DNA of 41,671 nucleotides, taken from assembly GCA_947624935.1 (NCBI GenBank), contig CANQML010000006.1, forward strand, positions 1-41,671, read 5' to 3'. Positions 1 to 41,671 of the stretch are shown here, piece after piece. The position numbers and the translations under genes were made by a program. Position 1 is the first letter of the stretch. Each line of letters begins with the position of its first letter. This stretch comes from Candidatus Gastranaerophilales bacterium. GTDB taxonomy: Bacteria > Cyanobacteriota > Vampirovibrionia > Gastranaerophilales > Gastranaerophilaceae. A model generated the notes under the pieces. That model had not been told where the DNA came from, made no database searches, and was given only the letters and a program-made list of their open reading frames with translations.

Positions 1-504
1 TATAAAAAACCCGATGTTTATGAGATTGATGCGCAAAAAAATGCCTATGTTCATAACAATTTAGGCTTGATTTACGTGGATGAAAAGTGCTATTATGCGG
101 CGATACAGGAATTTAAAATCGCAATCAGCTTAAACCCCAATACGCAGGCAACAGCGGTTTATTACAATAATCTGGGCGAAGTTTATCTGACAATAGGTTA
201 TCCAAGTTACGCTTTAGATTGCTTTGAAAGGGCGCTCAAACAGTACAGCTTGAATTTTAAATATTATGAAAATTTGGCAAAAACGTATAAAATGCTGAAT
301 ACGGTTGACAGTCAAATTGCAAAATATTCGGATGAATCGAATCCCTTAAATCGTGTCATGCTCGGGCTTTTGTATGAACAAAAAGGTGATATAAAGCGTG
401 CGATAACGATTTTGGACGATTTTGCAATGTCAGAACCCGATTTGATTATTACAAATGCAGTGAAAAAGCATATTAAAGAATTATCCACAAAGTCATTCAG
501 CTAA
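1..504 (+). CDS. TPR-repeat protein, 5' end outside the window
   Basis: The frame is open from base 1, so the gene starts upstream of the window; the TTG at 67 is only an internal codon. The visible part is about 167 residues. It holds tetratricopeptide-type helix pairs with the usual small/aromatic pattern, for example HNNLGLIYVDEKCYYAAI and YYNNLGEVYLTIGYPSYAL, and a further pair near NRVMLGLLYEQKGDIKRAI. TPR units are protein-protein interaction scaffolds, so no enzymatic role can be read. The TAA stop at 502-504 is followed 4 bases later by the -35 box of the next promoter, so the two genes are separately transcribed. Confidence 0.8.
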   Translation, partial: YKKPDVYEIDAQKNAYVHNNLGLIYVDEKCYYAAIQEFKIAISLNPNTQATAVYYNNLGEVYLTIGYPSYALDCFERALKQYSLNFKYYENLAKTYKMLNTVDSQIAKYSDESNPLNRVMLGLLYEQKGDIKRAITILDDFAMSEPDLIITNAVKKHIKELSTKSFS

Positions 505-508
505 ATTA

Positions 509-537
509 TTGACACATTGCAAAAAATTCATTATAAT
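509..537 (+). promoter_or_regulatory. Consensus sigma-70 promoter of the prepilin gene
   Basis: TTGACA (509-514), a 17-base spacer and TATAAT (532-537) match the consensus perfectly. A GGAGG ribosome site (558-562) and an ATG (571) follow with 8 bases between them. The ATG opens a short frame that runs into a 12-G tract at 599-610. Such strong initiation signals in front of an apparently interrupted frame suggest a switchable gene rather than a dead one. Confidence 0.85.
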
Positions 538-598
538 GGACTGGTAGTAAAAAAAATGGAGGATAAAAAAATGATTTTAAAACTAAATACCCGTAACA

Positions 599-610
599 GG
601 GGGGGGGGGG
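599..610 (+). repeat. G12 homopolymer at the start of the prepilin gene (switch OFF)
   Basis: Twelve consecutive G lie 28 bases after the ATG at 571. With 12 G the ATG frame ends at a TAA at 628-630. The frame of the downstream prepilin is open all the way back to the tract (from base 611). Eleven or fourteen G would fuse the ATG to the prepilin frame. This is the arrangement expected of slipped-strand phase variation. Confidence 0.75.
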
Positions 611-664
611 TACGCTAAATATCCTCTAACCCAAGCAGATTACGACTTTTACCCTACACGTCAT

Positions 665-1588
665 TTGGCAAGCCACATACCACATAGAGTTTTGCGAATT
701 TGCCAATATATCATTGCGAGCGGAACGTCGCAATCGCAAAGTCATGGCGTCTCGCGTCATTGCGAGGAGGGCGAGCGTAGCGCAGCCCGACGCGGCAATC
801 CATTGAGCCTAATTAAAGTAAAGGACTTATTGACTTATTCACCTATTCACTTATTCACTTCAAAACGTGTTGCCTTCACCCTCGCCGAGGTTCTCGTCAC
901 ATTAGGCGTCATCGGCATCGTTGCCGCGATGACCATTCCTAATCTTGTTCAAAGTTATCAGGAAAAAGTCACTGTTGTAAAAGTCAAAAAAATATACAAC
1001 ACTTTATCTAATTCATATCAGCTGGCAATTTTAGATTACGATACAGCTGATAAATGGGAAATGACAAGAAGAAATGTTGATAGTGGAATACTTATGCGTA
1101 ACAGACTTTTAAAAAATGTAAAAACTGTTAAAGTTTGTAATAATCCAAAAGAACAAAAAGCTTGCGGTATTGCTGATGTTTATTATCTTTTTGATAAGAA
1201 AACAGTGGAGGAAGCAACTTCCGTTTTCAATGAGCGTGCTACAGTATCGGCATTACTTGCTGACGGCAGTACTGTTATGACTATTGTTAATGAAGGTGAA
1301 TCACGTGGCACGGGAGAGCTTTCTCATGTTTATGGGAATATATATTATGATGCAAACGGAATTAAACCGCCAAATGTTTATGGAAAAGATATGTTTATGT
1401 TTTACTTAACGGGAAACAGTATCATACCTTCCGGAACAACTAATGAAAATGAAAACTTCTATAAGTTTCCTAAAGGGTGTATTAATAAAGGGTATGGTTG
1501 TACTGCTTGGGTGATATATAGCGGTAATATGGACTACCTGCATTGTGATGACTTATCTTGGGAAGGTAAACATAAGTGTTCCGACTAA
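665..1588 (+). CDS. Type IV prepilin / pseudopilin-like protein, probably phase-variable
   Basis: The core is a class III N-methylation signature, VAFTLAEVLVTLGVIGIVAAM. Prepilin peptidase would cut before FTLAEV, leaving an N-terminal hydrophobic helix for membrane insertion and fibre packing. The remaining ~220 residues are a soluble domain with several Cys near the end, as in pseudopilins with disulfides. The listed start (TTG 665) is nominal. The frame is open from 611, and the likely true start is the ATG at 571, which is out of register because of the G12 tract. The sequence before the cleavage site is unusually long (~80 residues or more) and includes a translated dispersed repeat (711-803) and a low-complexity stretch. 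Product identity is good; start and ON/OFF state are inference. Confidence 0.75.
   Translation: MASHIPHRVLRICQYIIASGTSQSQSHGVSRHCEEGERSAARRGNPLSLIKVKDLLTYSPIHLFTSKRVAFTLAEVLVTLGVIGIVAAMTIPNLVQSYQEKVTVVKVKKIYNTLSNSYQLAILDYDTADKWEMTRRNVDSGILMRNRLLKNVKTVKVCNNPKEQKACGIADVYYLFDKKTVEEATSVFNERATVSALLADGSTVMTIVNEGESRGTGELSHVYGNIYYDANGIKPPNVYGKDMFMFYLTGNSIIPSGTTNENENFYKFPKGCINKGYGCTAWVIYSGNMDYLHCDDLSWEGKHKCSD
711..803 (+). repeat. GC-rich dispersed palindromic-type repeat inside the prepilin leader
   Basis: The sequence TCATTGCGAG occurs at 711-720 and 758-767, and the segment ends with a partly complementary GGCAATCCA. It is much more GC-rich than its surroundings. Its translation contains EEGERSAARRGNP, a peptide familiar from translated bacterial intergenic repeats. 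I read it as a dispersed repeat that has become part of the prepilin leader. Confidence 0.55.
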
Positions 1589-1613
1589 AGTTACAAAAAG
1601 GACAATCGACCTA

Positions 1614-1642
1614 TTTACACAAAAATTTTGTTAGGGTAAAAT
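1614..1642 (+). promoter_or_regulatory. Promoter of the parvulin gene, probably leaderless
   Basis: TTTACA (1614-1619), 17 bases, then TAAAAT (1637-1642). The ATG at 1649 begins 6 bases after the -10 box, where transcription itself should start. No well-placed ribosome site precedes the ATG. Confidence 0.6.
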
Positions 1643-1648
1643 CATTTT

Positions 1649-2002
1649 ATGATTAAACTTATTTCAAAAATCTTAACGGTAATGGTACTTTTAACATCGT
1701 CGGTTTTTGCCTACGAGGAGGCAAAAGAGGTTAGAGCAAGCCATATATTGGTTAAAACCCGCCCTGAGGCGGTGCAAATTAAAAAACAACTTGATAACGG
1801 CGCGGATTTTGCACAGCTTGCACAAACTTATTCACTATGCCCGTCAAAGCAAAACGGCGGAGATTTGGGCTATTTCAGACGCGGGCAAATGGTTCCGGAA
1901 TTTGAGGACGAAGCGTTTGAGCTTGAAAAAGGCGAAGTTTCAAAACCCGTCGGAACTCAGTTCGGTTGGCATATCATAAAGGTTACGGATAAAAAATATT
2001 AA
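1649..2002 (+). CDS. Secreted parvulin-type peptidyl-prolyl isomerase (PPIC family)
   Basis: The product is 117 residues. It starts with a Sec signal peptide (MIKLISKILTVMVLLTSSVFA, cleavage near residue 21), then a single rotamase domain: ASHILVKT, the FAQLAQTYS helix, the GGDLGYF turn, and GWHIIKV at the end. All are standard parvulin landmarks. It should catalyse cis/trans isomerisation of prolyl bonds in exported proteins. There is no foldase N-terminal domain as in SurA or PrsA, so this is a minimal single-domain form. The TAA stop shares its last base with the ATG of the ogt gene, so the two are probably cotranscribed and translationally coupled. Confidence 0.9.
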   Translation: MIKLISKILTVMVLLTSSVFAYEEAKEVRASHILVKTRPEAVQIKKQLDNGADFAQLAQTYSLCPSKQNGGDLGYFRRGQMVPEFEDEAFELEKGEVSKPVGTQFGWHIIKVTDKKY

Positions 2003-2466
2003 TGTATTTTGACTACAAAACCAAGCTCGGCACAATATATATTTGTGCCGAAAATAATTTTATTACGCAAATAACCGTCAAAAAACCGAACGGCAAAAGG
2101 TGTGAAACTCCTTTGATTAAGCGGGCTTTTGAAGAAATTGAAGAATATTTAAACGGGTTAAGAAAAACTTTCGACCTGCCGATTTTACCAAAAGGAACAC
2201 CGTTTCAAAAGCGTGTGTGGGATGAGCTTTTAAAAATCCCATACGGCAAAACAATAAGCTACAAAGAGCTTGCACGCCGTACAGGTAATGAAAAAGCTTG
2301 TCGGGCGGTCGGTATGGCAAACAACAAAAACCCGATTATGATAATTATTCCATGCCACAGAGTTGTCGGAAGTGACGGAAGTTTAACGGGTTATGCGGGC
2401 GGGCTTGAAATGAAACAAACCTTATTAAACCTTGAAAACATTGACAAAACCGCTTTAATGTGTTAG
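2002..2466 (+). CDS. ogt: Methylated-DNA--protein-cysteine S-methyltransferase
   Basis: The product is 154 residues, the normal size for an Ogt-type protein. It repairs O6-alkylguanine by irreversible transfer of the alkyl group to a cysteine. The active site is seen as IIPCHRVVGSDGSLTGYAGG (residues ~114-133), with the acceptor Cys in PCHR. The helix-turn-helix with the Arg finger precedes it (RAVGMANNKNP). The N-terminal RNase H-like region is short but present. The ATG overlaps the stop of the parvulin gene by one base. The promoter of the next gene begins inside its 3' end. Confidence 0.93.
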   Translation: MYFDYKTKLGTIYICAENNFITQITVKKPNGKRCETPLIKRAFEEIEEYLNGLRKTFDLPILPKGTPFQKRVWDELLKIPYGKTISYKELARRTGNEKACRAVGMANNKNPIMIIIPCHRVVGSDGSLTGYAGGLEMKQTLLNLENIDKTALMC

Positions 2467-2483
2467 TATCTAAAATATACTAA
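2441..2483 (+). promoter_or_regulatory. Promoter plus inverted-repeat operator before the HxlR gene
   Basis: TTGACA (2441-2446), 17 bases, TAGTAT (2464-2469). The -10 box lies in the left arm of an inverted repeat, TTAGTAT (2463-2469) and ATACTAA (2477-2483), with a 7-base spacer. A dyad over the -10 box immediately before a winged-helix regulator gene is the usual layout for autoregulation. The function is inferred. Confidence 0.55.
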
Positions 2484-2493
2484 AGGGGAAATT

Positions 2494-2844
2494 ATGGAAG
2501 TAAAAGATTTGCCGAAGTGTCCTGTTGAGGTTGCGCTGACAATTTTGAATACTAAATGGAAATTTTTGATTATAAGGGATTTATTGGAGGGAACAAAGCG
2601 GTTTGGCGAACTTAAAAAATCATTAAAACCGATTACGCAGAAGGTTTTGACGACAAATTTAAGAGATATGGAAGATATGGGGCTTGTTGAAAGAAAAGTT
2701 TACCGTCAATCACCGCCAAAAGTTGAATATACTTTGACGGACGTCGGCTACAGCCTTGCAGGGATATTGGATTCCATGGCAGATTGGGGCGCAGGGTTCA
2801 AAAAGTATCTTAAACTCGTCTCAAAAAGCCGCAACGAAAATTAA
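2494..2844 (+). CDS. HxlR-family winged-helix transcriptional regulator
   Basis: The product is 116 residues, typical of the family. It shows the HxlR pattern CPVEVALTILNTKWKFLIIR (Cys near the N-terminus), then FGELKKSLKPITQKVLTTNL (recognition helix) and YTLTDVGYSL (wing to C-terminal helix). HxlR proteins bind DNA as dimers and often sense aldehydes or redox stress through the conserved Cys. Here it follows ogt and may respond to alkylating or electrophile stress, but no target is shown. An AAAGGGG ribosome site precedes the ATG. The stop overlaps the 3' end of the convergent helicase gene by 4 bases. Confidence 0.88.
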   Translation: MEVKDLPKCPVEVALTILNTKWKFLIIRDLLEGTKRFGELKKSLKPITQKVLTTNLRDMEDMGLVERKVYRQSPPKVEYTLTDVGYSLAGILDSMADWGAGFKKYLKLVSKSRNEN

Positions 2845-5800
2845 TCTTCTATCAAAACTCTGTCTAAACAAGCTTTTGGTGAATATTTCCACTCTCTATA
2901 TGTTATGCGTTTAACCTTAAATCCGCAGCGTTCCAATATCGCCTGCTTTTTCATATTTGAAACGGTCGGACTTATATTATCTTCAAGCCCGTCAATTTCT
3001 ACAATGAATTTTTTATCCACCAACAAATCCGTACTTAAACCTGCAATGTCACACCCTGCTTGAACTTCATGCCCGAGCTCACGCATTTCGTTTGCAATTT
3101 CTTTTTCAAGGCTGTTTTTATATTCGTTTTCGTCTATTTGCAAGCTTTCAAGCGCATTTTGCTTATTTTGGTATTCTTTTATATAGGAAATATAATTTCT
3201 GAAATGTCCTTCGGGCAGATTTTCAATATCTCGTGAAACAAAATTTATAACTTTGTACCTTGCACGTGTAATTGCAACGTTAAAGAGGTTCGGTTTTTGC
3301 AAAAACGTAGCGCTTTGCGGTCTGCTGTTGTTTGCAAACGCCCACGACATAAGGATTACATCACGCTCATCGCCTTGGAATGTGTGTGCCGTACCGATTT
3401 CTATTTGATGTTTTCTTATCATGTGATCGGATAAAACTTTTGAAACAGAATTTTTGAGTTGGTCAACCTGCGCCCTAAAAGGTGAAATTATACCGATAGA
3501 AACAGGGTTATCAGGGTTTTTGCGCTCATCTTCTATTACAATTTCGTGAAGTTTTTTAATTACCGCCTCAACCTCGGGCAAATTGCGGGTTACGTCAAAA
3601 TCGACTTTGCCGTCGGGCACTTCTACAAGCTCTAAAACCTTTTCATTGCCAAAATCCTTTTTCATAACCCGAATTCTTCCGCCGTAAAATTCGTCGTTTG
3701 AAAAATTAATAATAGGCGGCAAACTTCTGAAATGCTCATCAAGCATAACGGAGTTCATCGAGTAATAATCTGCCAAATCAAACATGGAATTTGTTCTGAA
3801 CCGCCACATAAGCTGATATTTGTCAGGGATGCCGTACTGGCTCAAAAACGACTGTTCTTTAGCTTTTTCCAAGAACGACAAATGCGGAAGCTGTTTGTCA
3901 TCACCCACGATTACCGCACGTTTTGCCCTGAACATTACAGGGAAACAGCTTGCTATATCGCATTGTGACGCCTCATCAATAATTGCGACGTCAAACATGC
4001 CCGGTTTCATGGGCAAAGACCCCGAAATTGCATAAGTTGTAACGCACCAGCAGGGAAATGCCTCCAAAAGCGGTTTAAAATCTTCTTCTTCCAAAATTCT
4101 GTTTTGAAGATTTTTTCTGCGCTCGGTGAGCGATTTTGCATGCACAATAAGCCTTTGGCGCTTGATTTGGTCACGCAAAAGCCCTTTTAAAGATTCTCTG
4201 CGGCGGTTTTTCAAAATGTTTATTGCAAGATTTTTTTGCTTGCGTTTTAACTGCCTGATTTGCTCAGTCAAAACGTGTAAATTTCCAGTTTTTTGAATTT
4301 CGGCTTCGGTTTTTCTCAATTTCCAATTCATATTTGAAACTTCAAGCTCGGCACTTAACCTTGAAAGATTATCATAAGTAACCTCAAAATCCTTTATTTT
4401 TAAGATTTTTTTGAGTTTTCCAAGACTCATAAAGTTTGCAAAATTTGCAAAAAATCCCGCTTTTTCAATGTTGTTTTCCAAAGTTTTGATTATACTTGAA
4501 ACAGTGTCTATTTCGGATTTTTTAAGAGTTGTTTTGATAAATAATGCTTCACCCAAAGCTTTTTCGGAGTTTTGGGTTTCCAAAGACATATCATGCCAGT
4601 CTTTTTCAAGTTTTATAATATGTTCGCACTTGTTTTCCGCATCTTTTATAAGGTTCAAATGCTCTTTCATGTCTTTTACATCCACAAGCATGCTGTCCTC
4701 AAAGCCGCTGTCCAAATCGACTTTACCCGAATACAAATCCTGAAGTTGAAAACTCAACTGCTTTTGGTAGTTTAATCTTCCTGCACGAAGTGCTAAAAAC
4801 GGCGCACCAAGCTCGTTTAATCTTTCGGCAACAACGTCAACGGCTTTGTCCATACGTGATGCAACAAGAACAGTTTTGCCGTTTGCAATCAAGTGTGCTG
4901 CAAGGTTAACTATTGTTTGCGATTTGCCCGTTCCGGGAGGTCCTTGCACCGCTATAAACTTGTTATTATCAATATTTTTAATTACTTTTTCCTGCGAATC
5001 ACTTAATGACAAAGGTGTTACGGGGTAAAAATCCGTAACTTCTTTCATATCCTTAATCGGAACGGATTTTTCTTTCGATTGGATATATTCGTCATTTATA
5101 ATGCTTAAAGCGGTTTCTCTGTAAATTCCGCTCGGTTTTTCGGCGATTTGGGTTAATTCGTGCAATACCCCCGCCGTCACCGCCGGACGTTTGGTCAAAA
5201 TTATCGCACTCTGGTAAGTTACAACAACTTTATCAAGCTTTATTGAAGACTTTTGCGCCGCTTCTTCTTCCTCGATTATTTCGTCCAAGTTTTCGGAATT
5301 GATTTTTTCTTTGTAAAAATCGGTGTCTTTTGAAACGTTATCTTCCGCCTCGGTTTCGGTCATACTGATTTCAACTTCGGGAATAACCGATTGCAGAGTG
5401 GTTAAAAATATGTCAAGTTTTTCTTTTGTAATCGGCAAATCGGGCACAACATCCAAAATACCTTCCAAAAGTAAATCAACTTCGTCTTCATCATCGTTTT
5501 TCTTCATTAATGCGGCAAGTGCGCCCGTATTCAACGACAAGATTTCATCTTGCGGAATGCAGTTTATGTTCACGCCGTTTCTTTCCAATTTACACGGAAG
5601 ATACAAAAGCGGGGTTAAAAACTCGTTGTATTTCTTGCTTTTATTGTTTTTTCCGACCAAAAACATATAGCCGTAAATTAGGTATTTATCTTTTGTACTT
5701 AATTCGCTTTGAATCATTAATTCGGTCAGTTTGCTGTCCGAGCCGTCAAGTTTAAGGTATTCTTCGGCATTTGTCAATAAAGTTTCTTCGCCTTGCAGGA

Positions 5801-5951
5801 AAATCCATTTGTTATCTTTGTCGGCTTTTAAGTTTCTGAAAGTCGAGCTTTTAACTTCTTCTCTTACGCAATCGTGAAGATATTGGCTCAATTTCTTTAT
5901 AAAACTGTTGTTAAATGCCGAATTTATGGCTTTTGTAGCTTCTTGTAACAT
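2841..5951 (-). CDS. Large SF1 (DNA2/NAM7/UPF1-like) helicase with C-terminal endonuclease-like domain
   Basis: The product is 1,036 residues. Walker A is GPPGTGKSQT (~residue 336). Walker B is AIIDEASQCD (~657), followed by GDDKQLPH. Later motifs are TAHTFQGDERDVIL and FNVAITRARYKV. A charged coiled-coil-like insert (~430-630) separates motifs I and II, as in UPF1-like enzymes. The last ~90 residues (EMRELGHEVQAGCDIAGLSTDLLVD, then FIVEIDG and KRITYREW) resemble a Vsr/DUF559-like PD-(D/E)XK fold. The enzyme is expected to unwind nucleic acid in an ATP-dependent manner, with possible cleavage. It is convergent with HxlR and divergent from the CCA-type gene. Precise substrate is unknown; involvement in repair or defence is inference. 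Confidence 0.82.
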   Translation of the reverse strand: MLQEATKAINSAFNNSFIKKLSQYLHDCVREEVKSSTFRNLKADKDNKWIFLQGEETLLTNAEEYLKLDGSDSKLTELMIQSELSTKDKYLIYGYMFLVGKNNKSKKYNEFLTPLLYLPCKLERNGVNINCIPQDEILSLNTGALAALMKKNDDEDEVDLLLEGILDVVPDLPITKEKLDIFLTTLQSVIPEVEISMTETEAEDNVSKDTDFYKEKINSENLDEIIEEEEAAQKSSIKLDKVVVTYQSAIILTKRPAVTAGVLHELTQIAEKPSGIYRETALSIINDEYIQSKEKSVPIKDMKEVTDFYPVTPLSLSDSQEKVIKNIDNNKFIAVQGPPGTGKSQTIVNLAAHLIANGKTVLVASRMDKAVDVVAERLNELGAPFLALRAGRLNYQKQLSFQLQDLYSGKVDLDSGFEDSMLVDVKDMKEHLNLIKDAENKCEHIIKLEKDWHDMSLETQNSEKALGEALFIKTTLKKSEIDTVSSIIKTLENNIEKAGFFANFANFMSLGKLKKILKIKDFEVTYDNLSRLSAELEVSNMNWKLRKTEAEIQKTGNLHVLTEQIRQLKRKQKNLAINILKNRRRESLKGLLRDQIKRQRLIVHAKSLTERRKNLQNRILEEEDFKPLLEAFPCWCVTTYAISGSLPMKPGMFDVAIIDEASQCDIASCFPVMFRAKRAVIVGDDKQLPHLSFLEKAKEQSFLSQYGIPDKYQLMWRFRTNSMFDLADYYSMNSVMLDEHFRSLPPIINFSNDEFYGGRIRVMKKDFGNEKVLELVEVPDGKVDFDVTRNLPEVEAVIKKLHEIVIEDERKNPDNPVSIGIISPFRAQVDQLKNSVSKVLSDHMIRKHQIEIGTAHTFQGDERDVILMSWAFANNSRPQSATFLQKPNLFNVAITRARYKVINFVSRDIENLPEGHFRNYISYIKEYQNKQNALESLQIDENEYKNSLEKEIANEMRELGHEVQAGCDIAGLSTDLLVDKKFIVEIDGLEDNISPTVSNMKKQAILERCGFKVKRITYREWKYSPKACLDRVLIED

Positions 5952-5964
5952 ACTTTTCTCCTGC

Positions 5965-5993
5965 TTGTTTATTATACCATTTTACGCTAAAAT
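5965..5993 (+). promoter_or_regulatory. Promoter of the CCA-type nucleotidyltransferase gene, probably leaderless
   Basis: TTGTTT (5965-5970), 17 bases, TAAAAT (5988-5993). The ATG at 6001 begins 7 bases after the -10 box, so the transcript should begin at or next to the start codon. No ribosome site is visible. It sits in the short gap between divergent genes. Confidence 0.6.
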
Positions 5994-6000
5994 ATGGAAC

Positions 6001-7092
6001 ATGGACATCATCAATATATATGATAAATCCCTTTATTACATAGGCGGAGTGGTCAGAGATAAGCTTTTGGGCAAAGAAAGCTTTGATATTGATATCACTT
6101 ATATCGGAAATGCCATTGATTATTGCTCAAAATTCGGTCGTGTAATCAGGGAAAACCCTGATTTTGGAACGGTCAGAGTTGATGTCGACGGCAGAGAAAT
6201 TGATTTTGCCTCAACAAGATGCGAAATTTACGAAAAAAAAGGGCATTTGCCGACTGTCGTTAAAATCGGATGTTCATTAAAAGAAGATGTTATGAGGCGT
6301 GATTTTACGGTAAATGCGCTTGCAATGAACACAGAAACGGGCGAAATAATCGATTATGTCGGCGGTCAAAAGGATTTGAAAGACAAAGTTTTAAGAGTTT
6401 TGCACGACAAAAGTTTTATTGACGACCCGACAAGAATTATAAGAGGGTTAAAATTCCGTATCAGATTTGGTTTTGAGCTTGAAAGTCATACAAAAAAGCT
6501 TCAAGATGAATATTTGGCAAATATAAATTACGATATGTCCTACAAAAGAGTGAAAAAAGAACTGATTGAAACCTTCAACCTCAATTCCCAGCGTGCTTTT
6601 GAACTTTTTGTAAGTGAGGGGATTTATAAACTTGTATCGCCCGAAACTTTTGAACTGCCAAAAATTAATATTGAAAATTTGATTAAAAAATACCCTGTGG
6701 AAAATGTTTGGCTTTGCTACATCGGGCTTTTACCCGATTTATCGAGGCTGGATTTTACAAAGCAGGAAAGAAAAATTATAGAAGATTTTCAATCAATAGG
6801 AGATGTCAAAACCGACTTTGAAATTTATAAAGCTTTTGACGGGCTGAATTTGGAAAGCATTTTGTTATACGGAATAAAAACCAATAACATCAAGGCAGTT
6901 GAAAGGTATATGGATGTTTTACGCCACATAAAAATTTCAACAACGGGTGAAGATTTGAAAAATCTCGGGATTGAACCTTCAATTGAATATCAAAAAATCT
7001 TTGACAAAATTTTGGCGGCAAAACTTGAAAATCCCGATATGACAAAAGAAGAAGAACTTGAAATTGCAAAAAGGATGGATTATGACAACTGA
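6001..7092 (+). CDS. CCA tRNA nucleotidyltransferase / poly(A) polymerase family protein
   Basis: The product is 363 residues from ATG 6001. The class II nucleotidyltransferase head domain is complete: [12 protein letters not shown], the metal-binding DID (ESFDIDIT), [12 protein letters not shown], and the neck motif [21 protein letters not shown]. It should add CCA, or A/CC only, to tRNA 3' ends. The tail domain is shorter and divergent, with no HD domain, so a division of labour with a second enzyme is possible. I chose ATG 6001 rather than an upstream in-frame codon because the head motif starts soon after it and a promoter lies just before it. It overlaps the next gene by 11 bases. Confidence 0.87.
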
Positions 7093-7645
7093 AAAAGAAA
7101 AAATGCTTCAAGGTGAATTGTATGACGCAAACTATGACGAGTCACTTATAAAAGAAAGAATTAAATGCAAAAAACTTTGCTTTAAATATAACAGTATTTC
7201 ACCTGAAAAAACTGAAAAGCGGAAAAAATTAATCAAAAAAATTGTCGGGAAAACAAAAGAAAATTTTTTAATTGAACAACCGTTTATGTGTGATTACGGC
7301 TACAATATAGAACTTGGCGAAAATTTCTATTCTAACCATAACCTTATAATTTTAGACTGTGCTAAAGTAACATTCGGCGATAATGTTTTTATCGCTCCAA
7401 ACTGCGGATTTTACGCAGCGTCGCACCCGTTAGATTATCCGACAAGAAACAAAGGTTTGGAATTTGCTAAACCCATAAAAATCGGAAATAATGTTTGGAT
7501 TGGCGGAAATGTTGTCGTATTGGGCGGTGTTACAATAGGGAATAACGTCGTGGTCGCAGCCGGTGCGGTTGTAGTGCATGACGTTCCCGATAACTGCGTG
7601 GTTGCAGGTGTTCCGGCTAAAAAAATAAAAGATTTGGCGCCCTAA
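7082..7645 (+). CDS. Maltose/galactoside O-acetyltransferase-like (left-handed beta-helix)
   Basis: The product is 187 residues, the size of the Maa/LacA/NodL group. It begins [19 protein letters not shown], the typical maltose-acetyltransferase N-terminus. The hexapeptide repeat region follows: [16 protein letters not shown] with the catalytic His, then [20 protein letters not shown] and [15 protein letters not shown]. It should transfer acetyl from acetyl-CoA to a sugar hydroxyl. I chose the ATG at 7082, which gives the family-typical N-terminus and is preceded by AAAAGGA inside the end of the upstream gene. It is translationally coupled to that gene. The sugar substrate cannot be told. Confidence 0.9.
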
Positions 7646-7673
7646 TTTTATTTTTGGAGTATAATAAGTTATT

Positions 7674-8096
7674 ATGATTAAATTAATAAAATATATTTTT
7701 ATATTACTTTTAACCGCTATTCCGGTATATGCCGCATCTGTTAATTACGGCTATAACGCTCAAGGCAATTATGCTCCAACCTCCATTGGCGGTCAGCAAA
7801 TCCATTACGGCTATAACGCCCAAGGGGATTATGTTCAAACTTCTATTGGCGGTCAGCAAATTCACTATGGCTACAACGCCCAAGGCAATTACGTTCCAAC
7901 CTCCATCGGCGGTCAGCAAATTCACTATGGCTACAACGCTCAAGGAAATTACGTTCCAACCTCTATCGGCGGTCAGCAAATTCACTATGGCTACAACGCT
8001 CAAGGTAATTACGTTCCAACCTCTATCGGCGGTCAGCAAATTCATTATGGCTATAACGCCCAAGGTAATTACGTTCCGATTAATGTCGGATATTAA
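7674..8096 (+). CDS. Small secreted protein of six 20-residue Tyr/Asn/Gln/Gly-rich repeats
   Basis: The product is 140 residues. It has a clear signal peptide (MIKLIKYIFILLLTAIPVYA) and a mature part made almost entirely of six tandem units, HYGYNAQGNYVPTSIGGQQI. The period is exactly 60 bases in the DNA. The unit is rich in Gly, Asn, Gln, Tyr and Ser and lacks Cys and Trp. Such regular short repeats can form beta-solenoid or amyloid-like surface fibres; that is inference only, since I do not recognise a named family. A TATAAT (7660-7665) lies 8 bases before the ATG and a GGAG sits too far upstream for a good ribosome site, so translation may be leaderless. It is convergent with the helicase-nuclease gene. 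Confidence 0.8.
   Translation: MIKLIKYIFILLLTAIPVYAASVNYGYNAQGNYAPTSIGGQQIHYGYNAQGDYVQTSIGGQQIHYGYNAQGNYVPTSIGGQQIHYGYNAQGNYVPTSIGGQQIHYGYNAQGNYVPTSIGGQQIHYGYNAQGNYVPINVGY
7741..8093 (+). repeat. 60-bp in-frame tandem repeat, about six copies
   Basis: Six copies of a 60-base unit follow each other without spacers. The third to fifth copies (7861-8040) are nearly identical at DNA level. The first two and the last differ more, mostly at third codon positions. This indicates recent internal duplication by recombination or slippage. Copy number is likely to vary between strains. Confidence 0.9.
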
Positions 8097-8097
8097 T

Positions 8098-11000
8098 TTA
8101 TATCAAATCCAATTTACATAAATTCTTGTAAGCACACTTTTCACATTTTGCTTTATCCTCTTTTACAGGGTCAAATTGGAATGCATTTATCTTGTCATAT
8201 ACCGACTTAATCAGATTTTCTATATAATCCATATCTTCTTGCGTCAAAATTTTATAAACATTTTTACCGTGATTTTCGACATAAATCAAGCCTGCTCGAG
8301 CAACTTTTTTGCCCGTTGCTTTTTCAAAAGCGTATTTATAAAAACAAAGCTGGTTAAAATAATTTTCTTTATCTTGTCCTACAGCCACTTTTGTTTCACT
8401 GACAGGCATTCCCGTTTTGTAATCATACAGCTCATAAGTTCCGTCAGCATTTTTCTCAATCCTGTCAATTTTGCCTGTTATAGCATATTCACCTACATTT
8501 ACACCGTCAAATACATACTCAACCGTATCAACTCTTTCAATCGGAATTGAAGCAAAATGAGGATAATAGTGCTTAATTACCCTTATCCCGTTCTTTTCAA
8601 ATTTCTCTTTAACCGCAAGCGAAGAAAACTTTGTATCGTCAAGCTCTTTTTTAAATTGTGCCGATATTTCCTCCAATTTGGGATACTCACCCTTTTCTTT
8701 TGCCTTTCTTACAGCTTTTTCCAATAACCCGTGGATTAATGAACCAAAATTTGCATTATCCCAATTATTTTCTTCCACATCTATCGCCAAAACTTTTAAA
8801 TAAAAGAATTTTCTCGGACAATCCAAATAATCATTCAATCTGCTCGGTGATAATACTACCTTTTTAACTCTCTGCTCTATTTCATCCTGAAAAGCTTTTC
8901 TGTTATCATAAACCTCTCGTGAAATACTCCTTACAAATTCTTTTGTGAAATCTTCACTGTTATACTCAAATCGCTGACTGTCAAAATCATAGTCAATAAA
9001 CTTTGAAAGATACTTCGTTATCTGCTGGGGTTTGTTATCGCACATGTCAGAAAATGACAGGCACAGAAAATGTTTTGCTCTGGTTATACCGACAAATAAC
9101 AGCTTTATTAATTCAGTGTCTTTTCTTTGTTCAGCATCATCATAAATAGGGTCTGTAACAAGTTTGTATTCCGTTGGCATTCTGAAATTTTCCCAATTTT
9201 TGGAAATTAAATTCGGTAAATAAACATATTCAAATTCTCGACCTTTTGAACCGTGATAAGTTGTTAATTGAACGGCATTTTGGATTAAGCTGTCTTTATC
9301 AAGACAGATATCTATATCATTTTGCAAACATTCATCCAAATATTCCACAAAATCATTAAGCCCCGCAGCTACATTAACATTGGAAAACTCCGTTGCAACC
9401 GATATTACTTTCTGTATCCCGAGCAAATTCTCCATACGAGCGCTCTCTGTTTTGAAATAATATTCCAATATCCCCGTGGCATTAATAATTTCTATTATCG
9501 TATTTCTTAAATCATTCGCCGTTGAATACTTTTGCAAATAGAAAAATGTATCCAAAAAATTCTTTATCTTTTCAGGATTTTCCCAATTATCCAAAGTCTG
9601 CATTATTGAAATGAAATCGTTATCTTTTTTTAGTAATCTTTTTTCCTGCAAAATTTTATTGTAATCCCTCAAATCAATTTTAAACGGCTCTGACAAAATT
9701 AGCCCGAATAATTTGTCACTTGACATAAGATAATTATTCAAAGCTTTCAGATAAAAATAAATTACTATTGAAGATTTTATTGAAAAAATACTTTTGCCCT
9801 CATCAATTTGAAAAGGAATATTGCGGGCTTTTAAAAGTTCGGCAAAAGTTTGCAATTCCTGACGGTTTTTACAAATTACGGCAATTTGCGATAACTCGCT
9901 CGGGCAATTCGTCGATTTTACAAGTTTTTCTATATCATCTACGATATGATTAAATTCTTGTAACACATCACCAAATTGCAGTCTTTTTATTTTTTTATCC
10001 TTTTTTATAACCTCTTCAGACTTTGCTGTCAACCTTTTGGAAATCCCTTTTGATACAAATTTTTCATTGTTTTCCAATCGGGATTTATCTTGATTGATAA
10101 CCTCATAACTAAAATCCAAAATTGATTGAGTTGAGCGGTTGCTTTCCTCCAAACAAATCACCTGAGTTTGGGGATATCTTGTCAAAAAAGTTTCAATATT
10201 ATCTGACTTTGCGCCTTGAAATCCGTATATAATTTGATCATCATCACCAACAACCAAAATGTTTTTGTATTCGTTTGCATCTATCAAATTAAAAATAATC
10301 TCGTTTTGCAGCTCATTTGTATCCTGATATTCATCAACCAAAAAATACTTGTACTTGCCCGAAACTTCTTTCAAAAAAGTTATATCTTCTTCAAACGCAT
10401 TAAGAACAAGAATAATCATATCGGAAAAATCAATCAGACTTAAAGCACGCATTTTTTCTGAATACAACTCAAATAAAGTCCAAAGCTCCTGTGCTTTTTT
10501 AATATTAGCCTTTATCTTGTCAAGCTCGGCATAACGCATTTTATTTTGGGTTTTACCTTTGGCTTCTCTATCGTGTATTTCTTCTTCAAGTTCCTTTATT
10601 CTCGGCATCAAAGTCGGATTTGTTTCAAAAGCTTTGTAATATTCTTCTTTAGTTACTCTGCGCAATTTTAATTTTTCAATATGCGATATAAAATCTTTTG
10701 CAAAATAGTATTTATCGGCACGATTTGGCACAAAATATTTTAAATCTGCCTCATCAATACAGTCTTTCATTATTTTTATTTTTTCGGTTTCAGTAATTAA
10801 TCTGACATTGGCGCTTAAAGAAAACTGATTGGGATAAAGCTTTATTATATCGTTGCAAAAAGAATGGTACGTATAAATATCAACGCCGGAAGCTATTACT
10901 CCGAGTTTTTTTATCAACCGCCCTCTCATTTCATTGGCTGCCGCATCGGAAAAAGTTAAACATAATATAGCATCAGGCTCAATCCCTTCTTTTAGCATTT

Positions 11001-11121
11001 TTTCTATTCTTCTGACTATGGTAAAAGTTTTGCCCGTTCCGGGGCCTGCCAAAAGCATTATTTGCCCGCTAAAATTATTAATAGCTTGTAATTGTTTCGC
11101 ATTCGGTTCTTTTTCTTCCAT
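8098..11121 (-). CDS. UvrD/PcrA-type helicase fused to a Cas4/AddB-like PD-(D/E)XK nuclease
   Basis: The product is 1,007 residues. SF1A helicase motifs appear in order: LLAGPGTGKTFT (~residue 26), CLTFSDAAANEM, FLVDEYQDTNELQ (~residue 262), GDDDQIIYGFQGA, TTYHGSKGREFEYVYLP and FVGITRAKHFL (~680). The C-terminal third is a RecB-type nuclease: DYLDCPRKFFYL, GKIDRIEKN and YELYDYKTG. One Cys in CPRK plus CEKCAYKNLC at the end matches the four-Cys iron-sulfur staple of AddB, AdnB and Cas4. It should process double-strand breaks or degrade foreign DNA. No AddAB partner is visible nearby. It is convergent with the repeat-protein gene. Confidence 0.88.
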   Translation of the reverse strand: MEEKEPNAKQLQAINNFSGQIMLLAGPGTGKTFTIVRRIEKMLKEGIEPDAILCLTFSDAAANEMRGRLIKKLGVIASGVDIYTYHSFCNDIIKLYPNQFSLSANVRLITETEKIKIMKDCIDEADLKYFVPNRADKYYFAKDFISHIEKLKLRRVTKEEYYKAFETNPTLMPRIKELEEEIHDREAKGKTQNKMRYAELDKIKANIKKAQELWTLFELYSEKMRALSLIDFSDMIILVLNAFEEDITFLKEVSGKYKYFLVDEYQDTNELQNEIIFNLIDANEYKNILVVGDDDQIIYGFQGAKSDNIETFLTRYPQTQVICLEESNRSTQSILDFSYEVINQDKSRLENNEKFVSKGISKRLTAKSEEVIKKDKKIKRLQFGDVLQEFNHIVDDIEKLVKSTNCPSELSQIAVICKNRQELQTFAELLKARNIPFQIDEGKSIFSIKSSIVIYFYLKALNNYLMSSDKLFGLILSEPFKIDLRDYNKILQEKRLLKKDNDFISIMQTLDNWENPEKIKNFLDTFFYLQKYSTANDLRNTIIEIINATGILEYYFKTESARMENLLGIQKVISVATEFSNVNVAAGLNDFVEYLDECLQNDIDICLDKDSLIQNAVQLTTYHGSKGREFEYVYLPNLISKNWENFRMPTEYKLVTDPIYDDAEQRKDTELIKLLFVGITRAKHFLCLSFSDMCDNKPQQITKYLSKFIDYDFDSQRFEYNSEDFTKEFVRSISREVYDNRKAFQDEIEQRVKKVVLSPSRLNDYLDCPRKFFYLKVLAIDVEENNWDNANFGSLIHGLLEKAVRKAKEKGEYPKLEEISAQFKKELDDTKFSSLAVKEKFEKNGIRVIKHYYPHFASIPIERVDTVEYVFDGVNVGEYAITGKIDRIEKNADGTYELYDYKTGMPVSETKVAVGQDKENYFNQLCFYKYAFEKATGKKVARAGLIYVENHGKNVYKILTQEDMDYIENLIKSVYDKINAFQFDPVKEDKAKCEKCAYKNLCKLDLI

Positions 11122-11214
11122 TTCATATCCTTTATATATTTCAAATCTTCATAATTATAGCATTTTTGAAATATCTTTACAATATGCATGCCAAAACCGT
11201 TTAAATTTACATTA

Positions 11215-11243
11215 TTGTATTTTTAGGGAATTTCGTGTAAAAT
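11215..11243 (+). promoter_or_regulatory. Promoter of the alcohol dehydrogenase gene
   Basis: TTGTAT (11215-11220), 17 bases, TAAAAT (11238-11243), with TG at 11236-11237 immediately before the -10 box. An AAGGAG ribosome site (11256-11261) lies 6 bases before the TTG start at 11268. Confidence 0.6.
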
Positions 11244-11267
11244 TAACTTCCGTAAAAGGAGTGCAAT

Positions 11268-12296
11268 TTGTTAGCGTACACTTATAAAGATTATGGAATT
11301 TTTGAACTTACAGAAAAACCCAAACCTAAACTGCTTAATCCAAAAGATGCTATTGTCAAAATTACAATGAGCAGTATTTGTACAAGCGACTTGCATATAA
11401 AGCATGGCAGTGTTCCAAAAGCGGTTTTAGGAATTACCGTCGGGCATGAAATGGTAGGAGTTGTTGAAGAAGTCGGAGCTGAAGTTAAAACAGTTAAAAA
11501 ATGCGATAGGGTAACGGTAAATGTGGAAACCTTTTGCGGTGAATGTTTTTTCTGCAAAAACGGGTTTGTAAATAACTGCAAAAGCGGCGGCTGGGCTTTA
11601 GGATGTCGTATCGACGGCGGTCAAGCGGAATATGTAAGAGTTCCTTATGCAGAGCAAGGTTTAAATAAAATTCCCGATAATGTGAGTGATGAACAGGCAC
11701 TTTTTGTCGGCGATATACTTGCAACAGGATTTTGGGCAGCAAAAATTTCGGAAATTAAAAAAAACGATACCGTATTGATTATCGGAGCAGGTTCGACAGG
11801 GATTTGCACTTTATTATGCACAATGTTAAAAAATCCGAAGAAAATTATTGTTTGCGAAAAAGATGAAACAAGAAGAAATTTTGTAAAAAAACACTATCCG
11901 AACGTTATTGTTGTTGACCCTGAAACTTGCCTTGAAACGGTAAATAAAGAAAGCGAAAATGGCGGTGCCGATGTAGTTATAGAAGTTGCAGGAAGTGAAA
12001 ACTCTTTTAAAATGGCATGGCAAGCCGCAAGGGCAAATGCGATTGTTACCATAGTTGCGCTTTATGATAAACCAATGATTTTGCCATTGCCTGATATGTA
12101 CGGCAAAAACCTTACGTTTAAAACAGGCGGAGTTGACGGATGTGACTGCGATGAGATTTTATCACTAATCGAACAGGGCAAAATTGACACAACGCCACTG
12201 ATTACACATAAATTCCCGCTTAAAGACATTGAAAAAGCGTATGAAATATTTGAAAATAAACGTGAAAATGTAATTAAAATTGCGATAGTAAATTAA
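11268..12296 (+). CDS. Zinc-containing alcohol/sorbitol dehydrogenase (MDR family)
   Basis: The product is 342 residues. Catalytic-zinc ligands are in SICTSDLHIKHG and TVGHEMVG. The structural-zinc lobe CGECFFCKNGFVNNC has the spaced four Cys. The Rossmann motif is VLIIGAGSTG. These define an NAD(P)-dependent medium-chain zinc dehydrogenase near threonine, sorbitol and alcohol dehydrogenases. The substrate is not readable. The TTG start is supported by AAGGAG 6 bases upstream. The stop is followed 9 bases later by the ATG of the BioG-like gene, so both are likely in one operon. Confidence 0.9.
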   Translation: MLAYTYKDYGIFELTEKPKPKLLNPKDAIVKITMSSICTSDLHIKHGSVPKAVLGITVGHEMVGVVEEVGAEVKTVKKCDRVTVNVETFCGECFFCKNGFVNNCKSGGWALGCRIDGGQAEYVRVPYAEQGLNKIPDNVSDEQALFVGDILATGFWAAKISEIKKNDTVLIIGAGSTGICTLLCTMLKNPKKIIVCEKDETRRNFVKKHYPNVIVVDPETCLETVNKESENGGADVVIEVAGSENSFKMAWQAARANAIVTIVALYDKPMILPLPDMYGKNLTFKTGGVDGCDCDEILSLIEQGKIDTTPLITHKFPLKDIEKAYEIFENKRENVIKIAIVN

Positions 12297-12305
12297 GGAT
12301 TAAAT

Positions 12306-12980
12306 ATGAAACAACATTTTATAAATAAAAATTCAGATAAATTAATAATGTTTTTTACCGGCTGGGGCTGTGATGAATATGAATTTGAGCATCTTGAATC
12401 CGAGTCTGATGTTTTACTTTTGTATGATTATTCTGATTTAAATTTGGATTTTGATTTTTCCAAATACAATAAAATTGATTTAATCGCATTTTCTGCGGGT
12501 GTTTTTGCAGCATCGATTTTCAATTTTAGCCGTTTCAAAATGCCCAAACCCGATAAAAAAATAGCAATTGACGGAAATCCATATTTATTTGACGAGCATT
12601 TCGGACTTTCAAAAGATATGCAAGAACTGCTTTATAACGTAAATGATAAAAATGCGGATGAATTTGCAAGAAACTATTTGGTAAAAACAGATGAAGAATG
12701 GGCAAACTTCCGCCATTCAAGAAGAACAACACAAAGCTGCCAAATGGAACTTGACAGTTTGAAAGAGCTTTATAAAATAAATAAACAAAATATTAAAGAT
12801 ATATATGATGAGGCAATATTTGGCGAAGATGACCCGATTTTCAATATTTCTGCCCAAAAGGAATTTTATAAAAACAGACTGCATTTTATAAAAAATGCAC
12901 GTCATAATATATTTTTCAAAATAAAAAATTACGAACAATTGTTTGACTTTGTAGATTGTCCGCGTAATATTTTACGATAA
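12306..12980 (+). CDS. bioG: DUF452 / BioG-like pimeloyl-ACP methyl ester esterase
   Basis: The product is 224 residues, as expected for BioG. It contains the family opening LIMFFTGWGCDEYEF and a compact alpha/beta hydrolase nucleophile elbow, DLIAFSAGVFAAS, with Ser as likely nucleophile. The C-terminal ARHNIFF supplies the probable catalytic His. BioG frees pimeloyl-ACP from its methyl ester in biotin synthesis. No other biotin gene is in the window, so the pathway link rests on the family alone. It follows the dehydrogenase gene with an AAGGA ribosome site. Confidence 0.75.
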   Translation: MKQHFINKNSDKLIMFFTGWGCDEYEFEHLESESDVLLLYDYSDLNLDFDFSKYNKIDLIAFSAGVFAASIFNFSRFKMPKPDKKIAIDGNPYLFDEHFGLSKDMQELLYNVNDKNADEFARNYLVKTDEEWANFRHSRRTTQSCQMELDSLKELYKINKQNIKDIYDEAIFGEDDPIFNISAQKEFYKNRLHFIKNARHNIFFKIKNYEQLFDFVDCPRNILR

Positions 12981-13017
12981 GTCGTGAAGTGAGCATTACA
13001 AAGCAAAGTTTCAACCG

Positions 13018-13046
13018 TTGACAATGATATAAATCTATTTTAAAAT
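13018..13046 (+). promoter_or_regulatory. Promoter of the four-gene phase-variable unit
   Basis: TTGACA (13018-13023), 17 bases, TAAAAT (13041-13046), one mismatch from consensus overall. The ATG of the TPP enzyme is 34 bases further. No other good promoter is seen before 17966, so all four genes may form one transcript. Confidence 0.7.
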
Positions 13047-13080
13047 GATTATAGATTGAAAATAAGAAAGAGCTTTTTTA

Positions 13081-14817
13081 ATGAGTATTTTATCGAATAT
13101 TTTTTCTGTAAAAAATGAATATTTAGGCAATAAGAAACGAAAAGTAATTCGTGTAATGGGTGTAAAATTCAAGCTTAAAGCACAAAAGTTACCTGTTTAT
13201 AGAACAGTAAACTATATAATTCAAATGTTAAAAGAATACGGAGTTAAAAATATTATATCCTCTCCGGGGGCACAAAATTCAATGTTTAATCTCCTTGTTC
13301 AGGATGATGAGTATTTTAATTGTTATTCCGTAACAGATGAGAGAAGTGCTGCTTATATGGCGCTTGGAATGGCAGAAGAGTTAAATGAACCCGTTGTAAT
13401 AACATGTACCGGCTCAACTGCAAGCAGAAACTGGATTCCCGCATTAACTGAAGCTTATTATAAAAATATTCCCATTATTGCCATGCCGTTTTATAACAGA
13501 TTAAGCAATGAATTTAATCTGGCTGCCCAATATACAAACAGAAAAATTACCCATTCCGATATCAAATCTATACAGGTTAAACTGCCTGAAATAGCTGATG
13601 AAGTTGATAAAAAACAAGTTTTAACATACATAAATACTGCTCTTGCAACGGCTAAATTCATGCATAAACCTGTGATAATTGAAAGTCCATCTAACTTATT
13701 TTTTAATGATATTAATGATTTTAAATATTTTCCGAAGGATGTTTGGCATACACAAGTAATCGAAGAAATTACAAATGAAGAAGAAAATTTTGCTGATAAG
13801 AATACGGCAATATTTATAGGTTCGCATGGAAAATTTTCTCAAGAGGAAGAAAATGCAATATCAGAATTTGCAAAAAGCTGGAATATTCCCGTATTTTGCG
13901 ATCATACTTCAAGTTATCACGGGGCTAATAAAATATTAACTGCCAAAAGTATTATTTGCAGGATAAATTTACCCGATTTAATAATAGATATAGGCGGAGT
14001 GACCGGAGATTATTTTGTAGGCGGACTATTTGCGAAATGTTTAATCTACAGAGTAACCCCCCCCCTGTGTGAGCATACCTTTAAATTCAGATTTGATAAA
14101 CCTGTTGTTAAAACTTTTATAATGCCTGAAAAATTGTTTTTTCAAAAATATAAAAACAAGTCTGATATTTCTAAAAATTATTATGAAGAAGTTAAAAATA
14201 CAATTGAAAATACAACTTATCCTGAGCTGCCTTTATGCAATTACCTGATAGTTCAAAATTTATCAAAATATATTCCCGAAGGAAGTATTTTGCATCATGG
14301 GGTATCAAATACAAAAAGAGGTATGAACTATTATGACTTCTCGGAAAGTATTGATACAAGCTGTAATGTGGGGGTTTGCGGAATTGACGGGGCTGTTTCA
14401 ACACTTGTTGGTCATTCTCTTGCGGCACCTGATAAAAAAGTTTTCGGCATAATGGGTGATTTAACATTTTTTTATGATATGAGTGTATTACAAAACAGGG
14501 ATATAAAAAATAATTTAAGAATTATACTTATTAATAACAATAAGGGAGTCGAGTTTAAAGTAGGAAATATGTTCCCTAACGTGGCAACCGAACCGTTAAT
14601 AGGCGCCGCTTATCATCATACTACCGCAAACGGATGGGCTCAAAGCTGCGGATTTCATTATATGAGCGCAAATACTAAAGAAGATTTCTTAGCTCAAATA
14701 AAAGATTTTTGTACCAAAGACTTCGATAAACCCGTTATGTTTGAAGTATTTACAAAAGATGAAGATGAAATTAATGCTTTCACATCTATGATAAATATCA
14801 ACAATGAACAAAAGTAA
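13081..14817 (+). CDS. MenD-like thiamine-pyrophosphate enzyme with internal C9 tract
   Basis: The product is 578 residues. The N-terminal domain has the MenD-type SPGAQNS loop, the TPP-activating Glu in TDERSAAYMALG, and a variant CTGSTASRNWIPALTEAYY segment. The C-terminal TPP/Mg domain has GIDGAVSTLVGHSLA and GIMGDLTFFYDMSVLQN with a later NNNKG. It probably performs a carboligation or decarboxylation. The first ~35 residues add a basic extension ending in VIRVMGVKFKLK, related to motifs in neighbouring proteins. The context (ATP-grasp, SDRs, no menaquinone genes) points to glycan building rather than menaquinone. A run of nine C (14057-14065, residues ~326-328) is in register; a change of one would remove the TPP-binding domain. 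Confidence 0.75.
   Translation: MSILSNIFSVKNEYLGNKKRKVIRVMGVKFKLKAQKLPVYRTVNYIIQMLKEYGVKNIISSPGAQNSMFNLLVQDDEYFNCYSVTDERSAAYMALGMAEELNEPVVITCTGSTASRNWIPALTEAYYKNIPIIAMPFYNRLSNEFNLAAQYTNRKITHSDIKSIQVKLPEIADEVDKKQVLTYINTALATAKFMHKPVIIESPSNLFFNDINDFKYFPKDVWHTQVIEEITNEEENFADKNTAIFIGSHGKFSQEEENAISEFAKSWNIPVFCDHTSSYHGANKILTAKSIICRINLPDLIIDIGGVTGDYFVGGLFAKCLIYRVTPPLCEHTFKFRFDKPVVKTFIMPEKLFFQKYKNKSDISKNYYEEVKNTIENTTYPELPLCNYLIVQNLSKYIPEGSILHHGVSNTKRGMNYYDFSESIDTSCNVGVCGIDGAVSTLVGHSLAAPDKKVFGIMGDLTFFYDMSVLQNRDIKNNLRIILINNNKGVEFKVGNMFPNVATEPLIGAAYHHTTANGWAQSCGFHYMSANTKEDFLAQIKDFCTKDFDKPVMFEVFTKDEDEINAFTSMININNEQK
14057..14065 (+). repeat. C9 homopolymer inside the TPP-enzyme gene (switch ON)
   Basis: Nine C read as Thr-Pro-Pro in frame at about residue 326 of 578. 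Gain or loss of one base would frameshift and delete the cofactor-binding C-terminal domain. Confidence 0.6.
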
Positions 14818-14837
14818 ATTAATTAAAGGGAGATTTT

Positions 14838-15977
14838 ATGAAAAATGTACTATTATCAATTAAAAAAGATAACGAAAAATTATTAATATATCTGTTGGGC
14901 ATAAAAATTAAATTTAGTAATAAGTATAAAAAAATAGACGATAGACTTAATATATGTGAAAGAATGATACAAGACATATATTATGGAAGTCGTTTTGTAT
15001 ACACACACGGAAATAACTTTTCAACATCAGAATTCAAAAGAATTTGTGCAGATAAATTTTATCATTTAATGGGTTACTATCCTAATTTGAATAATCCCCA
15101 AACCTTTAATGAAAAAATAAATTGGCTGAAATATCATTATCATAATCCTGTTGAAAATTATTGTTGTGATAAATATACAGCTAAAAAGTATTTTTCTGAT
15201 AAAGTAGGTCCCCGATACGTTGTACCACTGCTTGGCATGTGGGAAGATGTAAATGATATTGATTTTGATAAATTACCCAATCAAGTTGTATTCAAAAATA
15301 CTCTAAGTGGCGGGCATACAGGAGTTAAGATTGTAAAAGATTTAAGTCGGGAGCCTATTGATAAACTCAAATACGAATTAAATAAACTGTTATTTGAATG
15401 GAAGAATGACGGTTATTCAGCCGGTATTATGCCTAAACGTAAACTTATTAAAGAAAGATTGATAGCTGAAAAATACCTTGCTGAAATTGATTCCGGGATT
15501 GGTGATTATAAATTTTTCTGTTTTCATGGCAAACCAAAATTTTTGTATGTAGCTGCGTATGATGAACAAAATAACTGCACAATGTTATTTTATGACCTTG
15601 ATTGGAACATACAGCCGTTTTATAATGTTTTTTATAAACCAATTGAAAAAAATATTCCCAAACCTAAAAATTTTGAAAAAATGATTGAAATCGCAGAAAA
15701 ATTGGCACAAGATTTTCCGTTTGTCAGAGTAGATTTATATAATATTGACGGGGAAATATACGTCGGAGAATTAACCTTTAATCCGACAGGCGGATTTATA
15801 AAATTTAATGAAAAAAAATATGATTATGAACTTGGAGAAATGTTGGATTTAACTAAAATTGATAAAAAGCATTTAACCAATGATATAGTTAAAACCCTTA
15901 CCCAATCAAGTATAGAAGCCCACCAGGGGGGGGGGGTGATACATGCTAAGGTTAATCGATTCAAAAAAGCAGCATAA
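14838..15977 (+). CDS. TupA-like ATP-grasp protein of a surface-glycan locus, with G11 tract near its end
   Basis: The product is 379 residues. It matches the TupA-type ATP-grasp family, often annotated as glycosyltransferase in capsule or teichuronopeptide loci: FNEKINWLKYH, CDKYTAKKY, VVFKNTLSGGHTG (nucleotide loop), the KERLIAEKYL lysine strand, DYKFFCFHGKP, and the metal-binding FVRVDLYNIDG plus GELTFNPTGG. It should form an amide or ester bond using ATP on a polysaccharide precursor. The N-terminus carries LLIYLLGIKIKF, similar to its neighbours. A run of 11 G (15926-15936) is in register and affects only the last ~15 residues. AAAGGGAG precedes the ATG. Confidence 0.82.
   Translation: MKNVLLSIKKDNEKLLIYLLGIKIKFSNKYKKIDDRLNICERMIQDIYYGSRFVYTHGNNFSTSEFKRICADKFYHLMGYYPNLNNPQTFNEKINWLKYHYHNPVENYCCDKYTAKKYFSDKVGPRYVVPLLGMWEDVNDIDFDKLPNQVVFKNTLSGGHTGVKIVKDLSREPIDKLKYELNKLLFEWKNDGYSAGIMPKRKLIKERLIAEKYLAEIDSGIGDYKFFCFHGKPKFLYVAAYDEQNNCTMLFYDLDWNIQPFYNVFYKPIEKNIPKPKNFEKMIEIAEKLAQDFPFVRVDLYNIDGEIYVGELTFNPTGGFIKFNEKKYDYELGEMLDLTKIDKKHLTNDIVKTLTQSSIEAHQGGGVIHAKVNRFKKAA
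15926..15936 (+). repeat. G11 homopolymer near the 3' end of the ATP-grasp gene
   Basis: With 11 G the protein ends GGGVIHAKVNRFKKAA at 15977. With 10 G the codon after the tract becomes TGA, so the protein ends at HQGGG. With 12 G it would end four residues after the tract (GDTC). The tract thus sets the C-terminal tail and how close the stop lies to the next gene. Confidence 0.6.
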
Positions 15978-15996
15978 ATTATCGGAAAAGAATAAA

Positions 15997-16929
15997 ATGG
16001 AAAAAATTAACAGAGAAAAAATAAAAACTTGGTTTGTAACAGGAGCATCGTCAGGCTTTGGGAAAGAAATATGCACTCAATTATTGCAAAGAGGTTACAA
16101 TGTAATTGCCGTGGCAAGAAGAATCCCCGATTTTATACATAAAAATGCCCTATGTCTTTCAGTTGACGTAACAAATGCAGATTCTGTTGCGGCAGCTGTT
16201 AAAAAGGGGATTGAAAAATTCGGAAAAATTGATGTTCTTTCAAATAATGCCGGAGTCAGTGCCGCAATAACTGCGGAAGAAGAATCTTTGGAACATATGA
16301 AAGAAGTTATGAATACTAACTTCTTTGGTACTTTTAATACCGTAAATAAGTTACTCCCCCATTTCAGAGAAAATAAAAACGGAACTATCATAAATAACAC
16401 ATCTCAATCAGGGGTTTCTCCAAGACTTTACGGTAGTGCCTATTGTTCTTCAAAATATGCTATTGAAGGTTTTACCTCGGTTTTAAGAATGGAAACACAT
16501 GCTTTTTGCAGAGTTATGGCGTTTGAATTAAGTTTCTTCCCCGGAACGGAAATTGGGAAAACACGTAAAACCATTGTAACAGAAATTGAAGAATATAAAC
16601 AAGGAAATACCATACCCCCCCCCACTGTGCACCTACATGAGAATAATTTTAAAAATACGGTTGCGATTATAATTGATACGGTAGAAAATAAAAAATTACC
16701 CAGACATCTTCTGTTGGGTAAAGAAGCACCGATTAGAGCAGGGATAGAAGTTGGTGTTATGCAAGAATCTATTAAATATTCTTTAAAACATGCTAAAAAA
16801 AGTTATAAGGACTTGTATAAAATCAGTTTTAAAAAGAAACTGTTTTCTAAACAAAAAGAATTTTACGGAGATAAGATTTATAGAATTTTTTATATTTTAG
16901 GAATTAAAATAAAAATTAGAAAAAAATAA
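15997..16929 (+). CDS. Short-chain dehydrogenase/reductase, first tandem copy, with C9 tract
   Basis: The product is 310 residues from ATG 15997. Classical SDR motifs are present: VTGASSGFGKE (NAD(P) binding), NNAGVS, and the active-site Ser (NNTSQSG) with YCSSK (Tyr-x3-Lys). The tail ends RIFYILGIKIKIRKK, a motif also seen at the N-termini of the two preceding proteins. I chose ATG 15997 because it aligns residue for residue with the start of the second SDR; an in-frame ATG at 15943 lies within the ATP-grasp gene. A run of nine C (16615-16623, residues ~207-209) is in register. It probably reduces or epimerises a sugar or polyol intermediate. Confidence 0.85.
   Translation: MEKINREKIKTWFVTGASSGFGKEICTQLLQRGYNVIAVARRIPDFIHKNALCLSVDVTNADSVAAAVKKGIEKFGKIDVLSNNAGVSAAITAEEESLEHMKEVMNTNFFGTFNTVNKLLPHFRENKNGTIINNTSQSGVSPRLYGSAYCSSKYAIEGFTSVLRMETHAFCRVMAFELSFFPGTEIGKTRKTIVTEIEEYKQGNTIPPPTVHLHENNFKNTVAIIIDTVENKKLPRHLLLGKEAPIRAGIEVGVMQESIKYSLKHAKKSYKDLYKISFKKKLFSKQKEFYGDKIYRIFYILGIKIKIRKK
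16615..16623 (+). repeat. C9 homopolymer in the first SDR gene (switch ON)
   Basis: Nine C encode Pro-Pro-Pro in a surface-loop position (TIPPPTVH). The tandem paralogue has no such run here, so it is not needed for the fold. A one-base slip would cut the last third of the protein. Confidence 0.6.
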
Positions 16930-16958
16930 GAGTATTTTTAATTAAGGATTAACATAAA

Positions 16959-17966
16959 TTGAAAAAAACAGATAAAAATAAAATTAAAAATTGGTTTGTA
17001 ACTGGGGCTTCAAGCGGTATTGGGCATGAATTATGCGTCCAATTATTAAAAAGAGGATACAACGTAACAGCAGTTTCAAGAAAAATCCCTGAGTTTACAG
17101 GGGGGGGGGGGCGTTTACTAGGTCTTAGTGTTGACGTTACCAAACCTGATACTATAAACTCTGCTATTCAAAAAACGATTGAAAAATTTGGAAGTATTGA
17201 TGTTCTTGCGAATATCGCAGGTATTTCTTCTTATGAAACTTTTGAAGAAACATCCGATGAAGAAGTCCGAAATGTAATGGAAACAAACTACTGGGGGACA
17301 TATAATACCTGCAAGGCCCTTATTAAATATTTCAGAGAAAGAAACAACGGAACAATAATAAATTGTACCTCTGTTATAGGACTTGTTCCAAGAACCTTCG
17401 GATGCGCTTATTCTTCTTCCAAACACGCTATAGAAGGTCTTACATCCGTTTTATATTTGGAAACCCAAAATTTTAACTGCAGGGTTATGTGCGTTGAACC
17501 GGGATTATATCCTTCAAATATAGGTAAAAATAAAAAATCTTTTGAAACTGAATTTAGTGAATATATTTTCCCAAACAGCCAAATAATTAATTTAGAACGA
17601 AATTACAAAAATGATTTAACAATAGCAGTAAACTGCATAATAGATACCGTTGAAAACGAAAAACTTCCGCGCCGTCTTTTATTGGGGAAAGACTGCATAA
17701 AAAGAGTTAAATATGAAGTACATTCAATTTTAGAAAATATTAAATATTCTAACGTTATTTCAAGTAAAATTGCAAAAACTTGCGATGGAAAAAATTATAC
17801 AATATTTACTGATATAAGCTTTTTTTGCAAAAAGATTCCATTCTTTATTAATTACATAAGATGTTCTATTCTGGAAAAAATAGTAAGAAAAAATAAAAAA
17901 CCTCACTATAAAAATAAAAAAGAAATGTTAAAAAACAAATTTGCAAAAACTTGGTTAAAAAAATAA
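16959..17966 (+). CDS. Short-chain dehydrogenase/reductase, second tandem copy, with G12 tract
   Basis: The product is 335 residues. The motifs are VTGASSGIGHE, ANIAGIS (variant of NNAG), and NCTSVIG with YSSSK as catalytic residues. It is clearly homologous to the preceding SDR along its length, so the pair arose by tandem duplication. The C-terminal ~70 residues are longer and very basic. The start is TTG at 16959 with AAGGA 10 bases before it. A run of 12 G (17100-17111) encodes GGGG at residues ~48-51, where the paralogue has unrelated residues. It is in register; a slip would stop translation early and abolish the enzyme. Confidence 0.85.
   Translation: MKKTDKNKIKNWFVTGASSGIGHELCVQLLKRGYNVTAVSRKIPEFTGGGGRLLGLSVDVTKPDTINSAIQKTIEKFGSIDVLANIAGISSYETFEETSDEEVRNVMETNYWGTYNTCKALIKYFRERNNGTIINCTSVIGLVPRTFGCAYSSSKHAIEGLTSVLYLETQNFNCRVMCVEPGLYPSNIGKNKKSFETEFSEYIFPNSQIINLERNYKNDLTIAVNCIIDTVENEKLPRRLLLGKDCIKRVKYEVHSILENIKYSNVISSKIAKTCDGKNYTIFTDISFFCKKIPFFINYIRCSILEKIVRKNKKPHYKNKKEMLKNKFAKTWLKK
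17100..17111 (+). repeat. G12 homopolymer in the second SDR gene (switch ON)
   Basis: Twelve G lie between the second and third beta strands of the Rossmann fold (EFTGGGGRLLGLSV). It is among the longest tracts in the window and the one whose slippage would be most damaging, because it is near the N-terminus. Confidence 0.65.
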
Positions 17967-18019
17967 GTATTACAAAATAACTAAAATTAACCTTAAAAAC
18001 TATCAGTTTCAGTCAAGTT

Positions 18020-18379
18020 TTATGCTTTTGGAAACTCATCATAGTTTTTTATTTGAGGTTGTATTTTCTGTTTCCAAAATCTATAATGCTGATTTTGATC
18101 TTCATAATATTTAATATCATTTTCATTCCAATTCTCGCATTTTAAAAGAATAAAATCTTCTCCTAACGAGAAATGTAATTCATCAGGAATAAAAGCTAAA
18201 CCTACAATTTTTTCTAATGTACTTATTTTATTTTTCAAACATCCACAAGCTACATCTAACATATTTCTCAATGATTCACGAAAAGATTGTTCTTCCGATT
18301 TGTTATCATATAACACTACAATAAACACAAATGCTGTACTATTGTTTTCTAACATGTATCTTGCATATCTCTCACCCAA
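18020..18379 (-). CDS. C-terminal part of the split nuclease-like protein (119 residues)
   Basis: The frame is the same as that of the upstream 324-residue gene, separated only by TGA and one codon (TGA CAA TTG). If translated alone it would start at TTG 18379. It contains TAFVFIVVLYDN, then KISTLEKIVGLAFIPDE and EDFILLKCENW, an alpha/beta pattern with no catalytic motif I recognise. It most likely is the natural C-terminal domain of the upstream protein, lost through a nonsense mutation, or made by re-initiation or readthrough. It lies at the end of the four-frame minus-strand operon starting at 20377. Confidence 0.6.
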   Translation of the reverse strand: MGERYARYMLENNSTAFVFIVVLYDNKSEEQSFRESLRNMLDVACGCLKNKISTLEKIVGLAFIPDELHFSLGEDFILLKCENWNENDIKYYEDQNQHYRFWKQKIQPQIKNYDEFPKA

Positions 18380-18382
18380 TTG

Positions 18383-19357
18383 TCACGTAAAAGCTTTTTT
18401 ATACAAATCAAGTATTGTATCTCCTATTACTCTACGTTGAAATCTTGTTAGTTTTGCAAACTCTTTTATGGCACTATCATCATTTTGTACATCTATATTA
18501 CCTATTAATTGATTATGCTGTTCATAAAATATTGATTTTTCAATTAGTCTGTCTACAATATAAGATATTTTATCTTCTTTATTTCTATACAGATATTGAG
18601 GGTTATTAATAATATTTTTCCATAAATCATCTTTTACAAGAATTTGTTTCTCTTTAAAATTCTCTGGTAATATTCTATGTTTTCCCATTTCATCTATATT
18701 TTCGTAATATAATGCAAGTAAATTTGATTCTCCATAATATCCAAAAGTTTCTAATTTTGATATATTATTTTCTTTTTCCTTATAAAAATCAATAAAATCA
18801 TTAATTGTGTTGAGTTCTGAAAAAATAAGTTCATAATTTGTTGAATCTAAAATATGGTAAATTTTATTTTTTGGTAATCTGCAAACTCCAATATTTTCAT
18901 CGACATCAGTTGGTTTATCGGAATACAATACTACTAGCTCCCGGCTAAGCCCCAGAGCAACTATATATCTATATATTTTAATATTTTTAATATCAAAATT
19001 TATTGGGAATTTATACTGACATTTTGAATCTATATATAACTTATTAGGATTATTTAATAACTCTTTTTCGGCTCCATCAATTTGTTTAATACAGCCATCT
19101 ACTGTCTTACGTTTCCATCGTTTCCATGCAATTTCTTGCGTTCTACCAGAATATTTATAATCTTTTACTGAAAAAATTAAAATATTATTTTCAAATATAA
19201 TAAGACAATCGCAAAATTCTTTTCCCGTTTCATAATAAACATTTGGATATACCCACAGCTTCATGAAAGCTTGGTCGCATAAATAAGTAATAAATTTTTC
19301 TGAGTCATTAATGGATTTTTCTCTTTTATACTTATTTTGCACTTTCAGCTCCGACAA
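18383..19357 (-). CDS. PD-(D/E)XK nuclease-like protein, probably truncated by an in-frame UGA
   Basis: The product is 324 residues. The N-terminal part has a restriction-endonuclease-like pattern: GKEFCDCLIIFENNILIFSVKDYKY, with Asp in FCDCLII and Lys in FSVKD as candidate active-site residues. The middle is charged and helical, and the end is LTRFQRRVIGDTILDLYKKAFT. I know no named family for the whole. It overlaps the Fic gene by 26 bases. Its start could be TTG 19357 or GTG 19342. The protein continues in frame beyond the UGA for another 120 codons (18020-18382), giving ~445 residues if read through. Its place behind the Fic/HTH pair suggests a third member of that module; role unproven. 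Confidence 0.65.
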   Translation of the reverse strand: MSELKVQNKYKREKSINDSEKFITYLCDQAFMKLWVYPNVYYETGKEFCDCLIIFENNILIFSVKDYKYSGRTQEIAWKRWKRKTVDGCIKQIDGAEKELLNNPNKLYIDSKCQYKFPINFDIKNIKIYRYIVALGLSRELVVLYSDKPTDVDENIGVCRLPKNKIYHILDSTNYELIFSELNTINDFIDFYKEKENNISKLETFGYYGESNLLALYYENIDEMGKHRILPENFKEKQILVKDDLWKNIINNPQYLYRNKEDKISYIVDRLIEKSIFYEQHNQLIGNIDVQNDDSAIKEFAKLTRFQRRVIGDTILDLYKKAFT

Positions 19358-19925
19358 AATTGATTAAAAGTTTATAATTACCTTTATCAGCTTCCTGTAA
19401 TGCTGTTATGTATTTTGTTCTCAATTCGGAAATTTCCGTTAAATTTCCAGAGCCCCAATCTAAATCATCAAGTCCAAAATGGCGCATAATTAAATCTGCC
19501 ATAATACGAGAAATTCTACCATTACCATTGGAAAAAGGATGAATTTGTACTAATCGATGATGAAATCTTATTGCAATTTCTTTTTCGGAGTATGTTCTAT
19601 TTTCTATCCAAAATTTTATGTCATCAAGTAATACTCTTAATTTGGGTTGTATTTCATATGGAGCTACTCCTATGTTCCTTTCAGTAGTCCTGAAAGTTCC
19701 TGCCCATTTCCAAATACTACCAAACATTTTCTTATGTAGTGCTTTTATAAAAGCCTCATTTAAAATATCTTTTTTATTTTTCAAAAGCCAAATCTCAGCT
19801 TCAGCAATGCCTTTTGTTTCAAGTTCATTGAGTTCAGAACGAGTTGTCACCCACTTTGCCTTTAGTTGTTGTTTTTCATCTTCTGTTAACGGAGTCGAAT
19901 TGTCATCAGTTTCAAAAATATTCAT
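19332..19925 (-). CDS. Fic-family protein, mobile mystery protein B type
   Basis: The product is 197 residues. The Fic active site is complete: HPFSNGNGRISR (catalytic His at ~residue 131). The family opening TTRSELNELETKGI and KMFGSIWKWAGTFRTTERNIG fit the 'mobile mystery protein B' group. Fic enzymes transfer AMP or another nucleotide to target proteins. The protein is encoded 8 bases downstream of an HTH gene of the 'mobile mystery protein A' group, its usual partner on mobile DNA. I do not see the canonical inhibitory S/TxxxE(G/N) motif at its exact spacing. The reaction and target are not established by sequence. Confidence 0.88.
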   Translation of the reverse strand: MNIFETDDNSTPLTEDEKQQLKAKWVTTRSELNELETKGIAEAEIWLLKNKKDILNEAFIKALHKKMFGSIWKWAGTFRTTERNIGVAPYEIQPKLRVLLDDIKFWIENRTYSEKEIAIRFHHRLVQIHPFSNGNGRISRIMADLIMRHFGLDDLDWGSGNLTEISELRTKYITALQEADKGNYKLLINFVGAESAK

Positions 19926-19933
19926 ATTATATT

Positions 19934-20377
19934 TTATTCCTCATCCCAAATTCTTGATATATTATCATCAAGCAAATCATTTATTATGTCTTCTACTAAC
20001 TCATCAGAATCTACCAGTTGATTTTCAAGACTCATATTCGTATGCACTTTACTTAATATTTTAAGAGCTTTCTTTTTTGCTTGATTATAAATAATATCGT
20101 CAATATTTTCGCGTGGAATAAAAGCATAAACAAAATCACAGTTTAATGCGTCAGCAATTCGTTCCATTGTCGATATTTTAGTATTTTTTTCATTTTTTTC
20201 TAAATTTATAACTCTTGGCTGAGCAACATTAATTTTTTTAGCCAATTGCGTTGTGGTCATTCCTAAAAATTCACGAATTGTTTTTAACCATCCCTGCGGA
20301 GGTCTTTCGATAATAGCATTTTTTAAAGCATCAAACTTTTTTTGATATGAGCGTCTTAATAATTTTTTATTATCCAT
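19934..20377 (-). CDS. HTH (XRE/Cro) regulator, mobile mystery protein A type
   Basis: The product is 147 residues. After a basic N-terminus (LLRRSYQKKFDAL) and PPQGWLKTIREFLGMT, the helix-turn-helix is TTQLAKKINVAQPRVINLEK, followed by STMERIADALNCDFVYAFIP. That order is characteristic of mobile mystery protein A. It is the first gene of the minus-strand operon and is followed 8 bases later by Fic. It most likely represses its own promoter, which carries three evenly spaced repeats (20387-20463), and may act as the antitoxin-like partner of Fic. Confidence 0.88.
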   Translation of the reverse strand: MDNKKLLRRSYQKKFDALKNAIIERPPQGWLKTIREFLGMTTTQLAKKINVAQPRVINLEKNEKNTKISTMERIADALNCDFVYAFIPRENIDDIIYNQAKKKALKILSKVHTNMSLENQLVDSDELVEDIINDLLDDNISRIWDEE

Positions 20378-20386
20378 ATATAACCT

Positions 20387-20463
20387 ATCTGTTATAATAA
20401 TACACTAATATTATAACTTATCTATTATAAAAGTCAATATATTTTATAATACATCTATTATAA
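20387..20463 (-). promoter_or_regulatory. Promoter with three 33-bp-spaced operator repeats before the HTH-Fic operon
   Basis: On the minus strand the promoter is TTGACT (20432-20437), 16 bases, TATAAT (20410-20415). Three copies of ATCT[G/A]TTATAA (plus-strand reading) start at 20387, 20420 and 20453, exactly 33 bases apart and in one orientation. One lies upstream of -35, one between -35 and -10, and one in the leader before the ATG. This fits cooperative binding by the encoded HTH protein on one face of the helix. Confidence 0.65.
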
Positions 20464-20913
20464 AATTAGGTAAAGTTTGTAACACAAAACAGTATCACAA
20501 GGTATACTGATGCATATAAGCACCAGGATACCTCTTATGACAATTGAAAAACAAGTTTTTCATTGTCTATGCTTCGTAAATCATCAAACATATAATTTGT
20601 TAAATAAAGAACCTGCTTGATTTTGTAAAAATCATTCCTGATTTTTTCGTTCCTTTTTTTAAAGGTTCAATAAATTCAATCGAGCGATTGCAATAATTTT
20701 TGCTTTATCATGTTTGTGAATTTCTCTGGTTATGTATTTCTTTAAGAAAATCTGATTGCACGTGTGCTTATAACTTTGAGTTTTCCTAATTATTTGATTG
20801 TAATGTATTTTTCTTCGTTCATTGTACTAATATCTATCACTCAAACTTAGAAGATTGGAACGGTTTCCGACTATTTTTGTATCATTCAGACGCATATAAC
20901 TTATGATTTATGT
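20464..20913. other. Gene-free stretch with a hairpin and a possible ORF relic
   Basis: No intact gene is seen. An inverted repeat at 20539-20567 (GACAAT..GAAAAAC / GTTTTTCATTGTC, two-base loop) would form a strong hairpin but has no U-run after it. On the minus strand, 20822 to ~20660 reads as broken coding sequence (MNEEKYITIK, then stops and a shifted frame with KKYITREIHKHDKAKIIAIA). This could be a decayed transposase or other mobile gene; identity unknown. Confidence 0.35.
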
Positions 20914-20925
20914 TAAAATTGTTTT

Positions 20926-21672
20926 ATGAAAAAGCTACTTATAGACAACCTTAAAGAACAATTCAATATTAACTTAGATAAAAATGAAATATCTGACAGT
21001 TTTTCTAAATATCCCGGAGAAAAAAATAAAGAAATTGTAGTTTATGGATATGGAATTTTTAAAGATAACATCGCGAAACGAGGCAGTCACAGATATTTTT
21101 TAGAGATATCGATAAACAATTCCGGAAATAAAATATTAACAGCATTTATGTTAAACCCTTCAAATTCATTACCCAATGAAGGATTTGATCAAACGGTCAG
21201 AAATATTATTAGAATTGCATATATAAAGGGTTACTCAAAAGTTGTTATATTAAATACTTTTTCATTAATTAATGGTAAAGGACAAGACGCAATTAGAAAT
21301 TATAAAAAGCAAGCAAGAAATAACAATGACTTAAATAGAGAAATTATTGATTTTTATTTGAAAAATTATGCTTACGATTTGCTAATTGCATGGGGTACGC
21401 AAATTCAATCATCAGATAAAAATTATTATCTTAAACAAATAAAAAATATACAAAAAAAAGATAACAAAAACATTAATCTTATTGCCTATGCTTGGAATAA
21501 AAATTCAAACTATCCATATCATCCTAGTCAACAAGTTGATAATAATAGAGGGAATAAAGATATAGATGGGGAATCTAGAGTACTGTCTTCATTCTTAAAG
21601 AAGAACAAAAATTTTAAGCTCTTAAAAATAAACGACAATTTCGAATTGGAATTTACAGGTAAATACGTATAA
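20926..21672 (+). CDS. DUF1643-domain protein
   Basis: The product is 248 residues. The recognisable part is RYFLEISINNSGNKILTAFMLNPSNSLPNEGFDQTVRNIIRIAYIKGYSKVVILNTFSL, which matches the DUF1643 pattern (MLNPS, then a D-x-T pair, then V-x-N-x-F). A later LLIAWGTQIQ strand completes it. Its biochemical function is unknown; members are common on phages and genomic islands. A TGTTAAAAT extended -10 (20911-20919) ends 6 bases before the ATG, so the transcript is probably leaderless. It has flanking relics on both sides, so it is best seen as part of the accessory island. Confidence 0.75.
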   Translation: MKKLLIDNLKEQFNINLDKNEISDSFSKYPGEKNKEIVVYGYGIFKDNIAKRGSHRYFLEISINNSGNKILTAFMLNPSNSLPNEGFDQTVRNIIRIAYIKGYSKVVILNTFSLINGKGQDAIRNYKKQARNNNDLNREIIDFYLKNYAYDLLIAWGTQIQSSDKNYYLKQIKNIQKKDNKNINLIAYAWNKNSNYPYHPSQQVDNNRGNKDIDGESRVLSSFLKKNKNFKLLKINDNFELEFTGKYV

Positions 21673-21738
21673 CTTGATGTTTTCGTAAAACGAAAATGTG
21701 TGTACCACAACATTTACCAGTTTATTTTAGGAGTTTTT

Positions 21739-22064
21739 ATGCGTAAAGCGAATTGCAAACATAGTGCGAAGCGTAGGCACGTTTAACACGAGCAAGCAGA
21801 ATTAAAAAGACAGCTTGAATTACTTGAGCAAAAAATGTCAAAAAGCCCAAATAATATGAATAATGGCGGAAGTCATTTTCTGTATCGCAGAGAAAGAATG
21901 ATACGTTTCAAAATGCTTCAAAAAAATATGCCGCAAAAAATGCTTGAAAAAGATTAAACCTGACCGAAAGCTATATCTCAAAACTCATCACCGGCGAACA
22001 CTATAACCAAGATTTTGAAAGATATATTATCCATATTTTAAATGTAAATTATTGTTGTATTTAA
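21739..22064 (+). pseudogene. Decayed small HTH-like gene (in-frame stop and frameshift)
   Basis: An AGGAG ribosome site (21729-21733) precedes ATG 21739. The frame meets TAA at 21784 after 15 codons, then continues in the same frame to 21957 (helix-rich, QAELKRQLELLEQKMSK, ending MLQKNMPQKMLEKD). From 21957 a shifted frame reads NLTESYISKLITGEHYNQDF to 22064, a Cro-like helix-turn-helix pattern. The pieces look like one small regulator broken by a stop and a frameshift. The last bases overlap the 3' end of the KAP gene on the other strand. Confidence 0.45.
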
Positions 22065-25000
22065 TTTGTATATATTTCATTCATTTTTGTTCTTAAATTA
22101 CTATTGATATTATTCAATCTCAATAGAACAGCTTCTTGAAAATCTTTTACATCTATAGAATTATCATTTAATAACGATACTAAATTGCAAGCAAAATCAT
22201 ATTCTGTAGGTTCTTGGCTATCTTCTAACAGCATACTTACTATATTTTTGAATAGTTCTTCATTTATACTAAATGATTCGGAATTTATTACGTTTACTAT
22301 ATTGGAATAAATACTAACAGATTTTGTTGCTTCCAGTTCATTATATATATAATTTAAAATAGGTGTTAAAAACAATTTGTTAAACTGTTTTTTAGTTAGA
22401 ATATTGCTGGCAATTTGTAAATATCTAATCCCGCTTTTTGGATCCTTTTTGTACGCTTCAATTGTTTTATTTTTTATAGATGTAAAATCTTTTTCTAAGA
22501 TTTTTATATTGTTATTATTTAATAACTCATATAAAGAGAATATTTTTTCTATATTATCGGCATTATAATATTTTGATAAAATATAATCTTTAAATTTTTC
22601 TTTATTTATTTTTATGTTATCCTTTGTTATTACCTCTAATAAAGTTTTTAAATCATCCATTGAATTGTCATCTTCACGAAGTAATTGCGGATACATTTCG
22701 CTGATTGATTCTTTAATAAGGTCATATATTGAACGTTTAATTTTAGCTATTCCAAACAAGAAATGTTTTGAATTATTGTATTGTATGATATTTTTAACAT
22801 GCGATTGGTAATTATTATCGATTAATATATTAATAAAAGCATTTTGATTATCAATTGGCATTAAATGAGTCCTTAAGATGCTTTCATAATTGGTATCGGT
22901 TTCATTTGTAACAAAAAACATTGCCTCAACTAACAAGTCCATTGCTACTTTTGGTTTATATTGAAATAAATTATTTATAAACTGAAACAGCGCAGTATTA
23001 AAACTATTTACCATGTTTTCTTCAAAAGAATTTTTATCAATAAGTTTTAACGATAAATTAATTCCATTTAACAAACTTATTTTACTTGAATAATTTGATA
23101 CAACCGAACGTATTTCAGTAATTATCCCATTAAGTTTATTTGCAAGTTTTCCTTTACATTTAGGATTAAGAGATAATCTATCATAATATTTTAAACAATT
23201 TATAGCATTATCCGAAAAAGTATCTTTTGATATTGTATCGATGACAAAATTTATAAATGTTGTAGGCACTAATGACAATTGACCTTTATTATATAATATT
23301 TCTATGTATTTTTGTATGGATTCATCTATCTGAGAAATATTTTTAAAATCCATAAATACAGAAGATATATGTGTTTTGTCAAAAATATTAAAGTTATTTG
23401 TTAATTTATCAAAAAGCAAAATTTTTGAATCATGACTTAAAATGGTTTCATTTCCGAGTTTATCATCTTCTTTATTTATTTTTAAATATTTTGCAAGAAT
23501 ATCTCTTATTGTAGAACCTTGTTTTTCGCGCATTTGAGGAATGTAAGAAATAAATCTATCTAATTCTTCAAAAATACTCTCCAAAAAATTGACAAAGTTT
23601 ATAATATCTGATGATAGAATATCACCTAAAATTCTAATCAATTCATTTGCATTCTTTTCATCTAACTTCTTATTATCAAGAGATTTAAATATTACAATAG
23701 AAGCATTCTGTAAGTATATAGATTCAGTATTATCAAGCATTTGTTGTACTTCTGTTTTTATTCTGTTAACAACATTTTTATTAATATCATCTATAAAATA
23801 TCCATCCTTAAGTTCCATTGAAATCGCTTTTGCATCAATCGTTTCTTTTAAATATATAAATGGCATAAGAGAGGGCATTACATTTGGAAGCAGGTTTTTA
23901 ATTCTATTAATAAATAATTTGTAGTCCTCATTATCAATATTTTTAGAAAATAAGTCCGGATCTTTTATTAACAGTTCTTCAATGGTATTCCATTTTTGTT
24001 TAATGACAATCATAATGGCAAATAAAGTTATATTATTTAGTAAAAATCTATGTTCAGGGTCTATATTTTCTGCAAGTACATAATTTATAGAAAAATCATT
24101 TATAAATCTTTTAATTTGTCTTGGTGTTGAACCTTTATACCCATAGAAAAGGACTTGTTTAATTTCATTAATATTTTTTTCTAAATTAGGATATATTGAA
24201 AGTTCTTTTAATTGTTCTTCAATAAAGACATCACGGTCAATTTCTTGTAATTGAGGGATTCTGATGTATGTATTGAATAACTTGTCAAAAAATTCTTCGC
24301 CGATTGCTTGAGAAAAACTATCTTTATTTTCTTTAGCTGTAATATTATAACTTGCAATTATATATTTTTTTATAGCAATATCATCACAAGGTATAATGTA
24401 CAGACAATTTTTCTTATCCATGAATGTTTTTATGGCTGATAAAGTTTCATAAGCATATTTTGGTTCGCATCTGTCAAGATTATCAAAAACAATTAAAATC
24501 TTTTTTCCTTCTGATGAAATATTTGTTACAATATCTGAAAATATGCTTTCAAATTGTTCAGGTGAGAAAGTTGGCTTATAAGTGTATGTTTTAATTTTTT
24601 TACTACAAAAAATGGATTTCGTTAAATGTAAGAGTTGCTCTTTCAAAACTCCAATAAGAATTAATGGTGCACTAACAAATCCTAATCCGGAAAATATTGG
24701 AACTGATAGAGATTTTATCCATTCATTGCCAAAGTGATAACAAATAATTGAAATTATTGCTACAAGCAAAGCTGTGAATATTAATAGTCGTATTGTTGGC
24801 AAAAGTTTTTTACCTATTTCATCCCATTTCAAATCTATTTCTTCTTTAACATCCGTCTCAGCATATAACAATTTTTCAAGGGAGTTGTCATTTTTGTCAA
24901 CATATCCTTTATCATATATGCCAAGCTTTTTAGTTTTTAATTGTACATCAATATCAAACAAGATACTTCTCATTAATGGATGTCCAACATATTTCCAAAC

Positions 25001-25231
25001 ATCAATATAAAATACGGCATAACTATTTTCTAATCTGTCTTTTACTTGATTGACGATATAACTTTTTCCACTTCCCCAAGAACCAAATAATCCTAAATTA
25101 AATGAACAATCCTTAAGTTCTTCGTTATTTGCAATATCTACGATTGTATCAGCTATTTTTGAATGTATGCCAAAACTATCTTTGACAGTTTTTATATTGT
25201 TTGAATCATGTAAAAATAAAGTTTTTGCCAT
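22061..25231 (-). CDS. KAP-family P-loop NTPase with two transmembrane segments
   Basis: The product is 1,056 residues. Walker A is LGLFGSWGSGKS (~residue 48). Two hydrophobic helices follow (~145-165 and ~172-195) between Walker A and Walker B, the hallmark arrangement of KAP NTPases. Walker B is KKILIVFDNLDRCEP (~residue 246), followed by a sensor region CLYIIPCDD. The remaining ~700 residues are helical and repetitive in character without a known motif. KAP NTPases are membrane-bound ATPases; some act in phage exclusion (PifA). Placement between island relics and near Fic supports a defence role, as inference. Codon use is strongly AT-biased. Confidence 0.85.
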   Translation of the reverse strand: MAKTLFLHDSNNIKTVKDSFGIHSKIADTIVDIANNEELKDCSFNLGLFGSWGSGKSYIVNQVKDRLENSYAVFYIDVWKYVGHPLMRSILFDIDVQLKTKKLGIYDKGYVDKNDNSLEKLLYAETDVKEEIDLKWDEIGKKLLPTIRLLIFTALLVAIISIICYHFGNEWIKSLSVPIFSGLGFVSAPLILIGVLKEQLLHLTKSIFCSKKIKTYTYKPTFSPEQFESIFSDIVTNISSEGKKILIVFDNLDRCEPKYAYETLSAIKTFMDKKNCLYIIPCDDIAIKKYIIASYNITAKENKDSFSQAIGEEFFDKLFNTYIRIPQLQEIDRDVFIEEQLKELSIYPNLEKNINEIKQVLFYGYKGSTPRQIKRFINDFSINYVLAENIDPEHRFLLNNITLFAIMIVIKQKWNTIEELLIKDPDLFSKNIDNEDYKLFINRIKNLLPNVMPSLMPFIYLKETIDAKAISMELKDGYFIDDINKNVVNRIKTEVQQMLDNTESIYLQNASIVIFKSLDNKKLDEKNANELIRILGDILSSDIINFVNFLESIFEELDRFISYIPQMREKQGSTIRDILAKYLKINKEDDKLGNETILSHDSKILLFDKLTNNFNIFDKTHISSVFMDFKNISQIDESIQKYIEILYNKGQLSLVPTTFINFVIDTISKDTFSDNAINCLKYYDRLSLNPKCKGKLANKLNGIITEIRSVVSNYSSKISLLNGINLSLKLIDKNSFEENMVNSFNTALFQFINNLFQYKPKVAMDLLVEAMFFVTNETDTNYESILRTHLMPIDNQNAFINILIDNNYQSHVKNIIQYNNSKHFLFGIAKIKRSIYDLIKESISEMYPQLLREDDNSMDDLKTLLEVITKDNIKINKEKFKDYILSKYYNADNIEKIFSLYELLNNNNIKILEKDFTSIKNKTIEAYKKDPKSGIRYLQIASNILTKKQFNKLFLTPILNYIYNELEATKSVSIYSNIVNVINSESFSINEELFKNIVSMLLEDSQEPTEYDFACNLVSLLNDNSIDVKDFQEAVLLRLNNINSNLRTKMNEIYTN

Positions 25232-25443
25232 ATTTCCCTTTAATAGGTTATATGATACTATAAAAAAGGCATAAATAATAATATGGTACGCAAGTTCAAT
25301 TGTGTTACTTTTTATGTAACATAACGGAAATTATATTTCCATTAATCACCAAATATTATAAACGGTAAATCTCTTGTGCGTATTATCGGGAAATATTAAT
25401 TCGTCAGATTTAATTATTAGAAAAGTAAGTTAATAATATATTT

Positions 25444-28400
25444 TTATTTGTTTCCGATTAATAATATTCCTAAATTGTATTTTCTAGCAAATGCAATAAA
25501 ATCAGGAGCAACTTCATCCATGCTATTTTTTCTTACTACAAGTCCTTGTATTTTGGGATTTGTTGCAACAAATTCTGTGTGAGTTTGACCGGTAAATAGC
25601 GCATCTGTACTTTCTTGAATTGCTTTAACAATAACTGATGTCGGATAAATATTTCCGTTAACATCAATTTCTGATTTGGTTTCTAGTTGACTTAGAAAAC
25701 TTTTATTATATACCAATCTGGATAACTCTTGATAATCAGCTTCAGATATCCTATTGCCTTGATTATATGCAGATTGTATAAATTTTTGTTTTAGGAAGTT
25801 TCTCTGTGGATTATCTGTAAATAATAACTCTACAAATTTATCGGTACCTTTTTCATAGCCACTACTTAAGTTGTTTGGAGAAGCAATTGCAATACTTGAA
25901 ATTGGGGTATCCGTTACAAATCCATATTCTCTATTCATATATGTTCGAGTTCTATCCATTTTAATCATACTTATAGACCAAACATTATTATCATTTATTG
26001 TAGATTCCATTCCTAATTTTGCGCTCTCTAAATTACCGAGCAAATTATCTTTAGCAACCATGTGAACGGTCAATCTTAAATTGTTTTTTGTTGTACCGTT
26101 CATACCATATTGACCTAAATCCATATCTGGCGGAATATTTTCATCTGTCAAATTCAATACTCTAACTCCATATTGCTCATCCATTGGAATTTTACTTGGA
26201 TTTAAAATTTTGGAATTCATTACAATATTAGTTTTTGTATACATTTTTTGATATGCAACATCAAGATTTTCTAATTTTTTATCAAATACACGACTGGCAT
26301 GTTCAATTGTCCTGTCTTCTTTTATATTTAAAACCTTAGGCTCATATTGAAAATTAGAATTTATACTAAATATATCAGCTTTAGACATTATTTTGGCTAT
26401 CTTATAATCATCAGGGGAACGGAATAATGCAGCAACTTTATTTGCATTCCATTCATTTTTATTAAACCTTGCAAACCAATCGTGATTTTTTATGATGTTC
26501 AAAATTCTTTCTTTAACAGTTGCCGGTAATTTAAATTGTGCCATGATTCCTGATGCAATTTCAGCGCTATCAATTTCGTGGCCTGTATCAGGGATTTCGG
26601 GATTTATAAATTTCTTACCAAAATCGTGTAAAAGAATTGAGAATTTCAATATCGTACGGTCTTTATCTGAAAGGGTTTTGTATTCAGGATCATTCATTGC
26701 TTTTTTCAAAACTTCCATAGTATGAATATCGACAGAATAAGCATGAGCTTTGTGTTGTTGTTTACCAACTGTCAACATTACGTCAGGTAAACCTTTCATC
26801 ATTCCGTTTAATATATTATCTAATTCGACATCACCTGTTTTAAATTCGTTTTCATAAATAAATTTATTATATTCTTGTTCAATTCTTGCTGAAGCAGATT
26901 TCATTTTATCACTAAATTGATTATATCCTTCAATTTCTTCGTTTGCAGTTTTTACGGCAAGTGGCGTCGGCAAATTACCAACATCATTATTCTCAACAAG
27001 TTCTGCAAATTCTCTTGCCTGTGTTTGCAATACTTTTATGTCTTCAACATTTAATTCAGGATAATCTCTAACAAGTTCTGCCATTTGGCTTTCACTAAGT
27101 TGCGATAATTGTATGCATTTTTTGATAATATTATCTATATTATTTTCTTTATAAAGTTGCGAATTATCTTGGTTTACACCTTTTAATATTGTTGATAATT
27201 CATTAATTACCTCTTTATAGCCTTTATTGGTCAAAGTTTCAACAGACTGATTTATGCGTCTTATTCTAGGATTTGAATTAAATCCGTTTTCACCTAAATC
27301 AATATTATGGTATTTCAAAACACTTGCCTGTTCTTCCGGTGACAAATCCGCTAAAATTTCTCTAAGATTTGCAATAAACTCATTTCTGCTATATTTCAAA
27401 GGCAAACCATCTTTACCGTATTGTGTAAAATTAAATTGTGAAATCTTGGTTTCAATATCATTTAACCCTGTTTCAGAATTTCTTCCTTTATTAGAAATAA
27501 AGTTTCTTAGAAATTCTTGCCTTTGAGCCTGAGTTGTTCTTATGTTTTTGGAAGCAAGATTTATATCTGTTAAAAGTTTTTGTGTTAAAAGTTCTATATC
27601 ACCTGAAACAGAATTTCCATCAGCGTCTTTTATATCTATAACTTTATCTTGTATTAATTTAATTGCATCTTTTGATGCATAAGAAATTTTGTTTAATAAA
27701 TTAACTTTTTGGGCAGTACTCAATCTATTTATAGTTAATTTATTTTTATATAATTTTGCAAGCATAACCATTTCTTGTAATGAGAATCCATGTTCAGCTT
27801 TTATTATATACAATTGAATATTTTTATTAAATTTTTCATTATCAAATTTATTTGTTTTTGGATCTTTCGACGCCGCTAATATATTTCCTAAAAATTCTGC
27901 ATCTAAATCATATTGCTTTCCATTTTCAAGCGTAATTGGCTCTTTTAATAATTTCATAGTAGTATTAATCGCATTTTCATCATAGTCTAATAACTTAAAT
28001 GCGAGTATAACTTGAGAAATATCGGCATTAGACTCAGATGTAATTGCTTTTTCTTTTATCATTCTATTAATTATATTAATAACATTGTCATCAAAGTTAT
28101 AGGTTTCAGGTCGGATACCTATTCTACCTTTTGTTTTAAATGCAGCTATATCAATAAATTTTGCAACGGTTTTTGCAGGGAGTTTATCTTCATATAGTAA
28201 TTTATCCGCCCAGTTTAACATTTGTTCTTGTTTTGTATTTATTTCCTCCGCTGTAAGATTAGAAACATTATCTAAAATTCGTGAGTTATATGCGATTTGT
28301 TGTATATCATTAACTTCAATATCATTTTCCGTACATTTTTTACAGAACGCCAATGTATTTTCATTTATTCCTGTAATTGTATTGCGTAATATTTCTCTTT

Positions 28401-31400
28401 TTAAAATCAAAGCCGGAGATATAATTTTGCAAGCATCAACGACACTACAACCTTTATTTTTCGTAATATCAGTAATATTATCTAAAATCTGTTGGCGTTG
28501 ATTATTGGTAACTTCAAGTGTAACGTTGTCTTGTGGTATAACTTTAGAATAATTGATTAAACACAATAATTCTTCAGGAGTGTAATTCTTAAATTGATTT
28601 TCAATTATATCAAGAGCAAATTTATCAATTTGTCCTCCGGTTTTCGCTGCATCAAGTAATTTTGCAACTTGTGCTGGTGTCAAATTGTAATCTAAGAGTA
28701 TTTCACCTGTAGATCTTAATCTTATTGTTTGTTTTAATGCTTCTTCTGGCGTTAATTTATTAGTTAAGTTCGCTGTGATTTTACTAACTGTTATAAAACT
28801 ACTAAGATTATTTGAAGTGACCCCATTTTGTAATAATCTGAAACCTGTAGAAAAACCATCCGAATCAAAAGTATTATTTTTATGTAATGTTTGCATAAAT
28901 TCCACTAAATCTACAAGTTTAATATTTGGATTTTTTTCAATGGCACTTTTTATTTGATTTTCAATATTTGGAGTCCATAAACTAAATTCTCTAACCGCAT
29001 AATTTAATAACTTAGCATTTGCAATTTCTTCAGGAAATAATAATGGAAGCTCTAGTGCATGTGTCTTTTGAACAAATCCTTCTTTTGTTCTAACTCTTGA
29101 TGATAAAATATTACGAGTAATATTATCATTGTCCAAGCCTAATTCTTTATATTTATCAACAATATGTAACATTTTTGTATCAAATCCTGCCGGTGTATTT
29201 ATAGCACTAAAGTACATCGGAATATCTTCAGGTTTTATATTATTATCAAAAAGACCTTTCAGAGCTGTTAATTTTTCGTTATTTATTGTGCGGTCAGGGT
29301 TTAAAATGTGCTCTGTTAATAGAACTAAATATTTGTCATCAATACCTCTATTTTGTAAATTTTTTATGAAATCAAGTTTTTCTTGGTTTATTGTTTTTTC
29401 ATTTAATATTATTTGATATAAACCAACATTTGTATTTCCTTTTAATTCTCTGTTAATGATTTTAATTTGTTCAACTGCATCTTTAGAGAATTGTCCTACT
29501 TTGTCTTTTTGAGCAATTTTGAAAATTAAAAGATAACCCTCTTTCATACTTATGCCTTGCTCTTTTTTTAATTCAAGTAATGCATTAAATATTTCTTTTT
29601 TAAGAGTTGGAGATTCTTGCCAGTAGTAACTAAAACTACCAATATTCTCGTTAAATTCTATTAAATCTTCTTTTGAAATTGAACCATCGTTAATTTTTTC
29701 TGTTATATGTTCTGCGAGTTCAGGATTATTCAATATTTTTTGATAACCCAATAAATCTTGTTTAGGAATATCAAATTTTTCAGAAATAAATTCCGTAAAA
29801 TCTGTATTAACTTTGCTTTTTAGATTGTCATAATTATATTCCGCGTAGGTTCTCTGATAAACTTTACGAATAAGTTCTTCAATCGGGAGCCCTGCTTGTT
29901 CTGTATTTTCTAAATTACTTAAAAAATCTCTAATAAAAGCCTTTCTCTGAATTAATAAATTACCTAATTGTTCTTTGTTTTCAATTCGGCTGTTATTAAC
30001 AATTTCCAACAATTTTTCGTCCGGAATATCAGCAACTTGTTGTAATGAAGCAATTAATTCTTCTTTAGATGCTGATTTTAGATCTTTTGTATTGTTTCCT
30101 TTTTGTTCAAACATAAATGACAGTTCAGGAACAATAGTTTGTGCCGTTTTTGGATTTCCATTTGGGTGATGTAATAAATTAATCTGCGCATTATTAATTA
30201 TTGTAACCGGCTCTGACTCTATTGTATTTGCAACTACATTTTCCATATTACTTAATAATGCATCCATTGCATAAGTTTTTACAGTTGCTCTGTTTGTAGA
30301 AAAACCACCTTTACGGAAATAACTCTTAGTCATAATCCCATATCCGGTATCAGTTTCAACAACAGCTTTTTCTTTTGAAAAACAACCAGGTAATTGACTA
30401 TATAGTTCATCTGCTAAAATCTTTTCTTCACACATTGCTTTTGATGGTATTGGAAGTATTGTATAAATATTTGTACCATCAGTGACATAATAACTTCCAT
30501 TATTACCTAAATTACCTTTATATGCTTTATAAACTTGTTCTTTTCCGTTAATTTTTAGTGTTATATCTTCACCATTACTTGTTTGTCGTAATCTTGTAAT
30601 AGTATTGTTAATCATTGTACGAACTTCATAGGTACTTTGATTTAATTTTAAAGAATTGATTTTTACTTTATTACCAAGCTTCCCGTTACCCAAGAAATAG
30701 GCTTCATTTTCGATTACCTGACTGTAATATTCAGGGGTATCGAAAGCAGCCATATTCTCATTTTCTGCTTGATAAATTCTTGATAAGTATTCATTTAGAC
30801 TGCCTTTTTCTAACGGATGTTCCTGTGCAAATTTCGTTAAACCGCTATTTGCCTCTAAAGTTTGTTCTGCCAGCGCATCTAATACAGCATTGCGATAGAG
30901 CTCTTGATCTTCAGGAGTTTGCTTATCATAATCCAATTCATATTCTTCTTTCAGCCATTCTCTTGTTTTACTTTCAAGATATTTGCCATCGTTATTTTTT
31001 AAATAAATTTCGCGGACTCCATCCTGTCCTTTAGCAGCAACAATATCCTTAAATTGCATAACGTGAACAAATTCATGTGCAATTATAGTTTCAATATCTT
31101 TTGGATTTTTTAATTCTTTATTAATTAGCAATTTACCGGTAGTCCAATCGAAATATCCGGCTGCTCCTGCATCTTCCAGCTCAATAAATTCTATTTTAGG
31201 TTCTATACCTTTAACTCCGAGTTGTTCAGCCAATAGTTGTGTAAATTCTGCAGCGAAGTGCTCTGGATTTTTAAGAATATCTTTTTCCATTTCAGCAATT
31301 TTATCTGCATTTTTGGTAATAATTTCTTCAAAAACATGTCCCGCTTTTTCATACTGAGATTTTAAAGTTTCACCCAATTTACCGTTTATAACTAAAGATA

Positions 31401-34400
31401 AGGTTTCCAAATTATCTGCAGGTGCATTTGGATTAAGTTCTGCTTCTTTTAATTCCGCATCAAGGGATTCAGCTGTATTCAAACGCATTCCTTCATCTTT
31501 AAATTCGGTTCTTGCAACTTCAGATAAGATTTTTGCTTCAGCATTTTTAGCAGGGTTTTCAGCACTTGCCTCTCTAACATCATTTAATTTACCTTTAGGA
31601 GTTTCAACTTTACTCAATGATTTAGCAAGAAATTCCATCTGCATAGCCATTTGACAAGTTGCGATGGCTTTATCCGGAGAAGTTACTACTTCTCTGTTAC
31701 CGTTCGGATAAGTTACTTCGTATACTTCATGTCCGTTAATTTCAGTTTTTTTAAATTTAATATTTTTTAAGACATCACTCTTTGACAAAATTTCATTCAT
31801 CATCGCTTTTTGAGCGACTTTGCCACCTTTTGTCATCATCAATAATTGCGAAACACCTTTTATTGTCCCCAGATTTGAGAATTGTTCACCCAACTTTCCA
31901 CCTAAATATTCCGTTAAACTCTCAACAGTCATATTTTCAGGTAATCTGCCGGTCGCAGGATCAATAAGGTCTTTTACAACATCCAACCCGGCTTCGTATG
32001 CGGTAAACCCTGCAGCTTCAACTCCGAATCCGACTCCTTTTGCTGTTACACCTCTTGCGAGGTTTCCTAATTCTTGTGAGTTCATTTTGAATATGCCGTC
32101 TAATTTCAAACTACCGCTGTCTGAAACAGTTTGCATAATTTGTTTACCTGTTAATTCACCTTGTTCAGTCAAAGCTTTACTAACTGCTTGTGTTGCTTTT
32201 GCTGCAGGTTTTTCTATAGCTTTTACAATAGGTGCAACAACGGTTTCGTTCAACAAACCGCCAAACGCACCAAATCCGAATGATTCAGCACTTGCAATTC
32301 CTGTTTCCTTCCAAGTTTCCCAACTTGCTACATCTCTCATCGGGTTAGAAAGGTTATTCAATGTTTCTTTACCGAGAGTAAAACCTCCGAGTGTCGTTCC
32401 GCCCATTAACATTGATGTCCCGATTTTTGCGGTTGTTTGTGCTGCCGTTTTACTCATAATTTTGCCCGCACCACGTTCTAAAGCTCCAAAAACTCCCTGT
32501 GTTGCTTTACCCATAACTTTGAGTTCTGATGCCGCACCAAGGGTAAAAAGCATTACGGCTATATCACCAATGCCGCCTGCTGTTTGTCCTGCTTCAATGT
32601 ATTTTTCCGTATTTTCAATACCCTTAAATCCAAAGGCTTTTTCGCAGGCATTTTTAAAGTTATCACTATTTATATCTGCTTTTCCGCTTTCTATGAGTGA
32701 CATGAATTCTTGAACATTTTGTTGATTATAATTAGCTGTTACCAAGCCGTCTTTTTTTAGTTCAGCATATTCTTTTTTGAATGTTTCGGGATTATCCGTG
32801 TGCATTTGTCTGAATCTTTGTGCCGCTTTTCTGCAATCTGAAGCAACGTGCAATGTACTTCTCATATCTATGCCCAAAATACTATCCGGTGTAATCAAAT
32901 CCATTATATTCCTTACACCTTCAAGATATGTTCCGACATCAAGTACCCCATGATTGTGGTGATACTCCTCCAACATATCAGCAGCACTGTCATAAATATT
33001 CGCAAGCATTTCGGATGTAAATCTCTGTTGCGGAATACCAAGTTTTTCTTCCCGTTGTGCTCTTGAATTTAGTTCTATTTGATTTTCGGTCATTGTGCGG
33101 ATATTTACACCGCTTGACTCAAATTTGTTTGCTATATCTTTTAAGTAGGATTTTGACATATCTCCGAAATTTGAGCCGTTGATTTTTCCTAATTCTTCTT
33201 GTGGTAAACTCGCAAGTCTTTCATATACCTGTCTGCCAATATCTGATTTTAAATCCAATTTTAATGTTTCAGTAAGGAAAGTTTCCAATGAAACAGGTTT
33301 TTTTCTTTGATATGCTTGAGCATTAGAAGAATCCATTGATATTAATTTCCCCGAATCAAACAAGTTTATTTCAGGGAATGTTTCTAAAATTCTTGCTTTG
33401 ATTTTATCTGAATCAGTTATATTTTGGCTTTTGCAATATTTTATTACACTTAATACATTTTGTTGTTGATAAGGATTAAGTGCATTAAATCTTTGATAAA
33501 AAATTGCATTTTCTTTTGTTGGTTTAAAACCATTATTAGACAAATCTTGTATATATTTTGAATCAGACCTTTTGGTTGCAATCAGAACTTTTGTACCTTT
33601 TTTAAATTCTATATTCCCGTTTGCAACCAATATTTCATTTGCCTTTTTATTTACCTGTTGATTTGACGGATTTTGAATTCCGTCCGTGTCCAAAAGTGCT
33701 TTTGCATATCCGTAAACATCTTTGTAATCCTTGTCCAAAATAACTTCTTGAATGGTAGAAGAATAAAGGTTTTCAACAGTTCTTTGAACCTCATCGTTTG
33801 CAAAATCTTGCATTGCAGCATATTTAGTTTTTCTTGCTGCTATTACATCAGTATCGGCATCGTACTCGCCCGGAACAACAATATCTGCTCCCACTTGAGT
33901 GATTGCATTTTTACCTCTTGCAGGATTTAATTTAAGAAGTGAGGATTCTTTTACCCCGAATTTTCGTGCAATAGCTGAGGGCGTTTCTCCGTTTTGAACA
34001 ACTGTTCTTGTGTTGCCGTTTCCGTCATAAGCAACTTCGTGTACTTCACCTTTTAATTCTGTTCTTTGATAAACTCTATTCGATTTTTTGTCATCGTAAT
34101 CTGCAACACTATCGCCTTTATAGATAGTAGAAATCTTTTTGCCGTGTGGTTTTATTTGTTTCTCTACTACACAATTATTTTCTGTGAAAATATGAGTTGT
34201 TGTTCCGTCCATTGTAGTTGTTTGACGGTCAATAAAATCTTCTCCTGTATAATTCCCATTTTCGTCTATTTCCAAAACATTTGTCATTACTTTGGACTTG
34301 TCGGATTTTTCTGTTTGAAGTGTTACATAGGGAACTTCTGCATCATCATTATATTTGTATGTAGTAGTTTCTGTCGTATTACCGTTTTTAGATTTTGTTT

Positions 34401-34773
34401 GAATTAAAGGTCTGCCGCCTGAAAACGTTATGGTAGTTTCATAGACATTACCTTTGGCATCGGTAGATTTAATTGTACGTTCTAAAACTTCATCACCGTC
34501 TTTAAGTTCTGAAATTTCATTCCCATTTTTGTCAGTATAGGTACTTTGATCTTGATTATTTCTCATAATGACAGATTCATTATGTTCAACCGTGACCCCG
34601 GTATACCAGTTAGGTCCTCCCCCCCCTTGAAAAAACTTAGATAATTCGGCTTGTAATTGTTGTTCAGAAAGCGCTGCCAGACGGGCTTTAAGGTTTTCTA
34701 AATCTTTGCCCTTTAAACCCGAATTTGATAATATTTGTTGTTCTAATAAGTTTCTATCGTTATTTACTGCCAC
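25444..34773 (-). CDS. Giant 3,109-residue multidomain protein: LysM, HExxH and HD-type signatures
   Basis: The gene starts at GTG 34773 with GAAGG upstream and has no signal peptide. In order: a short helical N-terminus; a GGGG run (~residue 50) encoded by a G8 tract; beta-rich YD-like sequence to ~250; a LysM-like segment (VQNGETPSAIARKFGV...SLLKLNP, ~260-305); a helical part; an Ala/Gly-rich hydrophobic part (~730-1020); a zinc-protease motif IIAHEFVHVMQF (His1233, Glu1234, His1237); a very long helical middle; and an HD phosphohydrolase-like site (IHTMEV ~2684, LLHDFGK at His2716-Asp2717, later KNHDWF). I know no characterised protein with this order. Export route, cell-wall contact and substrates are all inference. 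Confidence 0.7.
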   Translation of the reverse strand: MAVNNDRNLLEQQILSNSGLKGKDLENLKARLAALSEQQLQAELSKFFQGGGGPNWYTGVTVEHNESVIMRNNQDQSTYTDKNGNEISELKDGDEVLERTIKSTDAKGNVYETTITFSGGRPLIQTKSKNGNTTETTTYKYNDDAEVPYVTLQTEKSDKSKVMTNVLEIDENGNYTGEDFIDRQTTTMDGTTTHIFTENNCVVEKQIKPHGKKISTIYKGDSVADYDDKKSNRVYQRTELKGEVHEVAYDGNGNTRTVVQNGETPSAIARKFGVKESSLLKLNPARGKNAITQVGADIVVPGEYDADTDVIAARKTKYAAMQDFANDEVQRTVENLYSSTIQEVILDKDYKDVYGYAKALLDTDGIQNPSNQQVNKKANEILVANGNIEFKKGTKVLIATKRSDSKYIQDLSNNGFKPTKENAIFYQRFNALNPYQQQNVLSVIKYCKSQNITDSDKIKARILETFPEINLFDSGKLISMDSSNAQAYQRKKPVSLETFLTETLKLDLKSDIGRQVYERLASLPQEELGKINGSNFGDMSKSYLKDIANKFESSGVNIRTMTENQIELNSRAQREEKLGIPQQRFTSEMLANIYDSAADMLEEYHHNHGVLDVGTYLEGVRNIMDLITPDSILGIDMRSTLHVASDCRKAAQRFRQMHTDNPETFKKEYAELKKDGLVTANYNQQNVQEFMSLIESGKADINSDNFKNACEKAFGFKGIENTEKYIEAGQTAGGIGDIAVMLFTLGAASELKVMGKATQGVFGALERGAGKIMSKTAAQTTAKIGTSMLMGGTTLGGFTLGKETLNNLSNPMRDVASWETWKETGIASAESFGFGAFGGLLNETVVAPIVKAIEKPAAKATQAVSKALTEQGELTGKQIMQTVSDSGSLKLDGIFKMNSQELGNLARGVTAKGVGFGVEAAGFTAYEAGLDVVKDLIDPATGRLPENMTVESLTEYLGGKLGEQFSNLGTIKGVSQLLMMTKGGKVAQKAMMNEILSKSDVLKNIKFKKTEINGHEVYEVTYPNGNREVVTSPDKAIATCQMAMQMEFLAKSLSKVETPKGKLNDVREASAENPAKNAEAKILSEVARTEFKDEGMRLNTAESLDAELKEAELNPNAPADNLETLSLVINGKLGETLKSQYEKAGHVFEEIITKNADKIAEMEKDILKNPEHFAAEFTQLLAEQLGVKGIEPKIEFIELEDAGAAGYFDWTTGKLLINKELKNPKDIETIIAHEFVHVMQFKDIVAAKGQDGVREIYLKNNDGKYLESKTREWLKEEYELDYDKQTPEDQELYRNAVLDALAEQTLEANSGLTKFAQEHPLEKGSLNEYLSRIYQAENENMAAFDTPEYYSQVIENEAYFLGNGKLGNKVKINSLKLNQSTYEVRTMINNTITRLRQTSNGEDITLKINGKEQVYKAYKGNLGNNGSYYVTDGTNIYTILPIPSKAMCEEKILADELYSQLPGCFSKEKAVVETDTGYGIMTKSYFRKGGFSTNRATVKTYAMDALLSNMENVVANTIESEPVTIINNAQINLLHHPNGNPKTAQTIVPELSFMFEQKGNNTKDLKSASKEELIASLQQVADIPDEKLLEIVNNSRIENKEQLGNLLIQRKAFIRDFLSNLENTEQAGLPIEELIRKVYQRTYAEYNYDNLKSKVNTDFTEFISEKFDIPKQDLLGYQKILNNPELAEHITEKINDGSISKEDLIEFNENIGSFSYYWQESPTLKKEIFNALLELKKEQGISMKEGYLLIFKIAQKDKVGQFSKDAVEQIKIINRELKGNTNVGLYQIILNEKTINQEKLDFIKNLQNRGIDDKYLVLLTEHILNPDRTINNEKLTALKGLFDNNIKPEDIPMYFSAINTPAGFDTKMLHIVDKYKELGLDNDNITRNILSSRVRTKEGFVQKTHALELPLLFPEEIANAKLLNYAVREFSLWTPNIENQIKSAIEKNPNIKLVDLVEFMQTLHKNNTFDSDGFSTGFRLLQNGVTSNNLSSFITVSKITANLTNKLTPEEALKQTIRLRSTGEILLDYNLTPAQVAKLLDAAKTGGQIDKFALDIIENQFKNYTPEELLCLINYSKVIPQDNVTLEVTNNQRQQILDNITDITKNKGCSVVDACKIISPALILKREILRNTITGINENTLAFCKKCTENDIEVNDIQQIAYNSRILDNVSNLTAEEINTKQEQMLNWADKLLYEDKLPAKTVAKFIDIAAFKTKGRIGIRPETYNFDDNVINIINRMIKEKAITSESNADISQVILAFKLLDYDENAINTTMKLLKEPITLENGKQYDLDAEFLGNILAASKDPKTNKFDNEKFNKNIQLYIIKAEHGFSLQEMVMLAKLYKNKLTINRLSTAQKVNLLNKISYASKDAIKLIQDKVIDIKDADGNSVSGDIELLTQKLLTDINLASKNIRTTQAQRQEFLRNFISNKGRNSETGLNDIETKISQFNFTQYGKDGLPLKYSRNEFIANLREILADLSPEEQASVLKYHNIDLGENGFNSNPRIRRINQSVETLTNKGYKEVINELSTILKGVNQDNSQLYKENNIDNIIKKCIQLSQLSESQMAELVRDYPELNVEDIKVLQTQAREFAELVENNDVGNLPTPLAVKTANEEIEGYNQFSDKMKSASARIEQEYNKFIYENEFKTGDVELDNILNGMMKGLPDVMLTVGKQQHKAHAYSVDIHTMEVLKKAMNDPEYKTLSDKDRTILKFSILLHDFGKKFINPEIPDTGHEIDSAEIASGIMAQFKLPATVKERILNIIKNHDWFARFNKNEWNANKVAALFRSPDDYKIAKIMSKADIFSINSNFQYEPKVLNIKEDRTIEHASRVFDKKLENLDVAYQKMYTKTNIVMNSKILNPSKIPMDEQYGVRVLNLTDENIPPDMDLGQYGMNGTTKNNLRLTVHMVAKDNLLGNLESAKLGMESTINDNNVWSISMIKMDRTRTYMNREYGFVTDTPISSIAIASPNNLSSGYEKGTDKFVELLFTDNPQRNFLKQKFIQSAYNQGNRISEADYQELSRLVYNKSFLSQLETKSEIDVNGNIYPTSVIVKAIQESTDALFTGQTHTEFVATNPKIQGLVVRKNSMDEVAPDFIAFARKYNLGILLIGNK
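34619..34626 (-). repeat. G8 tract (coding strand) near the start of the giant gene
   Basis: Eight C on the plus strand read as GGG GGG GG plus A on the coding strand, giving Gly-Gly-Gly-Gly at residues ~50-53. It is in register. It is the shortest tract of the set, so less certain to be unstable, but a slip here would abolish 98% of the largest protein in the window. Confidence 0.45.
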
Positions 34774-35182
34774 TTTCTTTACCTTCTGACCCGGAACAAA
34801 ATTGAAGTTGTGCTACATATTTTCTATCGTTATTTTTTTGAAAAACTTTAGGGTTTAAAAAAAATCTTTACAATTACCGGAAATTTGTTACAAAAAATAA
34901 AATGATACAATATTGATTTTTTTAACTCTGTATTGAAGTAATATCAATATTTTTTAGTTGTTTCTTATCATATCAATATAAATAATTGTTAAGCAAAAAA
35001 TTTACAAAAAAAATTGTAAATTTTTAGAATTTTAGTGGATATAGATGGCTGAAACCATGTAATAGCATGAAGAAACATGTCAATTACCCATTTGGGTTAG
35101 GTAAAAATACGGACTTGTGGGCAATTAAAATAATCATTATAATGTAGATGTTTATAAGATTTACACTATATAAGGAGGCTTT
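34774..35182 (+). promoter_or_regulatory. AT-rich divergent intergenic region with a plus-strand promoter
   Basis: A likely promoter for the rightward gene is TTGTGG (35115-35120), 17 bases, TATAAT (35138-35143), with an AAGGAGG ribosome site before ATG 35183. A small dyad, ACCCA/TGGGT, lies near 35088-35098. A 15-base direct repeat TTTCTATCGTTATTT occurs at 34751-34765 (start of the giant gene) and again at 34821-34835, 70 bases apart. I see no gene here. Confidence 0.5.
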
Positions 35183-35506
35183 ATGTCTAAATACTTAAAA
35201 TTTATGAATACCCCGGAGGGCGTGCAACAGATTTTTACTCGTGAAAAAATTGGAAAAATGTCCGGCGATGAATTTGATAAAAATGAAAAACGAATTTACG
35301 AACAACTGAACAAAGTTGGCATACCAACAAACGGTGAACTTGCATACGAAAATCAAGGCAAAATTTTCGTTTGGCACACATGATGGTAAAGTTTGTGGGG
35401 AATGCGATTGGAAGGAAAAATTTTTGAACACTTGAAAGACATTCCTGATGATCTCCATCCAAACTGTAGGTGTTTTGTCGAAGAAATTGATTTAAATGCT
35501 GCTTAG
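35183..35506 (+). pseudogene. Phage minor head (MuF-like) protein relic with two frameshifts
   Basis: The first 66 codons are open (MSKYLKFMNTPEGVQQIFTREKIG...). A frameshift at ~35375-35381, in a CACACA run, moves the reading to HDGKVCGECDWKE. A second at ~35409-35412 returns it to EGKIFEHLKDIPDDLHPNCRCFVEEIDLNAA, ending TAG at 35506. The paired Cys (CGEC) and the HPNCRC motif are hallmarks of the phage Mu F / SPP1 gp7 head-morphogenesis domain. The promoter and ribosome site are still strong. A functional short product of 66 residues cannot be excluded. Confidence 0.6.
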
Positions 35507-35522
35507 CTGATATAATAATTTT

Positions 35523-36275
35523 GTGAAAAGGTTTTTATTAACAATTTTGATTTTAGTTTGTTTTGTGTCATTTGCAGAGACAAAGCAAGTTTTGCCTGAA
35601 AAAATTACTAAAAATACCATTACAATTACTGCACCAAAAACTGGTGAGCTTGGTAAAAACTATTTTTATTGTACAAATGGTAAAAATTGTTCAACTGAAC
35701 AAATTGTCCGAGAATATTATAAAAATAAGGGTTATCAAGTAATGCGCGCTGAATATTCTTTCTGGAAAGGTATTTTTGTGCTTAGTTTTCTTGATGAATT
35801 ATATCCGCAAACCTTGAATACCAAATCTGAAAACAAATTTATTGATATTGAAAACAAAAATGTCACATCCGAAGAATTAAGTCAAAAATTGAATTTAATA
35901 AAAAAATCTAATATTCAAAACTTTATAAATACTCAAATTGCAAAACACGAACAAGGCTCATATATACGTTGGCTTGATGAGTGGGAAATTGAAGGGTACA
36001 AAAATCCGACGGAGTATTTTAAATCATTTATTGTACAAGAGTTTTTAGCAAAAATCGATAGTAAAACTTTTTGCAAAATACTGCAACACACGATAAAGGA
36101 TTATGACAGAAATCCTGTTGGCACACCGGATTATATCATTTGGAACAATAAGCAAATGACTTTTGTTGAGGTGAAACGCAAGAATGAAACTCTAAAACCT
36201 GCGCAAATTGAATGGGGTGAATTTTTGATAAAAAACAAAATTCCGTATAAAGTATTGCGTGTTTTACCCAAATAA
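35523..36275 (+). CDS. VRR-NUC-type nuclease-domain protein with a signal-peptide-like N-terminus
   Basis: The product is 250 residues from GTG 35523. The first ~20 residues (KRFLLTILILVCFVSFAETK) look like a Sec signal peptide. The end carries a VRR-NUC pattern: NPVGTPDYIIWNNKQMTFVEVKRKNETLKPAQIEW, with Asp, Glu-x-Lys and Gln in the order expected for the PD-(D/E)XK catalytic core (~residues 203-235). VRR-NUC domains are endonuclease modules, usually intracellular in phages or DNA repair. Secretion would be unusual; the leader may instead be acquired. It follows the phage head relic by 16 bases and precedes the tRNA gene, which suggests phage origin. Confidence 0.72.
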   Translation: MKRFLLTILILVCFVSFAETKQVLPEKITKNTITITAPKTGELGKNYFYCTNGKNCSTEQIVREYYKNKGYQVMRAEYSFWKGIFVLSFLDELYPQTLNTKSENKFIDIENKNVTSEELSQKLNLIKKSNIQNFINTQIAKHEQGSYIRWLDEWEIEGYKNPTEYFKSFIVQEFLAKIDSKTFCKILQHTIKDYDRNPVGTPDYIIWNNKQMTFVEVKRKNETLKPAQIEWGEFLIKNKIPYKVLRVLPK

Positions 36276-36376
36276 CTTCCGACTAAATATGTCAAACTTG
36301 CGATATATTATGTCAAAATCCCTGACACAGAACAATAGAGAACACCCGCAAGTGGTGCTCCATAGGACACAAAAAA

Positions 36377-36450
36377 TAGCTGGGGAGAGATTCGAACTCT
36401 CGACCTTGCGGGTATGAGCCGCACGCTCTCACCAACTGAGCTACCCAGCC
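36377..36450 (-). tRNA. tRNA-Met (anticodon CAT)
   Basis: On the minus strand the cloverleaf is complete: acceptor GGCTGGG/CCCAGCT with a G-U first pair, D arm GCTC/GAGC, anticodon stem TGCGG/CCGCA with loop CTCATAC, T arm GAGAG/CTCTC with TTCGAAT, and discriminator A. The anticodon CAT is read at 34-36. Elongator Met is most likely; a tRNA-Ile2 with modified CAT cannot be excluded by eye. CCA is not encoded. The 3' end faces the phage relic and VRR-NUC gene. Confidence 0.92.
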
Positions 36451-36507
36451 ATACCATTTATTCTCCCACAAAAATTTTTTTTTTCAAGTATCTGAACAAT
36501 TAGGCAA

Positions 36508-37838
<1,331 letters not shown>

Positions 37839-38018
37839 GTTTTATAAATATTTCTTTTGTTTCATGGCAAAAAATATTTTTATGGGTTTTACCATGACAA
37901 AAGGAGAAATTAATGATTACAAAAATTCAGCCTACACTATTATAATACAAACAGACAAGTTCCCCGCTATGAGAATAAAATTAAAGAAAAAAATTCGATT
38001 ACTTCATACAATACCGAA

Positions 38019-38789
38019 TTGTTCAAAAATGATTTTATAACTTTTACCGGTAAAAAACCCGGAGTTTCAAAAAAGGATTTTATAGATGATAATATCACAC
38101 CATACGGGCGGGAATTGATGGATAATTCTTTGGAATTAGCTAAAAAATACAATCATGCAGAAGTAAATAACTACCATGTTTTAAGAGCATCTTTGGAAAT
38201 AATAAAAAAATATATCGAAGAACTTAATGACAATAAAAGGACTTTTAGCGAAAATGTGCCGTTTGAAATTTGGTCTGTTATAACGGATATGACATTACCC
38301 GATGTTTTCAAAACCAAGCCTCAACGTGACACTTTACTCAAGGTAATTAACGAACAAATTAAAATATTTGACGAAACCTTAAAAGAGCTTCCTAAAAATA
38401 AATCAAATAATACACCTGTATTTTCAAAGGATTTAATTAATGATATATATTCAACATACTTAATTGATAAAACCGATGACGAAGATGAAAAAACTTACAG
38501 CGATGAACGTATTTCGGATGCGACCATCTTTAATGCGGCATTATATCCTTATACGGAAAAATATAACAAACTCATTTTGCCGTTAAAGGAGTCACTTAAA
38601 AGCGCTTTTTTAATTGAGTATTCACACCTTGTAGGAACAGGCGACTGTCTGATTGACGGCGACATCTTCAGAGAAGAATTTGCAAACTGGAAATCAAAAC
38701 AAAGCAATACAAAACTTCAAGAACTTGAAACTCTTGATAATATGATTTTGGATGCCATTAAAGCTACCAAAAACGGTAAAATTTACTAG
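38019..38789 (+). CDS. Unknown protein with Clp-N-like segment; true start probably frameshifted
   Basis: The product is 256 residues from TTG 38019. A region ELMDNSLELAKKYNHAEVNNYHVLRASLE resembles one repeat of the ClpA/ClpB N-terminal domain. The rest is helical and unrecognised. Upstream, ITFTGKKP is a motif I associate with lineage-type proteins. The real initiation signal looks to be AAAAGGAG before ATG 37913 (MITKIQPTLL, then TAA). The frame of the main protein is open upstream as YYNTNRQVPRYENKIKEK, so one base shift near 37938 separates start and body. Thus it is either a pseudogene, a frameshift error, or uses the weak TTG. Confidence 0.55.
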   Translation: MFKNDFITFTGKKPGVSKKDFIDDNITPYGRELMDNSLELAKKYNHAEVNNYHVLRASLEIIKKYIEELNDNKRTFSENVPFEIWSVITDMTLPDVFKTKPQRDTLLKVINEQIKIFDETLKELPKNKSNNTPVFSKDLINDIYSTYLIDKTDDEDEKTYSDERISDATIFNAALYPYTEKYNKLILPLKESLKSAFLIEYSHLVGTGDCLIDGDIFREEFANWKSKQSNTKLQELETLDNMILDAIKATKNGKIY

Positions 38790-38886
38790 ATTTGTAAAAA
38801 TATGTAACAATCACCCTTAAATCTTTAAAGTTTTTCTTAAACTCTGACGATAAATAAATTGTTAGAGCTTTAAGGAGAAGTGTATT

Positions 38887-39093
38887 ATGAAAGACAAGAA
38901 AATTTTGAACGAAGAAGATTTAATGGTTGATTTTGCCGAAATGACAAGTTTCGACTTTAATTCACTGAATTACAAACAAATACAGGAATTGCAGCAAATC
39001 ACCGACAGTGAATATGCGGCAAGACCTTATGCGTTCAAATTCGGTAAATTTGATTTGGCGGATTTATTTCACTCATTAATAAAAGAGGTGTAA
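38887..39093 (+). CDS. Small acidic unknown protein (68 residues)
   Basis: A strong TTAAGGAGAAG ribosome site precedes ATG 38887. The sequence is MKDKKILNEEDLMVDFAEM, then NYKQIQELQQITDSEYAARP and FGKFDLADLFHSLIKEV. It is acidic and helical with no known motif. It is directly followed by the next small gene: TAA at 39091-39093 and ATG at 39094. Together with the shared terminator this makes a two-gene operon. Confidence 0.7.
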   Translation: MKDKKILNEEDLMVDFAEMTSFDFNSLNYKQIQELQQITDSEYAARPYAFKFGKFDLADLFHSLIKEV

Positions 39094-39282
39094 ATGGATA
39101 TAGAGCAACTGTTTGAAGAAAATTGTTTTTTGCCTTGCATAGGCGAAATAGAAACAAAACCTGTCCGAAAGGATTTGGACACACTACTGAAAGAGCTCAA
39201 TGTGATTGAGAATAATCTGGAGGAGATTAAAGCCCGCCAACGAAACTTGGCGCAACTGGCTATCAGACATCAAAGCACCTGA
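39094..39282 (+). CDS. Small coiled-coil-like unknown protein (62 residues)
   Basis: It starts at the first base after the previous stop. The C-terminal half, TLLKELNVIENNLEEIKARQRNLAQLAI, has heptad spacing suggesting a short coiled coil. The TGA stop lies inside the stem of the terminator that ends the operon. No family is recognised. It may form a complex with its partner (38887-39093). Confidence 0.65.
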   Translation: MDIEQLFEENCFLPCIGEIETKPVRKDLDTLLKELNVIENNLEEIKARQRNLAQLAIRHQST

Positions 39283-39296
39283 AAAGGTGCTTTTTT
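39273..39296 (+). terminator. Rho-independent terminator of the small two-gene operon
   Basis: Stem AAGCACC / GGTGCTT with loop TGAAAA, followed by six T (39291-39296). It overlaps the last codons of the 62-residue gene and touches the end of the convergent gene. Confidence 0.88.
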
Positions 39297-39498
39297 ATGC
39301 CGCTTGCGGTATCCCGAGTGACTTGATTAAAATATCAATCACCTTTGGCATCTGGCATACAAACGAATAATTCCCCTTAGCTAACGAACATTTTTTGCAG
39401 TCGCATTTGATGTTGTAACATTCAAGTGCCTGCTCTGTCCAATTTTGTGTGATAGATTCAGAAATTTCGTTTAAATTTTCACTTAAATTTTCACTCAT
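39295..39498 (-). CDS. Small Cys-cluster protein (67 residues)
   Basis: The product is 67 residues from ATG 39498, chosen because GGGGAGG lies 7 bases upstream; a longer in-frame start would translate that ribosome site. The N-terminus is polar (MSENLSENLNEISESITQNW). The core is CYNIKCDCKKCSLAKGNYSFVC, five Cys with spacing that could bind zinc or an iron-sulfur cluster, followed by VIDILIKSLG. It resembles small conserved unknowns of the same lineage. Regulatory function is possible but not shown. Confidence 0.68.
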   Translation of the reverse strand: MSENLSENLNEISESITQNWTEQALECYNIKCDCKKCSLAKGNYSFVCQMPKVIDILIKSLGIPQAA

Positions 39499-39561
39499 GT
39501 TTCTACCTCCCCACACTCATTTTAAAAGATAATAAAATTTTTTTAATCCTTCATTTGATGT

Positions 39562-39584
39562 AAAAAAAGGGGACCTAAGTCCCC
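39562..39584 (-). terminator. Rho-independent terminator downstream of dnaK
   Basis: On the minus strand a GGGGAC/GTCCCC stem with a four-base loop is followed by seven T (39562-39568). It lies 15 bases after the dnaK stop. Confidence 0.88.
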
Positions 39585-39598
39585 GCGTTAAGTTCGTA

Positions 39599-41434
39599 TT
39601 ACTCTTTTGTATATTCCGCATCAATGACATCATCATCTTTTGAGTCGGTTGATGAAGTATTTTCTGCGGTTTCAGTAGTTGCAGATTGAGAATTGTTTTG
39701 GACAGCTTCATAAGCTTTTTGAGAAATTGAAAACATTGTTTGTTGAAGTTCATCAGAAAGTTTTTTCAATTCATCAACGGGTTTGTTTTCGTTAATTGCT
39801 TTTTGAAGTGCCTCTTTTTGTTCGTTTAATTTAGTTTCGTCAGCCGAATCAATTTTGCCTTCAAAGTCTTTTACAATTCTTTCGGCAGAACCGATTAAGC
39901 TTGCTGCGTTGTTTTTAATTTCGGCTTCTTCTTTTCTTTTCTTATCGTCAGCCGCATTAGCTTCAGCTTCTTTAACCATTTTGTCAATGTCGGCTTCTGA
40001 CAGGTTAGAAGAATTTGTGATAGTAATTTTTTGTTCTTTGTTTGTTGCTTTGTCTTTAGCCGAAACGTTAACGATACCGTTTGCGTCGATATCAAATGTA
40101 ACTTCGATTTGCGGCAAACCTCTCATTGCCGGCGGAATACCGTCAAGTCTGAACATACCAAGTGACTTGTTATCTTTAGCCATAGGTCTTTCACCTTGAA
40201 GAACGTGGATATCAACCGCCGTTTGGTTATTTTCCGCTGTTGAGAATACTTGTGATTTAGAAACAGGAATTGTAGTGTTTCTCGGAACAAGAGGTGTCAT
40301 AACGCCGCCCAATGTTTCAATACCCAAAGTCAACGGTGTAACGTCAAGCAATACGATGTCTTTAACTTCACCTGCCAGAACGCCTGCCTGAATTGCGGCA
40401 CCAACTGCAACAACTTCATCAGGGTTAACAGATTGGTTAGGTTCTTTGCCCGTATATTCCTTAACTAATTGTTGAACAGCAGGTATTCTTGAAGAACCGC
40501 CAACCAATACGACTTCGTTAATGTCGTTTTTGGTTACTCCTGCGTCTTTCAATGCGTTCTCTACAGGGGTTTTGCATCTGTTTAACAAATCTCTGCTTAA
40601 ATCTTCAAACTTGGCTCTTGTCAAATTCAAATCCAAGTGTTTCGGGCCGTTTGCGTCTGCGGTAATGAAAGGCAAGTTGATATTTGTTTCCATAACCGAT
40701 GAAAGTTCGCATTTAGCTTTTTCTGCGGCTTCTTTGACACGCTGCATAGCTTGTTTATCGTTTCTTAAATCTATGCCTTCTTGTTTTTTAAATTCGTCGC
40801 ACATCCAATCCATAATCTTTTGGTCAAAGTCGTCGCCGCCAAGGTGTGTATCACCTGAAGTTGAAAGAACTTCGTGAACGCCGTCGCCGATTTCTAGGAT
40901 TGAAACATCGAATGTACCGCCACCTAAGTCAAATACCAAAACTTTTTCGGATTTTTCTTTTTCAAGCCCGTAAGCCAACGCTGCAGCCGTCGGTTCGTTT
41001 ACGATACGTAAAACGTCCAACCCTGCAATCTTTCCGGCATCTTTGGTAGCCTGTCTTTGCGCATCGTTAAAGTATGCAGGTACGGTAATTACGGCTGATG
41101 TTACTTTTTCGCCCAAATATGAGCTTGCATCATCTGCCAATTTTCTTAAAATCATTGCCGAAATCTCTTGCGGAGTGTAATCTTTTCCGTCAATGTTTAC
41201 TTTGTAATCTTCACCCATGTGTCTTTTAATGGATGCGACCGTCTTATCAGGGTTTAATATCGCCTGACGTTTTGCAAGCTGACCTACAAGTCTTTCGCCT
41301 GTTTTTGAAAACCCGACTATAGACGGGGTTGTTCTTGAACCTTCCGCATTAGCAATTACGGTCGGTTTTCCGCCTTCCATAACGGCTACAACGGAGTTTG
41401 TTGTTCCTAAGTCAATACCAATTGTTTTTGCCAT
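39599..41434 (-). CDS. dnaK: Chaperone DnaK (Hsp70)
   Basis: The product is 611 residues. It is an ATP-driven chaperone that binds exposed hydrophobic segments, working with DnaJ and GrpE. Seen are the signature [14 protein letters not shown] at the N-terminus, [30 protein letters not shown], the linker [13 protein letters not shown], and the substrate domain with the helical lid. The end is [11 protein letters not shown], close to the usual acidic DnaK tail. An AAGGAG ribosome site is 7 bases before the ATG. I see no CIRCE element upstream. grpE and dnaJ are not in the visible sequence. Confidence 0.98.
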
Positions 41435-41521
41435 AATTCTTATCTCCTTTTTTTAAATTTTTCAATTTATATTTTAGTTATAACACCGTTTTTACGATTT
41501 TCTTAAAAAATAAACAAAAAA

Positions 41522-41671
41522 TTAATTATTCGGATTTTCTAAATTATCTTGCGGCAGACAAACTCCAAACTGACAATTTGAATTATAGTCCTCTGTTTCG
41601 GTATTAATAAGGGTTTCTTCGTAAGGTTTTACAAATTTCGGCTGAAATGCGTCCGTCTTTTTCATATCATC
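41522..41671 (-). CDS. End of an unknown protein, or a 47-residue small protein
   Basis: On the minus strand the frame is open from the window edge to TAA at 41522-41524. It reads DDMKKTDAFQPKFVKPYEE, then TETEDYNSNCQFGVCLPQDN and a polar end. An ATG at 41665 could be a start. Nothing identifies a family, and it does not look like GrpE. It would be the gene preceding dnaK in the same direction. Confidence 0.35.
   Translation of the reverse strand, partial: DDMKKTDAFQPKFVKPYEETLINTETEDYNSNCQFGVCLPQDNLENPNN

Follow-up and report, generated by a model that had tools for sequence, protein, structure and literature searches.

In the 41,671-nt stretch of DNA analysed here (the window; A+T 67%, numbered from its first letter), four consecutive plus-strand genes encode a TPP-dependent enzyme, an ATP-grasp protein and two short-chain dehydrogenases (SDR1 and SDR2), and each of them carries one long run of G or C (Table 1). 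A run scan of the window found these runs, C9, G11, C9 and G12, exactly where the first-pass annotation had reported them. The intergenic gaps measure about 20–30 bases, and the best promoter-like match on the coding strand lies directly before the first gene. Short gaps and a promoter-like site just upstream make it likely that the four genes form a single transcription unit, and since they have this one site in common they may vary non-independently.

Table 1. Features of the window, and two examples of the promoter-leader-tract repeat.
Feature	Position	Strand	Remarks
G12 in prepilin-like gene leader	599..610	+	OFF at 12, ON at 11 or 14
Prepilin-like protein body	611..1588	+	Out of frame with own leader in the assembly
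Promoter-like site TTGACA-N17-TAAAAT	13018..13046	+	11/12 consensus bases; consensus match only
TPP-dependent enzyme, MenD-like, 578 aa	13081..14817	+	In frame (ON)
C9 in TPP gene	14057..14065	+	−1/+1 base gives 346/330 aa (range 330–347)
TupA-like ATP-grasp protein, 379 aa	14838..15977	+	PF14305
G11 in ATP-grasp C-terminal tail	15926..15936	+	Residue ~363 of 379; length change gives 366–380 aa
SDR1, short-chain dehydrogenase, 310 aa	15997..16929	+	ORF open from 15943; likely start ATG 15997
C9 in SDR1 C-terminal third	16615..16623	+	−1/+1 base gives 224/214 aa (range 213–225)
SDR2, short-chain dehydrogenase, 335 aa	16959..17966	+	TTG start
G12 in SDR2, on inserted Gly loop	17100..17111	+	−1/+1 base gives 53/56 aa
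Promoter-leader-tract repeat, example	L009:1941-1952		
Promoter-leader-tract repeat, example	L064:452-462		

Tracts in the window

G/C runs of at least 9 bases number five in the window against a first-order expectation of about 0.016, and none appeared in simulated windows (Markov models of orders 1, 2 and 3, with 60 simulations per order), which bears out the earlier judgement that such runs are improbable by chance. The fifth run, G12 at 599–610, belongs to a prepilin-like gene and lies in its leader. A/T runs of at least 9 bases occur just once, despite the A+T content. A borderline tract, C8 (sense-strand G8) at 34619–34626, lies at about codon 50 of a minus-strand gene for a 3109-aa protein with weak LysM and HD matches.

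All four genes of the unit are in frame in the assembly and none was seen OFF. A one-base slip would destroy SDR2 and the TPP enzyme, the latter because the shifted frame removes the C-terminal TPP domain, and a change of length in the SDR1 tract would probably inactivate that protein. The G11 of the ATP-grasp gene is placed beyond the point at which homologues stop (about residue 338–350), in a non-conserved tail that a slip would shorten by only 9–13 residues; as the domain is predicted to stay intact whatever the length, this tract would be neither an ON/OFF switch nor a means of knock-out. Its length may instead alter the coupling of SDR1 translation to the end of the ATP-grasp gene, a few bases upstream. 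The proposal of an independent switch in every gene, giving 16 states, is not supported in that form, since the ATP-grasp tail is only changed and SDR1 loses just its C-terminal third; three plausible switches (SDR2, TPP enzyme and probably SDR1) are predicted rather than four.

The TPP and SDR2 tracts sit on insertions that most homologues are without. The TPP C9 encodes part of an insertion of 1–3 residues relative to all seven homologues compared, none of which has a run at this site, including a 69% orthologue from another genus. A short motif of the LGIKIK type is shared by the ATP-grasp N-terminus (14880–14920) and the SDR1 C-terminus (16860–16926), and a stretch resembling it is found also in the TPP N-terminus (window 13081–13200), the first 35–40 residues of which match otherwise unrelated frames in relatives.

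Tracts across the genome

Pattern searches of the assembly from which the window comes (2.2 Mb in 181 contigs) returned 85 runs of at least 10 bases, matched together with the base before them, and a further 16 with a length of exactly 9. From stretches around nearly all tracts and the window itself, about 101 G/C runs of 9–13 bases were obtained (17 of 9, 16 of 10, 34 of 11, 31 of 12 and 3 of 13), and the tracts are thus no peculiarity of the four-gene unit, as they had first seemed to be. Their lengths are bimodal: in 276 kb of own-genome stretches, which were chosen for holding tracts so that the total is biased, there are 20 runs of 6, none of 7 or 8, and then 15, 16, 33, 29 and 3 runs at 9 to 13 (96 in all). 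That choice does not account for the gap at 7–8. Up to length 6 the G/C counts drop smoothly, and A/T runs in the same 276 kb decay smoothly to 10.

The reading frames are mixed. A tally by hand from open frames covered the coding tracts, 47 in number, that do not belong to the promoter-leader repeat (groups 2 and 3 below: prepilin leaders, and enzymes and surface proteins), and counted 23 as in frame and 24 as out of frame; exact lengths from a short-read assembly can err by one base, which affects single ON/OFF calls and leaves the overall mix unaffected. Out-of-frame genes include those for Acyl_transf_3, GT2, a polysaccharide pyruvyl transferase and an epimerase, and among the loci are C60:4857, C50:11077 and window 599. 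These observations bear on the reading that the tracts are tolerated poly-Pro or poly-Gly coding loops, kept in frame by selection and without any switching. The unit itself would suit such a reading, with four genes in frame, TPP and SDR2 tracts in insertion-tolerant loops and the ATP-grasp tract in a non-conserved tail, but across the genome out-of-frame tracts make up about half of those in coding sequence, and a bimodal distribution with a gap at 7–8, for which A/T runs provide no parallel excess, makes this reading very unlikely.

Tracts coincide with breaks in the assembly as well, 12 of the 96 lying no more than 20 bases from a contig end, where 0.3% would be expected (an excess of about 38-fold). 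Some are situated exactly at contig ends, the assembly was probably made from a metagenome, and Illumina trouble at G-tracts is on record (PMC9187656), all of which could point to an assembly or sequencing artefact, such as poly-G of two-colour Illumina chemistry, by which contigs were joined or padded. Such an origin is extremely unlikely, since internal tracts lie between unique flanking sequences and code for residues in frame, an independently assembled genome of another genus has a tract at the corresponding SDR2 position, and the sampled genomes of other families of the order do not show the phenomenon. Near-identical copies may differ in length, as at C56 (G9) and C40 (G10), the flanks of which are 98% identical over 120 bases. 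The contig ends C48 (G12) and C68 (G11), which share flanks, were considered as one locus in two lengths and left uncounted because the flank resembles a dispersed repeat.

Genes associated with the tracts

Prepilin-like genes are the largest group among the tract-bearing loci. Group 1 consists of about 32 copies of a repeat in which TTGACA-N17-TATAAT is followed by a short ORF, beginning at about the expected transcript start, with C10–13 at codon 17–18; where the retrieved sequence extends far enough, a prepilin-like gene is often found 200–950 bases downstream. A role of the repeat as a simple fusion leader for prepilins is not supported, as only one of twelve copies with a visible FTLAE motif is open from tract to prepilin. 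Group 2 comprises eleven prepilin-like genes with a tract about 10 codons past the start, one of them cut by a contig end and another being the gene with the G12 at 599–610 of the window. Their leaders are near-identical and yet the G counts are 9, 9, 10, 11, 11, 11, 12, 12, 12 and 13, and among the ten readable genes only the three with G11 are open.

RNA polymerase is also prone to slip on long runs, and slippage by RNA polymerase or the ribosome on a fixed tract could make a mixture of products, so that out-of-frame genes would still be expressed at a low level. In its favour, approximately half of the tract genes would otherwise be off, and it can coexist with phase variation. As the explanation of the tracts it is nonetheless unlikely, because leaders of paralogues differ in the DNA itself (9–13) between nearly equal flanks and contigs break at tracts, both of which point to variation or difficulty at the DNA level.

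Group 3 contains genes for Acyl_transf_3, GT2, GT-like proteins, polysaccharide pyruvyl transferase, epimerases, hexapeptide transferases, UbiA-like proteins, a BREX-1-type PglX and POMP-repeat adhesins. In three tandem acyltransferase genes (L052:4857-7264) a G12 immediately follows the start codon, and none of the three is in frame. The PglX methyltransferase gene has an in-frame G10 (L017:2052-2061), and its open frame stops at profile position 899 of 1210. Tracts at the extreme end of genes are a further variant, exemplified by two hexapeptide transferase genes (L063:3572-3583 and L063:4347-4357); tail tracts recur in hexapeptide transferases and one epimerase of this genome. At L063:4347-4357 the frame downstream of the tract stays open as far as the following gene, and some lengths would fuse both. 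It may be speculated that end-of-gene tracts act otherwise than by switching, for instance by exchanging tails, by fusing genes or by linking a gene to the one that follows.

Distribution and apparent turnover in relatives

Most of 36 genomes of the same family contain about 10–115 G/C runs of at least 9 bases (range 0–115), whereas 23 genomes from other families of the order and class contain 0–6. A G-tract of at least 9 followed within 30 bases by the prepilin motif FTxAE was detected in 40 of 146 genomes of the family, representing 16 of 41 genera, counted per register of the pattern and not per tract, and a reversed control pattern gave 0 among the genomes listed. In one family genome (G111, scaffold C1) gaps (NN) are enclosed by two G runs just ahead of prepilin genes, as though assembly had broken down at the tract.

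Individual tracts seem quick to turn over, as the same-genus orthologue of the UbiA-like gene (C35), found in one species, is without the tract. For the TPP and ATP-grasp genes no orthologue from the same genus was found. In the comparison of lengths among relatives that the first-pass annotation had suggested, an SDR2 orthologue, from the other genus that also has the 69% TPP orthologue, has an in-frame G8 in place of G12. The TPP and SDR1 tracts are conserved in none of the homologues found and could therefore be recent and short-lived. In the same genome as this SDR2 orthologue a second SDR adjoining a TPP gene (L110) has G9 at a different codon, out of frame, and a TupA-like ATP-grasp gene of another genus has G12 in its C-terminal tail (L218:1477-1488).

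Probable phase variation by slipped-strand mispairing

The runs are very likely simple-sequence contingency tracts which undergo replication slippage and cause phase variation, a reading supported mainly by evidence from the whole genome. Bimodal lengths, out-of-frame genes in about half of the cases, unlike paralogues, contig breaks and enrichment in the family speak for this part of the original proposal, against which stands the ON state of all four genes in the unit. Tracts, frames, length differences between paralogues, OFF alleles elsewhere in the genome and occurrence across the family are observed; we infer the slippage, its rate and its effect on a surface glycan. The polymerase would slip on 9–12 identical G or C bases during replication, gaining or losing one base and thereby shifting the reading frame, so that cells of one population would differ randomly and reversibly in the genes that are read through to the end. 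Slippage would in this way abolish SDR2 and the TPP enzyme and probably inactivate SDR1, while in the G11 it would reshape only the ATP-grasp tail or the coupling to SDR1. The four-gene unit would make up only a small share of the roughly 100 tracts in this genome; others lie in genes for acyltransferases, glycosyltransferases, epimerases, adhesins and PglX and, most often, in or before prepilin-like genes. Two of the four tracts in the unit are merely C9, the low end of the length range. MutS1 and MutL are present above cut-off in the genome itself and in nearly all relatives; loss of mismatch repair is thereby ruled out as the cause, and lower slippage rates are to be expected.

Most known cases of homopolymer phase variation come from mucosal pathogens. 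The present family possibly belongs to the gut Gastranaerophilales, non-photosynthetic relatives of the Cyanobacteria. The best named enolase hit, at 65%, is to an 'uncultured cyanobacterium', with Desulfovibrio and others close behind, and the prepilin type fits that group; named genomes scanned with the TPP protein gave no match, and no 16S was found in the genome, so that this placement is a lead. The poly-G/C phasome of Campylobacter is alike in having G/C homopolymers of similar length inside genes for surface structures, and in C. jejuni the median number of phase-variable tracts is 20 per genome when runs of at least 7 are counted (PMC6321876). Here there are about 101 at the stricter cut-off of at least 9, approximately five times that median, and prepilin-like genes are the largest group. 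C. jejuni is not known to have MutS/MutL mismatch repair, whereas mutS and mutL are present here, which sets this genome apart from a mismatch-repair-deficient phasome. In the gut commensal Bifidobacterium breve an intragenic G11/G12 tract controls sortase-pilus genes, of which there are two clusters, by deciding whether translation continues into the next reading frame (PMC9187656). The present genome differs from it in the many type IV prepilin-like paralogues and the glycan-type genes. The opa genes of Neisseria, about a dozen paralogues for outer-membrane proteins with pentanucleotide repeats in the leader-coding part, are similar in having a repeat tract in the leader of many paralogues and mixed ON/OFF states, but here the tracts are of a single base and the proteins prepilin-like. 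The pglX of Streptomyces is phase-variable through a G-tract, and the in-frame G10 described above is in a BREX-1-type PglX of a different lineage.

In the collection of papers searched, none connects Gastranaerophilales to phase variation or homopolymeric tracts to Melainabacteria, and searches with broader terms showed none either, in agreement with the first-pass annotation, which knew of no such description. The mechanism is already known; what is new is its scale, in a little-studied lineage without a report found and with enrichment across much of one family. We give about even credence to the proposition that the homopolymer phasome of this family ranks among the largest known, and that tens of its prepilin-like genes each lie downstream of a G/C tract that slips, in some cases by way of a promoter-leader-tract cassette, so that the set of pilins and glycans would differ from cell to cell. 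If the tracts slip, this would offer a directly testable explanation for differences among cells in pili and glycans, for evasion of phages and of host immunity, and for the poor assembly of these genomes.

Possible glycan role and surroundings of the unit

The designation of the four genes as surface-glycan genes is plausible: homologous TPP-SDR pairs in relatives lie near genes for polysaccharide pyruvyl transferases, a GT2 and a MatE/Polysacc_synt flippase. These neighbours support a role of the unit in a glycan, but the unit itself is without a glycosyltransferase gene. The unit is flanked by genes for a helicase-nuclease (2841–5951), a UvrD/Cas4-like protein (8098–11121) and a KAP NTPase with a weak QatA match (22061–25231), and the flanking region is possibly one of phage defence.
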